Part shown: positions 1 to 64,000 of the stretch, one piece after another
Layout of the letters: the number at the start of each line of letters is the position of its first letter
How positions within the stretch are numbered: position 1 is the stretch's first letter
Assembly (NCBI GenBank): GCA_029212745.1
Contig: JARGOL010000001.1
Coordinates: 415,948-479,947 of the forward strand
DNA length: 64,000 nt
From: Alcanivoracaceae bacterium
GTDB taxonomy: Bacteria > Pseudomonadota > Gammaproteobacteria > Pseudomonadales > Alcanivoracaceae
Direction: 5' to 3'
Position numbers and translations under genes: made by a program
Notes under the pieces: model-generated
Told to the model about the DNA's origin: nothing
The model's input: only the letters and a program-made list of their open reading frames with translations
Databases searched by the model: none

Positions 1-872
1 AGACCGTCGTAGCGCCCACCGGCGCATACTGTCCCCTGTGCGCCCAGTGCATCGGTCACCCACTCGAAGACAGTCTTGCCGTAATAGTCCAGGCCCCGCA
101 CCAGGGCCGGGTTCAGGGTATAGGCGACACCGGCATCATCAAGCATGGTGCACAGCTGCTGGAAATGGGTCCGGGACTCGTCGCCCAGGTATTCCGACAG
201 GCTGGGTGCACCGGCGAGTACCTCCCGGGTGCCGGGGTCCTTGCTGTCCAGTATCCGCAGGGGGTTCTTCTCCAGCCGGCGAATGCTGTCCTCATCCAGC
301 GCATCACGGTGACTCTCCAGGTAGGCCACCAGGGCCTCCCGGTAACGGCGCCGGTCATCACTGTCACCCAGGCTGTTCAGCTCCAGGGACACCTTGTCCG
401 CCAGGCCAAGGGCCTGCCAGAGACGCGCGGTCATGAGGATCACTTCGGCATCGATATCCGGCCCCGCCATGCCAAACGTCTCCACCCCGATCTGGTGGAA
501 CTGGCGATAGCGACCCGCCTGTGGCCGCTCATGACGGAACATGGGCCCGGCATACCACAGCCGCTGCACCTGGTTGTACAACAGGCCGTGCTGCTCTCCG
601 GCGCGCACGCAGCTGGCGGTACCCTCGGGACGCAACGTCAGTGAGTCACCGTTGCGGTCATCAAAGGTGTACATTTCCTTTTCGACGATATCGGTCACTT
701 CACCAATGGAGCGCTTGAACAGTTCCGTGGCTTCCACCAGCGGCATGCGGATTTCACGGTAACCGTAACTGTCCAGAACCGTCCGGACGTGGCCTTCCAG
801 CCACTGCCACAATGGCGTCTGGTCCGGCAGGATGTCATTCATCCCGCGGACAGAAGAAATTCGCTTTCCCAA
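1..872 (-). CDS. hisS: Histidyl-tRNA synthetase (C-terminal part beyond window edge)
   Basis: Charges tRNA-His with histidine in the cytoplasm (class II aminoacyl-tRNA synthetase). About 290 codons are present. The N-terminus reads [15 protein letters not shown], followed by class II motif 1/2 stretches such as [28 protein letters not shown] and [10 protein letters not shown], all typical of bacterial HisS. The reading frame is open to base 1, so the anticodon-binding domain lies outside the window. The start is taken as TTG at 872 because AGGAG lies six bases upstream and the N-terminus then matches the family length. It lies downstream of ispG on the same strand, as in Pseudomonas. Confidence 0.95.
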
Positions 873-936
873 CTGTGACTCCTGAAACTCAACCAGCACG
901 CGCCGTCAGCGGTGCCTCTCCGGCCTGAAAGGCCTC

Positions 937-2055
937 CTACTCACTGCGAACAATCACGCCGTTCTTTTCGTCCTCGCGCTGGCGTGCCACACGCGCGCGC
1001 ACCAGGCGCTCGAGCTCGTCGACCAGGTCATCGCGCTTCACATGATGGCTTTTCTCGCCATCCACGTAGGACAGGTTGTTCGGGGTACCGCCGGTGAGGC
1101 CGATGTCTGCCTCACGCGCCTCACCCGGGCCGTTGACCAGGCAGCCGATCACGGCCAAGTCCACCGATTCGTTTATATCCTCCAGCCGCGACTCCAGCTC
1201 ATTGACCGTGCCGATAACATCGAAGTTCTGCCGGGAACAACTGGGGCAGGCAATGATGTTGACGCCCTTCTTGCGCAGGTTGAGGCTCTTGAGGATATCG
1301 AAACCGACCCGCACTTCCTCCACTGGATCCGCCGCCAATGACACACGAATGGTGTCGCCAATACCCTCCATCAGAAGTGCACCGAGGGCGACCGCCGACT
1401 TCACCGTACCGGAACGGAAGGTGCCGGCCTCAGTCACGCCGAGATGCAGGGGCTGCTCGATCTGGGCTGACAGCTTGCGGTAAGCCTGCAGGGTCATGAA
1501 GACATTGGATGCCTTGACGCTTACCTTGAAATCCTGGAAGTCATAGCGATCCAGAATTTCCACATGGCGCAGCGCAGATTCGACCAGCGCATCACTGGTG
1601 GGCTCACCGTACTTGCGCTGCAATTCCTTCTCGAGAGAGCCGGCATTGACGCCGATACGGATCGGAAGCCCCTTGTCTTTCGCCGCATCCACCACCGCGC
1701 GAATGCGGTCTTCACGACCAATGTTGCCGGGATTTATTCGCAGGCAGTCGACACCTTTCTCGGCGACGGCCAGGGCGATCTTGTAGTCATAGTGGATGTC
1801 AGCCACCAGCGGCACATCCACCTGCTTGCGAATCTCGCCAAAGGCATCAGCGGCATCCATGGTCGGCACCGACACGCGGACGATATCAACACCCGCGTCC
1901 TGCAACCGCCGAATCTGGGCCACCGTGGCAGGCACATCACAGGTCTCGGTATTGGTCATGCTCTGCACCGTGATCGGCGCATCACCGCCGACAGGGACAT
2001 TGCCGACCATGATCTGACGCGTCTTGCGTCGCTCAATGCGTACTTCTGGTTCCAT
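937..2055 (-). CDS. ispG: 4-hydroxy-3-methylbut-2-enyl diphosphate synthase (IspG/GcpE)
   Basis: Penultimate step of the MEP isoprenoid pathway: reductive ring opening of MEcPP to HMBPP by a 4Fe-4S enzyme. The protein is 372 residues, the usual proteobacterial length. The cluster ligands are visible in ACPSCSRQ and [12 protein letters not shown], and the TIM-barrel motifs [12 protein letters not shown] and RINPGNIG are intact. The frame can be extended 11 codons upstream, but ATG at 2055 is preceded by GGGGAGGA at good spacing and matches the family N-terminus. It needs Fe-S clusters and so depends on the SUF genes nearby. Confidence 0.96.
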
Positions 2056-2071
2056 AATGATTCCTCCCCGT

Positions 2072-2887
2072 TCAGGGAGCTCGGACACGGACTACGTTAC
2101 CGGGTGTGGATTGAGGCAGCGTGACAGACTCACCATTGACGCTGACAGACGCCACAGCGGCGCCATTGCCGAACGTCAGCCGAAACGGGGCAACGCCGGA
2201 AAGGGCCAGCTCGGCACCCGCCTCACGCTGACCGGAAAACAGCGTTTCGCCTTCTGCATCAAGAACCTGCACCCAGCACGGCCCCGAGAAGGCCATCAGC
2301 AACCGGTCGCTGGCTGTCGCTGCCGGCTCGGCGGATTCAGGCGCTTGTGTCTCGGCAGCCGGTGGCGCCAGTGGCAGTTCCTCGTCAGTGGCCGGCGCGG
2401 GCGTCAACGCGGCACTGTCGTCCGTCGGCAGGCCCGTCTCTTCGCGCATCGGCATGTTGTCCGGCTGCACCTGCTGGACATCGGAGGCAGGGGCCACTGG
2501 CGCCTGTGGCTCGGGCCAGATCATCCATGCCAGCAACAACGCAGCCAGAACCGCTGCAGCGACCACCAGCCACCACGGCCGCGCGGTCGAGGAGGCGGGC
2601 TGCTCGAGATCCTGTGGTTCCTCGTACTGCTCTTCATCCACCAGCTGCTCGAACAGGTTCGCGACTTCGTCCGCCGGAATCTCCAGAAGCCGGGCATAGT
2701 TGCGCATGTATCCCTTGATGAACGTCGCCTCTGGCAGGCGCTCGTAATCATCGGCTTCAATGGCGCGCACAAACGAAACAGACATGTGCAGCTTCCTGGC
2801 CACATCCGCCTCATTCCAGCCAAGCTTTTCCCGGGCTGCCTGCAGTCGACGACCGGGCAGCACCGTATTAGCGGCTGTTTCGGTCAC
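2072..2887 (-). CDS. rodZ: Cytoskeletal protein RodZ
   Basis: Links the MreB cytoskeleton to the elongation machinery at the inner membrane. Order of parts: an N-terminal Xre-like HTH (about residues 10-80, with [19 protein letters not shown]), a linker, one membrane span ([19 protein letters not shown]), a Pro/Ala-rich periplasmic linker and a C-terminal DUF4115 beta domain ([16 protein letters not shown]). An ATG at 2911 would also be in frame. GTG at 2887 is preferred because it has a strong GGGAGG and overlaps the pilF stop as GTGA, a classic coupled start. Length from there is 271 residues. Confidence 0.92.
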
Positions 2888-3645
2888 GACTGGCCTCCCT
2901 TGGCTTTCCATTCCTTCCAGGCCCGGTATTCGGGCGATTGCGGATACAGCTTTTCAAGCGCCAGTTCGTAGCTGGCCTTCCTGTCCGCCTGACCAACCTG
3001 GTCGGCAATGCGGATGCCCAGCCACAGCCCGCGCGGGCTCTGCTGGTCCACGGATGCCACGTATTGGTCGTAGTAGAACTGGGCGGCGCGCATGTCGTTC
3101 TCATCGAACATCAGGTGGGCCATTTCCAGCTTCGGCGTGATCGCCTGCGGATTCAGTCTCAATGCCCTGTTGAAGGCATTCTTGGCTTCCTCAGCACGGC
3201 CAAGACTGACCAGCGCCATGCCGGCGTTGGCATACGCCATGCCCCTGCCGTCGTAGCTGATGTTGTCCGCCGCACGTTCAAACTCTCGCAGGGCCTTTTC
3301 GGTGTCCCCCTGTCGCAACAGCAGGGTACCGTAGTTGAGGCGGGCCGGACCGTAATCGGAGTCTGCGGAAAGGGCTTTCTTGAGGTGCCGCTCTTCACGG
3401 TCGATGTCACCCTGGTAACGATAAAGCAGCGCCAGGGCATTATGTGCCTCCGGGCTGTCATCATTGAGCTCAATGGCACGCGTCAGGTGGCGCTGCGCTT
3501 CCATCGGCTTGCCCTGGCGAAGATATTCCATGCCTGCGGCCACGCGGCTGGCAGCCGCCTTGTCCAGGTCAGGCTTGGGGCCATCCTTTACGGTGGTACA
3601 CGCCGTCAGGATTGTGCCAAGGAACAGTATCGCCAGGAGTCTCAA
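2884..3645 (-). CDS. pilF: Type IV pilus biogenesis/stability lipoprotein PilF (PilW)
   Basis: Outer-membrane pilotin that promotes localisation and multimerisation of the PilQ secretin in type IV pili. The 253-residue product begins with a lipoprotein signal ending in the lipobox LTAC (Cys16) and continues as TPR repeats from about residue 30 to 200 (AHNALALLYRYQGD, ARLNYGTLLLRQGDTEKAL, AYANAGMALVSLGRAEEAK). The start is a TTG one base after the rlmN stop, so translation is probably coupled to rlmN. The rlmN-pilF-rodZ order matches Pseudomonas. Confidence 0.92.
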   Translation of the reverse strand: MRLLAILFLGTILTACTTVKDGPKPDLDKAAASRVAAGMEYLRQGKPMEAQRHLTRAIELNDDSPEAHNALALLYRYQGDIDREERHLKKALSADSDYGPARLNYGTLLLRQGDTEKALREFERAADNISYDGRGMAYANAGMALVSLGRAEEAKNAFNRALRLNPQAITPKLEMAHLMFDENDMRAAQFYYDQYVASVDQQSPRGLWLGIRIADQVGQADRKASYELALEKLYPQSPEYRAWKEWKAKGGQS

Positions 3646-3646
3646 G

Positions 3647-4804
3647 TTATTTCACCGCGCCTTCGTCAATTATAGTTGTCAGCTGTTCGCCGCTACGCAG
3701 GAACACCTCCTTCTTCCAGCGCTCGCTGCGCCGGGTGCGATCCATCACGTCACCAACCAGCTGGCCGCAGGCAGCATCGATATCGTCGCCCCGTGTTGTC
3801 CGTATAGTGGTCAGTAAGCCATTGTCATTCAAGTACTTATGGAATGCCAGAATGTCCTTCTTGGCAGAGCGCTCGTAGCCGGCATGGGGAAACGGGTTAA
3901 ACGGGATCAGGTTGATCTTCACCGGCACACTGGCCAGGACCCGCTTCAGCTGCCTGGCATGCTCCAGGGTGTCGTTCACACCCTTGAGCATGACGTATTC
4001 CATGGTAATGCTCTTGTAGCGGTCTGCCTTGCGATCGGAATAGCGCTTGCAGGCAGCCATCAGTTCCGCCAGCGGATACTTGCGATTCAGGGGCACCAGC
4101 TCATTGCGCAATTCGTCATTGGGCGCATGCAGGCTGACCGCCAGCGACACATCCAGCTCATCGCTGAGCTTGTCCATCATCGGTACCACACCCGAGGTGC
4201 TCAGCGTGATGCGCTTTTTCGATATGCCGTATGACAGGTCGTCTTTCATGATGCGCATGGCGCGCACCACGTTGTCGAAATTCAGGAGTGGCTCACCCAT
4301 CCCCATCATGACGACATTGGTAATGGGGTGCTCGCCGAGGTTGCTGCGCGGCCCGAACGAGCGCGCCGCCAGCCAGACCTGGCCGATAATCTCGGCACTG
4401 GTGAGATCACGCTGGAAACCCTGCTTGCCGGTGGAGCAAAACGAGCAATCCACCGAGCAACCCACCTGTGAGGAAACGCAAAGGGTGCCCCGGCGGCCGT
4501 CGGGAATGAACACGGTCTCCACCGCGCCAGCCCCTTCAACCTGGAACACCCACTTGCGTGTGCCGTCGCGTGAAATGTTCTCACTCAACACTTCCGGGGC
4601 ACGGATTTCAGCAATATCCTGGAGCCGGGCACGCAATTTCTTGCCAACGTCGGTCATCTTCTCGAAGTCATCCACCTGGTGTACGTGAATCCACTTCATG
4701 ATCTGGTGGGCACGAAACTTCTTCTCACCCAACTCCAGGAAGAATGCTTCCAGGTCGGGGCGAGACATGCCCAGCAGGTTGACCTTTTCCGTCACGTCAC
4801 TCAC
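3647..4804 (-). CDS. rlmN: Dual-specificity 23S rRNA/tRNA (adenine-C2)-methyltransferase RlmN
   Basis: Radical-SAM enzyme that methylates A2503 of 23S rRNA and A37 of some tRNAs. The 385-residue protein has the radical SAM cluster motif [11 protein letters not shown] (CxxxCxxC) and the [13 protein letters not shown] stretch typical of RlmN/Cfr. The C-terminal Cys in [10 protein letters not shown] is the resolving/methylene-carrying position. The start is GTG at 4804, six bases after AAGGAG. It requires a 4Fe-4S cluster. Confidence 0.96.
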
Positions 4805-4828
4805 GTCCGGCTCCTTGCTCGCGCCCGT

Positions 4829-5260
4829 TTAACGGGTGCGCGCGCACACCTCGTTGTCCTTGAAGAAGTAGCTGATCTCGCGAGCAGCCGACTCGGTAGA
4901 GTCAGAGCCATGCACCGCGTTCTCGTCGATGGTTGAGGCAAAGTCAGCACGGATGGTGCCTGCTTCCGCCTCTTTCGGGTTGGTTGCCCCCATCAGCTCC
5001 CGGTTCTTGCTGACGGCATCTTCGCCTTCCAGCACCTGCACAACCACCGGACCGGAGGTCATGAAGGACACCAGGTCACCAAAGAACGGGCGCTCCTTGT
5101 GTTCGGCATAGAACCCGCCGGCGAGTTCCTCATCCAGGTGAATCATTTTCATGGCCACGATATTCAGGCCGGCCTTTTCAAAGCGGGATTCGATTTCACC
5201 GATCACGTTCTTGCTTACGGCATCCGGCTTGATAATCGACAGGGTACGCTCAACAGCCAT
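4829..5260 (-). CDS. ndk: Nucleoside diphosphate kinase
   Basis: Transfers the gamma phosphate from ATP to other (d)NDPs through a phospho-histidine. The 143-residue protein matches the family length and shows [15 protein letters not shown] at the N-terminus and the active-site stretch NAVHGSDS with the catalytic His. The frame is open 53 codons further upstream, but ATG at 5260 has GGAGTGAGGA upstream and gives the canonical N-terminus. In Pseudomonas the isc operon ends just upstream of ndk. Here that neighbour has been replaced by the divergent suf operon. Confidence 0.97.
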
Positions 5261-5372
5261 GGGGTCCTCACTCCTGATCTCAGACAGACAAACGCCCAAA
5301 CGGGCAATAAATCGGGCAACGGCACCTGCCATGCGAACAAAAAACAGACACACCGGGGCCCGGGACCGGCGG

Positions 5373-5401
5373 ATTATACGCACCTGTGCCGGCAATGAAC
5401 A
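5373..5401 (-). promoter_or_regulatory. Candidate ndk promoter
   Basis: On the minus strand a perfect TATAAT lies at 5378-5373, about 110 bases before the ndk start. The best -35 at 17 bp spacing is TGTTCA (3 of 6 matches), so only the -10 is persuasive. Confidence 0.4.
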
Positions 5402-5544
5402 CCGTAGCACTATGCCCAAAGCCGATAGTAAGTGCCCACAAACAACTATCGCCGGTGCGGCCCGCCGGATGCCTTTCTGCTATGATGCGCGCCAGTCTGC
5501 GGACCGCTGTCCGACAATCGATAAAGACTATCACCGGGAGAGCG

Positions 5545-5573
5545 TTCCAAGGGCCGACGAGTTCGCATATAAT
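5545..5573 (+). promoter_or_regulatory. Candidate suf operon promoter
   Basis: A perfect -10 TATAAT at 5568-5573 with a weak -35 TTCCAA at 5545-5550 (17 bp spacer), 84 bases before the sufB ATG. The -10 abuts and slightly overlaps the IscR-like palindrome at 5572-5596. Occupancy of that box would therefore cover the transcription start, which suggests repression. Confidence 0.55.
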
Positions 5574-5596
5574 ACCCGAGTAAATTACTCTGGTAT
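5572..5596 (+). promoter_or_regulatory. IscR type 1-like operator before sufB
   Basis: Two inverted half-sites, ATACCCGAGT and ACTCTGGTAT, separated by five A/T bases (AAATT). Against the E. coli type 1 IscR consensus (ATASYYGACT, RWWWY core, AGTCRRSTAT, as recalled) I count 22 of 25 matches. Two of the three mismatches are a symmetric change (GACT to GAGT and AGTC to ACTC), which keeps the dyad. The site overlaps the suf -10 element. An iscR gene with intact cluster ligands is at 25873-26343. Confidence 0.7.
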
Positions 5597-5657
5597 TTGA
5601 CCGGAACGCCCCTGCCCCGCAGCCCGGCACACCCTGATCACCCGGCGAGAGAGCCCA

Positions 5658-7139
<1,482 letters not shown>

Positions 7140-7211
7140 GCGCCCGCCGCGCATGAGCAAGTCAAACCGCCCGCAGGGCGATTCGTACGCATTAACAGAA
7201 GGCGTAGGTAC

Positions 7212-7973
7212 ATGCTGGAAGTGAAAGATCTGCACGCCACCGTGGCGGGCAAGGAAATACTCAAGGGCCTCAGCCTGAGCGTCAAAGCCGGCGAGGTGCA
7301 TGCCATCATGGGCCCCAACGGCTCCGGCAAGAGCACCCTGGCGAACGTGCTCGCCGGACGCGACAACTACGAGATCACCGCCGGCAGCGTCACGTTTCAC
7401 GGCAAGGCGCTGGCCGAACTGGAGCCGGAAGAGCGCGCCCGGCTGGGCCTTTTCCTCGGTTTCCAGTACCCGGTGGAAATCCCCGGGGTCTCCAACATGG
7501 AATTCCTCAAGGCAGCGCTGGAGGAAACCCGTGCCGCCCAGGGCAAGGAACCGCTCGACTCGGTGACGTTGCTGCGCAAGGCTCGCGAAGCCTGCAAACA
7601 GGTGGACCTGGATGCACAGTTCCTCAAGCGCGGCGTCAACGAAGGCTTTTCCGGGGGCGAGAAAAAACGCAACGAGATCATGCAGATGCTTCTGCTTGAA
7701 CCGACGCTGGCATTGCTTGATGAAACCGACTCCGGGCTCGACATCGATGCCCTTCAGGTGGTGGCGAAAGGCGTCAACTCACTGCGCTCACCGGAGCGAG
7801 CCATTGTGCTGGTAACCCACTACCAGCGACTGCTCGACTATATTGTGCCCGACAAGGTGCACGTCCTGTCCGGCGGCCGCATCATCAAGTCTGGCGGCAA
7901 GGAGCTGGCCCACGAGCTGGAGAGCCGTGGTTACGCCTGGCTCACTGGCGATGCGGCAGCGGAGAACGCCTGA
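7212..7973 (+). CDS. sufC: Fe-S cluster assembly ATPase SufC
   Basis: ABC-type ATPase that binds SufB and SufD and drives conformational change during cluster assembly. The 253-residue protein has Walker A GPNGSGKST (about residues 34-42), the signature GFSGGEKKRNE, Walker B LALLDETDSGLDID and a switch His in LVTHYQRLL. These are SufC-specific rather than transporter-like features, and there is no partner permease. It ends as TGATG, overlapping the sufD start by one base. Confidence 0.98.
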   Translation: MLEVKDLHATVAGKEILKGLSLSVKAGEVHAIMGPNGSGKSTLANVLAGRDNYEITAGSVTFHGKALAELEPEERARLGLFLGFQYPVEIPGVSNMEFLKAALEETRAAQGKEPLDSVTLLRKAREACKQVDLDAQFLKRGVNEGFSGGEKKRNEIMQMLLLEPTLALLDETDSGLDIDALQVVAKGVNSLRSPERAIVLVTHYQRLLDYIVPDKVHVLSGGRIIKSGGKELAHELESRGYAWLTGDAAAENA

Positions 7974-9211
7974 TGGTGGTGCACGCGGCTGAACTCAAGC
8001 AGGCGGCCATTCAGGGCCTGACCCATGTCACCGGTGCCGATGGCCTGGCCGACTTTCGCGCCCATGCCCGTGACACCCTGGCGGCGGTGGCATTCCCGGA
8101 TCGCAAGACGGAGGACTGGAAGTACACGTCTCTGAAGGCGCTGGAGAAAGACCATGTGCGCGTATTGGCAGCGTCCACGGACACGCCGGCGCTGCCCGAC
8201 CTGGGTGGCACACAGGTGGTGCTGGTCAACGGCCAGATTCCCGACCTGGATAGCCTGGCCCTGCCGGCCGGTGTCATCGCCCAACCACTTTCCAGCCACC
8301 AGGACAAGGCCACCACCGACATGGTGGGCCCGTTTACCGCCCTCAATGGTGCAGCACTGAGCGACGGCCTGCTGCTCAGCATCACGGCCGGGGCCGACGT
8401 TGACGGTCTCATCCACATCGTCCACGTGGCGAGCGGAACGCAGGCCGCCAGTGCCCACCCGCGCCTGGTCATTGAGGTGGGCAGCAATGCCCGCGTCACC
8501 CTGGTGGAGCACTACATTGGCAGCAGCCCGATACTCACCAATGCGGTCACCCGGATCGACGCACACTGCAACAGCCAGGTCACCCACTACCGCCTGCAGA
8601 GCGAGGGCAGCGAAGCACGCCACATCGGCCTGCTGGAATTCGAGCTCGCCCGCGACGCCCGCGTCACCAGCTTCCAGTTCATGCAGGGTTGCGCATTGCG
8701 CCGCAACGACGTGCATGCAGTCATGGCCGAGTCTGGCAGTGACCTGCGCATGAAGGGGATTTTCCTGGCGCGAGGCAAGAGTCACATCGACAACCATGTG
8801 TGTGTCGAGCATCGCGTGCCCAACTGTGAATCCGACCAGGTCTACAAAGGCATTGCCGGCGAACATGGCCGGGCGGTGTTCAACGGCCGGATTCACATTC
8901 ATGACGGCGCCAGTGGTACCAACGCGGAGCTCAGCAACAAGAATTTGCTGCTCAGCAATACCGCCGAGATTGATACCAAGCCGGAACTGGAAATCTACAA
9001 CGACGACGTCAAATGCGCCCATGGCACCACCGTCGGCCAGATGGACGCAACGCAGCTGTTCTACCTGCGTTCTCGCGGCATCAGCGAGATCGACGCCAAA
9101 CGCATGCTCGGCACCGGCTTTGTCAACGAGCTGCTGCTCGCCATTCCGGATGACGCGGTACAGGCCTGGGTGACCCCCTGGCTTGCTGATGCGCTGACGG
9201 AGGGTCTATGA
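7973..9211 (+). CDS. sufD: Fe-S cluster assembly protein SufD
   Basis: SufB paralogue that completes the SufBC2D scaffold and helps iron acquisition. The 412-residue protein has the beta-helix core and the signature C-terminal region KNLLLSNTAEIDTKPELEI and KCAHGTTVGQMD with its conserved Cys/His, then YLRSRGISEIDAKRML. It overlaps sufC by one base and sufS by four (ATGA), so the operon is translationally coupled. Confidence 0.97.
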   Translation: MVVHAAELKQAAIQGLTHVTGADGLADFRAHARDTLAAVAFPDRKTEDWKYTSLKALEKDHVRVLAASTDTPALPDLGGTQVVLVNGQIPDLDSLALPAGVIAQPLSSHQDKATTDMVGPFTALNGAALSDGLLLSITAGADVDGLIHIVHVASGTQAASAHPRLVIEVGSNARVTLVEHYIGSSPILTNAVTRIDAHCNSQVTHYRLQSEGSEARHIGLLEFELARDARVTSFQFMQGCALRRNDVHAVMAESGSDLRMKGIFLARGKSHIDNHVCVEHRVPNCESDQVYKGIAGEHGRAVFNGRIHIHDGASGTNAELSNKNLLLSNTAEIDTKPELEIYNDDVKCAHGTTVGQMDATQLFYLRSRGISEIDAKRMLGTGFVNELLLAIPDDAVQAWVTPWLADALTEGL

Positions 9212-10443
9212 CCCAGCCGGCGCACCCTATCGGTTTTGACGTGCAGACGCTGCGCGACGCGTTCCCCATACTGGGGGAAACGGTGCGCGGAAAGCCGCTG
9301 GTGTACCTGGACAACGGCGCTACCACGCAAAAGCCCGCTGCCGTTATCGATGCGATCAGCCGCTATTACCGCCAGGTGAACTCGAACGTACATCGCGGTG
9401 CCCATTACCTGTCGGACCTGGCCACCGCTGATTTTGAAGGCGCACGCCAGACCGTGGCGGATTTCCTCAATGCGGCGCGCGAGGAAATCATCTGGACACG
9501 GGGCACCACCGAGGCCATCAACCTGGTTGCCCAGAGTTACGGCCGGGAAAACCTCGGGCCCGGAGACGAAGTGCTCATTACTGGCATGGAGCACCACTCC
9601 AACATCGTGCCCTGGCAACTGGCCTGCGAGAAAACCGGGGCCAGCCTGAAAGTGGTGCCCGTCAACGACGATGGCAGCCTGGCCATGGATGCGTTCCACC
9701 AGCTGCTCTCTGACAGGACCCGCATCGTTGCGGTGGTGCATGTCTCCAATGCCCTCGGCACCGTCAATCCCGTGGAAGAGATCATTACCGCCGCCCACCA
9801 GGCAGGCGCAGTGGTCCTGGTCGATGGCGCCCAGGCGGTGAGCCATTTTACGGTTGATGTGCGCGCCCTGGATGCCGATTTCTACGCGTTTTCCGGGCAC
9901 AAGCTTTTTGGCCCCACCGGCATCGGCGTTCTTTACGGCAAACAGGCATTGCTCGATGCCATGGTCCCCTACCAGTGTGGCGGCGAGATGATCGAGGTGG
10001 TCAGCTTCGAGAAAAGCACCTGGAACCAGTTGCCTTACAAATTCGAGGCCGGTACACCCAACATCGCCGGCGCCATCGGCCTCGGCGCCGCCATCGCGTG
10101 GCTGGACGGGCAGGACCGGGCTGCCCTGCATGCCCACGAACAGACGGTACTGCAGGCCGCTCAGGCTCGAGCGGCAGAATTTGACGGCTTGAAACCGGTA
10201 GGCACTGCCGCCAACAAGGAATCAGTGATGTCATTCCTGCTTGAAGGAGCACACCCGAACGATGTCGGGCAGCTGCTGGACCAGCAGGGCATCGCAGTAC
10301 GTACCGGTCATCACTGCACCATGCCGCTGATGGATGGCTTTGGCATCCCGGGCACCGTGCGCGCTTCATTCAGCATTTACAATACGCTGGAGGAAGTGGA
10401 CGCACTGTTCCAGGGCCTTGAAAAGGTCAGGCAGTTTGTTTGA
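9208..10443 (+). CDS. sufS: Cysteine desulfurase SufS
   Basis: PLP-dependent group II desulfurase that takes sulfur from cysteine as a persulfide and passes it to SufE. The 411-residue protein shows YLDNGATTQKP at the N-terminus, the PLP lysine in FYAFSGHKLFGPTGIGVLYG and the catalytic Cys in RTGHHCTMPLMDGFG. Its usual acceptor, sufE, is not in this operon but at 24173-24622 beside iscS, so two desulfurases may share one SufE. Confidence 0.97.
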   Translation: MTQPAHPIGFDVQTLRDAFPILGETVRGKPLVYLDNGATTQKPAAVIDAISRYYRQVNSNVHRGAHYLSDLATADFEGARQTVADFLNAAREEIIWTRGTTEAINLVAQSYGRENLGPGDEVLITGMEHHSNIVPWQLACEKTGASLKVVPVNDDGSLAMDAFHQLLSDRTRIVAVVHVSNALGTVNPVEEIITAAHQAGAVVLVDGAQAVSHFTVDVRALDADFYAFSGHKLFGPTGIGVLYGKQALLDAMVPYQCGGEMIEVVSFEKSTWNQLPYKFEAGTPNIAGAIGLGAAIAWLDGQDRAALHAHEQTVLQAAQARAAEFDGLKPVGTAANKESVMSFLLEGAHPNDVGQLLDQQGIAVRTGHHCTMPLMDGFGIPGTVRASFSIYNTLEEVDALFQGLEKVRQFV

Positions 10444-10510
10444 CGGCCCAGCGGCCGCAGGCGCGCCCCAGGGCGCTAACACCGACGCGAATGACGGGAA
10501 AAGCAGCAAC

Positions 10511-10870
10511 ATGAGCGTAGAAACCTTCAATCCGGCGCAACCCCGAATCGGCATGACTGATGCCGCTCGCCAACAGGCGCACAAGGAAATCGTCCGCGAA
10601 CACGCGCGCGGTATCCGCCTGGCAGTGAAGGAGTCCGGCTGCTCGGGCTACATGTACGTCCTCGACTACGTTCATGAGGCGCAGGACGGAGACACCCAGG
10701 TGCCATTCGGTGATGACGTGATCTTGTTCGTCGACAGGGAAAGCCTGCCGGTGGTCAATGGTACCGAGATTGACTATGTCACCGAGGGCGTCAACAGTTT
10801 CTTCAAGTTCCGCAACCCCAACGCCACCGGCGAGTGCGGTTGTGGCGAATCCTTCACCGTGAACGGCTGA
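10511..10870 (+). CDS. sufA: A-type Fe-S carrier protein (SufA/IscA family)
   Basis: Carries assembled Fe-S clusters from the scaffold to target proteins. The 119-residue protein has the three conserved cysteines of the HesB/IscA fold: Cys44 in KESGCSGYMYV, and Cys109 and Cys111 in GECGCGESF. The frame is open upstream, but ATG at 10511 gives the family length. The ribosome binding site is weak. It lies 67 bases after sufS and 5 bases before sufT. Confidence 0.9.
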   Translation: MSVETFNPAQPRIGMTDAARQQAHKEIVREHARGIRLAVKESGCSGYMYVLDYVHEAQDGDTQVPFGDDVILFVDRESLPVVNGTEIDYVTEGVNSFFKFRNPNATGECGCGESFTVNG

Positions 10871-10875
10871 GCCAC

Positions 10876-11418
10876 GTGAGCGAGCAACGCACCGTCGTCA
10901 CCAGTCGTGATGTACCTGCCCGCCTGGTGCCGGTGGGAACACGCATAACCATTCCGAAAAACTCTTTCGTCAACCTGCGCCAGGCGCTGGGTGGCAGCTA
11001 CACCGTGACCGTCAATGGCAACATGGCGCGGATTGATGGCACCGACGCCGACGCCATCGGCCAGCAACCCCTGGAGCTGGAGTTTCCTGCTGCCGACCCG
11101 GGCGGCCGGGTTCGCGAGGATGATCTCTGGTACGCGCTGAAGACCGTGTACGACCCGGAAATCCCGGTGAACATCGTTGACCTCGGCCTTGTCTACGGCT
11201 GTGACCTGATCACCCGTTCCGGCGAGCGAGTGGTCCAGGTGCGCATGACCCTGACCGCACCCAACTGCGGCATGGGCCCTGTACTTGTGGGTGACGTTGA
11301 AGATCGCCTGGCGAAAGTGCCCAACGTGGACAAGGTCGAGGTGGAACTCCTGTTTGATCCGCCCTGGTCACGGGACATGATGACCGAGGAAGCGCAACTG
11401 GAGCTGGGGCTTTTCTGA
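10876..11418 (+). CDS. sufT: Fe-S cluster maturation factor SufT (DUF59/MIP18 family)
   Basis: Auxiliary factor that helps Fe-S protein maturation, usually encoded with SUF genes. The 180-residue protein has an N-terminal beta region and a C-terminal DUF59 domain with YDPEIPVNIVDLGLVYGCDL and the conserved Cys in TAPNCGMGP. The start is taken as GTG at 10876, just after sufA. The longer frame begins inside sufA. Last gene of the suf operon. A short CGGCG/CGCCG hairpin at about 11424-11438 follows, without a T tract. Confidence 0.93.
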   Translation: MSEQRTVVTSRDVPARLVPVGTRITIPKNSFVNLRQALGGSYTVTVNGNMARIDGTDADAIGQQPLELEFPAADPGGRVREDDLWYALKTVYDPEIPVNIVDLGLVYGCDLITRSGERVVQVRMTLTAPNCGMGPVLVGDVEDRLAKVPNVDKVEVELLFDPPWSRDMMTEEAQLELGLF

Positions 11419-11520
11419 GCCTCCGGCGGTGTTCGCCGACACACCTTAGTTGCCCCTGGCAGTGTGTGATAGCATCCAAGCTCCGCCAATATCCCGGTTC
11501 TGGGCGTGTCCGGAGGAAAC

Positions 11521-12363
11521 GTGTTCCATTTTATTGCCAGCACAGGGCGCACCGCCACCACCTTCCTGGCCGCCTTCCTCGATACACTCGATGGTGTCAC
11601 CGCCTGTCACGAGGGGTATCCCGGCTCCGACAAGACCGCAGAGCCGATCCTGCCATTGATCAATCTGGAAAATGCCCTTTGCTATCGCAAGCCCTCAGCC
11701 GCCCGCGAGGTGGTGGAAACCAAACGTAGTCCGTTACAGATCGAAAAGGCGCTGGCGGTCTACGGCAGCCATACGCTGGTGGATGTTGCCTATTACAATC
11801 CGGTCATCGCCCGGGCCTTGCTTCAACAGCACCCGGAAGGCCGCATGGTGGCAATCATTCGCGATTGCGCTGGCTTCGTCCGGTCTGCCACCTGCCTTGA
11901 GGGTGAAGATCCCCTGCCTGTCGGCTGGCCGGCACCGGAAAAAGCCCTGACCGAACGCGAGAAGTTCATTGCCATGGGACGTATCAAGCCGGCACGGGGC
12001 ACTGTCGAGCATGACGCCTGGGGGCACTGGAGTGCCATTTGTCGCAATATCTGGCTGTGGCGGGAAACCAACCGCATACTGCTCGAGACAGTGCATGCAT
12101 TTCCGGACCGCGCAACGGTCCTGGACTTCCGGCAGCTTGGCAACGACCGCAGCGCCTTCCTTGGCGCGCTACTGGATGCGCTGTCGTTGTCACGGCCAGA
12201 CAACCTGGATGCGCTTGCATCAGCCTGCATGGACAAGCAGAACAGCAAGCCTTCCGGTTACCAGATTCCCGCCCCCCCGGAGTGGACCGGGGAAGAGCGG
12301 GACATGCTGGCCCGGGCACAACAACAAATAAACGAGATGTACGAACATGTCCCAACGCACTGA
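11521..12363 (+). CDS. Sulfotransferase-family protein heading the Dlt-like operon
   Basis: Predicted PAPS-dependent sulfotransferase, 280 residues. The N-terminus carries the 5'-phosphosulfate-binding loop ASTGRTATTFLAAFL (residues 6-20). A 3'-phosphate-binding segment IIRDCAGFVRSATC lies around residue 115. Tryptophan-rich helices follow (WGHWSAICRNIWLWRET). No signal peptide or membrane span, so it is cytosolic. GTG at 11521 follows GGAGG closely; a GTG at 11506 is the alternative. It overlaps the carrier-protein gene by 17 bases, which ties it to that operon. The substrate is unknown: a polymer precursor, lipid or small molecule are all possible. A P-loop kinase-like role cannot be excluded. 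Confidence 0.7.
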   Translation: MFHFIASTGRTATTFLAAFLDTLDGVTACHEGYPGSDKTAEPILPLINLENALCYRKPSAAREVVETKRSPLQIEKALAVYGSHTLVDVAYYNPVIARALLQQHPEGRMVAIIRDCAGFVRSATCLEGEDPLPVGWPAPEKALTEREKFIAMGRIKPARGTVEHDAWGHWSAICRNIWLWRETNRILLETVHAFPDRATVLDFRQLGNDRSAFLGALLDALSLSRPDNLDALASACMDKQNSKPSGYQIPAPPEWTGEERDMLARAQQQINEMYEHVPTH

Positions 12364-12598
12364 AACAATCTGCCAGGTCGTTGAGCAGGCCCTGAAGCAG
12401 GCCGCGCAGACCGACACGCTGTCTGCCCCCGTTACCGCCGACTCACAGATGAACAGTCCCCGGGAATGGGATTCACTGGCCTTCGTGTCAGTATTCCTCG
12501 CCGTGTCGCAACACTTTGGCATCGAGGTTGAAGAAGACGATGCCATCCACTTCACCTCCATAGCAGGCATCAACGAGTTTCTTGACGAGGCGCTTTGA
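12347..12598 (+). CDS. Acyl carrier protein (DltC-like)
   Basis: 83-residue phosphopantetheine carrier. The attachment serine is Ser43 in SPREWDSLAFVS, followed by an acidic recognition helix (IEVEEDDAIHFTSI). It should hold an activated acyl or aminoacyl group as a thioester for the adjacent adenylating enzyme. It overlaps the sulfotransferase upstream and meets the next gene as TGATG. It is not the fatty-acid ACP, whose motif and neighbours differ. Confidence 0.88.
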   Translation: MSQRTETICQVVEQALKQAAQTDTLSAPVTADSQMNSPREWDSLAFVSVFLAVSQHFGIEVEEDDAIHFTSIAGINEFLDEAL

Positions 12599-14106
12599 TG
12601 ACGGCGGCTCCCGACTCTCTCAAACAGCGACTGTACGAAACCGTACTGGCAAGCCCAGGTGACCGGGAAGCGATTACCGGGTTGCTGGCTGGCAGCCGGG
12701 TGACGCTGGATTACCAGGGCCTGCGGCGCGCCCTCAGCGGCCTGCAGCCCGCCCTGGCCAGCACAACTGCACCGGTCGGCATTCTCGCCAACCGCAGTGT
12801 GGAAGCCTGCACCTGCGTTCTTGCCTGTTTTCTCGCCGGGGTTCCCTTTGTGCCGTTGAACCCGGGTTTCCCGGCCCATCGTCTGGAACGAATCGCTCAG
12901 CTTGCCGGCATCGGCCATGTGCTGCACGAGCGCACCCACGCATCACTGGCAGGCTTGCTGGGTGTGCCAACGACTGACGCCAGTGCGCAGGTGCAGCAGG
13001 CCAGTGATGACCAGTTTGACACGTTGTTCTCTGGCACAGATACCGTGGATCGCCTGGCCTACCAGATGTTTACCTCGGGCTCCACCGGCGACCCCAAGGG
13101 TGTGCCCATCAGTGCCGGCAATCTGTCAGCCTACGTATCAGGCATTACCGACCTGATCCGGTTTTATCCCGGCGAGCGCTTCAGCCAGACATTCGACCTC
13201 AGTTTCGACCTTGCCATGCATGACATCTTTGTCTGTTTTGCCAGTGGGGGAACGCTGGCTGTGGCCACCGACATGAACCTGCTCATGCCTGGCGCCTTCA
13301 TCGACAAGGAGCGGCTGGACGTCTGGTTTTCGGTCCCGATGCTCGCCACCATTGCCAATCGTGCTGCCGCCCTGCATGCGGAAAAACACCGCCTGCGCCT
13401 GGCCCTGTTCTGCGGCGAAGCACTGGCGATGGATACGGCAATCACCTTTGACCGGGCTTTTGTCCGGGAACAGGGGGAGTTGTGGAACCTGTACGGCCCC
13501 ACCGAAGCCACCATTGCATTGACTGCACGTAACATTGGAGAGGTAGCGGCGGATCTTTCAGTTGCACCCATTGGCACGCCCTTTGGTCACAGCCGTGTTG
13601 CCCTGCAGCAGGACAACGGTGACGTCCTGCCAGATCCGGCGGCCGGAGCGGAGGGTGAATTGTTGCTCGGCGGTCCCCAGGTATTCACTGGCTATCAACC
13701 GCCAGTAGAAAAGCAGGTCTTCATCGACCACCAGGGCATGCGCTACTATCGCTCCGGCGACTGGGTCCATTGGGATGGCCACGAAATGCATTACGTGGGA
13801 CGCATTGACCAGCAGGTCAAGGTGCGGGGTTACCGGATTGAGCTGGGCGAAATCGAGGCAACCTTCCGGCGTATCTATGGCGTCGAAGCGGCAGCGGCTG
13901 TTGCCGTCACCAGAGCCGACACCGTTCATATCTGCCTTGCTTACCAGGACGCCGATGAAGTAACGGATCTCACGCTACTGGCCAATGAGCTTCCGGATTA
14001 CATGTTGCCCCATGCGACCAGACGTATGGATGAGCTGCCTTTGAACGCCAACGGAAAAGTGGACCGCAAGGTCCTCGCGGGATTGCCATGGTTCAACGAG
14101 TCCTGA
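12598..14106 (+). CDS. DltA-like amino acid adenylation enzyme (carrier-protein ligase)
   Basis: Stand-alone adenylation protein of 502 residues, the size of DltA. Motifs in order: FTSGSTGDPKGVP (phosphate loop), FDLSFDLAMHDIF, LFCGEAL, NLYGPTEATIAL, YYRSGDWV, GRIDQQVKVRGYRIELGEIE and the catalytic Lys in LNANGKVDRKVL. The Cys in LFCGE (about residue 273) sits where D-Ala-specific DltA enzymes have their selectivity cysteine, whereas many NRPS domains have Gly. It should form an aminoacyl-AMP and load the ACP encoded just upstream. D-alanine is the best guess, other small amino acids are possible. Confidence 0.85.
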   Translation: MTAAPDSLKQRLYETVLASPGDREAITGLLAGSRVTLDYQGLRRALSGLQPALASTTAPVGILANRSVEACTCVLACFLAGVPFVPLNPGFPAHRLERIAQLAGIGHVLHERTHASLAGLLGVPTTDASAQVQQASDDQFDTLFSGTDTVDRLAYQMFTSGSTGDPKGVPISAGNLSAYVSGITDLIRFYPGERFSQTFDLSFDLAMHDIFVCFASGGTLAVATDMNLLMPGAFIDKERLDVWFSVPMLATIANRAAALHAEKHRLRLALFCGEALAMDTAITFDRAFVREQGELWNLYGPTEATIALTARNIGEVAADLSVAPIGTPFGHSRVALQQDNGDVLPDPAAGAEGELLLGGPQVFTGYQPPVEKQVFIDHQGMRYYRSGDWVHWDGHEMHYVGRIDQQVKVRGYRIELGEIEATFRRIYGVEAAAAVAVTRADTVHICLAYQDADEVTDLTLLANELPDYMLPHATRRMDELPLNANGKVDRKVLAGLPWFNES

Positions 14107-15146
14107 TTCCCCTGCTGCTCCTGGCCGGCTTCTTCTTTATTGCCACCAGCGTTGACCGTGTGAAAGGCTACAATTTCCCGGTGTCGACGTTCTGCCGCAT
14201 CAGCCCGCAGGGACCGGCAGCGGACGTGCTGTTCATCGGTTCCAGCCGCATACGCGCAAGTTTCGACCCGGTTTTCATGGAAGAGCATGCCCGCGCCCTC
14301 ACCGGTGAACCACTCAGGGTCCATATGCTGTCCAGCAGCAGCACTGACCTGATTCTTTACAACGCCTTGTCGCGAAAATACCTGCGTGAACGCGGAAACC
14401 CTGCCCACGTTTTCATTGAAGCCATGCACACCACCCGGACCAATATCGATTTTTACCGGGAGCATAAAGACAGGCCACTGGTGCCATATGTGAGCAACGT
14501 CGGGCGTGCATTCCTGCCGCTGGCGGATTACGCCGCCATTCTGGCAACGCCACCTTTTGACCAGCCATTGCAACGGCTACGCCCACAACAGGTAAATATT
14601 GTCGAACTGGCTGCAAGCCAGTATGTGGCGGCGTTTTACCGCTTCCTCGAGGCGCCCCGGGAAAGCCTGCATGACCGGTCTTCCGAATGCCGGCAGTTGA
14701 CTGCCGGGGGGGACGCACGCGAGGCCCACTACCAGCAGCAGATCAGCGACTGGCAGGCGCAGTCACCGCAGCTGGTGGATGATGCCCTGCGAGCCACCCC
14801 TGCCTTTGCCGGCACCATCGGCAATGTTGCCCCGCGGGCGCCGGACTCGCCGGCACGCAAGTACGAGAACGCGGCCATGCATGCCCTGATCAAGCGCTTC
14901 CGGGATGCCGGCGTGGAGAACATTCATGTCGTTGTTCTGTCGTCCTTTGAGGAACCAGCCATCAGCGACCGGGACAGGCAAGCCTACGAACAGCTTTTCC
15001 CGGGCACGGACATCATTTTTTCAGAAGATCTGTACAAGGACACACCGGAGCTGGCGCTCATGTACCTGGACCGCTTTCACTACAATGCGTCCGGCACGCA
15101 GGTGCTGACTCGGGCCTACCTGGACAGGGTGCTTGGTGATGATTGA
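14088..15146 (+). CDS. Membrane-anchored SGNH protein (DltD-like)
   Basis: 352 residues with one N-terminal membrane segment (VLIPLLLLAGFFFIAT) and a probably periplasmic body. The SGNH Ser lies in DVLFIGSSRIRASFDP (about residue 52/53) and the C-terminal Asp/His pair in YLDRFHYNASG (D328, H331). SGNH proteins paired with MBOATs move acyl groups onto envelope polymers, as DltD and AlgX-like proteins do. The start overlaps the adenylation gene by 19 bases. Sequence resemblance to DltD itself is low, so the assignment rests on fold motifs and context. Confidence 0.75.
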   Translation: MVQRVLIPLLLLAGFFFIATSVDRVKGYNFPVSTFCRISPQGPAADVLFIGSSRIRASFDPVFMEEHARALTGEPLRVHMLSSSSTDLILYNALSRKYLRERGNPAHVFIEAMHTTRTNIDFYREHKDRPLVPYVSNVGRAFLPLADYAAILATPPFDQPLQRLRPQQVNIVELAASQYVAAFYRFLEAPRESLHDRSSECRQLTAGGDAREAHYQQQISDWQAQSPQLVDDALRATPAFAGTIGNVAPRAPDSPARKYENAAMHALIKRFRDAGVENIHVVVLSSFEEPAISDRDRQAYEQLFPGTDIIFSEDLYKDTPELALMYLDRFHYNASGTQVLTRAYLDRVLGDD

Positions 15147-16164
15147 TCCATTGACCCATGTCATCGCCCTGCTCATGACCCTGGTGGTATCGGGCCCGGT
15201 GGCACATCGCTACCGCCCATTCCTGGCAGCCGGCGCCGGCTTCGTCTTCCTGACCCTGTTTGCACCCACCGCGAGCCTGTTCCTGCTTTTCTCCATCGCA
15301 GAGGTGTGGTGCATCTGCCGACTGGTGGATAAACGTCCGCGCAATGACAACTGGCGCAAGTATGCACCTTACCTGTTACTGCTGAATCTTTTTTTCGTCG
15401 ACTTCCATGCGCTGCTGCTTGGCTGGTACGTCCAGACAGTGGGCATATCATTCGCACTCATCCGGCTGTTCATGACCGCCAAACAGCTCGTCTCCAGCCG
15501 CAAGGACTTGCGGAGTGAATACGGACGCTGGCTTTTCACCGCCACCTTCTATCTTCCCGCCATCATCATCGGCCCGATTTTTTCCGGCCTCGACCTGCGC
15601 AAACAGGCGCTGGCCGGCGAACAGCCCCTCAAGCGCGTTTCACGTACCTATCGTCACCTGTTCGGCGGCCTGGTGCTGGCTGTACTGGTGGCGCCCTATT
15701 TCGGCGACATGATCGTCTACGGTCTGGCGGCCCTGCTGCCGCCTTTCCTGATGCTGTTTGCCGCTTTCTGGGGCCAGTCACTGATTGCCGAGAACAGCTC
15801 ACGCCTGATGGGTTACCGGCTGCCACAGAATTTCAACAAGCCCTGGCTGGCCTCGGACATTCGCGACTTCTGGCGGCGCTGGCACGTGTCCATGGCACAG
15901 TTCATCATGCAGTACATCTATTTGCCGCTGACTCTCAGGGGCGTATCCCCACGCAAGGCAACTGTTGCTGCCTTCCTGTTCATGGGACTGTGGCACAAGG
16001 TGGCTCCTGGCTATCTGCTCTGGGGCCTCGGCCACGGCCTGCTGATGGCACTCTGGCCACCTGCGTCCGCGGACAGGCCCCGATGGTTCAACTGGGTCGA
16101 GAGAACCGTTACGCTGATAGCGGTTATCTGCCTGTCCTATGTCGCCAACCACGCATTCGGGTGA
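15139..16164 (+). CDS. Membrane-bound O-acyltransferase (DltB-like MBOAT)
   Basis: 341-residue polytopic inner-membrane protein with about eight to ten hydrophobic spans. MBOAT hallmarks: SDIRDFWRRWHVSMAQFI, and the catalytic His286 in AAFLFMGLWHKVAPGYLLWGLGHG. In known systems the MBOAT takes an acyl group from a cytosolic donor, here the ACP, and passes it across the membrane. It is shorter than DltB (about 400). ATG at 15139 is used; TTG and GTG codons immediately precede it in frame. It overlaps the SGNH gene. Confidence 0.88.
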   Translation: MIDPLTHVIALLMTLVVSGPVAHRYRPFLAAGAGFVFLTLFAPTASLFLLFSIAEVWCICRLVDKRPRNDNWRKYAPYLLLLNLFFVDFHALLLGWYVQTVGISFALIRLFMTAKQLVSSRKDLRSEYGRWLFTATFYLPAIIIGPIFSGLDLRKQALAGEQPLKRVSRTYRHLFGGLVLAVLVAPYFGDMIVYGLAALLPPFLMLFAAFWGQSLIAENSSRLMGYRLPQNFNKPWLASDIRDFWRRWHVSMAQFIMQYIYLPLTLRGVSPRKATVAAFLFMGLWHKVAPGYLLWGLGHGLLMALWPPASADRPRWFNWVERTVTLIAVICLSYVANHAFG

Positions 16165-16172
16165 GAACTGCC

Positions 16173-16289
16173 ATGAAGACGTTGCTGAAATCGGAACTGG
16201 TAAAGTGGGCGGCCCTCATCCTGCTGGTCTGGTTGCTGCTCGACCAGGTGGCGCCCGGGCTGAAAGAGTCGCCTTACAACGCCTTCTAG
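16173..16289 (+). CDS. DltX-like 38-residue membrane peptide
   Basis: A small gene that scans might miss, nine bases after the MBOAT stop with GGTGAG upstream. The product has a short basic/polar N-terminus (MKTLLKSELVK), a single hydrophobic span (WAALILLVWLLL) and the tail KESPYNAF. Gram-positive DltX is also about 50 residues with one span and an aromatic C-terminal motif, recalled as ending YNEF. In that system the tyrosine is reported to carry D-Ala between DltB and DltD. Tyr35 here is in the same place relative to the C-terminus. A terminator follows directly. DltX identity is inferred from size, topology, position and last residues. Confidence 0.72.
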   Translation: MKTLLKSELVKWAALILLVWLLLDQVAPGLKESPYNAF

Positions 16290-16304
16290 CGTGTAGCAGT
16301 AACA

Positions 16305-16331
16305 AAAAAGCCCGCATGAAGCGGGCTTTTT
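16305..16331. terminator. Bidirectional intrinsic terminator between the Dlt-like operon and ectB
   Basis: An 11-bp perfect stem, AAAAAGCCCGC with GCGGGCTTTTT and a 5-base loop, has U tracts in both directions. It can end both the plus-strand operon and the convergent ectB transcript. Confidence 0.9.
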
Positions 16332-16352
16332 CAGTGTCGGCATGGCCGTCGG

Positions 16353-17606
16353 TCAGACATGCTTCCTGGCCACTTCCCGGAACGCTTCCGAGAAGATGTC
16401 GAGCCCTTCCTTGAGGATGTCGTCCTCGATGGTCAGGGCCACGAACAGTTTGTTCACATGCCCCTCAGCCCCACAGGTCTCCGACACCAGCATGCGTTCG
16501 AACGCGGCAGCGGAGACTTCATCGGCGAAACCATCCAGCGGAGTCTCGATGCCCACCATCAGACCACGGCCCTTGACCCGGCAGTTGAGACTCGGAAACT
16601 CATCGCGCAGGCCCTTGAGGGTATCCATGATGATAGCGGCCTTGCGTGACACTTCGCTGGACAGCTTGTCGTCTGACCAGTACTGGTCAATCAGCACCTT
16701 GGCAGCGACAAACGCCAGGGAGTTGCCACGGAAGGTGCCGGTGTGCTCACCGGGCGACCAGACATCCACTTCGGGGTTGATCAGCAGGAGCGCCATCGGG
16801 TTGCCACCGCCAATGGACTTGGACAGGCAGATCAGGTCCGGCTTGATCCCGGATTCCTCGAAGGAGAAGAATTTTCCGGTACGGCCGTTACCCGACTGGA
16901 TGTCGTCCACAATCAGCAGGATTTCATGCTTGCGGCACAGCTTCTCAAGACCCTGGAGCCATTCGCTGGACGCCACGTTGATGCCGCCCTCACCCTGAAC
17001 CGTCTCAAGTATCACTGCCGCCGGTTTTTCCAGGCCGGAGCCCTTGTCCTCGAGATAACGCTCGAACACATACAGCGTATCGATATCCCCAAGGAAACCG
17101 TCAAACGGCATGAAGTTGACGGCGCCACGCGCGCCGTAGGATTCATCCCGGTAGGCCTCGTTACCCGTGGCAGCCAGGGCGCCCATGGTGTGACCATGGT
17201 AGGCGTTGGTAAAAGCAATGATGTTGTTGCGGCCAGTGGCCTGGCGAGCCAGCTTCATGGCCGCTTCCGTGCAGTTGGTGCCGGTCGGACCGGTAAACTG
17301 GAGCTTGTACTCCATCTTGCGGGGCTCAAGGATTTTCTCGATGAAGGTTTCCAGGAATTCCTTCTTCGCCACCGTCGCCTTGTCCAGCCCGTGGGCGATA
17401 CGACGGTCCTTGAGGTACTGGATCTGCGCTTCCACGGCCCGCTCCGGGTTGTGGCCGTAGTTCAGGGTCCCGGCGCCGGCAAAGAAGTCGATATAGCGCT
17501 TGCCGTCTTCGTCGAACAATTCAGAGCCAACGGCCTTGTCGAAAACGGTGGGGAATGAACGGATGTAGCCTCGAACCTCGGATTCGTACTCGTCAAAAAT
17601 CTCCAC
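16353..17606 (-). CDS. ectB: Diaminobutyrate-2-oxoglutarate aminotransferase (orphan EctB)
   Basis: Class III PLP aminotransferase that makes L-2,4-diaminobutyrate from aspartate semialdehyde with glutamate. The 417-residue protein shows EctB features: YIDFFAGAGTLNYGHN, TGPTGTNCTEAAMKLAR, AFTNAYHGHTMGALAATGN, VILETVQGEGGINVAS, LIVDDIQSGNGRTG and the PLP lysine in LICLSKSIGGG. The start is GTG at 17606 with AGGAAGG six bases upstream. The frame is open 74 more codons without family similarity. Ectoine genes normally run ectA-ectB-ectC, but neither partner is adjacent or elsewhere in the window. Confidence 0.88.
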   Translation of the reverse strand: MEIFDEYESEVRGYIRSFPTVFDKAVGSELFDEDGKRYIDFFAGAGTLNYGHNPERAVEAQIQYLKDRRIAHGLDKATVAKKEFLETFIEKILEPRKMEYKLQFTGPTGTNCTEAAMKLARQATGRNNIIAFTNAYHGHTMGALAATGNEAYRDESYGARGAVNFMPFDGFLGDIDTLYVFERYLEDKGSGLEKPAAVILETVQGEGGINVASSEWLQGLEKLCRKHEILLIVDDIQSGNGRTGKFFSFEESGIKPDLICLSKSIGGGNPMALLLINPEVDVWSPGEHTGTFRGNSLAFVAAKVLIDQYWSDDKLSSEVSRKAAIIMDTLKGLRDEFPSLNCRVKGRGLMVGIETPLDGFADEVSAAAFERMLVSETCGAEGHVNKLFVALTIEDDILKEGLDIFSEAFREVARKHV

Positions 17607-18023
17607 GGGGTACCTTCCTGTGTAAAAAAGCGGATTTAGCAGGGCGCGAAGTATAGCGCAAATGCAGCTTCTTTGCTCGTCAGCATCCACGCAGCGCACA
17701 CCCAAGCCGCTGATAATACTGGCAAACCCGGCGTGCAGGCGCCGCGAAGGCGGGCACAGGCCCAGGGTTGAAAGTGCTCCGGGACCCCCCGAAACGGAAA
17801 CCGGCAAACCGCGCATGGGCCCGTGCAAGGGCCCGTTTTATGGCGCCTGTGAACCAGGGCCAGGCAAAAAATGCGGCCATCTGGCGAAAAATTGACCGGT
17901 AATGGCGTGAAACTGCGCTCAACATCGTCCAACCAGGGCATCAGGATGGAACGCAGCGGGGCCGCCACCCATGCATCGGCCTGCCGCAAACCCGCCAAAT
18001 TCCTGCCTCAGGCGGTTTCCCCC
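17607..18023. other. Gene-poor region upstream of ectB
   Basis: About 420 bases with no supportable gene. Small frames on both strands lack family features and start signals. A short GGGCCC dyad (17818-17835, six-base loop, followed by GTTTTAT) could be a weak terminator. The ectB promoter presumably lies in its ectB-proximal part, but no clear -35/-10 pair stands out. Confidence 0.5.
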
Positions 18024-18241
18024 ATGTTGAGATGGTCGATCGCCTTCTTCATCATGGCCCTGATAGAAGGCATGCCGGGTTTCGGCGGCATTGCAGGTGC
18101 CGCTGCAGGTATCGCAAAGAGACTGCTTTTGTCCTTCCGGCGATGCTGGTGCTATCGCTGGTGGTGAGCCTGACCAGAGGCAGGCGGCCACCGGGATACG
18201 CAAACCCCGGCCTGATGCCTACATCCATTGTTCACCGATAA
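18024..18241 (+). pseudogene. Frameshifted YtjA/DUF1328-family small membrane protein gene
   Basis: Frame one reads [16 protein letters not shown] then [14 protein letters not shown], the signature of the YtjA (DUF1328) family. It then leaves the family pattern and ends at 18167. In the frame starting one base back, [21 protein letters not shown] supplies the expected second hydrophobic segment and basic tail, ending at 18241. A one-base loss near 18119-18125 explains both halves. EGMP in the first half is also unusual. Intact YtjA is about 50-60 residues with two membrane spans. This is either a decayed gene or a sequencing error. Confidence 0.7.
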
Positions 18242-18258
18242 AAAGGAGGGGTGCACAC

Positions 18259-18558
18259 ATGAAAACGTTGATACAGATGATCACAGTGGTGCTGTTTTCC
18301 AGTGCCATCGCGGCCTGCGGCGACGACCCCCAGTCTCCGGCTGAGAAAGCCCAGCAGGAGATGGAACAAACGGCCGACATTGCTGGCGAAGCCATGGAGG
18401 ATGCCGGGGATGACATCGAGGGGGTTCACGACAACACCGGGCCGATGGAAGCGGCCGGCGAAGCCATCGATGAGGGCGTCTCCGAGGCCGTTGATACCAT
18501 GAACGAGATGGAACACGAGGCAAAGCAGGCGCTGGAAGAATCCGGTGATGACATGTGA
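18259..18558 (+). CDS. Small acidic lipoprotein (first of a tandem pair)
   Basis: 99 residues. A lipoprotein signal MKTLIQMITVVLFSSAIAAC gives the lipidated Cys20. The mature part is a strongly acidic, Ala/Glu-rich, probably helical chain (PAEKAQQEMEQTAD, EAMEDAGDD, GEAIDEGVSEAVDTM). AGGAGG precedes the ATG at 18259. It shares the signal style and the PAEKAQ-x-x-ME stretch with the lipoprotein at 18811, so the two are paralogues. Composition recalls LEA-like or entericidin-neighbour stress proteins, but no function is established. Confidence 0.82.
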   Translation: MKTLIQMITVVLFSSAIAACGDDPQSPAEKAQQEMEQTADIAGEAMEDAGDDIEGVHDNTGPMEAAGEAIDEGVSEAVDTMNEMEHEAKQALEESGDDM

Positions 18559-18585
18559 TGCCGGCCTGCCCTGTTCATGACTGGG

Positions 18586-18612
18586 AAAAGGCGGCCTGCG
18601 GGCCGCCTTTTT
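18586..18612 (+). terminator. Intrinsic terminator after the first acidic lipoprotein
   Basis: Perfect 11-bp stem AAAAGGCGGCC / GGCCGCCTTTT with a 4-base loop and a trailing T, 28 bases after the stop codon. Confidence 0.9.
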
Positions 18613-18810
18613 GTGTCCGGGCAGTCACCGACAGTAAGCGACGGTGGCTGTGAACAACTGCACAGGATTCCCGAAAGAAGTGAACCGGGGCGGGACACAA
18701 GGCTCCGCAGAAGGTAGTGTAGTCAGTTCTGCCGCCTGGTTTGGGCATCGGCAAAGTGTTTTGAGGTCCGGGGTAGCCCCTGAAAATGCAACACGAGTGA
18801 GGATGACGAC

Positions 18811-19131
18811 ATGAAAACTTTTCTGCAGCTGATGCTGGTAGCACTTTTCTCTTTTTCAGTGACCGCATGCAGCGATGAGCCGGAAACACCGGCGGAGAAA
18901 GCACAGGAGCAAATGGAAGAAATGGCTGACACTGCCACGGATGCGGCAGAAGAAGCCGCTGACGCGGTAGAGGATGCTGCCGACAGCGATGGCCCCATGG
19001 AGGAAGCGGGTGAAGCCGTGGATGAAGTGGTGGATGACGCCAAGGATGCCGTGGAGGAAGCCGGTGATGAAATGGGTGACGCCATGGAAGAAGCCGGGGA
19101 CAAGATGGAAGAAGCCACCGACAAGATGTAA
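18811..19131 (+). CDS. Small acidic lipoprotein (second of a tandem pair)
   Basis: 106 residues. Signal MKTFLQLMLVALFSFSVTAC (Cys20), then PETPAEKAQEQMEEMAD and a run of short repeats built on D/E-A-x-E/D (EEAADAVEDAAD, AVDEVVDDAKDAVEEAGD, AMEEAGDKMEEATDKM). The mature chain is almost entirely Ala, Glu, Asp, Met and Lys, consistent with an amphipathic helix or a disordered hydrophilin. GAGGATGACGAC precedes the start. Own terminators flank both copies, so each is probably transcribed separately. Confidence 0.82.
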   Translation: MKTFLQLMLVALFSFSVTACSDEPETPAEKAQEQMEEMADTATDAAEEAADAVEDAADSDGPMEEAGEAVDEVVDDAKDAVEEAGDEMGDAMEEAGDKMEEATDKM

Positions 19132-19160
19132 GTCCGCTGTTGTCGTTGATTTTTCTGTCA

Positions 19161-19189
19161 GAAAACGGCCTCCGGGCCGTTTTCTTTTT
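19161..19189 (+). terminator. Intrinsic terminator after the second acidic lipoprotein
   Basis: 10-bp stem GAAAACGGCC / GGCCGTTTTC followed by TTTTT, 29 bases after the stop. It also lies just beyond the 3' end of the convergent lysR gene. Confidence 0.9.
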
Positions 19190-19207
19190 CCCGATTACCT
19201 GCAGCGT

Positions 19208-20089
19208 TCACAGAACCGCCTGACGCTTGAGCAGCTCCGCCAGCGCAGGTGGCAGATAGCTGCGTTTCACCGTAATGGCATAAAAGTTTTCCAGCACCCG
19301 CGGTAACGCCATGTACTCCTCCAGCTGGCCACCTTCAATTTCATCACGGACCACCACCTGCGGAAGAATGGCCAATGCCCCGCTGTCACGGGCCAGCAGG
19401 CGCAGCATCGCCATGTCGTCCACCTCTGCCTGTATGGACGGCTCAAACTGGGCGCTGCTGCACAGGGCATCAAAGGCTGCACGAATCTCTGAGGGTGGGC
19501 TTGGCAACACCCAACGGTGTGAGTCATAGCCCTTTGGAAACCGACGGTCGGGGCGCTGGCCGGCCGGACCAATTACCGAGACAGGCTGTTGTGCGATCAG
19601 CTGACTCTGCCACAAACGTTTCGGATTCACGGTCACATTGACACTGGAAAGCACCACATCCAGCGTGTGGTTGGCGAGACTGTCGAGCAGCTCGGCAATG
19701 CCGCGTGACTGCACCACCAGGCGTACGGAAGGCTGGGGCAACAGCGGCGCCAGAAAAGCGTCGACGAAATTTCGCGACATGGTGGACAGCACACCAACCC
19801 TGATCACCTGTTCATCGACGTTCTCGCCGCGCGCAATCAGGGATTCCAGTTCCTCACCACGACTGAAAATGGCTTCCGCATGGGTAAGCACCCGCTGGCC
19901 CCATTCGGTCAGCTGCAGTCGGCGGCCACTGCGGTCAAACAGGTCGCGGCCCATACTCTCCTCCAGCGCACGGATCTGCGCCGACAAGGCAGACTGGGAC
20001 ACATGCAGCGTCTGCGCCACACGGGTCAGGTTCCCCGCCGTGGCCACGCGCCAGAAATAGTACAGGTGGCGGTAATTAAGCCGGCTCAT
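19208..20089 (-). CDS. LysR-family regulator divergent from dabBA (NhaR-like)
   Basis: 293-residue transcription factor. The N-terminal winged HTH (LYYFWRVATAGNLTRVAQTL, SQSALSAQIRALEE) is followed by a LysR substrate-binding domain from about residue 95 (VIRVGVLSTMSRNFVDAFL). The N-terminus resembles the NhaR subgroup. ATG at 20089 is used; a TTG precedes it in frame. It is transcribed away from dabB across a 110-base A/T-rich gap with a LysR-type dyad, so it very likely controls dabBA and itself. The effector, possibly a signal of carbon limitation, is inferred. Confidence 0.88.
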   Translation of the reverse strand: MSRLNYRHLYYFWRVATAGNLTRVAQTLHVSQSALSAQIRALEESMGRDLFDRSGRRLQLTEWGQRVLTHAEAIFSRGEELESLIARGENVDEQVIRVGVLSTMSRNFVDAFLAPLLPQPSVRLVVQSRGIAELLDSLANHTLDVVLSSVNVTVNPKRLWQSQLIAQQPVSVIGPAGQRPDRRFPKGYDSHRWVLPSPPSEIRAAFDALCSSAQFEPSIQAEVDDMAMLRLLARDSGALAILPQVVVRDEIEGGQLEEYMALPRVLENFYAITVKRSYLPPALAELLKRQAVL

Positions 20090-20101
20090 CAACGCATACC
20101 A

Positions 20102-20121
20102 TCTATTTTATAGAACGAATA
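20102..20121. promoter_or_regulatory. LysR-type dyad between lysR and dabB
   Basis: CTATT and AATAG inverted half-sites ten bases apart fit the T-N11-A pattern bound by LysR regulators. They lie in the A/T-rich 20093-20199 gap between the divergent genes. Confidence 0.5.
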
Positions 20122-20199
20122 GTTTACATATATCTATTTTAATATACATAAAAACGGGCCTATAGTCGTCCCCGAATACACCGGAGAAGACATGCGCCA

Positions 20200-21759
20200 A
20201 TGGCACTGACCGACGCCCTCATGCTCGCCCCCGCCCTGCTCTACCTGACGGCTGCCCTGGCCCAGGCCGGCGGCGGCTGGCCGTTGGCCCGGCAGGTTGC
20301 CTGGACGGCCCTGGCCCTGTCAGCAGCTGCACCGGTGGCTGTACTCACGGGCGATCCGGGCGCGCCATCGGCCTGGCTGTCCGCAGCACCGCTGAACCTG
20401 GTGATGAGTGTACTGATCAGCCTGATTGCCCTGGTGGTCATTCGCTATTCCGGCAATTACCTCGACGGTGATTCCGCCGTTGGCCATTACCGGCGCTGGT
20501 TACTGGTCTGTCTCGCCGCCGTGTCCCTGGTAGTGATCAGCAACCACCTGCTGATACTGTGGCTGGCCTGGACCACCATTTCGGTAAGCCTGCACCAGCT
20601 GCTGGTGAGCTACCCGGACCGGTTCCGGGCCGTCCTGGCAGCACACAAGAAATTCTTGTTCGCGCGCATCGCCGAGAGCTGCCTGCTGGTCGCCAGCCTG
20701 CTTCTCTGGCAGCACCATGGCACGTTTCACATCGATACCATCCTGGCTCGCTACCCGTCATCCTCACTGTCCCCGGCGGAACAGACGGCGGCCGTGCTGC
20801 TGGCACTGGCCGCGCTGTTCAAGTGCGCGCAACTGCCGGTACATGGCTGGCTGATCCAGGTAGTGGAAGCGCCGACGCCGGTGTCCGCGCTGCTCCACGC
20901 CGGCGTGATCAACCTGGGCGGTTTCCTGATGATCCTCATGGCGCCGTTGATGGCCCAGTCACTGCCAGCACGCTGGTTACTGCTGGTGGTCGCCGGCCTG
21001 ACCACGGTGCTCGCCGCCCTGATCATGATGACGCGCATCAGTATCAAGGTGCGGCTGGCATGGTCCACCAGTGCCCAGATGGGCCTGATGCTGGTGGAAT
21101 GCGCGCTGGGCCTTCACGAGCTTGCCCTGCTACACCTGCTGGCGCATTCCTGCTACAAGGCACACGCCTTCCTGTCCGCCGGCACCGCGGTGCAGACCTA
21201 CCTGCGCCGTCAGTTGGCGCCGACACCCACACCTGGCCTGGCGCGCTGGGCCGGCGGCCTGGTGGTTTCCCTGACCCTGGTCGGGGCCACACTGGCCGCC
21301 CTGCATGTCGTCGTTCCGCATCCACTGACAGCTGCCGAACTGGCGCTGTGGTTATTGATGGGCATTGCTATCTCACTGTGGCTGGCGGCATCCCCCGGCA
21401 TCACCCTGTGGGCCCTTCTGACAGCACCGCTGCTGGTACTTGCCTACAGCGCCCAGAAACTGTTGCTCGCGCCGCTGGTGCCAGCCGTCCCCGACGCCGG
21501 CCTTGCTGCCGGCCTCTGGGTGGCAGCGCTGTGCGCCTTGCTACTGCTCGGCTACGGCCTGCTGGTGATGCACCAGACAGCGCTGGGTTTCCGCTGGCGC
21601 CAGTGGCTGTTTGCCGGCCTGTACCTGGATGAGTGGGTCACCCGCACCACCCTGCGCCTGTGGCCAGTGCGCCTGCCGCTGCCCGCCTCGCGCAAACAGG
21701 CAGGTTATGACCTGCTGCAGGAAAACAGCCGGAGGAGCAACGATGAGCGCATGGCCTGA
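20200..21759 (+). CDS. dabB: DAB inorganic carbon uptake, membrane subunit DabB
   Basis: 519-residue, about 13-span protein of the NuoL/MrpA proton-channel family. In the DAB system it couples an ion gradient to CO2 hydration by DabA, trapping bicarbonate in the cell. Features: LVVISNHLLILWLAWTTISV, LFKCAQLPVHGWLIQVVEAPTPVSALLHAG with the channel Lys/Glu and LLHLLAHSCYKAHAFLSAG. No other Nuo or Mrp subunit is nearby, and dabA follows with a 17-base overlap. GGAGAAG upstream also serves a five-codon ATG frame (20192-20208) that overlaps the dabB start. Confidence 0.93.
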   Translation: MALTDALMLAPALLYLTAALAQAGGGWPLARQVAWTALALSAAAPVAVLTGDPGAPSAWLSAAPLNLVMSVLISLIALVVIRYSGNYLDGDSAVGHYRRWLLVCLAAVSLVVISNHLLILWLAWTTISVSLHQLLVSYPDRFRAVLAAHKKFLFARIAESCLLVASLLLWQHHGTFHIDTILARYPSSSLSPAEQTAAVLLALAALFKCAQLPVHGWLIQVVEAPTPVSALLHAGVINLGGFLMILMAPLMAQSLPARWLLLVVAGLTTVLAALIMMTRISIKVRLAWSTSAQMGLMLVECALGLHELALLHLLAHSCYKAHAFLSAGTAVQTYLRRQLAPTPTPGLARWAGGLVVSLTLVGATLAALHVVVPHPLTAAELALWLLMGIAISLWLAASPGITLWALLTAPLLVLAYSAQKLLLAPLVPAVPDAGLAAGLWVAALCALLLLGYGLLVMHQTALGFRWRQWLFAGLYLDEWVTRTTLRLWPVRLPLPASRKQAGYDLLQENSRRSNDERMA

Positions 21760-24169
21760 ACTGAGTCGGGCGACCCATGACGCCTTGCGCGATGCCTGCG
21801 CCCGGATCGCACCCAGCTGGCCGCTGGACCAGCTCATCGCGGTGAACCCGTTCTGGGAAATGCGACAGCGCCCGTTTGCCGAGGTGGCCGCACGGATGGC
21901 CGCACTGGGGCAGGTGCAGTGCCTGATGGACGTGGACTACTACCGGTCGCTGTGGCTCAACCCGGTCCAGGCGCATCACCTCGAGCAGGCAGTGGAAGAG
22001 CTCGGACTGACACTGACCGTGGATGACCTGCTGGCGCCGGCCGCCGCGCCGGCACAACGGCACTGGTATAACGTCAGCGACCTGGTGGACAGTGAGCGCG
22101 AACAGCTTGCCGACAGCGTCCACCGGATGAGCTGGCACGAAGAAATCATTCACCAGATCAGCCAGTTCTGTGGCGACCTGCTGAGCACCCATGAGCGCAC
22201 CAGCCTGTCCGCTGAAACCGTGTACCAGCGCTGGCTGGACAGCACCCGCTCGGACCGTGGCCTGGCCATACTGATGCGCGAGCCGGCCCTGCAGGAAGCG
22301 TTCGCCCAGCTCCCCAACCGGGTGGAGGACCTGTTTGCCCAGGCCCTTTCCGAGCTGGCGCCCGATGATGCCGGCACCGGCGACTATGCATTGGCACTGT
22401 TGCTGGACATCAACGGCTGGGCCTCTGCACTGGCCTGGCTGCGCTGGCAGGCACGCCTGAACGGCCAGGACAACAACGCCATCGAGGGCCTGCTGGCGAT
22501 ACGACTGGCCTGGGACTGGGTGCTGTGGCAGTTGAACCACCGCCGAACGCAAAGTGACTGGCCGCAATTCTGGCAGCGGCAGTGGTCGTCGTTGCCGGCA
22601 TTGCTGGCCAGTCATGCCAGCCAGCAACAACGGGCACTGGCCTGGCAGCGGGCCAGCGAAATCGCCTACCAGTGCGAACTGGTACAGGTGCTGTCACAGC
22701 CATTGCCAGAAGCATCGCCAGCACCGGTACTGCAGGCTGCCTTCTGTATCGATGTTCGCTCTGAAATCATGCGCCGGGCGCTGGAAGCCCAGTACCAGGG
22801 CATCGAGACCCTTGGCTTTGCCGGCTTTTTCGGCTTGCCCCTGGCGTATCAACCGGCAGGCTCCGGCTACCAGCGCCCGCAGCTGCCCGGCCTGCTGGCG
22901 CCAGCCATCACCGTTCGGGAGAGCGGCGCAGAGGCGTTCCCTCCCGCCCCGGGACAACGCGCCAATCACTGGGACATGTTCAGCGCCAGCGCGCCCAGCA
23001 CATTTACAGCCGTGGAAAGCGGCGGCCTGTTCTACCTGTTCAAGCTGCTGCGGCAGAGCCTGTTCCCGGGCCCGGCCTCACATCCGGTCAATGCTCTCAC
23101 TGGCGGCAGCGGCGCCTTCCAGCTGACCCGCAACGGTGCGCCGGTACCCGTGGAAACACAGGCCGAGCTGGCCCTGGCGGTGCTCACTGCCATGGGGCTG
23201 CGCGGACGGCTGGCACACCGTGTCCTGCTGGTCGGGCACGGCAGCAACACCTGCAACAACCCGCACGCGGCCGGACTCGACTGTGGCGCCTGTGGCGGTC
23301 AGACCGGCGAGGTCAACGTGCGCGTGCTGGCACAACTGCTCAACGACCCGGACGTGCGCGCCGAACTGAAAAAGCAGGGCGAAGACATCCCCCCGTCAAC
23401 CCGGTTTGTGCCTGCCCTGCACGACACCACCACCGATGACATCCACTGCTTCGCGGCGCAGGACGGCGATCTGGACAACACGGTGCGCGGCTGGCTCAAG
23501 CGGGCCAGCATGGGCGCCCGGCAGGAACGCGCCGCGCGCCTGGGGCTCGATGGCGGCAAGGATCTGACGAAATCACTGCGCCAGCGCAGCCGTGACTGGT
23601 CACAGGTGCGGCCGGAATGGGGACTGGCGGACAACGCCAGCTTTATCGTCGCACCACGCGCGCGCACGCGGCATATCAACCTGCACGGGCGCACCTTCCT
23701 GCACGATTATGACTGGCGCAGGGACACCGGCTTCGCACTGCTGGAAACAATCATGACCGCGCCCATGGTGGTCACCCACTGGATCAACATGCAGTACAAC
23801 GCGTCAGTCACCGACAACACCAAACTGGGCTGCGGCAACAAGGCACTGCACAACGTCGTCGGCGGCAATCTGGGCGTGTTCGAGGGCAATGGCGGCGACC
23901 TGCGTATCGGCCTGCCGTTCCAGTCCGTCAACAACGGTCAGCGCTGGATGCACCAGCCGCTGCGACTGAGCGTCTTCATTGCGGCGCCACAGGAGGCCAT
24001 TGCCGATGTGCTGGCCGCCCATGAGACGGTGCGCCAGCTGGTGGAGAACGACTGGCTCTACCTGTTCAGGCTGGGTGATGAGCCCGGGCAGATCAGCCGC
24101 TGGTACCACGGGCGATTCCAGGCTGTGTCCGCCATCGGAAAGGATGGCAAAGGCAGGGACGCCGCCTGA
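21743..24169 (+). CDS. dabA: DAB inorganic carbon uptake, zinc subunit DabA (DUF2309)
   Basis: 808-residue cytoplasmic-face protein with a beta-carbonic-anhydrase-like zinc site. The predicted ligands are present: Cys335 and Asp337 in FCIDVRSE, His499 in LVGHGSN and Cys514 in DCGACGGQ. The 15-residue His-Cys spacing equals that recalled for Halothiobacillus DabA. Together with DabB it hydrates CO2 in an energy-coupled way. ATG at 21743 follows GGAGGAG. It ends three bases from the convergent sufE. In a non-autotroph such systems supply bicarbonate for carboxylases. Confidence 0.95.
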   Translation: MSAWPELSRATHDALRDACARIAPSWPLDQLIAVNPFWEMRQRPFAEVAARMAALGQVQCLMDVDYYRSLWLNPVQAHHLEQAVEELGLTLTVDDLLAPAAAPAQRHWYNVSDLVDSEREQLADSVHRMSWHEEIIHQISQFCGDLLSTHERTSLSAETVYQRWLDSTRSDRGLAILMREPALQEAFAQLPNRVEDLFAQALSELAPDDAGTGDYALALLLDINGWASALAWLRWQARLNGQDNNAIEGLLAIRLAWDWVLWQLNHRRTQSDWPQFWQRQWSSLPALLASHASQQQRALAWQRASEIAYQCELVQVLSQPLPEASPAPVLQAAFCIDVRSEIMRRALEAQYQGIETLGFAGFFGLPLAYQPAGSGYQRPQLPGLLAPAITVRESGAEAFPPAPGQRANHWDMFSASAPSTFTAVESGGLFYLFKLLRQSLFPGPASHPVNALTGGSGAFQLTRNGAPVPVETQAELALAVLTAMGLRGRLAHRVLLVGHGSNTCNNPHAAGLDCGACGGQTGEVNVRVLAQLLNDPDVRAELKKQGEDIPPSTRFVPALHDTTTDDIHCFAAQDGDLDNTVRGWLKRASMGARQERAARLGLDGGKDLTKSLRQRSRDWSQVRPEWGLADNASFIVAPRARTRHINLHGRTFLHDYDWRRDTGFALLETIMTAPMVVTHWINMQYNASVTDNTKLGCGNKALHNVVGGNLGVFEGNGGDLRIGLPFQSVNNGQRWMHQPLRLSVFIAAPQEAIADVLAAHETVRQLVENDWLYLFRLGDEPGQISRWYHGRFQAVSAIGKDGKGRDAA

Positions 24170-24172
24170 CGT

Positions 24173-24622
24173 TCAGGCGAGCGCCGCGGCTTCCTTGCGA
24201 ATGCGCTCCACCATGGCGCGTACGCCGTTGCCGCGGGTGGGGCTGAGGTGCTTGAGCAGATCCAGCTTGTCGAAATAGCCTTCCATGTCGAAATCCATAA
24301 CCGCCCGGGGCGACTTCCGGTTAAGTGCCGCCAGCACCATGGCACCCAACCCGCGCACGATCAGGGCGTCACTGTCCACGGCCAGGTACATGCAGTCCGC
24401 ATCGGCGTCGTAGTCGATCTCCAGCCACACCTGGCTCTGGCAGCCGCGCACGATGCGCGATTCGGTATGCATCTCATCGGGCATCGGCGGCAGTTCCTTG
24501 CCCAGATCAATGATGTACTTGTAGCGGTCTTCCCAGTCATCAAAGAAACCAAGGGTATCCACCACATCATCCGCCGTGGTGCTATCACCGAAAGGAATGC
24601 TGCGGATATCAAAATCACTCAT
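24173..24622 (-). CDS. sufE: Cysteine desulfurase sulfur acceptor SufE
   Basis: Accepts persulfide sulfur from a desulfurase and delivers it to SufB. The 149-residue protein has the acceptor Cys61 in IVRGCQSQVWLE and the C-terminal LSPTRGNGVRAMVERIR. ATG at 24622 has AGGA upstream and is preferred to the TTG two codons earlier. It sits directly after iscS, in the position iscU holds in most gammaproteobacteria, and away from sufBCDS. Confidence 0.95.
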   Translation of the reverse strand: MSDFDIRSIPFGDSTTADDVVDTLGFFDDWEDRYKYIIDLGKELPPMPDEMHTESRIVRGCQSQVWLEIDYDADADCMYLAVDSDALIVRGLGAMVLAALNRKSPRAVMDFDMEGYFDKLDLLKHLSPTRGNGVRAMVERIRKEAAALA

Positions 24623-24658
24623 GGCCAAATTCCTGCCCTGCCAGTTACTGCCATACGT

Positions 24659-25804
24659 TCAGCCCCGCAAGCGGGTGACGACGTCGCTGACGTGCGCGAT
24701 CGCCTGCTCAATCTCTTTATCTGTGGTGAAACGGCCCACCGAGAAACGCACGCTGGCGTGTGCCAGCGCATCACTGACGCCCATGGCCTTGAGCACGAAC
24801 GACGGCTCCATCGACGCCGAGGTACAGGCGGAGCCCGAGGACACCGCCACTTCATTCAGGGCCAGCATCAGCGTTTCTCCGTCGACGCCGGCGAATGCCA
24901 CGTTCAGGTGCCCGGCCAGTCGCTCGCTGGCATTGCCGTTGAGAAACACCTCACCCAGTGACTCGATGCCCTGCCAGAGGGTGTCACGCAGGGCACCGAT
25001 ACGTGCCTGTTCCTCAACGCGCTCCGCGTCTGCCAGTGCCAGGGCCTCGCCCATGCCCACCAGCTGATGGGTTGGCAGGGTACCGGAGCGATAACCCCGC
25101 TCATGGCCGCCACCATGAATCTGGGCCGCCACTTTCACCGCCGGATGGCGACGGATATACAGGGCGCCCACACCCTTGGGGCCATAAATCTTGTGCGCCG
25201 ACAGGGACAACAGGTCGACGTTCATGGCAACCACATCAATCGGCAGTTTGCCCACTGTTTGCGCGGCATCGACGTGGAACAGCACGCCCCGGGCGCGGCA
25301 CAGCGCACCGATGGCGGCGATGTCGCTGATCACACCGGTTTCGTTATTGGCGTGCATGACCGACACCAGCACGGTATCCGGGCGCAGGGCGTCAGCCACG
25401 GCCTGCGGGTCGACACGGCCGTCTGCCTGCGGTGCCAGCCAGGTCACTTCGCATCCCTGCGTCTCCAGCCAGCGCGCGGTATCAATCACCGCCTTGTGCT
25501 CACTGGTGCACGTCACCAGGTGCGCGCCCTTGTCGGCATTGGCCTGCATGGCCCCCTTGAGCGCCAGGTTGTCTGACTCGGTGGCGCCGCTGGTCCAGAT
25601 GATTTCGCGCGGGTCCGCGTTGATCACATCGGCAACCTGCCGCCGTGCCGACTCCACCGCCTCCTCCGCCTGCCAGCCGAAAAAGTGCGAGCGCGAGGCG
25701 GGATTGGCAAACAGGCCATCACGGCCAAGGCAACCCGTCATCTTGTCGACGACGCGAGGGTCCACTGGTGTGGTTGCTGCGTAATCCAGGTAGGGAATAG
25801 TCAT
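24659..25804 (-). CDS. iscS: Cysteine desulfurase IscS with shortened C-terminus
   Basis: Group I PLP desulfurase. The 381-residue protein begins [16 protein letters not shown], has the PLP lysine in [14 protein letters not shown] and the catalytic Cys in [14 protein letters not shown]. It stops at DVVTRLRG. E. coli IscS is 404 residues, and the missing tail is the part that contacts IscU. iscU is not present in the window and sufE is the next gene, so this enzyme probably feeds SufE, tRNA thiolation and other acceptors. Second gene of the iscR-iscS-sufE operon. Confidence 0.95.
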
Positions 25805-25872
25805 AGGTACGTCAGGCCGCCCGCGACATGGTTATCCAGGGGCGGCAAGGATACCAGTGCAGGGAAACGTGG

Positions 25873-26343
25873 TCAGCCCTGGATCAGGCTCAGGCGCTGC
25901 TCGCTACGCTCGGCGTCCTGGCGCTCGGAAATGTCACGGATCTCCTGGCGTGCCACCAGGTCACCGAGACTGATGCCGCTGAGGAACTCGTGAATCTGGT
26001 CGGAGAGATCCATCCACAGATGGTGGGTCAGGCAGGTTTCGCCTTCCTGGCAGTCACCCTGGCGGCCGCAGCGTGTGGCATCCACGGACTCGTCCACCGC
26101 GTCGATGACACTGGCCACATGGATCTCAGCGGCTTCACTGGCCAGCTGGTAACCACCACCCGGTCCGCGCACGCTGACCACCAGCGCCTTGCGACGCAAC
26201 TTGGCAAACAGCTGTTCCAGATAGGAAATGGAAATGCCCTGGCGCTCGGAGATATCGGCCAACGATACCGGGCCACTGGTGGCATGCAGGGCCAGATCGA
26301 GCATGGCAGTGACCGCGTAGCGGCCCTTGGTGGTCAGGCGCAT
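25873..26343 (-). CDS. iscR: Fe-S sensing Rrf2-family regulator IscR
   Basis: 156-residue repressor/activator that binds a 2Fe-2S cluster to sense Fe-S supply. [18 protein letters not shown] is the canonical start and the HTH lies around [15 protein letters not shown]. The ligands are exactly Cys92, Cys98, Cys104 and His107 ([17 protein letters not shown]). ATG at 26343 is chosen over an upstream frame. A near-perfect type 1 box lies 55 bases upstream, implying feedback control. A second box precedes sufB. Confidence 0.96.
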
Positions 26344-26397
26344 GGTGACAGTCCGTGACAATGGCATCCCCACAGGGACAGACACTGAAACGGTACA

Positions 26398-26422
26398 AAA
26401 CCCGACTATTTTAGTCAAGTAT
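26398..26422 (-). promoter_or_regulatory. IscR type 1 operator and iscR promoter
   Basis: On the minus strand the half-sites ATACTTGACT and AGTCGGGTTT flank AAAAT. I count 24 of 25 matches to the recalled E. coli type 1 consensus. The embedded TTGACT could be a -35, with TACCGT 17 bases further as a poor -10, so bound IscR would block RNA polymerase. The box overlaps the cysE stop codon. Confidence 0.85.
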
Positions 26423-27206
26423 TACCGTCTGGCCCCCGCTCCGCCTCATCTTCGCCCCGCACCGACTGGAAATCCTCGTCGTGCAGCGCTGGCAGCTTTT
26501 CATCACAGCCACGGATACCCTGCTCGGCCAGCGACTGGCACATGTTGTCGATCTTGGTATCCACCGCATGCATGTGATCCAGCAGGACACCGATGGCCTC
26601 GGCCACCGGGTCAGGCATGTCATTGGAAACACCGTAGGCGTCAAACCCGATCTTCTTCGCCATCTGCTCGCGGTTCTTCTCGGTTTCCGTCTTCGGCTGG
26701 TTGATGACCCGCCCCGGGATGCCCACCACCGTAGCGCCCTCGGGGACATCCTTGGTGACCACCGAATTGGAACCCACACGGGCACCCGTGGCCACCGTCA
26801 CCGGACCCAGCACCTTGGCGCCAGCGCCCACCACCACATCGTCGCCCAGCGTCGGATGGCGCTTGCCCTTGTTCCAGCTGGTGCCACCCAGGGTGACACC
26901 GTGATAGAGAGTGACGTCATCGCCAATCTCCGCGGTTTCACCGATCACCACACCCATGCCGTGGTCGATGAAGAAGCGGCGACCAATGCGCGCGCCCGGA
27001 TGGATCTCGATGCCGGTGGCCCAGCGGCTGAATGTGGATACGAAACGTGCCAGCTGTTTCCAGTTTTTCTGCCACAGGCAATGGGCCAGGCGATGGAGCA
27101 GCACGGCATGCAGACCCGGATAATTGATCCAGACCTCGAGACTGTTGCGAGCCGCCGGGTCTCGGTGGAACACCGAGCGGACATCTTCGCGCACGCGATC
27201 AAACAT
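26415..27206 (-). CDS. cysE: Serine O-acetyltransferase
   Basis: Makes O-acetylserine from serine and acetyl-CoA, the precursor for cysteine and hence for Fe-S sulfur. The 263-residue protein has an N-terminal helical part ([20 protein letters not shown]) and a left-handed beta-helix with hexapeptide repeats ([38 protein letters not shown]). GAGGAG precedes the ATG. Downstream of trmJ and upstream of iscR, as in Pseudomonas. Its 3' end contains the iscR operator. Confidence 0.96.
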
Positions 27207-27215
27207 GGAGACTCC

Positions 27216-28007
27216 TCATTCATCGTCCGGCAGACGGTCGAGCTGCTTGTCCAGGCTCGACAGGATACCGCGCAGGATACTGGCTTCCATCTTGTCAGGC
27301 CGGGCGCGTAAAAACAGCCGCCGCAGCCGCTTCATCACCATGGCCGGTTGCTGCGGATCCAGAAACCCGGCCCGCACCGCCACTTTTTCCAAGTGCACCA
27401 GCATGCCTTCCAGCGCCTCGCTGGTGGCCAGCGGCTCATCCCAGACCACTTCCGGCAGGGGCATGCTGTGCTGGCGCGAACGGGCATCGGGGCGCGCCAC
27501 CTCAATGTCATCGCCAAGCACCGCCAGGCGCATTTCATAGCACAGCACCTGGATCGCGGCCGCCACATTGAGTACACCGTATTCAACATTGGCCGGAATG
27601 GTCACGTGCCAGTTGCAGCGCTGCAGTTCATCGTTGGTCAGGCCCCGGTCCTCGCGACCGAACAGGATCGCCACCCGGCCCTGCTCCTGGCGCTCCAGCT
27701 CGGTCACCAGGGCACCGCCCAGTTGCCGGGGCGTGACGCATGGCCAGGGAACATGGCGCTGGCGGGCACTGGTGCCCACCACCATGGTGCAGTCGGCAAG
27801 CGCGTCGTCCAGGGATTCACAGACCCGTGCCTGGCCGAGCAGGTCGGTGGCCCCACTGGCCAGCGACGACGCCTCGGCACACGGGAACTGCTTCGGCGCC
27901 ACCAGACACAGGTCTGACAGCCCCATGGTCTTCATGGCGCGGGCGGCGGCGCCAATATTCCCGGGGTGGGTGGTTCCCACCATGACGATACGAATGCGCT
28001 CAAGCAT
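27216..28007 (-). CDS. trmJ: tRNA (cytidine/uridine-2'-O)-methyltransferase TrmJ
   Basis: SPOUT methyltransferase that 2'-O-methylates position 32 of several tRNAs. The 263-residue protein begins IRIVMVGTTHPGNIGAAARAMK and carries the knot motifs VAILFGREDRGLTNDEL and NVEYGVLNVAAAIQVL. The frame is open 41 codons further upstream, but ATG at 28007 gives the canonical N-terminus. It is divergent from suhB across 177 bases. Confidence 0.95.
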   Translation of the reverse strand: MLERIRIVMVGTTHPGNIGAAARAMKTMGLSDLCLVAPKQFPCAEASSLASGATDLLGQARVCESLDDALADCTMVVGTSARQRHVPWPCVTPRQLGGALVTELERQEQGRVAILFGREDRGLTNDELQRCNWHVTIPANVEYGVLNVAAAIQVLCYEMRLAVLGDDIEVARPDARSRQHSMPLPEVVWDEPLATSEALEGMLVHLEKVAVRAGFLDPQQPAMVMKRLRRLFLRARPDKMEASILRGILSSLDKQLDRLPDDE

Positions 28008-28184
28008 GGGCTGATCTGGCCTGTGGCGGTGTCCAAGGCTGCGCAGTGTAGCAAATTCCCGCCACTGTCTGCGCCGCCGACCGGCGCCACCTGCCAGACA
28101 ATTGCCACCCTGCAGGGGACGTCTGCACAATTATGTACTACACTTCGCCGCCAGAATGACCCGCTCTTTTACAAGGATTCCGCC

Positions 28185-29003
28185 ATGCTGACGCCACAGG
28201 TCAACATCGCGCTGCGTGCTGCCCGCCAGGCCGGGCAGATATTGCGACGCGCCGCTGACGACACCCGCAAGCTCACTGTCCAGAGCAAGGGGCTCAACGA
28301 CTTCGTAACCGACGTCGACCATGCCTGCGAGGCCCGTATCATCGAGGTGATCAGCAAGGCGTATCCGGACCACGGCTTTCTCGGCGAGGAATCCGGCCAC
28401 AGCGAAGGCCGTGGTGAAGGCAAGGACCATGTCTGGGTCATCGACCCCCTCGATGGCACCACCAATTTCATTCACGGCCTGCCGCAGTACTGCGTCTCGA
28501 TTGCCCTGAAGGTGAAAGGCCGGCTGGAAGCCGCCGTCATCTACGACCCGAACCGCGATGAAGAATTTACCGCCGCCCGCGGCCGCGGGGCCACCGTCAA
28601 CGGCACCCGCATGCGCGTCACCGCCCGGCCGGGCCTGGAAGGCGCCCTGATCGGCACCGGTTTCCCGTTCCGCCAGGACCAGATTCCACACATGGACAGC
28701 TACCTGGGCATGTTCAAGGACATCGCCTCATCCACGGCCGGGCTGCGCCGCCCCGGCTCGGCCGCACTGGACCTGGCCTGGGTCGCCGCCGGCCGCATGG
28801 ACGGCTTTTTCGAGTTCGGCCTGCAGGAGTGGGACATCGCCGCCGGGGCGCTGATGATCACCGAGGCCGGCGGACTGGTCAGCGACCTGGCCGGCGGCCA
28901 CAAGCACCTGGAATCCGGCGGTGTGGTGGCCGGGGCACCCAAGGTGTTCAAGGGCCTGCTGCAGAAGATCCAGCCGCACCTGACCACGCCTCTCAAGCCC
29001 TGA
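28185..29003 (+). CDS. suhB: Inositol-1-monophosphatase SuhB
   Basis: Mg-dependent inositol monophosphatase that also takes part in Nus-factor antitermination of rRNA operons. The 272-residue protein shows the metal-site motifs GEESG, WVIDPLDGTTNFIHG and WDIAAGALMITEAGG. ATG at 28185 follows AAGGA, and the longer frame upstream lacks similarity. The suhB-trmJ divergent pair next to cysE/iscR is conserved in gammaproteobacteria. Confidence 0.96.
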   Translation: MLTPQVNIALRAARQAGQILRRAADDTRKLTVQSKGLNDFVTDVDHACEARIIEVISKAYPDHGFLGEESGHSEGRGEGKDHVWVIDPLDGTTNFIHGLPQYCVSIALKVKGRLEAAVIYDPNRDEEFTAARGRGATVNGTRMRVTARPGLEGALIGTGFPFRQDQIPHMDSYLGMFKDIASSTAGLRRPGSAALDLAWVAAGRMDGFFEFGLQEWDIAAGALMITEAGGLVSDLAGGHKHLESGGVVAGAPKVFKGLLQKIQPHLTTPLKP

Positions 29004-29044
29004 CAGGTGCCCGGTGCCGGGCGGCAGCTGCCGCCCGCGCTGCC

Positions 29045-30877
29045 CTACAACCGCCCTATCATCCAGCTCATCTCTGACGTGGAACCGAACCACCAGTTGA
29101 ATTTGCGTGGCGGCGCCAGCCGGTAGAAGGTCTTGCCCGCATCCACCGTGGCCTGAGTGGTGCGAATCCACAGCGGCACCACCCACAGACAGGTTTCGGC
29201 CAGGGCGCCCGCCGTCTCCATCACTGCCACGTGACTGCCACCGCGCAACTTTTTCGCATAGGCCGAGCGATAGCCAAGCGCCGCCACATCGCAGGCATGC
29301 TCCTGGTCCGTCCACTCGTCACTGACGCCGTAGGTCACCGCATCATAATCCGGCCCGGCCAGGTAATAGGGAAAGGTGCGACCGTCCAGGCTGGCCTTGG
29401 TGCCCTGTGACACATAGGTACCATGGCTGACCAGGTAATCACCAAACAGCGACAGCTGTTGCAGCGCATCCGTGTTGGCGCCCACCAGGTAAGCGCGCCA
29501 CAGTACTTCGCCGTACAACGCCATCATCCAGGGTGAACAGGCGCTACGGTCGCTATCCACGCCACCGCCCTCGTGCTGCACCACCGTATGCAGGATGCAG
29601 CCAATGGCGTCTTCGCCGCTGTCCGGGGTGCGCGTCTGCGCCAGGTTCGTGGCAATGATCCCGTTGACCCGGTCCAGGTAGGCGAATTGCCCGGTCAGCT
29701 CCCACGCCACCAGCGACGCCAGCACACTGTATGCCAGATGGCGCTCGGTCCAGAAGTTGAGCGTGCTGCTGTAACGCGGGTTGAAGCTGTCGTTGGCCGC
29801 CGTGGCCGCCACCTGTTCGATGGGCGCGGTCAGGGATTCGTCGCCGGTGAGCGCATAGCCGATAAACAGCGACAGGTTGTAGCTGTACTTGAGGTCCGGG
29901 TAGGACTTGAGGGCGAAATAACCGCTGTCCTTGACCTGGTCACGGTAGAACTGGGTGGCACGCCAGGCATGGCGAAACCATTTCAGCTCGCCCGTGCGCA
30001 GGTACAGGTTCCACAAGGTACCGGCCCGGTCAAACAACCAGGGGGCATACTCACCCTGGTAATTGATCAGGTTTTCCTCGGTGACATGGTCGCGCACATC
30101 ATTGACCGCCGTGCGACCAAAGGCCGGCTGCACCCCATCAAAACCGGGCAGGGCCGCAGCGGCGTCAAGGGCCAGCGTGCGCCCGCGCAACAGCGATGCA
30201 CCCAGCCATCGCGGTGACAGGGTGACAAAGACCTCCGGCTCGGTAATGTCGTCATCGCCGCTGTACTCAAGCGGGAAAAAACCGCTCTCCTCGATGGCCA
30301 CGGTACGCCAGGCCGGCAAGCTGGCAGCCGGCACTGGCGCTACCCCGTATGCCAGATACAGGGTCTGGGCCTCGGTATCCACCGGCGTCCAGGCAAACGC
30401 CACCTCCACGACGCGCACGCCGGCAGCGCTGGCACCATCCGGACTGTGCCAGGAAAGCAGCGCCCGGACCTGCGCCGGGATGGCCTGCCCGGCCGCATCA
30501 ACCACCCGCACCTGGCTGGCATCGGAAAGGACACCACGGGGGAAGGGAACATGGGCACGGACCTGCAGGGGCTGGCCCAGCCGCGCCTTTTCATGCGCCT
30601 GCAGCGTCAGCGCAACTCGTCCCTGCGCCGGCAGGTTGGCAAAAAGGGCGTCATCCGGGCTGACCACGGCAAGGCCCGGGGCCGGCTCCCCGCCGCTATC
30701 CGGTGGCGCCGCCGACCCGCTGCCAGCATCCTCAGCGGGGCTTTGCGCCTGCGCCGGCACGCCCTCACTGGCCTCATCTTCCGTGCTGTCGCCACCGCAT
30801 GCCGCCAGCAGTCCCACCAGCAGCGCCACCGATGTGACCTGCGCCAATTGCCTGATACCCAGTCGCCTGATATCCAT
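29045..30877 (-). CDS. Large secreted lipoprotein of unknown function
   Basis: 610 residues. The lipoprotein signal ends in LLAAC (about Cys27), then comes a Gly/Ser/Ala/Pro/Glu-rich linker to about residue 70. A beta-rich region contains VRAHVPFPRGVLSDASQVRVVDAAGQ, a pattern reminiscent of the RIFT-barrel part of PcRGLX/YetA-type polysaccharide lyases. The C-terminal 400 residues are Trp/Tyr-rich and helical (GTLWNLYLRTGELKWFRHAW, RHLAYSVLASLVAWELTG), as in alpha/alpha toroid sugar-active proteins. Start at ATG 30877 after GGGGAGG. A role in polysaccharide binding or cleavage is inferred only. Confidence 0.7.
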   Translation of the reverse strand: MDIRRLGIRQLAQVTSVALLVGLLAACGGDSTEDEASEGVPAQAQSPAEDAGSGSAAPPDSGGEPAPGLAVVSPDDALFANLPAQGRVALTLQAHEKARLGQPLQVRAHVPFPRGVLSDASQVRVVDAAGQAIPAQVRALLSWHSPDGASAAGVRVVEVAFAWTPVDTEAQTLYLAYGVAPVPAASLPAWRTVAIEESGFFPLEYSGDDDITEPEVFVTLSPRWLGASLLRGRTLALDAAAALPGFDGVQPAFGRTAVNDVRDHVTEENLINYQGEYAPWLFDRAGTLWNLYLRTGELKWFRHAWRATQFYRDQVKDSGYFALKSYPDLKYSYNLSLFIGYALTGDESLTAPIEQVAATAANDSFNPRYSSTLNFWTERHLAYSVLASLVAWELTGQFAYLDRVNGIIATNLAQTRTPDSGEDAIGCILHTVVQHEGGGVDSDRSACSPWMMALYGEVLWRAYLVGANTDALQQLSLFGDYLVSHGTYVSQGTKASLDGRTFPYYLAGPDYDAVTYGVSDEWTDQEHACDVAALGYRSAYAKKLRGGSHVAVMETAGALAETCLWVVPLWIRTTQATVDAGKTFYRLAPPRKFNWWFGSTSEMSWMIGRL

Positions 30878-31091
30878 GGAAAGCCTCCCCGGCCGCAGCC
30901 GATTGCCCATGCATCTGGGCGCACACTAGGCGGGGAAATGCGGCAATACTGTGTGCCAGATAATGCTTTTTACGGATATTAACGATTGGTAGGATATTCT
31001 GGGATGCGTCGCACACCGGGGCTGGCGGCTGCTGCTCACTGGCACTGTGCACCAGACACGGCAAACGGACGTGCCAATTATGGCCAGGCAC
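30878..31091. other. Intergenic region upstream of the large lipoprotein
   Basis: No supportable gene. It should contain the minus-strand promoter of the lipoprotein gene. A/T-rich bases around 30960-31000 are the likeliest place, but no strong -35/-10 pair is evident. Confidence 0.4.
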
Positions 31092-31124
31092 AAAAAAGGC
31101 GCCGCAGCGGTGCCGGGGCGCCTT
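31092..31124 (-). terminator. Intrinsic terminator after the YdcH-family gene
   Basis: On the minus strand the stem AAGGCGCC / GGCGCCTT is followed by a further T run (TTTT), shortly after the stop at 31143. Confidence 0.8.
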
Positions 31125-31142
31125 CCTCGGGGCCAGGGGCTG

Positions 31143-31391
31143 TCAGGCCGGGTCAGCCGCCTTGAGCATGCTGAACAACTCGTCCTTCAACTTGAGCCGC
31201 ACCTTCTTGCGCTCTTCAAGGTACTCGTCCGAGGCGTTCTCGGCGCCTTCCTCAATGCGCCGTACCTCATGGTCCAGCTCGTGGTACTGGTCGAAAAGCC
31301 GGGCGAAATGCTTGTTGGTGGTCTTCAGGTTGTGGATCTGCTCACGGTACTCAGGCAACTCGTGAATCAGGTCGTGTTTTTCGATTGGCAT
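31143..31391 (-). CDS. YdcH-family (DUF465) small protein
   Basis: 82 residues, almost entirely charged helix. The family pattern is clear: HDLIHELPEYREQIHNLK then HFARLFDQYHELDHEVRRIE and LEERKKVRLKLKDELFSML. DUF465 proteins are widespread coiled-coil hairpins of unknown role. AGGAGG precedes the ATG. Single-gene transcript with its own terminator. Confidence 0.9.
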   Translation of the reverse strand: MPIEKHDLIHELPEYREQIHNLKTTNKHFARLFDQYHELDHEVRRIEEGAENASDEYLEERKKVRLKLKDELFSMLKAADPA

Positions 31392-31575
31392 GGGACCTCC
31401 TCAATGTGATGGCTCAAGCATCGCAACCATTGCAGCTGCGGGCATTGACCTGCATCAGTAACCGCCACTGTGGACCGCATCTTGATATGGGTCAAAACCG
31501 GACGTAGCGTAAACACCAGAATCAGACAAATACCGCCATACTGCGGCGGGGCCTGTATCGATGAGGAGAGCATCC

Positions 31576-31893
31576 GTGACTGAGCGCAAACAACGCCTGG
31601 AAGAGCTGAAAGCCGACCTGCTTGGCCGGCTGGAAAAATATGCTGCCCACCAGCACCGGGACGCCGGCGCGCTGGAAGCGGACTTCGCCGAACAGGCGGT
31701 CCAGCGCCAGAATGACGAGGTGGTGGACGGGCTGGAAGCTGAAGTCCGCGCCACCCTGAACCAGGTCAATCACGCCCTCGCCCGCATTGCCGACGGTGTC
31801 GGCGACCAGTGCGAAAGCTGCGGCAAGCCAATCAATCCCCAGCGCCTTGAAGCGCTGCCCCGCTCCACACTGTGCATGGACTGTGCCGAGTAG
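31576..31893 (+). CDS. DksA/TraR-type zinc finger protein
   Basis: 105 residues with a helical N-terminal half and a C-terminal four-cysteine zinc finger, CESCGKPIN then STLCMDCAE (C-x2-C-x17-C-x2-C). Related to DksA, which binds the RNA polymerase secondary channel, but shorter, and whether the acidic coiled-coil tip is functional is unclear. GTG at 31576 is preferred because GAGGAG lies seven bases upstream. ATG at 31561 is the alternative. Confidence 0.87.
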   Translation: MTERKQRLEELKADLLGRLEKYAAHQHRDAGALEADFAEQAVQRQNDEVVDGLEAEVRATLNQVNHALARIADGVGDQCESCGKPINPQRLEALPRSTLCMDCAE

Positions 31894-31905
31894 CCTTACA
31901 AAGAA

Positions 31906-31927
31906 AACGGGCGCCGAAGCGCCCGTT
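31906..31927 (+). terminator. Possible terminator hairpin after the DksA-like gene
   Basis: 9-bp stem AACGGGCGC / GCGCCCGTT with a CGAA tetraloop, 13 bases after the stop. A T tract is lacking, so termination may be weak. Confidence 0.45.
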
Positions 31928-31961
31928 GCTGTAACGCAGCCCGACATTATTGCCGCGCCGT

Positions 31962-32678
31962 TCAGTTGATGGTTTTCGGCCTGTCCGCATCGTGTCGCTG
32001 CGACGGCGGCACCGGATTCTTCAGGTCAATCCCCTCAAAACGACATAACTCGCGCATTGCGTGTTCCATCACTGCCCGGGAATGACCGGCCGCACGGTAG
32101 AGAAACTCATGCATCTTGGCATCTGCGTCATCCTTGTTCTCACACTGTTTGGAATAGTCCTCAAACGCCTTTAATGACAGGATCACGTCCGACACATGGT
32201 TGGGGCACTCGCAGTCCACGGCACTCTGGATTTCCTGCAGCCGTGCCAACTCCTGCTCGGAAAAGATAATGGCGGGCGGCGGTGTCTCCGGCACCACAGC
32301 CTGCTTGGCCGGCGCGGGTCGCCGGGTCATGTCGCGTACGATCAGGTTGATCAGGGCAGTGCGAAGGTCCTGCATCTTCAACGGCCCCCGCATTACCTGG
32401 CGCTTTTCTCCCCGCAGTTCATTGATCACCGAACGCTTGGCAAAGCTGTAGATCAGGATGGTGCTTTCCGGCATGGCAGCCTTTTCCAGCGCCTGCACCT
32501 TTGCTACCGGGTTATCCCCGAGCAGACCGAGATCCAGCAACAGCACCTGGGGGGACTCATCGCGCAACTTGCGCTCGAACTGCTCCAGATCGCTGGTTCC
32601 GATCTGTAAATCGAAATGCTTTGGGTCTTCTTTAACGTAGGCGGGCACGGTTTCGTGCAGGATGGCAATTGACACCAT
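31962..32678 (-). CDS. Receiver-like protein with a MerR-type C-terminal domain
   Basis: 238 residues. Residues 1-115 look like a response-regulator receiver: IAILHETVPAYV, QVLLLDLGLLGDN with a candidate phospho-Asp, TILIYSFAKRSV and the final KMQDLRTALINLI. The N-terminal acidic pair of true receivers is not obvious. After a Pro-rich linker, the C-terminal part (CECPNHVSDVILSLKAFEDYSKQC) resembles the effector domain of some cobalamin/MerR-like regulators. No HTH is seen and no kinase is adjacent. The function is unknown. Confidence 0.6.
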   Translation of the reverse strand: MVSIAILHETVPAYVKEDPKHFDLQIGTSDLEQFERKLRDESPQVLLLDLGLLGDNPVAKVQALEKAAMPESTILIYSFAKRSVINELRGEKRQVMRGPLKMQDLRTALINLIVRDMTRRPAPAKQAVVPETPPPAIIFSEQELARLQEIQSAVDCECPNHVSDVILSLKAFEDYSKQCENKDDADAKMHEFLYRAAGHSRAVMEHAMRELCRFEGIDLKNPVPPSQRHDADRPKTIN

Positions 32679-32774
32679 GTACTGATCCCCTCTGATTGGA
32701 CGTCTGGAGAGGCCAACCCTGAGGGGGCGCCGGTGAAGCGCCTGTCAGTGAAAAGTGCGTCAGTGCCCCTGATA

Positions 32775-32803
32775 AAAAAGGGCGGCAATTATGCCGCCCT
32801 TTT
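32775..32803 (-). terminator. Intrinsic terminator after yqhA
   Basis: On the minus strand the stem AAGGGCGGC / GCCGCCCTT is followed by a T run, 24 bases after the yqhA stop. Confidence 0.88.
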
Positions 32804-32826
32804 CACGCACGAATCACCCGCCTCGA

Positions 32827-33321
32827 TCACTTTTCAGTGCGTGTAATCTTGTCCAGAATCCCCATGGCAAAGGCACTTGCGACAAAGGTCAGGTGCATGA
32901 TTACGTACCACATCAGCACATTGTCATCGTAGCTCTTTGCGTCCATGAAGATCTTCAGCAGGTGTATGGAAGAAATGGCAACAATGGATGCCGCCACCTT
33001 GTTCTTGAGGCTGTTGGAATCCATCTTGCCAAGCCAGGACAGTTTCTCCACGCCTTCTTCAATATCCAGTTGCGATACAAAGTTCTCGTAACCGGCAAAC
33101 ATCACCATCACCAGCAAGCCGCCCACCAGCGCCATATCCACCAGCGTCAGCACCACCAGGATAAGATCAGCTTCCGACTTCTCGAGAATCATCGGAAAAA
33201 GGTGGAACAGCTCCTGGAAGAACTTGATACCCAGCAACAGCAGCGCCAGGCTGAGGCCAAGATAGATGGGCGCCAATATCCAGCGTGCACCGTAAATGAG
33301 TTTTTCGACAAACTGTTCCAT
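32827..33321 (-). CDS. yqhA: YqhA-family (UPF0114) inner membrane protein
   Basis: 164 residues with four hydrophobic spans ([74 protein letters not shown]). The [10 protein letters not shown] and [11 protein letters not shown] stretches are characteristic of TIGR00645/UPF0114 proteins. The function in the family is unknown. Downstream of secF on the same strand with a 17-base gap, so probably cotranscribed. Confidence 0.9.
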
Positions 33322-33338
33322 TCCTGGCTCCGTCCCGG

Positions 33339-34301
33339 TCAGGGCATGTCATCCACTTCCTTGGCTTCCGGCAACATGAAGTCTTCCTTGTTCATCTTCA
33401 GTGACAGAGCCAGGTTACAGACGATATAGATGGACGAGTAGGTACCCACGATCACACCAATGGACATGGCCAGGGCAAAACCATGCACCGCCGGGCCGCC
33501 GAAGATCTGCAGCGCCCACACCACCAGCCAGGTGGTCAACGCGGTATTGATGGTCCGGCCCAGGGTCTTGCGAATGGCATCGTTGACCACCGCATGGGGA
33601 TCTGACACACGACTGTTGCGGAACGAGTCCCGCACATAGTCCGCAATTACGATGGAGTCGTTGATGGAGTAACCAATCAACGCCAGCATTGCCGCCAGCA
33701 CCGTCAGGTCCACCTGCCAATCCATCAGCGCAAATGCACCCAGCACGATGATGACATCATGGAACAGGGCCGCCACCGCCGACACGCCGAGCTTGGAGGT
33801 GAACCGGATGCCGATGTAGATGAGAATGACGATCAGCGCAGCGAGCATGGCCGTGCCGGACTTGTCACGCAGCTCATCGCCAACGGCCGGACCGACGAAT
33901 TCCACCCGCCGTTGTTCCAGGGCCGGTATCTCATCCTGCAGGAGCGCCGTCACCTCGAGGCCAACCTTGTCGGCTTCTATGCCACGGTCATCTGCCACCT
34001 CACCGTCTTCGATCAGCTTGTGCAGCGGCTGGACCCGGACCACCAGATCACTGGCTGAGCCGAAATGCTGCAGTGTGGCTTCGCTGTAAGGCGTTCCTTC
34101 CAGTGCGTTGCGAACATCATCAATAACGATGTCGCCGCCGGGATTGTGCACCTCAATGATGGTGCCGCCGGTGAAATCCAGCCCCAGGTTCAGACCTCGG
34201 CCAATGATCAGGGCGATGGAGGCCACCACCAGAACGGCGGAAACAGCACTGAACCAGTGCCGTGCCGCCATGAAATCCAGACGCATCAGATACTTTTTCA
34301 T
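33339..34301 (-). CDS. secF: Protein translocase subunit SecF
   Basis: Inner-membrane partner of SecD that uses the proton gradient to complete protein export. The 320-residue protein has six spans and the typical [13 protein letters not shown] in the first periplasmic loop region, [30 protein letters not shown] and [19 protein letters not shown]. It lies eight bases downstream of secD in the yajC-secD-secF operon. Confidence 0.97.
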
Positions 34302-34309
34302 GGCTCGCC

Positions 34310-36193
34310 TCAGATACTCAGTTTCGACGGCGCACGCGCACGGCGGCCGTAGATGAAGTCAACGATGGAACGGGTGCCGACAATCGCGGTGAACATGGAT
34401 GTCAGAATGCCGATGAACAGGGTCAGGGCAAAACCCTTGACGCTGCCGGTGCCTGCCCAGAAAAGAATAATGGCGGCAAAGATGGTGGTGATGTTGGCAT
34501 CCATGATGGTGCTGAACGCGCGGTCGTAACCGGCCTCAATCGCCTGCAAGGGGTTCAGCCCGCTCTTGAGTGACTGCCGGATCTGCTCGAAGATCAGTAC
34601 GTTGGCATCTACCGCCATGCCCACGGTGAGGACAATGCCGGCGATACCCGGCAGGGTGAGGGTAGCGCCCGGGATCAACGACATGATGCCGATGATGATC
34701 ACCAGGTTGCCCATCAGGGCGACGTTGGCAATCAGGCCGAAGCCCTTGTACACCGCCACCATGAACACCAGCACCAGGGCCATGCCCAGCACCATGGAAT
34801 TGAACCCGGCCTGGATGTTCTCTGCACCAAGGCTTGGCCCGATGGTGCGCTCCTCGACGATGTAAATCGGCGCGGCAAGACCACCCGCGCGCAACAACAG
34901 CGCCAGCTCGGACGCTTCAGCCGGGCTGTCCAGTCCGGTGATGCGGAAACGGCTGCCCAGGGTGGTCTGGATGGTGGCCACATTGATCACCTCACGTTCG
35001 GTGAAGCTCTGCGGCACCTCCACCACACTGCCATCCTCCTGGATCTCGCTCTTGAAGCGAGTGCGCGTCTCGATGAACAGCACGCCCATGGGCTTGCCCA
35101 CGTTCTTGGCCGTGATGCGTTGCATGCGCTTGGCGCCCGAGGCGTCCAGAGTGATATTCACTTCCGGCGCGTTGGTATCCGGGTCGAACCCCATCTGCGC
35201 CCCGGTCACCTGGTCACCGGTCACGATGGCCTGGCGCTTCAGCGCCACCGGCATGCCGTTGGTGTCATCCTTGAACGGGAAGAACTCCACCCCCGCCGGC
35301 GGCACGCCGGTGCGGATCCTGGCCGGACTCACGTCCTTGTCCACCAGGCGGAATTCCAGCGTTGCCGTGCGGCCGAGAATCCGGCGGGCACGGGACGCGT
35401 CCTGGATGCCCGGCAGCTCTACCACGATGCGGTCAGCGCCCTGCCGTTGTACCACCGGCTCACCCACACCGAGCTCGTTGACACGATTGGCCAGCGAGGT
35501 CCGGTTCTGGTCGACGGCGTAATCCTGAATGTCCTTGATGGCCGTATCACTGAGCACCAGGTTCAGGCCGAAGCCCTCATCCATGGCAGTAATGGTGAAT
35601 TCGCGGAACTGGTTGCGTATGGCCGTGAAGGCATCTTCCCGCGCGATCTCGTTGCCGAACTCGATCTGCAGGCCGCGCTCGTTATCGGTGACGCTCTTGT
35701 AGCGAATCCCCTCATCGCGCATCAGCACCTTGATCTCGCTTTCCCACGATTTCAGGCGTTGCTCGATGGCGGCAGCCGTATCCACCTGGATCAGGAAGTG
35801 CACGCCACCGCGCAGGTCCAGTCCCAGGTTCATCGGGCTGGCGCCGATCTCCCGCAACCAGTCAGGGGTTGTGGGAGCGAGGTTGAGCGCCACCACGAAA
35901 TCACGTCCCAGCAGTTCTTCCGCCAGTGCCTTGGCCCTCAATTGCGCCTCATTGCTGTCCAGACGAACCAGCCAGGACGTGCCCACACGCTCGCCAGGCC
36001 CGGTGGCCAGCCCGGCACCCTGCAGTTTTTCCAGCACCTGCGCCGGCAGCGCAGCGGGCACCTCATCACCGGCCTCGGCCGCGGAGATCTGGATCGCCGG
36101 CGCGTCCGGGTACAGGTTGGGCATGGCATACAGACCACACAGGGTCAGTACGCCGATCAGAAGAAAGAATTTCCAGCGTGGATAGCGGGTCAT
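34310..36193 (-). CDS. secD: Protein translocase subunit SecD
   Basis: Large subunit of the SecDF export motor. 627 residues: first span (FFLLIGVLTLCGLYAM), the P1 head domain (LGLDLRGGVHFLIQVD, VVQRQGADRIVVELPGI), then five spans with GMAVDANVLIFEQIR and ALTLFIGILTSMFTAIVGT. The conserved transmembrane Asp is in AVDANV. ATG at 36193. A 7-bp stem-loop lies in the gap from yajC. Confidence 0.97.
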   Translation of the reverse strand: MTRYPRWKFFLLIGVLTLCGLYAMPNLYPDAPAIQISAAEAGDEVPAALPAQVLEKLQGAGLATGPGERVGTSWLVRLDSNEAQLRAKALAEELLGRDFVVALNLAPTTPDWLREIGASPMNLGLDLRGGVHFLIQVDTAAAIEQRLKSWESEIKVLMRDEGIRYKSVTDNERGLQIEFGNEIAREDAFTAIRNQFREFTITAMDEGFGLNLVLSDTAIKDIQDYAVDQNRTSLANRVNELGVGEPVVQRQGADRIVVELPGIQDASRARRILGRTATLEFRLVDKDVSPARIRTGVPPAGVEFFPFKDDTNGMPVALKRQAIVTGDQVTGAQMGFDPDTNAPEVNITLDASGAKRMQRITAKNVGKPMGVLFIETRTRFKSEIQEDGSVVEVPQSFTEREVINVATIQTTLGSRFRITGLDSPAEASELALLLRAGGLAAPIYIVEERTIGPSLGAENIQAGFNSMVLGMALVLVFMVAVYKGFGLIANVALMGNLVIIIGIMSLIPGATLTLPGIAGIVLTVGMAVDANVLIFEQIRQSLKSGLNPLQAIEAGYDRAFSTIMDANITTIFAAIILFWAGTGSVKGFALTLFIGILTSMFTAIVGTRSIVDFIYGRRARAPSKLSI

Positions 36194-36223
36194 GGAGGTC
36201 CCCCGGGGGTGTCCTTATAAAGC

Positions 36224-36241
36224 GGGGACCAAAAGGTCCCC
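36224..36241. promoter_or_regulatory. Stem-loop in the yajC-secD intergenic RNA
   Basis: Perfect inverted repeat GGGGACC-AAAA-GGTCCCC, just downstream of yajC on the minus-strand transcript. No U tract follows, so it is more likely an mRNA-processing or stability element, or one that tunes expression within the operon, than a terminator. Confidence 0.5.
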
Positions 36242-36253
36242 GGTGTTGTTCAA

Positions 36254-36589
36254 TCAGATGGACTTGATGGTGCCCTTGGGCAGGGTCGCCTGGACACTGC
36301 CTTTCTGCAGCTTGATTTCCAGCTGGTTGGAAATTTCGACGGTGACATACTCGTCGGTCACCTTGGTGACCTTGCCGAGAATACCGCCGCTGGTGACCAC
36401 CTCATCGCCCTTGGACAGGTTGCTGACCAGCTCCCGGTGCTCCTTGGCACGCTTGTTCTGCGGGCGGATCAGGAAGAAGTAGAAGATCACCATCATGCCG
36501 ATGATCAGCAGCCAGTCGAAGGCAGCTGCGCCCTGTGGGGCTCCAGCAGCACCGGATTCGGCATAGGCGGTGGAGATAAACAGACTCAT
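36254..36589 (-). CDS. yajC: Preprotein translocase accessory subunit YajC
   Basis: 111 residues, single N-terminal span (WLLIIGMMVIFYFFLIRPQNKR) followed by a small cytoplasmic domain with LSKGDEVVTSGGILGKVTKV. Binds SecDF and AcrB-type proteins. First of yajC-secD-secF, after tgt. Confidence 0.96.
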   Translation of the reverse strand: MSLFISTAYAESGAAGAPQGAAAFDWLLIIGMMVIFYFFLIRPQNKRAKEHRELVSNLSKGDEVVTSGGILGKVTKVTDEYVTVEISNQLEIKLQKGSVQATLPKGTIKSI

Positions 36590-36612
36590 GGGTTGTGACT
36601 CCAGTCAAACAG

Positions 36613-37737
<1,125 letters not shown>

Positions 37738-38766
37738 TTACTCCTGGTCCTGTCGTTCAATGAACATGGCGTCGCCGTAGCTGAAAAAACGGTATTTCTC
37801 GCGCACCGCCTCGGCATAGGCATCCAGCACCCGCTGCTGGCCGGCAAAGGCACTCACCAGCATGAGCAGGGTCGAGCGCGGCAGGTGAAAGTTGGTAATC
37901 AGTGCATCGACGCTGCGAAAACGGTAACCGGGATAGATGAAGATATCCGTCTCGCCACTGCCGGCACGCAGGCTGCCACCCTGGGAGGCCGCCTCCAGCG
38001 CCCGCAGGGACGTGGTACCCACCGCCACCACACGGCCGCCACGGGCCCGGGTCTCCTGCACCTGCTCCTGCAGCGATTCCGGCACCTGGTAGCGCTCGCT
38101 GTGCATGACATGGTCCTCGACACTGTCCACGCGCACCGGCTGGAAGGTGCCGGCGCCCACATGCAGGGTAACGAACGCACTGTCCACCCCCATGGCCGCC
38201 AGACCGGCCAGCATGTCGTCATCGAAGTGCAGGCCGGCGGTAGGCGCTGCCACAGCGCCGGGGTGGCGGGCATAAACGGTCTGGTAGCGTTCCATGTCCT
38301 GGTCGTCATCGGCCCGGTCAATGTAGGGCGGCAGCGGCATATGACCGATGTCATCGAGAATACCGAGCAGGGATTCCGGCCCGGCAAAAAACAGATGGAA
38401 CAGGTCACCGTGACGGCCGCGCATCTCGGCGCGGATGCCGCCCTCAAACTGCAACCAGCTGCCCGGCTTCGGCGACTTGGAGGCACGCACGTGGCAGAGC
38501 GCCTCACGCTCGCCGGTAATGCGTTCCACCAGCACTTCCACCTTGCCGCCGGTGGCCTTCTCGCCAAACAGGCGTGCGGGGATGACCCGGGTATCGTTGA
38601 ACACCAGCAGGTCCCCGGCCCGGAGTTGCCCGGGCAGGTCGGCAAAGTGCTGGTGGGCCAGGCCAGCCCGGGTCAGGGCAAGCAGGCGTGAGCCGCGACG
38701 CTCGGCCGCCGGTCGACGGGCGATCAGCGCGTCAGGAAGGTCGAAATCAAAGTCATCTACACGCAT
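37738..38766 (-). CDS. queA: S-adenosylmethionine:tRNA ribosyltransferase-isomerase QueA
   Basis: Converts preQ1-tRNA to epoxyqueuosine-tRNA using the ribosyl part of SAM. The 342-residue protein begins [16 protein letters not shown] and contains [39 protein letters not shown] and [18 protein letters not shown]. First gene of queA-tgt-yajC-secD-secF, divergent from the tRNA-Leu gene. Confidence 0.97.
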
Positions 38767-38874
38767 CGTACTGTACCGGCACGACTGAAGAGGTGCGCAG
38801 GATACTGCTTTTCGTCGCCATGATCACCCTCGCGCTGGTATCCGGCCCCTTCGCTGGTATACTCCTGCGCCGAA

Positions 38875-38961
38875 GCCAGAGTGGCGAAATTGGTAGACGC
38901 GACGGATTCAAAATCCGTTGGGGTAACACCCGTGCCGGTTCGAGTCCGGCCTCTGGTACCA
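38875..38961 (+). tRNA. tRNA-Leu (CAA)
   Basis: 87 bases including an encoded CCA. The acceptor GCCAGAG pairs with CTCTGGT. The anticodon stem ACGGA/TCCGT encloses the loop TTCAAAA (anticodon CAA). A long variable arm (class II) and the GGTTCGAGTCC T-arm are present. It lies next to queA, as in Pseudomonas. Confidence 0.96.
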
Positions 38962-39012
38962 GCTTTCCCGAACCCGGTTGCCACCACCGGGCACCGACGC
39001 AGAAGACCGCCC

Positions 39013-39498
39013 ATGAGCCAGGACCTGGACCCGTTCAGCGCAGACCTCCCCCCCGCCGGCCTGGGCCGCCGCCTGATCGCCCTGCTCTACGATGTGTTCC
39101 TGATTGCCGCCCTGTGGTTTGCCACCGTGGGCATCTGGGTACTGGTCTACCCCTACACCGGGCTGCCGACTGAAGACATCAACGGTGTCACCCGGGCTGC
39201 GCCCTGGGTACTGCGCGGTATCCTGTTCCCGATCATGATCCTTGAGCTGTGGGCCTTTTATGCCTGGTTCTGGACCCACGGCGGCCAGACCCTGGGCATG
39301 CGCGCCTGGAAGGTGCTCAGCCGCGACTACCGCCGCCGCCCCATGACCCTGGGCCAGACCGTGATCCGCTTTGCCGGCGCCGGCCTGTCCTGGGCCCTGG
39401 CCGGTGCTGGCTATTTGATAGCATTGCTGCATCCGCACCAGACCCTGCATGATAGATTGTCGGCCACGGAAACCGTGGTAGTGCCCAAGGCGCGCTGA
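39013..39498 (+). CDS. RDD-family membrane protein
   Basis: 161 residues. The diagnostic Arg-Asp pair pattern is present as GLGRRLIALLYDVFLIAALWF in the first span, with HGGQTLGMRAWKVLSRD and HPHQTLHDRLSATETVV, the standard RDD end. Three to four spans. RDD proteins are thought to transport or sense small solutes, the substrate here is unknown. ATG at 39013. Confidence 0.9.
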   Translation: MSQDLDPFSADLPPAGLGRRLIALLYDVFLIAALWFATVGIWVLVYPYTGLPTEDINGVTRAAPWVLRGILFPIMILELWAFYAWFWTHGGQTLGMRAWKVLSRDYRRRPMTLGQTVIRFAGAGLSWALAGAGYLIALLHPHQTLHDRLSATETVVVPKAR

Positions 39499-39576
39499 CC
39501 CCGTAAGACGCGCGCAGGTTTGGCCAAGGATCGCCAACCGCCAGAACCAGAAAAAGAAACCGTCAAGGAGCATCCG

Positions 39577-40608
39577 GTGCACCACCTGTACCCCACGAGC
39601 CATCTTGCCCTGATGACTGTACTGGTCGTGTCCCTGGCCGGCTGCGGCGGTGACAGCAGCTCCCCCGCCGTCGCCGCACCCCCCGACGCCACGGAGCAGC
39701 CGGAAATTGCCCTCAACCCGCTTTGTCTGGGCGAGTTGCTGATCATCAATGGTGTCGGCGGCGTGGAAATGAGCAACGGGTTTTCCTCGGGCATCTCCAT
39801 CAGCGGTCTTGGCAGCGGCATACAGATATCCGGCATGAGCGCGGTGACGCCCCGGGACGGCATCGAGATCAGCCCGGATCCCGCGCCGTCCTGCCCCGAT
39901 GCCGACCAGGTGGAATACATCTACCTGGTCGCCGACGGCCTGCCGGGACATGACACCGGCACCTTTCCCAACGACAACGCACCCGCTGCCATCAGCGAAC
40001 AGGATCGCACCTTCCGCGTCACCGCCCATCCCGCCATCGTGGAGAGTGTGACGGCACTGGACAGCAATCGCTTTGATGGCGTGCTCGCCAATGGCGTACC
40101 GGTGCAAATGCGCGAGTCTTTCTGTGAGGCTGGCGTCGACTGCACCAGCTGGCACGTCAATCCGCTGTATGAACCCAGCTGGTTCGGCATCGACAGCCAT
40201 AATGCCCACACCCTGGCCGACGGCAGTTACCACTATCATGGTGATCCCGGCGCCCTGTACAACGACATCACGCCGACTGGCGCCACCATTATTGGCACCG
40301 CCGCGGATGGCTTCCCCATTTTCGGCCCCTGGATCGATGATGGCGGCGTCATACGCAAGGTCACTTCCAGCTATGCCCTGAAGCTGGGAGAACGGCCGGT
40401 CAATGTCTTCGTCAATCCAGGCCTGGCCGGCCCGTGGACGGGGGAGTATGTGGAAGACTACGAGTATGTCGCCGACAGCGGCGACCTGGATGAGTGCAAC
40501 GGCATGTCCATCAATGGCCTCTACGGCTACTTCGTCACTGACGACTTCCCCTACCTGATGAACTGTCTCAAGGGCACACCCGACCCGTCATTCAATCTCG
40601 CCCCCTGA
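39577..40608 (+). CDS. YHYH-domain lipoprotein
   Basis: 343 residues. GTG at 39577 follows AAGGAG and gives a lipoprotein signal ending LAGC (Cys22), then a Ser/Ala/Pro linker. The core contains DGSYHYHGDPGALYND, the YHYH signature, and TAADGFPIFGPWIDDGG with ECNGMSINGLYGYFVTDDFPYLMNCLKG. YHYH proteins are secreted and of unknown function, and the His residues suggest metal binding. The 3' end overlaps moeB by 21 bases (convergent). Confidence 0.85.
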   Translation: MHHLYPTSHLALMTVLVVSLAGCGGDSSSPAVAAPPDATEQPEIALNPLCLGELLIINGVGGVEMSNGFSSGISISGLGSGIQISGMSAVTPRDGIEISPDPAPSCPDADQVEYIYLVADGLPGHDTGTFPNDNAPAAISEQDRTFRVTAHPAIVESVTALDSNRFDGVLANGVPVQMRESFCEAGVDCTSWHVNPLYEPSWFGIDSHNAHTLADGSYHYHGDPGALYNDITPTGATIIGTAADGFPIFGPWIDDGGVIRKVTSSYALKLGERPVNVFVNPGLAGPWTGEYVEDYEYVADSGDLDECNGMSINGLYGYFVTDDFPYLMNCLKGTPDPSFNLAP

Positions 40609-41349
40609 ACAGCACGGGCACGCCGGATCGCGGCGGAATGACAGTGACCGCCACTGGAATGCCAGGCCATCAAACAGATGCAACTGCGGTGTCACCGCCA
40701 GGGCAGCCAGTAACTTGATCGCTTCCAGCGCCTGTGCCGCGCCGATCATGCCCACGACAGGCCCCACCACACCGGCGTCACTGCACAGCAGGTCCGGGTC
40801 ACTGCCGTCACCGTACAGGCACTGGTAACAGGCACTGTCCGGCCGGCGCAGGTCAAATACCGCCAGCTGACCCTCAAAACGGATGGCAGCACCCGACACC
40901 AGCGGCCGACCGGCCGCGACACATGCCGCATTCACCGCGTTGCGCGTGGCAAAGTTGTCGCTGCAATCAAGCACCACGTCAGCCGCCGCCACGTGGTCAT
41001 CCAGCCAGCCGGGCTGCGCGCGCGTGACCAGGGCATCCACGGTCACGTCACGATTCAGGGCCCGCAACTGGGCGGCCAGTGCCTGCGCCTTGCTGGCACC
41101 GACATCGGCTTCCCGGTAGGCCACCTGACGGTGCAGATTGCTGGTTTCCAGCACGTCGTCGTCCACCAGCGTCAGGCGACCCACACCGGCGCCGGCGAGA
41201 TAGAGGGATGCCGGGGCGCCCAGGCCACCGCAGCCAATCACCAGCACACCAGCCCGCGCCAGCTTCTCCTGCCCGGCAATATCCAGTGCCGGCAAAAGAA
41301 TCTGGCGCGAGTATCGCAGCAATTGCTCGTCTGTCAGGGATTCGGTCAT
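40588..41349 (-). CDS. moeB: Molybdopterin-synthase adenylyltransferase MoeB (ThiF/HesA family)
   Basis: E1-like enzyme that adenylates a sulfur-carrier protein C-terminus. 253 residues with the nucleotide loop LVIGCGGLGAPASLYLAGAG, VDDDVLETSNLHRQ, the zinc pairs CYQC and CPCC, and the candidate catalytic Cys in LLCSDAGVVGP. ThiF is the close alternative. Operon position after hemA-prfA-prmC matches Pseudomonas moeB. Overlaps prmC by four bases. Confidence 0.9.
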   Translation of the reverse strand: MTESLTDEQLLRYSRQILLPALDIAGQEKLARAGVLVIGCGGLGAPASLYLAGAGVGRLTLVDDDVLETSNLHRQVAYREADVGASKAQALAAQLRALNRDVTVDALVTRAQPGWLDDHVAAADVVLDCSDNFATRNAVNAACVAAGRPLVSGAAIRFEGQLAVFDLRRPDSACYQCLYGDGSDPDLLCSDAGVVGPVVGMIGAAQALEAIKLLAALAVTPQLHLFDGLAFQWRSLSFRRDPACPCCSGGEIE

Positions 41350-42185
41350 ACCGGCTTTCGCCCCACGGTTACCCGTTCATTACCGCCCAGGTCGGGCACC
41401 GTCTCCACCGCCGAGTAACCGGCCTCAGCAAACAGGCGGCGCACCGCAGCACCCTGGTCATGACCATGCTCCAGCATCAGCCAGCCCGCTGGCGCCAGCT
41501 TGCCTGCTGCCTGAAGTACCAGCTGACGGATATCGTCGAGCCCATCGGCACCGCTGACCAGTGCCGAGCGCGGTTCGAAACGCACATCCCCGAGTGACAG
41601 GTGCCGGTCGCCGTCAGCGATATAGGGCGGATTACTGACAATGGCATCCAGCGGACCATCAATGGCATCAAGCCAGGATGACAGCAGCGGTTCCACGTTG
41701 GCAGCACCGAGGGCACGGCAGTTGCGTTCAATCAGGTCGACGATGGCCGGCGACATGTCCGCCGCCAGCACACGCCAGTCCGGGCGCGCCAGCCCGAGGG
41801 ATATGCCAACGGCACCCGTGCCGGCACCGAGGTCTGCCACGGCAATCGACTGGGCTGCTGGCAGGCGCTGCAGCGCTGCCTCCACCAGTGTTTCGGTGTC
41901 GGGGCGCGGTATCAGGGTATCCGCCGTGACGATAAAACGGTGACCATGGAATTCCCGCCAGCCAAGCAGGTGCGCCACCGGCTCGCCGCGCTCACGCCGT
42001 CGCATCCATTCACCGAACAGGCGACATTCGCCATCTGCAGGGACGTGCTCAGGCCATGTAAACAACCAGGTGCGGTCCTTGCCCAGGGCTTGCGCCAGCA
42101 ACAGTTCAGCATCGAGCCTGGGACTTTCCGAACAGCCGACGAGACGTTTTTCGGCATCACCGAGCAGCGCTGCCACCGTGTCCAT
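41346..42185 (-). CDS. prmC: Peptide chain release factor N5-glutamine methyltransferase
   Basis: Methylates the Gln of the GGQ motif in RF1 and RF2. 279 residues with an N-terminal helical domain, SAM motif I VADLGAGTGAVGISLG and the catalytic NPPY in IVSNPPYIADGD. Shares ATGA with moeB and one base with prfA, whose product is its substrate. Confidence 0.96.
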   Translation of the reverse strand: MDTVAALLGDAEKRLVGCSESPRLDAELLLAQALGKDRTWLFTWPEHVPADGECRLFGEWMRRRERGEPVAHLLGWREFHGHRFIVTADTLIPRPDTETLVEAALQRLPAAQSIAVADLGAGTGAVGISLGLARPDWRVLAADMSPAIVDLIERNCRALGAANVEPLLSSWLDAIDGPLDAIVSNPPYIADGDRHLSLGDVRFEPRSALVSGADGLDDIRQLVLQAAGKLAPAGWLMLEHGHDQGAAVRRLFAEAGYSAVETVPDLGGNERVTVGRKPV

Positions 42186-43273
42186 CAGCTGGCGTCCGCC
42201 AGTTGTGTCAATTGCTCGGCCTGGTGCTCGGACTGCAGTGCGTTGAGGACTTCATCCAGATCACCCTGGATGACGTCATCCAGCTTGTACAGGGTAAGAT
42301 TGATGCGGTGATCAGTGAGGCGTCCCTGGGGGAAATTATAGGTGCGAATACGTTCTGAACGATCACCGGAACCCACCAGCGACTTGCGCGTCTCGGCCTG
42401 CTCTTTCTGGGCCTGGGCCTGGATCTGGTCGTACAGGCGGGACTTCAGCAACGACATGGCCTTGGCCTTGTTCTTGTGCTGGCTGCGCTCGTCCTGGCAC
42501 TCCACCACCAGGCCGCTGGGAGTATGTGTGATGCGCACGGCCGAGTCAGTGGTGTTGACGTGCTGACCACCGGCACCGGAAGAGCGGAAAGTATCAATAC
42601 GCAAATCATCCGTACGGATTTCCACATCACCGACATCGTCGGCTTCCGCCATCACCGCCACTGTACAGGCAGAGGTGTGTATGCGGCCCTGGCTTTCCGT
42701 GGCTGGCACCCGTTGTACCCGGTGGGCACCTGACTCGAACTTCAGGCGCGAATAGACATTGTCGCCACTGACACGGGAAATCACTTCCTTGAAGCCGCCA
42801 TGCTCCCCTTCACTGGCAGAGACAATCTCCACCCGCCAGCCCTGCTTGTCGGCATAGCGCGAATACATCCGGAACAGGTCGCCGGCGAAGATGGCGGCTT
42901 CGTCGCCACCGGTGCCAGCGCGTATTTCAAGGAAGACATTGCAACGGTCCCGGGGGTCCCGCGGCAGCATGAGTTTCTGCAGCTCGTCCTCGAGCTGCTC
43001 CAGCTCGGCGCCAGCGGCGCCCGCCTCATCCTGGCCCATGGCACGCATGTCCGGATCGTCGTCATCCTGCATGGCCAGGGCTGCATCAAGGTTGTCCCGT
43101 GTATCGCGCCAGTGGTTGAAACATTTCACCACCGGTTCCAGCTCGGCGTATTCGCGTGACAGGTCGCGGAAACGGTTCTGGTCGCTGATCACCTCGGCAT
43201 CGGATAACAGCGCGGACAGCTCGTCGTAGCGATCGCTGACGCGATCCAGTTTGTGGCGCAGGGACTCTTTCAT
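42185..43273 (-). CDS. prfA: Peptide chain release factor 1
   Basis: Terminates translation at UAA and UAG. The 362-residue protein has the catalytic [18 protein letters not shown], the codon-recognition region [18 protein letters not shown] and the C-terminal [20 protein letters not shown]. Start overlaps the hemA stop as ATGA. Confidence 0.97.
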
Positions 43274-44583
43274 GACTGCTCGTCAGACTTGCTGGCAGGC
43301 GCCGCCTCATCGTTGCCGCTGCTGGCGGATTCCGCCGCCAGCAGCACCTCGCGCACCACGGCCAGTGCATCCTCTCGCTGTTCCGCGGCGAGCCGGCGCA
43401 ACTGCACACTGGGCGCATGCAACAGTTTGTTCACCAGGTTGTGCTGGAAACGGCGCAGCACCTCGGCAGCATCCTGGTCCGGGGTGAGCTGGCGCAGGGC
43501 GCGCTCCAGCTCGGCATTGGCCAGCGCCTGCACCTGGGCACGGTAGGCGCGCAGCGTATCCACCGCGTCCAGTTCACGGGTTTCCCGCACATGCTGGCGC
43601 AGTGCCTCCTCAATCAGGCGCTCTGCCGCAGCTGCCGCTTCCTGCCGTTGGCGCACGTTCTCTTCGATGGCCTCGTGCAGGTCATCCACCGTGAACAGGT
43701 AGACGTCATTGAGCTCACCCACCTCCGGCTCAATGTCGCGCGGCACGGCAATGTCCACCATAAACATGGGCCGGTGGCGACGCTTTTTCAGTGCCCGTTC
43801 CACCACCCCCTTGCCCAGCACCGGCACCGGGCTGGCAGTGCAGGTAATCAGGATATCGGCCTGCTCCAGTGCCACCGGCAGTTCTTCCAGTGTGACGGCA
43901 CGACCATTGACCGATTCGGCCAGCACCTGGGCCCGAGCCAGACTGCGATTGGCGACAGTGATGTCAGCCACCTGCTGGTCATGCAGGTGGCGGGCGACCA
44001 GCTCGATCATTTCACCGGCACCGATCAACAGCGCCCGGCTGCGGGACAGGTCAGCAAAGATATGCCGGGCAAAGGAGACCGCCGCGTAGGCCACCGACAC
44101 CGGATTGGCGCCGATGTCTGTCTCCGTGCGCACACGCTTGGCGACCGAAAAGGCCTGCTGGAAAAGCCGGGACAGGCCGTTGCCGAGGGCCCCTGCTTCG
44201 TGGGCACGCGCGTACGCCTCTCGCAACTGGCCAAGAATCTGCGGCTCCCCGAGGACCAGTGAATCGAGGCCGCCAGCCACCCGCATCAGGTGCCGCAATG
44301 CATCCTCATCGCGATACTGGTAGACCACGTCGCGCACACGAGTGGCATCCATGCGGTGCTCAGCGGCCAGCCAACCGGCCAGGTCGATGTCTGCCGCGCC
44401 GGCAGACACCAGGCAGTAGATTTCGGTGCGGTTACAGGTGGACAACAGCGCCGCCTCGGCCACACCGGGCACATCACGCAGGGAACGCAGGGCACGCTCC
44501 AGGGCGGAGCCGGACAGCGACAGCTGCTCACGCAGGGCCACATCGGCCGTGGTGTGATTGACGCCTGCTGTAAGGAATTCCAT
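43270..44583 (-). CDS. hemA: Glutamyl-tRNA reductase
   Basis: First committed step of C5-pathway haem synthesis: Glu-tRNA to glutamate-1-semialdehyde. The 437-residue protein begins [20 protein letters not shown], has the catalytic Cys in [14 protein letters not shown], the [17 protein letters not shown] stretch, an NADPH fold ([16 protein letters not shown]) and a C-terminal dimerisation helix. ATG at 44583 is the family start; the frame opens 42 codons further. Confidence 0.96.
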
Positions 44584-44861
44584 ATACGGGTTCCGTATCT
44601 GCCAAGCCGACCAGGGGCTGGGCCGCGCATTCTGAGCGTTTATTCTACTCAAAACAACGTCATAGGTCAGTGCCGGCGGTTGGGCCGCAGGCGCTGGCTG
44701 TGCCATCATAGCCGCTGGCCCGGCGCTTCTTTTCCAGCCGCCGGCGCGCTTGCCGGCAACAGCGGTGACAAATCCCGGTTTCCCCGGTCACACCTGTACA
44801 GACAAGCCCGGACAGGCACGGCGCCCCGAATGGCCGCCGATGACAAAAGGAACCCGACTGA
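44584..44861. other. Divergent promoter region between hemA and the TPR lipoprotein
   Basis: No gene seen. It contains the candidate hemA promoter, listed separately. The plus-strand promoter for the TPR-lolB-ispE operon is not evident. Confidence 0.5.
44642..44670 (-). promoter_or_regulatory. Candidate hemA promoter
   Basis: Minus strand: -35 CTGACC (4 of 6) and -10 TAGAAT (5 of 6) with a 17-base spacer, about 60 bases before the hemA ATG. Confidence 0.55.
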
Positions 44862-46574
44862 ATGAACACAATCCTGTTTCGTGGCGCCAGCCTGGCCGCA
44901 CTGGTCCTGCTGACGGCCTGCGCCCAGCGCCCGGCATCGGAAACGCCGGCCCCCGAGCCTGCCGAAGAGGCGTTGGCGCCCACCTACGACGCCCAGACCC
45001 TGGCTGACCTGCTGGTGGCCGAAGTGGCGGCGCAGCGTAACGCCCTGTCGGTAACCATGGGCTACTACGGCCGTGAAGCGCGCGATACGGCGGACCCGGA
45101 AGTGGCACGCCAGGCCGCACGACTGGCGGCGTACCTGGAAGACCCGGTGGCCGCTGCAGAGCTCGGCCAGCTGTGGCTGGAACGGGACCCGGGCAACCGT
45201 GAGGCCCATGAACTGCTGGCGCTGTCGTACATCAAGCTGGGTGACAAGCAGCGCGCTGCCACCCATATCGATGTGCTGCTGCAGGAATCCCCCGATACCT
45301 CCCTGACGGAGCTGGTCAGTCATGCCCGTGGACTGGGTCCGCAAGGCAACCAGGAATTGCTCACTGTGCTTGGCTCGCTGACCGAGCGCTATCCGGACCA
45401 GGCACCGCTGTGGTACGCACGCGCCCTGTCGCTGCAGATGGATGGTGACCTGGCGGGCGCCCTGGACGCCTGCAACCGCACACTGAAACTGAACAAGCTG
45501 CATGAAGATGCGCTGCTGCTGAAGGCCCGGCTGATGTTTGAACTGGGCGACCATGACGGCGCCCTTGCCCACCTGGACAAGCTGCAATCCCGCTACCCCC
45601 ATGCGCGCCGCGTGCGCGTCATGCGTGCCCGGTTACTGATGGAAGCCGACCGGCGGGAAGAGGCGGCCGAGGCCCTGCGGGAACTCAGCGAACGTTATCC
45701 CGAGGACCGCGACCTGCGCTTCTCCCTGGCCCTGTATGGCCTGGAGCGGGGCAACACGGAACCGGCCCGGGCGGCACTGTCAGACCTGCTCGCCGAGGGC
45801 TACCGCCCCAATGATGTCAACCTGTTCCTGGCACGCGCCGCAGAGGACGCCGGCGATCCCCATGCCGCCATCGACCACTACCTGGCCATCAGTGGTGGTG
45901 ACAAGATGCTACAGGCCCAGGTCCAGGCCGGCCGGCTGATGTTTGACGTTGACCAGGCCGGCCGGGCGGCACGGCACATGGAGCGCCTGCGCGCCGAGTA
46001 CCCGGAAAAGATGCCTTCCCTGTACGCCGCCGAGGCGGAAATGCTCGCCAGTCACGGCCAGGCCCCGGAGGCCCTGGACATCCTCAACGAGGCACTGGTG
46101 CGCCTGCCGGACCAGGCGGACCTGCTGTATGCACGTGCCATGGTGGCCGAGAAACTCGACAACCTGGCGCAACTGGAAGCGGACCTGCGGCGCATGCTGG
46201 AGCTCAAGCCGGACGATCCCACGGCCATGAACGCGCTGGGCTACACCCTGGCCGATCACGGCCAGCGCCTGGACGAAGCACGGCAGCTGGTGGAAGCCGC
46301 CTACGCGCAGCGCCCTGAAGACCCGGCCATCATCGACAGCATGGGCTGGGTGCATTACCGCCTGGGGCAGCTGGATACCGCACTGACCTACCTGCGCCAG
46401 GCCTGGGAGGCATTCCCGGATCATGAGGTGGCCGCCCATTACGGCGAAGTGCTCTGGCAACTGGGCCAGCGTGACGAGGCCCGCCGCGTCTGGCGCGACG
46501 CGCTGGTGGAATTCCCGGGCAGCGAGAAAATCCGCGAGACGGTGGAGCGCCTCACCGGCGATCCGCAACCATGA
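44862..46574 (+). CDS. TPR-repeat lipoprotein upstream of lolB
   Basis: 570 residues. Signal with lipobox LLTAC (Cys20), a Pro/Glu-rich linker, then around a dozen TPR-like helical pairs (EAHELLALSYIKLGDKQRA, ALLLKARLMFELGDHDGAL, AMNALGYTLADHGQRLDEAR, DSMGWVHYRLGQLDTALTYL). Homologues sit upstream of lolB in Pseudomonas. Probably an outer-membrane assembly or scaffolding lipoprotein, the exact role is unknown. Overlaps lolB by four bases. Confidence 0.9.
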   Translation: MNTILFRGASLAALVLLTACAQRPASETPAPEPAEEALAPTYDAQTLADLLVAEVAAQRNALSVTMGYYGREARDTADPEVARQAARLAAYLEDPVAAAELGQLWLERDPGNREAHELLALSYIKLGDKQRAATHIDVLLQESPDTSLTELVSHARGLGPQGNQELLTVLGSLTERYPDQAPLWYARALSLQMDGDLAGALDACNRTLKLNKLHEDALLLKARLMFELGDHDGALAHLDKLQSRYPHARRVRVMRARLLMEADRREEAAEALRELSERYPEDRDLRFSLALYGLERGNTEPARAALSDLLAEGYRPNDVNLFLARAAEDAGDPHAAIDHYLAISGGDKMLQAQVQAGRLMFDVDQAGRAARHMERLRAEYPEKMPSLYAAEAEMLASHGQAPEALDILNEALVRLPDQADLLYARAMVAEKLDNLAQLEADLRRMLELKPDDPTAMNALGYTLADHGQRLDEARQLVEAAYAQRPEDPAIIDSMGWVHYRLGQLDTALTYLRQAWEAFPDHEVAAHYGEVLWQLGQRDEARRVWRDALVEFPGSEKIRETVERLTGDPQP

Positions 46575-47155
46575 CCTCCCTGCGCGTCCCGCTACTGCTG
46601 TTTGCCGTTTTCGTGAGCCTGGCAGGCTGCCAGAGTCGGCCTGTACCGCCTGCCGGCGAAGAGGTGCCCGGCTCTGCCCGGGCCCTGGCCAGCTGGAACC
46701 TGGCCGGTCGACTCGGTTACCGCGCCGGCAACGAGGGTGGCAGCGCCTCGCTGGACTGGCAGCAACGCGACAGTGCTGGCGTGATCCGCTTTTCCGGCCC
46801 GCTCGGCTTCGGCTCCGCAGCCATTCACTGGCAGCCGGGCCTGGCGACCCTGAGCACCGGTCGTGAGACCGTGTCGGCCGGCGATCCCACCAGCCTGGCA
46901 CTGCAGCTGACCGGACTGCTGCTGCCGGTGGACGCGTTGCAGTACTGGGTGCGTGGACTGCCCGCGCCCACAGACACGGACCACCTGGCCCGCGATGACA
47001 ACGGTGACCTGAGCCAGCTCGAGCAGCTGGGCTGGCAGCTGGAACTGACCCGCTACCAGGACTATCTCGGCCTGCGCCTGCCCGGCAAGATTCGCGCCCA
47101 GCGCGACGACCAGCGTTTCACCCTGCTGATCCGCCACTGGGAGCCGTTGCCATGA
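46571..47155 (+). CDS. lolB: Outer-membrane lipoprotein receptor LolB
   Basis: Receives lipoproteins from LolA and inserts them into the outer membrane. 194 residues, lipobox LAGC (Cys18) followed by NLAGRLGYRAGNEGGSASLDWQQ and FSGPLGFGSAAIHW, the LolB beta-barrel pattern. Coupled by ATGA overlaps to the TPR gene and to ispE. Confidence 0.93.
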   Translation: MTSLRVPLLLFAVFVSLAGCQSRPVPPAGEEVPGSARALASWNLAGRLGYRAGNEGGSASLDWQQRDSAGVIRFSGPLGFGSAAIHWQPGLATLSTGRETVSAGDPTSLALQLTGLLLPVDALQYWVRGLPAPTDTDHLARDDNGDLSQLEQLGWQLELTRYQDYLGLRLPGKIRAQRDDQRFTLLIRHWEPLP

Positions 47156-48024
47156 CGGGCTTTTCCCTCACTGCCCCGGCCAAGCTCAACCTGTTCCTGC
47201 ATATCACCGGCCGCCGTGAGGATGGTTACCACACCCTGCAAACCCTGTTTGCCCTGCTGGACACCGGCGACCAGCTCGATTTTGCCCCGTCTGACGATCT
47301 GCTGCTGGATGCCCCGGCACCGCTTGATACCGAGGACAACCTGGTGCTGCGCGCCGCGCGCGCCCTCAAGGCCGCCAGCGGCTACGCGGGTGGCGCCCAC
47401 CTGACCCTGCACAAGCGGCTGCCCGCCGGCGGCGGTGTGGGCGGCGGGTCCAGTGATGCCGCCACCACCCTGCTTGGCCTCAACCGGCTCTGGCAACTGG
47501 GCCTGTCACGGGACCAACTGGCCCATATTGGCCTGTCCCTGGGTGCAGATGTGCCGGTTTTTGTCCACGGCCACAGTGCCTGGGCCGAAGGCGTCGGCGA
47601 GCAACTGACCCCGGTGTCTCTCCCGGAACAGCTGTATCTGGTCGTGAATCCGGCCGTAAGCGTGCCAACTGCGCAGATTTTCGGCGATCGGCAATTGACA
47701 AGGGATACCCCGAAAAGTAGATTAGCGGCCTTTCTCGAGCCGGGGTCAGCCAGCCAGTTTGGCAACGACTGCGAGCCGGTGGCCAGACGCCTGTTTCCCG
47801 CGGTGGCCGACGCGCTTGACTGGCTCGATGAGCATGCGGGTAACGCCCGCATGACCGGCACAGGCGCCTGCGTATTTGCCCGCATCGCCAGCCGCACCAC
47901 CGGCGAAAAACTGCTGGCGCAGTTGCCGGAACGCTGGACAGGTTTCGTGGCCTGTAGTGTTGATCGCTCCCCTGCCCTCGACGAGATCGAGGCCCTGGAG
48001 GCACTGCAGGCGACCACAAGTTAG
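47152..48024 (+). CDS. ispE: 4-diphosphocytidyl-2-C-methyl-D-erythritol kinase
   Basis: MEP-pathway GHMP kinase. 290 residues with the substrate motif PAKLNLFLHITGRREDGYH, the ATP loop LPAGGGVGGGSSDAATTL and the C-terminal MTGTGACVFA. Overlaps lolB by four bases. A tRNA-Gln gene starts four bases after the stop. Confidence 0.96.
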   Translation: MTGFSLTAPAKLNLFLHITGRREDGYHTLQTLFALLDTGDQLDFAPSDDLLLDAPAPLDTEDNLVLRAARALKAASGYAGGAHLTLHKRLPAGGGVGGGSSDAATTLLGLNRLWQLGLSRDQLAHIGLSLGADVPVFVHGHSAWAEGVGEQLTPVSLPEQLYLVVNPAVSVPTAQIFGDRQLTRDTPKSRLAAFLEPGSASQFGNDCEPVARRLFPAVADALDWLDEHAGNARMTGTGACVFARIASRTTGEKLLAQLPERWTGFVACSVDRSPALDEIEALEALQATTS

Positions 48025-48027
48025 CGT

Positions 48028-48103
48028 TGGGGTATAGCCAAGTTGGTAAGGCAACGGGTTTTGATCCCGTCATTCCCAGGTTCGAGTCCTGGTACCCCAG
48101 CCA
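48028..48103 (+). tRNA. tRNA-Gln (UUG)
   Basis: Acceptor TGGGGTA pairs with TACCCCA, followed by G and an encoded CCA. Anticodon stem ACGGG/CCCGT with loop TTTTGAT gives UUG. T-arm AGGTTCGAGTCCT. Conserved position between ispE and prs. Confidence 0.96.
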
Positions 48104-48175
48104 CTTATTTCTCCTCCTCGGGGCCTCGCCTGAGGCCGAATAAAAAGCCAGCTGATCAATACCGCGGGAGCGCCA

Positions 48176-49135
48176 GTGTCCAAGCTTGTCGTCTTTACCG
48201 GAAACGCCAATCCTGAGGCCGCCAGGGCCATGGTCCGACACCTCAACATCCCGCTGGGCGATGCGGATGTGGGCACCTTCAGCGACGGCGAGGTGGCTGT
48301 TGAAATCCAGGAAAACGTGCGCGGCAAGGACGTCTTCATCGTCCAGTCCACCTGCGCGCCCACCAACGACAACCTGATGGAAATCCTGGTGCTGGCGGAT
48401 GCCCTGCGTCGCTCTTCCGCCGGCCGTATCACTGCCGTGATCCCCTACTTCGGCTATTCGCGCCAGGACCGCCGGGTGCGCTCTGCGCGCGTACCGATTA
48501 CCGCCAAGGTAGTGGCCGACATGATCACCGGCGTGGGCATTGATCGCGTTGTGACCGTGGACCTGCATGCTGACCAGATCCAGGGCTTTTTCGATATTCC
48601 GGTGGACAACGTCTATGCCACACCGCTGATCGTGGCGGACATCGAACGCTGCGATTATGACGACATGATGGTGGTGTCCCCGGACGTGGGCGGCGTGGTT
48701 CGTGCCCGCGCCCTTGCCAAGCAGCTCAATGACGCCGATCTGGCCATCATCGACAAGCGTCGTCCCAAGGCCAATGAATCCCAGGTAATGCACATCATCG
48801 GTGAGGTGGAAGGCCGCAGCTGCGTGATCGTCGACGACATGGTGGATACCGCCGGCACCCTGTGCAAGGCCGCCCAGGCCCTCAAGGATCATGGCGCCAA
48901 GAAAGTCATTGCCTACTGTACCCACCCGGTCCTGTCCGGCCCGGCAGTGGAGAACATTGCCAATTCCTCCCTCGACCAGCTGGTGGTGACCGACACCATT
49001 CCGCTGTCCGACGCCGCCAGCAAGACCGGCAAGATTCGGGTGCTGTCGCTGGCCCCGATGCTGGCTGAGACCATTCGCCGCATCAACAATGAGGAATCCC
49101 TGTCGGCCATGTTTGACCGCCTTGAGCTGATCTGA
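48176..49135 (+). CDS. prs: Ribose-phosphate pyrophosphokinase
   Basis: Makes PRPP from ribose-5-phosphate and ATP for nucleotide, His, Trp and NAD synthesis. The 319-residue protein has [20 protein letters not shown], the flexible loop [21 protein letters not shown] and the PRPP loop [18 protein letters not shown] at 48176 follows GGGAG. Followed by a strong terminator. Confidence 0.98.
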
Positions 49136-49151
49136 CCCCGGCCAGACCCGC

Positions 49152-49177
49152 AAAAGCCCGCCCTGGCGGGCTTTTTT
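49152..49177 (+). terminator. Intrinsic terminator after prs
   Basis: 11-bp stem AAAAGCCCGCC / GGCGGGCTTTT with a 2-base spacer loop and T run, 16 bases after the stop. Confidence 0.92.
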
Positions 49178-49306
49178 GTGCCCGCTGGCGCTGGATTTTT
49201 CACCGGTGAACAGGGATAATCGCCGCCCCTCCGGGGTTACCGGGGGTCACCCTGGCTGTTACCTGGTCGCGGGACAGCCGGATATATCTGTTATTGGAGA
49301 TTACCC

Positions 49307-49948
49307 ATGAGCAACGAATTCTCCCTCACTGCTGAGGCACGTTCCGACGCGGGGAAAGGTGCGAGCCGCCGCCTGCGTCGTGAGCAACGTGTTCCTGCCA
49401 TCATTTATGGTGGCGAAAAGGAACCGGAAATGGTCAGCCTGGAGCTGCGCGAGCTGGTCAAGGCGCTGGAAAACGAGGCGTTCTACAGCCACATCCTGAC
49501 GCTGGACCTGGGTGGCAAGAGCCAGCAGGCGGTTCTGCGTGACCTGCAGCGCCACCCGTCTCGGGGTTACCCGATGCACGCGGATTTCCTGCGTGTAGAC
49601 AAGACCCACAAGATCACCATGAACGTACCGCTGCACTTCACCAACGAAGAGAACTGCCCGGGCGTCAAGCAGGACGGCGGCGAAGTCCAGCACAATGCGT
49701 CTGAAGTGGAAGTCAGCTGTCTGCCCCAGGACCTGCCGGAGTTCATCGAAGTGGACATGTCCGAGATGGCCATGGACCAGATCCTGCACCTGTCTGACCT
49801 GACGCTGCCCAAGGGCGTCGAGCTGGTCCAGCTGTCCCACGAGCACGACCTGCCGGTGGCCTCCGTGCACGCCAAGAAGGCAGCCAAGGCCGAAGACGAA
49901 GAGGCTGAAGGCGAAGGCGGCGAGGAAGGCGAAGGCGGCGAAGAGTAA
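49307..49948 (+). CDS. rplY: 50S ribosomal protein L25 (Ctc form)
   Basis: Binds 5S rRNA. The 213-residue long form has the N-terminal L25 domain ([28 protein letters not shown]) and the extra TL5-type domain ([25 protein letters not shown]), then an acidic low-complexity tail of Glu and Gly. GGAG precedes the ATG. Followed by pth with a 15-base gap. Confidence 0.96.
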
Positions 49949-49963
49949 GGGTGTATCGGTAGC

Positions 49964-50551
49964 GTGGCGGATCCCGTATTGCTTGTTGTTGGCCTGGCGA
50001 ACCCGGGCCGGGAATACGAAGACACCCGCCACAACGCTGGCGCCTGGTACGTGGACGCCCTGGCTCGCAGCCGGGGCGTTTCACTGTCCGAAGACAAGAA
50101 ATATTTCGGCCTTACCGGCCAGTTCAGCTTCGAAGGCAATACGGTTCGACTGCTGATCCCCACCACCTTCATGAACCGCAGCGGACAGGCCACGGCCGCG
50201 CTTGCCAACTTCTTCAAGATTCCTGTCCAGCAGATGCTGGTGGCCCACGACGAACTGGATCTTCCCCCTGGCGTAATCCGTCTCAAGAAAGGCGGCGGCC
50301 ACGGCGGCCACAACGGCCTGCGTGACATCATCAGCCGTCATGGCAACCAGAAAGACTTCCTGCGCATGCGCGTGGGCATTGGCCATCCAGGCGATGCCAG
50401 CAAGGTGACGCCGCATGTGCTGAACAAACCATCACGGGCTGACCGCGACCTGATTGACCGGGCCGTGGACGAGGCGGTCCACCACAGTGCTGACATCCTG
50501 CGCGGCGATGCGGCCGGGGCCATGAACCGGCTCAACGGTTTCAAAGCCTGA
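49964..50551 (+). CDS. pth: Peptidyl-tRNA hydrolase
   Basis: Recycles peptidyl-tRNA dropped from ribosomes. 195 residues with [21 protein letters not shown] (catalytic His), [20 protein letters not shown] and [13 protein letters not shown] start at 49964. Order rplY-pth-ychF is standard. Confidence 0.97.
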
Positions 50552-50633
50552 GACCGGCCTTTGCCGACGCCAGGGCGCGAACGCCCTCGACGATTCTGGT
50601 AGTATCGCCTGCTCGAAAACGGAGGTAGCAATC

Positions 50634-51725
50634 ATGGGTTTCAAGTGCGGCATCGTTGGTCTTCCCAACGTCGGCAAGTCCACGCTATTCAACGCCCTCA
50701 CCAAGGCGGGCATTGAGGCCCAGAATTTCCCGTTCTGCACCATCGAGCCCAACACCGGCGTGGTGCCGGTACCGGACGAACGCCTTGCCGTGCTGGAGAA
50801 GATCGTCAGCCCGGAGCGGGTATTGCCGGCGACCATGGAATTCGTCGATATCGCCGGGCTGGTGGCCGGGGCCTCCAAGGGCGAGGGCCTGGGCAACCAG
50901 TTCCTGGCAAACATCCGCGAGACAGACGCCATTGCCCACGTGGTGCGCTGCTTCTATGACGACAACGTGGTGCATGTGGCAGGCGCCGTATCGCCACTGG
51001 AAGACGTCGACACCATCAACACCGAGCTGGCCCTGGCGGACATGGATTCCGTGGACAAGGCCATGCTGCGCCTGCAGAAAGCCGCCAAGGGCCAGGACAA
51101 GGACGCCGCTGCAACCCTCAAGGTGCTGGAAAAACTCAAGCCGGCCCTGGACGAAGGCAAGCCGGCCCGCACGGTGGCGCTGGACGAGGACGAGATGAAG
51201 CGGATTCGCTCCCTCAACCTGCTCACCCTGAAGCCGGTGATGTATGTGGCCAACGTGGATGAGGACGGCTTCCAGGACAATCCGCTGCTGGACAGCGTGC
51301 GCGAACTGGCTGAGCAGGAGGGTGCGGTCGTGGTCCCCATCTGCGCCAAGATCGAATCCGAGATTGCCGAACTGGATGACGAGGAAAAAGCGGACTTTCT
51401 GGCGGAAATGAACATGGACGAACCGGGCCTGAACCGCGTCATACGCGCCGGTTACTCCCTGCTTGGCCTGCAGAACTATTTCACTGCCGGCAAGAAGGAA
51501 GTCCGTGCCTGGACCATTCGCACCGGTGCAACCGCACCGCAGGCAGCCGGTGTCATCCACACCGATTTCGAGAAGGGCTTTATCCGCGCCGAGGTCACTG
51601 CCTACGACGACTACGTCGCCAACAACGGCGAGCAGGGTGCCAAGGATGCCGGCAAATGGCGCCTGGAAGGCAAGGATTACGTGGTCGCCGACGGCGACGT
51701 GGTGCACTTCCGCTTCAACGTCTGA
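50634..51725 (+). CDS. ychF: Redox-responsive ATPase/GTPase YchF
   Basis: Obg-family P-loop protein that prefers ATP and binds ribosomes. 363 residues, Walker [15 protein letters not shown], switch [27 protein letters not shown] in the NKxD position and a C-terminal TGS domain ([20 protein letters not shown]). GGAGG upstream of the ATG. Confidence 0.97.
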
Positions 51726-51803
51726 GGCCGGAAAAGGGTTATTTGCGCCGCGGACTTGACAGGACACAGGGGGTGCCGGAAAATTCGCGGCCTTGCAGAA
51801 TAC

Positions 51804-51880
51804 GGCTACGTAGCTCAGCTGGTTAGAGCACAGCACTCATAATGCTGGGGTCGGTGGTTCAAGTCCACCCGTAGCCACCA
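51804..51880 (+). tRNA. tRNA-Met (CAU, elongator)
   Basis: 77 bases with encoded CCA. Acceptor GGCTACG / CGTAGCC, anticodon stem CAGCA/TGCTG with loop CTCATAA (CAU), T-arm GTGGTTCAAGTCCAC. The first 15 bases equal E. coli elongator tRNA-Met as I recall it. The acceptor pairs fully from base 1, so it is not an initiator. Confidence 0.94.
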
Positions 51881-52008
51881 TCTTCCGTCCTGATGCTCTC
51901 CACACGCCCCAACTGCGCGCCCCGGCATGCCAGGGGTCGGCACGGGCAGGACACATACCAACCAGCCCGACCCAGCCGTGCCCGTGACCACGGAACCAAG
52001 GACAGCCC

Positions 52009-52767
52009 ATGCGCCATCTTCTCAACGTTCTCAATTCGGTGCGCGCCTCCACGGCCCGACGCTGGCGTGGCAGCATGACCCGCACAGGACGGGTGCAGCC
52101 GGCAGAGCCTCTGCGGCTGTTTGATTGTGAGGGTGACGCAGCCTGTCGGCTGGTGCGCGAGGCCCTGACAGAGCTGGACCTGGATGCGATCATCCTGCCG
52201 TGCCCGGACGGCGGGCACCGCTATGCCAATGAACTGGAGAACCTGAGCGGTTCACGCACACCGCCGTTCCTGATTGACCTGGATACGGACCGCGAGGCGC
52301 AAGGTGCCGAGGCCATCCTGACATACCTGTTCGAGCACTATGCCGACCGCCCTGTCCCGGCTGCGCTTACCGCGTCGAGCGCCAACCTGGCGCAATCCGC
52401 ACGGGCGAGCCGGATCCGCGGCAATGCCGGACGGACGGTACGCCGCTCGCAACCCGCACGGCAGTTACTGACCCTGTATTCATTCGAAAGCAGCCCCTAC
52501 TCCCGCCCTGTGCGCGAACGCCTGTGCGAACTGGAGCTGGGCTACCGGCTGATCAACCTGGGCAAGCAACAGCTGGCCGATGTGGGCCCGGCGAAGCTGC
52601 ACCTGACACTGAAGCCTTATCGCCCTCTGCCGGGCACCAAGCGCGCCGCCTTTTTTGCCCGCCATGGCAACGTCCAGGTGCCTTACCTGGAAGACCCGAA
52701 CACGGACACCGCCCTGTTCGAGTCCGCCGATATCCTCGCCTACCTGGACCGGGCCTACGGCGGCTGA
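52009..52767 (+). CDS. Protein with two glutathione S-transferase N-terminal-like domains
   Basis: 252 residues. Two thioredoxin-fold segments: residues 35-115 (LRLFDCEGDAACRLVREALTEL, RTPPFLIDLDTD, GAEAILTYLFEHY) and 150-250 (LTLYSFESSPYSRPVRERLC, VQVPYLEDPNTD, ESADILAYLDRAYGG). The second lacks a CxxC, having SSPYS. The first has Cys at D-C-E-G-D-A-A-C, a spaced pair. No GST helical domain. Likely a glutathione- or redox-related protein. Followed 60 bases later by a peroxidase. Confidence 0.75.
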   Translation: MRHLLNVLNSVRASTARRWRGSMTRTGRVQPAEPLRLFDCEGDAACRLVREALTELDLDAIILPCPDGGHRYANELENLSGSRTPPFLIDLDTDREAQGAEAILTYLFEHYADRPVPAALTASSANLAQSARASRIRGNAGRTVRRSQPARQLLTLYSFESSPYSRPVRERLCELELGYRLINLGKQQLADVGPAKLHLTLKPYRPLPGTKRAAFFARHGNVQVPYLEDPNTDTALFESADILAYLDRAYGG

Positions 52768-52827
52768 TACTCGCGCCGCTTTGACGGCACGCCGGATACC
52801 TTCGATGACAGGCTTGGAGGACGCGGC

Positions 52828-53394
52828 ATGCGCATCGCCACAACACTGACTGTCACCCTGTTTACCCTGGCCGGCCTGCTGGCAGCCAGCCCGGCCGCCC
52901 GGGCGGATTGCAACAACCTGCTGGATTACCAGTCCCGGCGTCTGCACAGCGAACAGACACTGGACCTGTGCAGCCATGCGCGCGGCAAAGTGCTGCTGGT
53001 GGTCAATACCGCCAGCCAGTGCGGCTTCACCCCGCAATTCAAGGGGCTTGAATCGCTTTACCAGAGATACCGCGATGACGGCTTCACCGTGGTGGGCTTC
53101 CCGTCCGATGACTTCCGCCAGGAATACGCGGACGAACAGAAGACAGCATCGGTGTGCTTTATCAACTATGGCGTCACCTTTCCGATGATGTCTGCCAGCG
53201 CGGTGACGGGCGCCAATGCCAATACCCTGTTCCGGGCCCTGGCTGAAAAAGCCGGTCCGCCACGCTGGAACTTCCACAAATACCTGATTGGACGGGACGG
53301 CACTGTCATTGCCGCATTCCCCTCCAGTGAAAAGCCCCTGGGCGGAGCCCTGGAAACGCAGATCCGGGCGGCACTGGAGGCGCCCGCGCCTTGA
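52828..53394 (+). CDS. Exported glutathione-peroxidase family protein
   Basis: 188 residues with a Sec signal (TLTVTLFTLAGLLAASPAARA), so probably periplasmic. The peroxidatic Cys is in NTASQCGFTPQFKGLE and the Trp/Asn pair in PRWNFHKYLIGRDG. The usual C-N-Q-F motif is replaced by FPSDDFRQE, so the tetrad Gln is not in its place. A thiol peroxidase that may use thioredoxin-like donors instead of glutathione. Confidence 0.87.
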   Translation: MRIATTLTVTLFTLAGLLAASPAARADCNNLLDYQSRRLHSEQTLDLCSHARGKVLLVVNTASQCGFTPQFKGLESLYQRYRDDGFTVVGFPSDDFRQEYADEQKTASVCFINYGVTFPMMSASAVTGANANTLFRALAEKAGPPRWNFHKYLIGRDGTVIAAFPSSEKPLGGALETQIRAALEAPAP

Positions 53395-53471
53395 TGGCAC
53401 GGTAACGTTTGTTTGCCGTTAACAGGCTGGCACCGTACCCTATCGGTACTCCTTCCATCAGGTCAGCCACA

Positions 53472-55568
53472 GTGCCGCAATCGAGTCATTCCTGGACCCG
53501 GAAACAGCGTTTCCTTGCCATCGGTGTTCTCGCCGGGATCTATTTCCTGACCGGGCGTGCGGGCCTGAGCCTGTACATTACCGAGGTGGGGGCGACCCTG
53601 GTCTGGCCGCCCACGGGCATCAGTATTGCCGCCCTGCTGGTGTTCGGCCTGCGCCTCTGGCCCGGCATCTTTGCCGGCGCCCTGCTCACCAATCTCGCCA
53701 TGGGCAACCCGGTAACGGCCACCGCCGTCGCCGCCGGCAACACCGCAGAAGCGGTCACCGCTTACGCGCTGCTACGCATGCTCAACTATCACCAGCATCC
53801 GTTCAATGGCGTCAGGCCCGTGCTTGCCTTCTTTGTCCTGGCGGCAATGATTGCCCCGGCCGTCAGTGCCACCGTGGGCGCCGCCAGCCTGACTCTCACC
53901 GGACTGGCGCCGCAGTTCATGTTTCCCAGCCTGTGGCGGCTGTGGTGGGCCGGAGACATGATGGGTGCGCTGCTGCTGACGCCGCTTCTGGTACTGCTGG
54001 CCAACGCCCGCCAGGAAGTGATCCCCGCCAGCGGCGAATGGCCACAACGGCTGGCCGAGTCATCAGTGATGCTGTTCCTTGGCCTCATGGCCGTGGTCCT
54101 GTCCCACGGCGACATCCTTGCCCCGGCCATCTCCAGCCAGCTCACCTACCTGCCCATCATCCCGGTGCTGTGGGCGGCCTTGCGTTTCTCCCGCATCACA
54201 GCACTGAGCCACAGTTTCGCGGTCGCCGCGCTGGCCATCGCCCTGACCATCATTGCCGTGCGTGACGCCGGCCGGGACAGCGCCAACGATGCGCTGTTGC
54301 TGCTGTATATCTACCTGGTGGTGCAGAACCTGGTGGTACTGCTGGTCTCCACCGTCGTCCATGAACGCAACCGGATGGAACAGGCACTCAAACAGGCACG
54401 TCAGCAGGCCGAGGCGGCATCCGCCCAGAAGAGCCAGTTCCTGACCAATATCAGTCATGAAATTCGCACGCCCCTGAACGGCATCCTGGGTGTCACCGCC
54501 CTGATGCTGCCCTCCGCCAGCAATGACACCCAGCGTGACCAGTTGCGCATTATCCAGAGCAGTGCCGACAGTTTGCTGAGCATCCTCAATGACGTGCTCG
54601 ACCATGCCCGCATCGAGGCCGGCAAGCTGACTATCGAAAAGCGCACGTTCTTCCTGCCACGCCTGCTGCGCGACGTTGTCGGCCTGTTCGAATCCCAGGC
54701 TGAAGCCAAGGGCCTGCGCATGGTGACCAGCTTCCAGGGGGATCTGCCACGATACGTGGTCCAGGATGACATTCGCCTTCGCCAGATACTGGTCAACCTG
54801 ATCAGTAACGCTGTGAAGTTCACCCGCCGCGGGAGTGTCACCCTGGAAGCGTCACTGGTTGACTCGGACCAACACGAACCGCGTGTACAGTTTGTTGTGC
54901 GGGATACCGGCATCGGCATTCCGGGCGCGGCCATGTCCCATGTTTTCGAGGCGTTCACCCAGGCAGACAGCTCCACATCACGACTGTTTGGCGGCAGCGG
55001 ACTGGGGCTGACTATCAGCAAGCAGCTGGCCGAGCGGCTGGGGGGCTCGCTTGAACTGGTCTCTCTGGAGGGCGTCGGCACAGAGGTGGGCGTCACCCTG
55101 CCCATGCGGCTGGCCAGCCAGTTGCAGATTGAAAACCTGGAGCGCTCTGCGCCCTTCAATGAGGGGGAGACCGGCAAGACCTCCGCCTTGATTCTCAACA
55201 AACATGTCCTTGTTGTTGAAGATAATGACATCAATGCGCAGGTTACTGAGCAGATGCTCAAGAAACTCGGCTTCAAGGCCACCGTGGCCACCGACGGAGA
55301 GCAGGCACTGGCGCGCTGGCAGCAGGGCTTTGACCTGATTCTGATGGACTGCAACATGCCACGCATGGATGGCTACCAGGCGACGCGCGAAATACGCAAG
55401 CTGGAGCGGGACGCCCAGGCCCACATCCCCATTGTGGCCCTGACGGCCAATGCCATGAAGGAAGAGCGGGAAAAGTGCCTGTCTGCGGGCATGGATGACT
55501 ATCTGCCCAAGCCGATCCGCCTGCATCAGCTGGAAGCCACCCTGAAACGCCATCTGGCGCCGACCTGA
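53472..55568 (+). CDS. MASE1-containing hybrid sensor histidine kinase
   Basis: 698 residues from GTG 53472 (a TTG at 53409 would add 21). N-terminal MASE1 sensor with eight or so spans (FLTGRAGLSLYITEVGATLVWPP begins it), a short coiled coil, HisKA with phospho-His in FLTNISHEIRTPLNGI, HATPase (RQILVNLISNAVKFT, DTGIGIPG, LFGGSGLGLTISKQL) and a receiver (VLVVEDNDINAQV, phospho-Asp in LILMDCNMPRMDGY, ALTANAM). No partner regulator is adjacent; output probably goes through a phosphotransfer protein elsewhere. Confidence 0.92.
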   Translation: MPQSSHSWTRKQRFLAIGVLAGIYFLTGRAGLSLYITEVGATLVWPPTGISIAALLVFGLRLWPGIFAGALLTNLAMGNPVTATAVAAGNTAEAVTAYALLRMLNYHQHPFNGVRPVLAFFVLAAMIAPAVSATVGAASLTLTGLAPQFMFPSLWRLWWAGDMMGALLLTPLLVLLANARQEVIPASGEWPQRLAESSVMLFLGLMAVVLSHGDILAPAISSQLTYLPIIPVLWAALRFSRITALSHSFAVAALAIALTIIAVRDAGRDSANDALLLLYIYLVVQNLVVLLVSTVVHERNRMEQALKQARQQAEAASAQKSQFLTNISHEIRTPLNGILGVTALMLPSASNDTQRDQLRIIQSSADSLLSILNDVLDHARIEAGKLTIEKRTFFLPRLLRDVVGLFESQAEAKGLRMVTSFQGDLPRYVVQDDIRLRQILVNLISNAVKFTRRGSVTLEASLVDSDQHEPRVQFVVRDTGIGIPGAAMSHVFEAFTQADSSTSRLFGGSGLGLTISKQLAERLGGSLELVSLEGVGTEVGVTLPMRLASQLQIENLERSAPFNEGETGKTSALILNKHVLVVEDNDINAQVTEQMLKKLGFKATVATDGEQALARWQQGFDLILMDCNMPRMDGYQATREIRKLERDAQAHIPIVALTANAMKEEREKCLSAGMDDYLPKPIRLHQLEATLKRHLAPT

Positions 55569-55644
55569 CCAGCGCCTTCACCCCACACCGACGCGGCGTT
55601 GTTTGTTATGCTTTTCAGTCAACCTGAATCGAGGGCCGGCACCC

Positions 55645-55959
55645 GTGAGCCACAAGGACCTGCAGCGCCAGCGCATAAAGCGGCAGACGGACGAGTTTCT
55701 CGCCCGCGGTGGCCGCATACGCCGGGTGGAATCGGGCACCACGGGGGAGACGGATAACAAGCCACGCCAACGCGCCATGGTGTTCGAGGGAACGCGTGCC
55801 CCGCGCACCTACGTACCCGAGGTGATCGCCGCGGTGGAGGCCCGTCGCAAGCTCAAGCGAAAGGCCACCTCTTCGCGCCGCCCCCAGCGCCGTCCACGCC
55901 GTAAAATGGTCTATGACGACTTTGGCGAACCGCTGCGTTGGGAGTGGGTGGACGAGTAG
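55645..55959 (+). CDS. Small basic protein of unknown function
   Basis: 104 residues from GTG 55645. Strongly basic, with RQTDEFLARGGRIRRVESG near the N-terminus, a central EGTRAPRTYVPEVIAAVEARRKLKRK, an Arg-rich RRPQRRPRRK and the acidic/aromatic end YDDFGEPLRWEWVDE. The FLARGG motif recurs in other small gammaproteobacterial proteins, including the end of the RNA-polymerase binding protein SutA, but the rest does not match SutA. Nucleic-acid binding is plausible. Confidence 0.65.
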   Translation: MSHKDLQRQRIKRQTDEFLARGGRIRRVESGTTGETDNKPRQRAMVFEGTRAPRTYVPEVIAAVEARRKLKRKATSSRRPQRRPRRKMVYDDFGEPLRWEWVDE

Positions 55960-56001
55960 ACCTTCACGCGCTGGAGGCCTTTGCACTGGCATCCTGTCCA
56001 A

Positions 56002-56319
56002 ATGTCACAACAAACCGCAATGCAACAGTTTCTGGCCGACTGGTTTCGCAAGCAGCTTGACCAGGCCAATGCCGATTTCAGTCGCGAACCGCTCAGTTAT
56101 GACGGCAACAGTGAGTATGACCGGCTGTGCTATTCGCTGGTGGCCGAGGCCGAACGGCTTTGCCGTCTGCGCTTTGGCACCGCTCCCTCCGGGTGTGAGC
56201 TGCAGCGCGCGCTGGCCGCCGCTGAGTTTGGCCGCTCACGCAGGGACCGACTGGCGCAACCGTGGTGGAAGAAGGGAATGAAAAAGCTGCTCTCCCGTCT
56301 TCGCCGCACACGGAAATGA
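56002..56319 (+). CDS. Small hypothetical protein
   Basis: 105 residues from ATG 56002; no clear Shine-Dalgarno. Contains MQQFLADWFRKQLDQANADF, SEYDRLCYSLVAEAERLCRL and a basic C-terminal tail ending KKLLSRLRRTRK. No domain recognised. It lies 42 bases after the basic protein on the same strand, perhaps cotranscribed, and nearly abuts the convergent EAL gene. Confidence 0.55.
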   Translation: MSQQTAMQQFLADWFRKQLDQANADFSREPLSYDGNSEYDRLCYSLVAEAERLCRLRFGTAPSGCELQRALAAAEFGRSRRDRLAQPWWKKGMKKLLSRLRRTRK

Positions 56320-56327
56320 GGCAGGCC

Positions 56328-58535
56328 TCAGACCACGGCGTCCATCTTCGAAAACCGCAACATCAGCTCGGGCAGCGGCACCGGCTTTGCGATGGCAAAG
56401 CCCTGGACAAAATCCACGCCCAGGGCAGCCACGCGCTCCCGAGTCGACCTGTCACCGACAAATTCGGCAATAGTCTGCAACTGCATGGTGGTTGCCACGT
56501 CGGTAATCGCACGGATTATGGATTGATGGACACTGTTATCGACAACATCCCTGACGAAGCGTCCGTCGATCTTGACATAGTCCAGGGGGAACCGTGTCAG
56601 GTACTCGAACGTCGCCAGACCGGTGCCGAAATCATCGAGGGAAATTCTGTGGCCGTCTTCGCGTAATGCTTTCAATAACCCGTCTGCCTGGTTCCAGTCG
56701 CTGATCATTTGCGTTTCAGTCACTTCAAAGCATATGCACCGGGCTGGCAGTGATGATCGCTGCCTCAGCTCACGCAACCACTCATGAAAACCGGGGTCAG
56801 CGAGGGTCATGCCGGACAGATTGATGGCACACTTGTCGAGCAGCGGCAGCCAGTGCGGGTATTTCTCCGCCCAGTCATGTACCGCTTTCACGACCCAACG
56901 GTCAACGTCGCCAGAGAGGCCATAGTCCTCCGCCACCGGCAAAAATTCTGCAGGTGAAATGATCGAGCCGTCGCGCCCCTTCATGCGCAACAGCACTTCA
57001 AAGGAGATTTTCCCGGCGTCACCCTCCGCCTTCCGGATCTCCTGGGCGAACAGGACCAGCCTGTCGCTGGACAGGGCTTCTTTCAGCTCCTCGAGCATTT
57101 TCAGGCGTTGCTGCCGACGCTGCACACGCGGGTCATCCAGGGTGCAGCGGGCCACAGGATAGTCCCGCGCCGTGGCCGCCTGCGCGGCCATCTGCCGGGC
57201 GGCGGACAGGGCCCGGGCAGGGTCATCGCCGGTTTCTATCCGCACACTCCCCACAGCGACAAACATCCGGTAAATAGCCTCGGGCTCGATATACACCTGG
57301 CCGTTCAGGTGGCTGATAATGCGTTCTATCCCGCGATCAAAGCTGCCCGTGTCATTGCCTGCCCAGAAAAACCCGAACTGCCCCTGGGCCAGCCGCGCCA
57401 CTACCGGCACGTCCGGAAAACACCTGCGGATCTCCGCTGCCGCATGCTTCTCAAGCCGAACCGAAAAGGATTCATCCAGAAGATCATGAGCTTCATCAAA
57501 GTTGGACAGCTCAACCACAACCAACTGGCTTTCTGTCCCGGGAACATGGCGTCGCCGCTCAAGCACATCGTTGAGCAATCCCCTGTCATTCTTCAATCCG
57601 GTAACAAGATCCCGCTGCGAGCGGTCCTCAAAACGCCTCAGCAGGCTGTTACGCTCCTTACTGACTGCCTGGACAAGCTGGGTCATCACCGTCACCACGA
57701 AAACGACGATCACCGCCTCGAGCAAGGCAAAACCCGGGGCCTCCAGCGTGGACCGGGCCACCACCACGAACCCTGGCACCAGCACGCCCACCAGCGCGAC
57801 ACTTGCAGGCGCCAACCAGCGGTCCCGACTGATGGCCACCCAGGCCAGAAGGGGGAAATAGAAGTAGGTGAGGACCTTGCCGTACAGGTACTGCCCGCCC
57901 TCGATGAGGACATAGTTGCACGCCACGAGCATCAACAGGCCAACGATGTAGACGATGTTCCTGGCCGACAGTCGCACTGCTCGCACCCTGTGCACCAGGG
58001 CGTAGCAGACCTGCTGCGCCAACGGCGCAAAAAGCATCACACCCAGTGACTCGGACAGCCAGTACACCAGCATGACATCGGCAAAGAAGAAATCGGAAAA
58101 ATAGCCCAGCTCGCGCACCGCCAGGGTCACGATAGCGCTGAAGGGCAACATCACCCCCACGCAGCCCGACGCATAGAAGCGCAGGGTATCCGACAGTGAA
58201 CTGAGCAGACGACTGGTATGGAGCGACTTGTGCAGCAGGAAGGTAATGACGAATGCCACCGTCGCTTCCAGCAGCGACACAGCAACAGACAGGGACAACG
58301 AGTACCCGGCATGGAGAAACCACGCTGAAAGGGTCAGTGCATACACCGGGAAAACAGTTCTGCCAAGCACCAGACCTGCGCCCACGGCGATCCCGATGGG
58401 CGGCCACACGGCAGACATGTCTGAAATGCCAGCAGAGAGCTGCCGGGACATTTCCGCAGCCAGCAGGGTGGCTGCGGAGATGCCCGCGAGAAGTAGAAGG
58501 TGCTGCCTCAGAGGCAGTCTGGCAGACCAGTTCAT
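56328..58535 (-). CDS. MASE1-GGDEF-EAL protein, probable c-di-GMP phosphodiesterase
   Basis: 735 residues. An N-terminal MASE1-like membrane domain (about eight spans, DMSAVWPPIGIAVGAGLVLG) is followed by a GGDEF domain whose motif has become AQGQF (in RLAQGQFGFF), so cyclase activity is unlikely. The EAL domain keeps catalytic residues: FEVLLRMKG, INLSGM, CFEVTETQM, SLDDFGTGLATFEYL, VKIDGRFV, IAEFVG and QGFAIA. It should lower c-di-GMP, affecting biofilm versus motility. Divergent from the hydrolase gene at 58769. Confidence 0.9.
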   Translation of the reverse strand: MNWSARLPLRQHLLLLAGISAATLLAAEMSRQLSAGISDMSAVWPPIGIAVGAGLVLGRTVFPVYALTLSAWFLHAGYSLSLSVAVSLLEATVAFVITFLLHKSLHTSRLLSSLSDTLRFYASGCVGVMLPFSAIVTLAVRELGYFSDFFFADVMLVYWLSESLGVMLFAPLAQQVCYALVHRVRAVRLSARNIVYIVGLLMLVACNYVLIEGGQYLYGKVLTYFYFPLLAWVAISRDRWLAPASVALVGVLVPGFVVVARSTLEAPGFALLEAVIVVFVVTVMTQLVQAVSKERNSLLRRFEDRSQRDLVTGLKNDRGLLNDVLERRRHVPGTESQLVVVELSNFDEAHDLLDESFSVRLEKHAAAEIRRCFPDVPVVARLAQGQFGFFWAGNDTGSFDRGIERIISHLNGQVYIEPEAIYRMFVAVGSVRIETGDDPARALSAARQMAAQAATARDYPVARCTLDDPRVQRRQQRLKMLEELKEALSSDRLVLFAQEIRKAEGDAGKISFEVLLRMKGRDGSIISPAEFLPVAEDYGLSGDVDRWVVKAVHDWAEKYPHWLPLLDKCAINLSGMTLADPGFHEWLRELRQRSSLPARCICFEVTETQMISDWNQADGLLKALREDGHRISLDDFGTGLATFEYLTRFPLDYVKIDGRFVRDVVDNSVHQSIIRAITDVATTMQLQTIAEFVGDRSTRERVAALGVDFVQGFAIAKPVPLPELMLRFSKMDAVV

Positions 58536-58768
58536 GCTTTATCGTCACTGGATCACCGTCAACGCCGCGTGACACGGCATGCTGACCGCGGCCGCACGCA
58601 TGCTGAGTGCCTGCCCGGCAGGAGGATATTCACATTTCCTGCACACCAAAAAGGGCTGCATGTAGCGCCAGAAAGACACCCCTGCCAGAGCTTCTGGTGG
58701 CGAAGAGTTTCCAGCAGGGACGCAGGAGAGTAATTTGGTAATCCATCCGTTAACCGAGGGAGATTGAT

Positions 58769-59542
58769 ATGAGCAGGTTCCTGGCGGCAATCATCATGTG
58801 GGCAGTCAGCAGTTTTGCTTTTGCCAGCATTAATGAAAAGGTCATCGAGTTACCCAATGAGCTCGGCAGCGCGGTGCTCTACAGCAACAGCGAAGCGCGC
58901 GGGAAACAGCCCGGCATTATCGTTGTCCACGAATGGTGGGGCCTGAACGACTACGCCCGCGACCGGGCACGACAGCTGGCCAAGGCCGGCTACACCGCCA
59001 TTGCTGTCGACATGTATGGTCACGGCAAAGTGGCAGATCATCCCGACAACGCCAAGGCCTTCATGGAAAAGGCGATGGAAAACCCACAAGTGATGACTGC
59101 ACGCTTCAACGCAGCAAAGTCCATTCTCGCCGCGCAGAAACGTGTGGATGCCAAGCGCATATTCGCTGTGGGCTACTGTTTCGGTGGCGGCGTGGTGCTG
59201 AATCAGGCCCGCATGGGCAATGACCTGGCGGGGGTTGCCAGTTTCCATGGCAGTCTTGGCTCCGATATCAAGCCGGCATCCGGTGACATCAAGGCGCGGA
59301 TTCTTGTGGCACACGGCGCAGCTGACCCGTTTGTAACGCCGGATACCGTGGCCGAGTTCATGAAGGACATGATGAATGCAGGCGCGGACCTGACCTTCAT
59401 TTCCTACCAGGGCGTGAAGCACAGCTTCACCAACCCCGGCTCGACGGAAAAGGGGGAAAAATACAATCTGCCCCTGGCCTACGATGCAGCCGCCGACAAG
59501 GACAGCTGGGACGCACTGATGCGTTTCATCAAGGAGAAATAA
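58769..59542 (+). CDS. Exported dienelactone hydrolase-family protein
   Basis: 257 residues with a signal peptide (FLAAIIMWAVSSFAFA). Alpha/beta hydrolase with the Cys nucleophile in VGYCFGGGVV, Asp in HGAADPFV and His in GVKHSFTNPG, the dienelactone hydrolase triad. VHEWWGLNDYARDRA is typical. Substrate unknown. GAGGGAG precedes the ATG. Confidence 0.9.
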   Translation: MSRFLAAIIMWAVSSFAFASINEKVIELPNELGSAVLYSNSEARGKQPGIIVVHEWWGLNDYARDRARQLAKAGYTAIAVDMYGHGKVADHPDNAKAFMEKAMENPQVMTARFNAAKSILAAQKRVDAKRIFAVGYCFGGGVVLNQARMGNDLAGVASFHGSLGSDIKPASGDIKARILVAHGAADPFVTPDTVAEFMKDMMNAGADLTFISYQGVKHSFTNPGSTEKGEKYNLPLAYDAAADKDSWDALMRFIKEK

Positions 59543-59570
59543 ATAGCAGGCGCAAGAGAGCGCCGGCCCG

Positions 59571-60407
59571 CTACTGTGGTAGCCAGGCCAGAATGTGGTC
59601 CACCACCGCTTCTGGCTTGCGCGCCCAGCGGAAGTGGTCTGCCCGATCACCGATCTGGTCGGCGGTGACAACGTGCTTGCTCACCACCGCCTGCCGGAAC
59701 TTGTCTGTCACCGCCGCCATGGCCGCCTCAGGCGCATAAGGGTCATCGGCCATGCGCAATGACAGTACCGGCCCCGCGTACTGGCCAATGGCCGCATCAA
59801 AGTCCTCGTCCAGCCCCCGGGCGCTGTAGACGTTGGTGCGCGCAAGATCCAGCCAGTCATTCATGAGGGTGCGAGCCTCTCGGCCACCAAAGCCGACCCG
59901 ATGCCCCGGGTAATAGCCAAAGGTCGCATTGAGCACGGGAATCAGCCGGCACAGCATACGTAACTGGGCACCGGTCTTGCCGTGGAACGCCTTCGTCCAC
60001 GGGCTGCCACAGGCCGCCAAGATGACGCCATCGACCCGGCTGGCCAGCCTGCCGGCGGTCATGGCCGCATAGTGCCCACCCAGGCTGTGCCCCATCAGCA
60101 GGAGAGGGGCCGCCGGGGCCTTGCGCAGCACCCAGTCCATGGCCGCCGGCACGTCGTCCTCCAATGCATCACGGAACCCGAAGTCCACCCGTCGTGACGC
60201 CCGGAGATGACTGTCACCCTGCCCTCGCAGCTCCATGAGCAGCACATTGAAACCGGCGTCGTGCAGGTTCTCCGCCAGCGGCACGTAAAAGCGCGCCGCC
60301 ACGCCCAGCGCCGGCATGAAAATGATACTGGCGCGCGGCTGCTCGGCCGGAAACCAGCGTACCGGCACGGCATACCCGCTGGTGGTGTTGATCAGGTCGG
60401 TGTGCAT
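59571..60407 (-). CDS. Alpha/beta hydrolase
   Basis: 278 residues. Serine hydrolase with the nucleophile elbow LLMGHSLGGHYAAM, oxyanion region FMPALGVAARFYVPLAENL and the late His in GDRADHFRWARKPE. Substrate unknown; serine aminopeptidase/monoglyceride lipase-like. ATG at 60407 gives the natural N-terminus; the frame opens much further without similarity. Downstream of a GST gene on the same strand. Confidence 0.87.
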   Translation of the reverse strand: MHTDLINTTSGYAVPVRWFPAEQPRASIIFMPALGVAARFYVPLAENLHDAGFNVLLMELRGQGDSHLRASRRVDFGFRDALEDDVPAAMDWVLRKAPAAPLLLMGHSLGGHYAAMTAGRLASRVDGVILAACGSPWTKAFHGKTGAQLRMLCRLIPVLNATFGYYPGHRVGFGGREARTLMNDWLDLARTNVYSARGLDEDFDAAIGQYAGPVLSLRMADDPYAPEAAMAAVTDKFRQAVVSKHVVTADQIGDRADHFRWARKPEAVVDHILAWLPQ

Positions 60408-60459
60408 GGCAGGGCCCCGAACGGTCCGGATTGAAAGATGTCGCCGGCAGTGTACCCAA

Positions 60460-61209
60460 TCACCGGGCTGGCACGGAACCGCTGCGACAATCGCGATACA
60501 GAGCCCGGGCCCAGGCCAGGTCATCCTCGTGCGCATTGATCCAGTCCTGCAGGGGACGCGGCAGCTGCGCCGGCCAGGGCAGTCCGTAAGCAGCTGGCAT
60601 GAACAGCGGCGCCGCCAGCGCGGCGGCGGCAAGATCGGCCCGCGAGAACCCGTCGCCCGCCAGCCAGGGCTGCTGAGACAGCGTCGTCCTGATATCCGCC
60701 AGCGTCTGTTCGATCACCTGCCGGCTTTCCTCGGCACCCCGGTCATCAATCGCCATCAGCTTGCGCATCACCGCCTGCAGCCGCGGAAAACTGAGCTTCA
60801 GGAAGGGTCGCCACCACCAGCGCCCCTGGTGGACAAACAGGGGAATCACCAGGTCGGGCCGGTCCAGCAGGTAGTGATAGGCAAAACGCCGCACATGGAC
60901 ACCCAGGTCACGGTCCAGCCGGCTCTCCCAGTGCAGGGATGCTTCCCTGGCTGCCGGGTCTGCGGGCGTCAGCGGCCGCTCGGGGAAGCGTTCGTCAAGC
61001 CAGCTGATGATATTGGCGGAGCCCTGGACGCACTCACCCTGCAGGCACAGGATGGGCACCGAACTGCGCGGCGCCATGCCGCGCGCCGTCTTGATATGCA
61101 GGCCCGGCAGCAGGTTTTGGGCCCGCCAGGGCACCTGCTTGTAATCAAGCGCCCAGCGAACCTTCTCGCAGTAGTGGGAAATGGGGAACTGGTAGAGCAC
61201 GGCTGTCAT
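60460..61209 (-). CDS. Glutathione S-transferase family protein
   Basis: 249 residues. N-terminal thioredoxin-fold domain LYQFPISHYCEKVRWALDY with SHYCEK as the active-site region, VPILCLQGECVQGSANIISWLDE (glutathione Ser loop), then an all-helical C-terminal domain (WLAGDGFSRADLAAAALAAP). Substrate unknown. Confidence 0.9.
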   Translation of the reverse strand: MTAVLYQFPISHYCEKVRWALDYKQVPWRAQNLLPGLHIKTARGMAPRSSVPILCLQGECVQGSANIISWLDERFPERPLTPADPAAREASLHWESRLDRDLGVHVRRFAYHYLLDRPDLVIPLFVHQGRWWWRPFLKLSFPRLQAVMRKLMAIDDRGAEESRQVIEQTLADIRTTLSQQPWLAGDGFSRADLAAAALAAPLFMPAAYGLPWPAQLPRPLQDWINAHEDDLAWARALYRDCRSGSVPAR

Positions 61210-61240
61210 GGCAGGCCTCAGGGCTTGTGGACAGGAATGG

Positions 61241-61420
61241 TCAACGGGCCTCGACCTTCTGCTTGCCGCAGCGCACGCAGCGGGACACCGTGACGAGACG
61301 CCCCTGCTTCACATCGAACTGCTTGTCCTTGACGATCTGCCACTTGTGAAAACCATGCTGGCACATGCCTTTGCTGGCCTTCTTACGGGCGGGTTTCTTG
61401 AACGGCAGGATATCGGCCAT
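61241..61420 (-). CDS. Small zinc-ribbon-like protein divergent from rapA
   Basis: 59 residues from ATG 61420 after GAGGTG. Lys-rich N-terminus (FKKPARKKASKGM) followed by CQHGFHKW and, 20 residues later, CVRCGKQK. Together these supply Cys/His ligands for a zinc site. Basic composition suggests nucleic-acid binding. The frame extends upstream but no further similarity is seen. Confidence 0.75.
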   Translation of the reverse strand: MADILPFKKPARKKASKGMCQHGFHKWQIVKDKQFDVKQGRLVTVSRCVRCGKQKVEAR

Positions 61421-61535
61421 GGCACACCTCACGCGCTTATTGTGCCATCGTCTGCATTCGCTGGCATCTGCACCGTGATGGCAGCGCCCTTGTTGCGTAT
61501 AATGCCGGACCCACGCAGCAGCAGGTGCCAGACGC

Positions 61536-64000
61536 ATGTCCGAATTCGCCGTAGGCCAACGTTGGTTGAGTGAGACAGAGCCGGAGCTCGGTCTCGGCAT
61601 CGTCCAGGACATGGATTACCGTCTGGTAACGCTGTTCTTCCCCGCCAGCGACGAGGAGCGCACCTACGCGCGCCAGGCGGCACCCCTGTCACGCATGACC
61701 TACAGCGCCGGCGACACGCTGCGCACCGCTGACGGCCTGACCCTGAAAGTGGTGGAAGTGGACGAGCTGGATGGTCTGCTGTTCTACCAGGCCCACCCGC
61801 TGGACCAGCCGGATATGGTTCAGCCGCTGCCCGAGAGCCAGCTCAATCACCAGGTGGACCTCAGTGGTGCCACAGACCGCCTGTTCTCACGCCAGCTGGA
61901 CAACAACAAGTGGTTCGAGCTTCGCCATGATGCCCTGGCTGCCCGGGCGCACAGTGAGAGTTCCAGCGTGCTTGGCCTGCGTGGGCCACGCATCGACCTG
62001 ATTCCGCATCAATTGTATATCGCCCACGAGGTCGCCAGCCGCTACGCGCCGCGGGTCCTTCTGGCGGATGAGGTGGGTCTGGGAAAGACCATCGAGGCCG
62101 GCCTGGTGATCCACCAGCAACTGGTCAGCGAACGCGCGCGCCGCGTGCTGGTAGTAGTGCCCCCGGCCCTGGTGCACCAGTGGTTTGTGGAAATGGTGCG
62201 GCGCTTCAACCTGCACTTCAGCATCTTTGATGAAGACCGTCTCCAGGCCCTGCATGACCCGCGCCTCGAGCTGGCCGATCCGCTCGACGAAGCGGATGAA
62301 GAAGGCGACCCTGCAACCGCAGAGGTGCGTGCGGAGCAACCCGCCAACCCGTTCGATTCTGAACAACTGGTGCTCTGCTCCACAACCTTCCTGGCACAGT
62401 GCGACATGGATCAGCTGGCTGGCGCCGACTGGGACCTGCTGGTGGTGGATGAGGCCCATCACCTGACCTGGTCACCGCAAGGGGCCAGCATCGAGTACCA
62501 GCGCGTGGAACAGCTGGCCAACCTGGCCCGTGGCGTGCTGCTGCTCACCGCGACGCCGGAGCAACTCGGTCGGGAGAGCCATTTTGCCCGCCTGCGTCTG
62601 CTGGACCCTGACCGTTATCCGTCGCTGGAACAGTTCCTTGAAGAACAGTCCCATTATCAGGAGATTGCCGAGCTTGCCGGCCACATCCATGACGACCGTG
62701 GCTGGAGCGAGGAGATCAAGGAAGCAGCACAGAAGCACCTGCCCGACATGGAAATCGATGTCGAGGAACGCGACACCATCCTGCACGAATTGATTGATCG
62801 CGCGGGCACCGGCCGCGTGCTGTTCCGCAACACCCGCAAGAACATCAAGGGCTTCCCGGCCCGCGAGGTACACCCGGCACCGCTGGCGCTGCCAGACCAG
62901 TATCGTGGTGAACAGGACGCTGAAAGCCGGCTGTACCCGGAACGCGCCTTCCACGACGACCGCTGGTGCGAACAGGATCCGCGTGTCAGCTGGCTGACCG
63001 ATCTGCTGCGCCAGCTGCGCACCGAAAAGGTACTGGTGATATGCGCGTGGCGGGAAACCGCATCGGCACTCCAGGCCTGGCTGAACTACAAGCAGGGCAT
63101 GAGTGTCGCCATGTTCCACGAGGGCATGGACCTGATTGAACGCGACCGTGCAGCCGCCTTTTTTGCCGACCCTGTGGATGGTGCCCAGGCCCTGGTTTGC
63201 TCCGAGATCGGCAGCGAGGGGCGAAACTTCCAGTTCGCCCATCACCTGGTTATTTTTGACCTGCCCGACAATCCGGACCTGCTCGAACAACGTATCGGGC
63301 GCCTCGACCGGATCGGCCAGAACAGCACCATCAAACTGCATGTGCCCTATTTCGAGGACCATGCCCAGGCCGTGCTGTTCCACTGGTATCACCGCGGCAT
63401 GGATGCCTTCTGCCATACCAATCCGGCCGGCACCGCCATTCGCGAGCGCACCCGGGATCTGCTTGACGCGGCCCTGGCCCGGGCCGGGCAAGCAGAGGCA
63501 CTGGAGGCGCTGGTGGCACAGACCGCCGAGGTGACCAGCGAGCTGCGCGCCTTGCTGGACAGTGGCCGCGACCGTCTGCTGGAGCTGTCGTCGTTTGACG
63601 AACGCACGGCCGCGCGGTTGGTGGAACAACTGCACGACGAAGACGGACATACCCCACTGGCATTCATGGAGCATGTGTTCGAGCGTTTCGGTGTGGACAG
63701 CGAGTTCCACTCTGAAAACGCCCTGGTGCTCCGTCCCGGCGAGCAGATGCAGATGCCATTCCCGGGCCTGCCGGATGAAGGTGTCACCGTGACGGATCAC
63801 CGCGCCACAGCGCTGTCGCGGGATGACATGCAGTACCTCACCTGGGAGCACCCCATGGTGACCGGCATTCTCGACCTGCTGCTTTCCGACACCCGCGGCA
63901 AGGCCTGTGTCAGCCTGCTGAAGAACCCCCGGATCAAGGCCGGCACCCTGCTGCTTGAATGCCTGTACACCGTGGACTGTATTGCCCCGCGCGCCCTGCA
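61536..64000 (+). CDS. rapA: RNA polymerase-associated ATPase RapA (3' end beyond window)
   Basis: Swi2/Snf2 translocase that recycles stalled RNA polymerase. About 821 codons are present of roughly 950-970. N-terminal Tudor-like domain (FAVGQRWLSETEPELGLGIV), motif I LLADEVGLGKTIEAGLV, Walker B DEAHHL in LLVVDEAHHLTWS, and helicase C motifs CSEIGSEGRNFQFAHHLV and LEQRIGRLDRIGQ. ATG at 61536 gives the canonical N-terminus. Confidence 0.96.
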   Translation, partial: MSEFAVGQRWLSETEPELGLGIVQDMDYRLVTLFFPASDEERTYARQAAPLSRMTYSAGDTLRTADGLTLKVVEVDELDGLLFYQAHPLDQPDMVQPLPESQLNHQVDLSGATDRLFSRQLDNNKWFELRHDALAARAHSESSSVLGLRGPRIDLIPHQLYIAHEVASRYAPRVLLADEVGLGKTIEAGLVIHQQLVSERARRVLVVVPPALVHQWFVEMVRRFNLHFSIFDEDRLQALHDPRLELADPLDEADEEGDPATAEVRAEQPANPFDSEQLVLCSTTFLAQCDMDQLAGADWDLLVVDEAHHLTWSPQGASIEYQRVEQLANLARGVLLLTATPEQLGRESHFARLRLLDPDRYPSLEQFLEEQSHYQEIAELAGHIHDDRGWSEEIKEAAQKHLPDMEIDVEERDTILHELIDRAGTGRVLFRNTRKNIKGFPAREVHPAPLALPDQYRGEQDAESRLYPERAFHDDRWCEQDPRVSWLTDLLRQLRTEKVLVICAWRETASALQAWLNYKQGMSVAMFHEGMDLIERDRAAAFFADPVDGAQALVCSEIGSEGRNFQFAHHLVIFDLPDNPDLLEQRIGRLDRIGQNSTIKLHVPYFEDHAQAVLFHWYHRGMDAFCHTNPAGTAIRERTRDLLDAALARAGQAEALEALVAQTAEVTSELRALLDSGRDRLLELSSFDERTAARLVEQLHDEDGHTPLAFMEHVFERFGVDSEFHSENALVLRPGEQMQMPFPGLPDEGVTVTDHRATALSRDDMQYLTWEHPMVTGILDLLLSDTRGKACVSLLKNPRIKAGTLLLECLYTVDCIAPRAL

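Follow-up and report, generated by a model that had tools for sequence, protein, structure and literature searches.

Layout of the operon

Six tightly packed plus-strand genes, encoding in order a sulfotransferase-like protein, an acyl carrier protein (ACP), an adenylating enzyme, an SGNH protein, an MBOAT protein, and a one-span peptide, lie in the 64,000-nucleotide stretch of Alcanivoracaceae DNA analyzed here, which we call the window (Table 1). All six open reading frames of the original prediction were found in place, and the tight junctions that it claimed measured -17, -1, -19, -8, and +8 bases with the chosen starts. For the first gene we chose the GTG at 11521, which has GGAGG shortly upstream; the mechanical ORF begins at 11506. 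A hairpin closes the set. Folding of positions 16290–16345 gave a z-score of -4.2, with 0 of 200 shuffles equally stable, and the hairpin was missing from the list of a simple terminator scan because the stem itself contains its U run. A search of 11300–16500 revealed no sigma-70-like promoter. The host is Gram-negative, as LolB is encoded at 46571 (93.5 bits; cut-off 59.6).

Table 1. Positions of the operon genes and closing hairpin in the window
Feature	Position	Strand	Remarks
Sulfotransferase-like gene	11521..12363	+	280 aa, GTG start
Acyl carrier protein gene (ACP)	12347..12598	+	83 aa
Adenylating-enzyme gene	12598..14106	+	502 aa, stand-alone
SGNH gene	14088..15146	+	352 aa, N-terminally anchored
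MBOAT gene	15139..16164	+	341 aa
One-span peptide gene	16173..16289	+	38 residues, ends SPYNAF
Terminator hairpin	16305..16331	+	11 pairs, U run within stem

Candidate donor genes

The operon contains both of the genes expected to supply the donor in a carrier-fed relay, one for a putative carrier protein and one for an adenylating enzyme. The ACP matched PF00550 (PP-binding) with 20.8 bits, exactly at the cut-off of 20.8, and its phosphopantetheine serine lies in EWDSLAF, where D42 and S43 are invariant in an alignment with DltC and the ACP of a related locus, G075. The AMP-binding domain of the adenylating enzyme was clear (183 bits), and the full protein fell short of TIGR01733 (279.8 bits; cut-off 317.4) and of the DltA equivalog TIGR01734 (233.6 bits; cut-off 559.85). 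Its pocket code, DLHSLCLIAK, has 7 of 10 positions in common with that of Enterococcus DltA (DLMSLCTVAK), including the cysteine of FCGE, which we take to be a mark of D-Ala. An identical code was found at a locus with no MBOAT match, in another stand-alone adenylating enzyme, and we rejected the code as proof of D-Ala or of an envelope role. The nearest adenylating enzymes found (333 genomes, 4 candidates scored per genome) are 40–42% identical and also come from loci with no MBOAT match; one of these, L125, encodes an AurF-like oxygenase, a reductase, and an ACP. The best PDB match was an NRPS. The exosortase-A ligase/decarboxylase pair (TIGR03098/TIGR03099) was likewise rejected, as the ligase score was 124.3 bits against a cut-off of 592.35 and no decarboxylase is present among the six genes.

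MBOAT, candidate shuttle peptide, and SGNH protein

The MBOAT matched PF03062 clearly (68.4 bits) and DltB in the PDB (6bug, 5.6e-13), and it missed the DltB equivalog TIGR04091 (86.7 bits; cut-off 375). Its predicted catalytic histidine, in MGLWH286, aligned with those of DltB and the G075 MBOAT. The protein has no C-terminal shuttle motif. Instead, the 38-residue peptide encoded downstream ends in SPYNAF, a variant of the DltX motif FxYxxF that lacks the first phenylalanine, and appears to be a DltX-like acyl shuttle. In an alignment with DltX (FIYNEF) and the G075 peptide (FRYQGF), the tyrosine and terminal phenylalanine are invariant. A Y..F ending is not common by chance: it occurs in 1 of 646 window ORFs of 25–124 codons, ORF 15990–16289, which contains this peptide. 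The full FxYxxF motif is kept in DltX and in 13 of 14 peptides of the related clade described below.

The SGNH protein matched no Pfam or NCBIfam family. It has a predicted N-terminal membrane span and the motif G51-S-S ... D328-R-F-H331, with G51, S53, D328, and H331 invariant in 12/12 aligned SGNH proteins. Structure models were poor overall (pLDDT 48 and 51), and the best Foldseek match of the low-confidence SGNH model was DltD (6pfx, E 1.6e-3), with none at E<=0.001. Single-sequence searches for close homologues returned 1 of 46 family genomes and 1 of 341 order genomes, each being the window's own, and found no plasmid with homologues of both the window SGNH protein and sulfotransferase.

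These parts support the predicted Dlt-like relay in a Gram-negative bacterium, and the shuttle-motif variant adds a component absent from the original prediction. Likeness of the individual enzymes to Dlt held for the adenylation pocket and the MBOAT histidine but not for family scores, which are far under the Dlt cut-offs. In the MBOAT tree, the window protein did not group with the related clade, and its place there is unsure. Membership of the adenylating enzyme or MBOAT in a characterized pathway had been raised as the case against the prediction; Dlt and NRPS families were matched only at a distance.

Candidate sulfotransferases in the window and in a related MBOAT clade

A sulfotransferase was predicted to head the operon. 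The gene is present and first in the set, but its assignment by sequence is weak (PF13469, 17.6 bits, below the cut-off of 27). TGRTATTFL and R-x7-S are presumably 5'-PSB-like and 3'-PB-like motifs, respectively. The best 50 of 348 Foldseek matches (E<=10) were all sulfotransferases, with TM values of about 0.3–0.4, for a low-confidence model (pLDDT 48) whose MSA already held four sulfotransferases. The genome encodes APS kinase. Single-sequence searches with this protein gave no match among PDB sequences and returned only its own genome as a source of close homologues (1/46 in the family, 1/369 in the class).

We collected a clade of 14 loci (G075, G609, and L034–L045) by MBOAT similarity alone, without use of the sulfotransferase, and counted L042, which has two MBOAT copies, once. 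Clade support was 98/97 in a 35-row MBOAT tree that included 15 of 68 distant loci. The clade MBOATs have 390–437 residues and do not include the window MBOAT. On a branch of 4.3 changes per column, the latter falls outside the clade at a position without resolution and is, by its sequence, too divergent to place. A single-sequence scan of genome contigs with the window MBOAT gave 13 pattern matches, none confirmed.

Linkage of the sulfotransferase in relatives, proposed as a check, was found in this one clade: among the matches listed, 6 of the 14 loci have a sulfotransferase beside the adenylating enzyme or carrier. Genome contigs were scanned by two patterns, and prevalence is at least that observed. 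The complete set of six families was seen at six further loci (G075, G609, L035, L037, L038, and L043), and the sulfotransferase-bearing loci span the window's own class, Alphaproteobacteria, and Planctomycetota. Among genome-contig loci listed, single-sequence searches with the G075, G609, and window sulfotransferases gave 4 of 12 clade loci versus 0 of 68 distant-MBOAT loci (Fisher p 0.0003); p was 0.002 when L035 and L037, which are nearly identical, were treated as one locus and 0.004 with two weak HMM matches among the 68 distant loci counted. These tests assume independence among loci, and MBOAT type and descent are confounded. The HMM was built from the six related sulfotransferases, and its four strong matches are so by construction. 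The sulfotransferase is not obligatory in the clade, because 8 of 14 loci show none (the contig of L041 is truncated).

Where present, the sulfotransferase gene adjoins a carrier or adenylating gene in 7/7 cases. In G075, the membrane half is on the opposite strand and the sulfotransferase gene still adjoins a donor gene, although 2 bases also separate its end from the MBOAT gene convergent with it. The six-gene order, predicted to be conserved, is not: donor genes occur in three orders and whole clusters in five. Donor genes were not seen in L041 (truncated contig) and L044. The window sulfotransferase scored only 3.7 bits against the HMM, and we rejected the view that these data demonstrate a common origin of all the sulfotransferases. 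Because order is not conserved and the window protein has no detectable homology to the others, the pairing may, as judged from these sequences, have been assembled more than once. That a sulfotransferase recurs next to gene sets of this kind in distant bacteria is a hint of a surface modification not yet described.

MBOAT searches of plasmids gave 85 and 136 records. Five were opened beside the dlt operons L020 and L022: the annotation of L030, L031, and L033 does not resemble dlt, and L021 and L032 carry no annotation.

Detached and fused shuttle motifs

Among 101 MBOAT ORFs of >=300 residues, including Enterococcus and Limosilactobacillus DltB, those beside both an ACP and an adenylating enzyme had a detached peptide in 18 cases, a fused motif in 3 (L048 copy 1, L072, and L102, all kept), and neither in 5. 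MBOATs beside neither donor gene had fused motifs in 57 cases, detached peptides in 5, and neither in 6. The difference in detached:fused ratio, 18:3 versus 5:57, is marked (p 5e-11), with the window peptide among the 18 only because its own ending was written into the search pattern, L047 counted by an ORF other than its listed peptide, and L048 copy 2 scored as neither because a peptide listed elsewhere there was dropped by the hydrophobicity filter. Detached FxYxxF peptides were seen next to carrier-fed MBOATs from Proteobacteria, Hydrogenedentota, and Planctomycetota, and these results suggest a rule: a carrier donor goes with a detached shuttle and another donor with a fused one. The cited passages of a 2025 study of PatAB describe MBOAT pathways other than Dlt as having no DltX-like microprotein (PMC12148441).

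A proposed mechanism and its alternatives

We think that the operon probably encodes a carrier-fed relay for envelope acylation that operates in the manner of Dlt, with the sulfotransferase in the same pathway. The component proteins, their putative catalytic residues, the operon, and the recurrent sulfotransferase link are read from sequence. The transfer steps follow by analogy from what is published on Dlt and PatAB, for which acyl-tyrosine shuttle and SGNH-serine steps are described (PMC12148441, cited passages). The adenylating enzyme would activate a small amino acid such as D-Ala and load it on the ACP; the MBOAT would take the acyl group over from the ACP and, through the inner membrane, pass it to the tyrosine of SPYNAF in the one-span peptide; and the anchored SGNH protein would accept the acyl group on its serine and hand it on, as an ester, to an extracytoplasmic acceptor. 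The sulfotransferase would act in the cytoplasm, with PAPS, before export. The amino acid, acceptor, and sulfation target are parts of the scheme that we infer.

Two observations bear on the target. First, because its gene adjoins a carrier or adenylating gene in every case, the sulfotransferase may modify the acyl group on the carrier and not the acceptor. Second, SulN of the sulfazecin pathway N-sulfonates a carrier-bound peptide with PAPS (PMC11298585, cited passages); because of this precedent and the gene position, we regard the donor as at least as likely a target as the acceptor or its precursor. We slightly favor the carrier-bound acyl group, but tentatively, because in G075 the sulfotransferase gene adjoins the MBOAT gene as well and the scan covered flanking genes in part. 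A more specific version, by analogy with SulN, is doubtful: the sulfotransferase would sulfonate the carrier-bound aminoacyl group, most simply on its free amine, and the relay would then export and esterify an acidic N-sulfo-aminoacyl group.

A serious competitor, itself tentative, is that the sulfotransferase works in the cytoplasm on the precursor of an acceptor glycan or lipid, with the relay then adding an aminoacyl ester to the same polymer outside. NoeE, which sulfates a Nod-factor sugar, was the best NCBIfam match of the L035 and L043 sulfotransferases (65.8 and 44.3 bits; cut-off 500; two of six scanned), and sulfated envelope polymers would be plausible acceptors. However, a scan of genes from the window operon and from the sulfotransferase-bearing clusters (flanking ORFs in part) recognized no glycosyltransferase, and the consistent adjacency to donor genes, which holds even in G075, argues for the donor. 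We consider it unlikely that the operon performs plain Dlt-like aminoacylation beside a sulfotransferase with some other role. The related loci that lack the gene and the absence of sequence homology between the window sulfotransferase and the others fit that idea, but the sulfotransferase and ACP ORFs overlap by 17 bases in the window and clusters of this kind from three classes contain sulfotransferases. That the operon makes a small natural product (NRPS-like, siderophore, or antibiotic) and does not modify the envelope is very improbable: the nearest adenylating enzymes, as in L125, and the NRPS match in the PDB point toward it, but the operon has no condensation or thioesterase domain, and we know of no role for MBOAT, SGNH, or shuttle-peptide proteins in natural-product pathways.

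Comparison with known systems

The favored relay has the components of Gram-positive Dlt (dltXABCD), namely an adenylating enzyme, a carrier, an MBOAT, a putative one-span shuttle peptide, and an SGNH protein, together with a similar pocket code. It differs in its added sulfotransferase, in its gene order (SULF-ACP-ADEN-SGNH-MBOAT-PEP versus XABCD in L020), in scores below the two Dlt family cut-offs tested (DltA and DltB), and in a Gram-negative host in which no teichoic acid is expected. Gram-negative dlt loci in Dickeya, Pectobacterium, and Photorhabdus encode Dlt proteins without teichoic acid, with a substrate reported as unidentified; we liken them to the window by description, and the cited part of that paper names dltBAC and dltD, with 0 occurrences of DltX (PMC3544676). 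PatAB, AlgIJ, and similar MBOAT-SGNH pairs have the same logic, from MBOAT to tyrosine to SGNH serine (PMC12148441, cited passages), but use a CoA donor and a motif fused to the MBOAT, whereas the window has a carrier donor and a detached peptide. SulN, likened by its described function, also works with carrier and adenylation functions, but in an NRPS antibiotic pathway for which the cited passages name no MBOAT or SGNH protein (PMC11298585). The related clade has the same relay families, and six members have the sulfotransferase; unlike the window, five members also encode a PLP decarboxylase.

If the sulfotransferase acts on the donor, such operons would represent modular building and export of acyl groups beyond D-Ala and acetyl, and an N-sulfo-aminoacyl group would reverse the charge effect of D-alanylation. 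Genes after the ACP include a formyltransferase in L036 and a GNAT in L045, both clade members; these are possible amine-modifying enzymes, and because of them, the N-sulfo-aminoacyl group could belong to a set of envelope acyl groups edited on the carrier.

A Dlt-like relay is the most likely function of the operon

The six plus-strand ORFs of the original prediction, their overlaps and the closing hairpin were all found as it had described them, and we consider the operon most likely to be a carrier-fed, Dlt-like acyl relay by function. Pfam matched the AMP-binding and MBOAT domains, with PP-binding exactly at its cut-off; the first ORF's sulfotransferase match was weak (17.6 bits against a cut-off of 27), and nothing matched the fourth (SGNH) ORF in the same scan. 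AlphaFold2 models of these two ORFs, both of low confidence (pLDDT 48 and 51), were compared by Foldseek. Sulfotransferases made up 50 of the 50 PDB matches listed for the first predicted fold (348 at E ≤ 10; TM about 0.3-0.4), which is non-independent evidence because the model's alignment already contained four sulfotransferases. The predicted fold of the fourth ORF resembled DltD and GDSL esterases, with DltD as the top match (E 1.6e-3) and no match at E ≤ 0.001. The window's genome encodes LolB, a Gram-negative mark, and an APS kinase, and can therefore make PAPS.

Membership of Dlt itself was rejected, as both curated cut-offs tested were missed by a wide margin. In a DltB-model search, the operon's MBOAT scored 75.7 bits and is thus farther from DltB than a second MBOAT of the same genome (table). 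For dlt genes of Dickeya, Pectobacterium and Photorhabdus, PMC3544676 reports the substrate as unidentified.

Sulfotransferases recur at related loci

Searches with the window's SGNH protein (1 of 46 family and 1 of 341 order genomes) and sulfotransferase (1 of 46 family and 1 of 369 class genomes) found no close relatives, the single genome being the window's own. The window's MBOAT matched 8 of 341 order genomes at E ≤ 1e-20, its own among them, and another of the eight, G075, holds all six families inside about 5.3 kb (table); one further genome of that genus had no such MBOAT. The G075 MBOAT, used in turn as a query against 369 class genomes, matched three at E ≤ 1e-40. All six families recur in genome G609, with a PLP decarboxylase besides; in genomes G399 and G725 the relay includes an FMN-reductase-domain protein, and no sulfotransferase matched there.

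A search of GTDB contigs with an alignment of the G075 and G609 MBOATs gave at least 80 loci, the best 12 of which (L034-L045) joined G075 and G609 in one clade, with support 98/97 in a tree of 35 rows that included 15 of the 68 other loci. Although collected without use of the sulfotransferase, 6 of these 14 clade loci encode one: G075, G609, two Rhodobacteraceae loci (L035, L037), one from Phycisphaerales (L038) and one from Rhodobacterales (L043). Among the 80 loci listed, a single-sequence sulfotransferase search was positive in 4 of the 12 and in 0 of the other 68 (Fisher p 0.0003; 0.002 with L035/L037 as one). An HMM from the six related sulfotransferases gave two weak matches in the 68 (24.5 and 16.9 bits), and with both counted the enrichment among the loci listed had p 0.004.

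The window is an outlier showing the same combination, since its MBOAT had no firm place in the clade tree and its sulfotransferase scored 3.7 bits against the clade sulfotransferase HMM. Its combination is best read as a putative separate assembly, or as divergence past recognition. A literature search, mostly of papers available without subscription, gave among the papers listed none on a pathway joining a sulfotransferase with dlt, an MBOAT or a carrier.

A second carrier-fed relay type (L028, L029, L047, L048) has an MBOAT of 539-565 aa, ACP, adenylating enzyme, SGNH protein, a detached peptide with FRYAGF or FRYATF as its end, and an extra protein of about 470-510 aa; in L028 and L029 this protein has an FMN-reductase domain and the adenylating enzyme an odd pocket code, TSCGxSAGRK.

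SufT was followed by a SufE homologue in all 29 relatives' loci read (44 relatives matched; the other 15 yielded no locus). In the window the SufE homologue lies 12.8 kb from SufT in opposite orientation, and none of the 29 loci has the interval between the two genes. This split places the operon in DNA that was rearranged or inserted in a lineage-specific way, in agreement with its rarity.

Coordinates and contents of features in the window and related loci
Feature	Location	Setting	Content or score
Operon	window 11521-16289	plus strand, in SufT-SufE interval	six genes
SufT-SufE interval	window 11419-24172		
EctB	window 16356-17828	in SufT-SufE interval	TIGR02407 607 bits, cut-off 552
LysR-type regulator	within window 11419-24172	same interval as operon	
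G075 donor side		one strand	adenylating enzyme, ACP, clear sulfotransferase (PF13469 91 bits)
G075 membrane side		other strand, convergent	MBOAT, 54-residue peptide ending FRYQGF, SGNH-like protein
AT3-type acyltransferase	L011:3132-4310	adjoins G075 six-family cluster	
FGE-sulfatase-domain protein	L036:4694-6061	between MBOAT and adenylating enzyme	
Second MBOAT, window's genome	G000:C3:16629-17441 (L018)		DltB model 160 bits, below cut-off 375

Detached shuttle peptides accompany carrier donors

As described in PMC12148441, the invariant Tyr of FxYxxF near the DltX C terminus ferries D-Ala from DltB to DltD, and PatA has the same motif built into its MBOAT and acetylated on Tyr. The 38-residue window peptide has a single hydrophobic span and ends SPYNAF, compared with FIYNEF in DltX of Enterococcus casseliflavus. 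A Y..F ending occurs in 1 of 646 window ORFs of 25-124 codons, the one containing this peptide. The window variant is without the first Phe; the motif is complete in 13 of 14 clade peptides.

We counted shuttles for 101 MBOATs in 95 loci, taking ACP and adenylating enzyme ≤6 kb away as donor genes. With both donor genes (n = 26), the motif was on a detached peptide for 18 MBOATs and fused for 3, with neither for 5, the window being among the 18 solely through allowing its variant ending; with neither gene (n = 68), 57 had a fused motif, 5 a detached peptide and 6 neither; with one (n = 7), 2 had a detached peptide and 5 neither. L041 and L044, which count as detached but without donor genes, are both clade members, and the L041 contig stops 84 bases upstream of the SGNH ORF, so that its donor half may be out of sight. 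A carrier donor tends to go with a detached shuttle, and the motif is otherwise mostly fused, a pattern confounded with MBOAT descent.

Sulfation target and donor substrate

Three donor-gene orders were seen: sulfotransferase-ACP-adenylating enzyme in the window, the reverse in G075, L035 and L037, and ACP-decarboxylase-sulfotransferase-adenylating enzyme in G609, L038 and L043. The sulfotransferase gene overlaps or sits ≤10 bases from the ACP or adenylating gene in 7 of 7 cases; in G075 a gap of 2 bases also separates its end from the convergent MBOAT gene. Our tentative first choice of sulfation target is the carrier-bound acyl group, by analogy with sulfazecin synthesis, where SulN is described as N-sulfonating a carrier-bound tripeptide with PAPS (PMC11298585), a precedent for sulfonation of a substrate on its carrier. 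The constant position beside the ACP or adenylating gene, across two donor chemistries, favors the donor; the weak NoeE resemblance of the two related sulfotransferases scanned favors a sugar acceptor, a possibility we place a close second.

Ten extra clade proteins were scanned with Pfam. Among sulfotransferase-free loci, L036 has an N-formyltransferase and a PALP enzyme, L045 a GNAT about 300 bases past the ACP, and L034 a GT87 glycosyltransferase; the genes in this position in L040 and L042 had no match in the scan. Five clade members share a homologous PLP decarboxylase, which would leave the carrier loaded with a decarboxylated amino acid; two scanned with NCBIfam were TIGR03099-like (353 and 392 bits, under the cut-off of 478). 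Decarboxylase-type relays are found in L038, L040, L042, L043 and L027, with the TIGR03099-like decarboxylase in L038 and L040 and a TIGR03098-like ligase in L038 and L043; both families are named for exosortase-A loci.

Ten pocket positions of the adenylating enzymes were placed by NRPS numbering. The window code is DLHSLCLIAK, that of Enterococcus DltA DLMSLCTVAK, that of L035, L037 and L045 DLFSLCLLAK, and decarboxylase-type codes are, for example, DYGATTNRSK. The window pocket would suit D-Ala or another small alpha-amino acid. However, the closest adenylating enzymes detected, at 40-42% identity, lie in loci without an MBOAT match, and their codes are identical to the window's (G040) or one residue off (G252, G271, G290), so the code was not taken as proof of D-Ala. 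Among the loci of these closest enzymes (L123, L124, L125), L123 has a bile-acid-symporter-like neighbor and L125 an AurF-like oxygenase, a reductase and an ACP.
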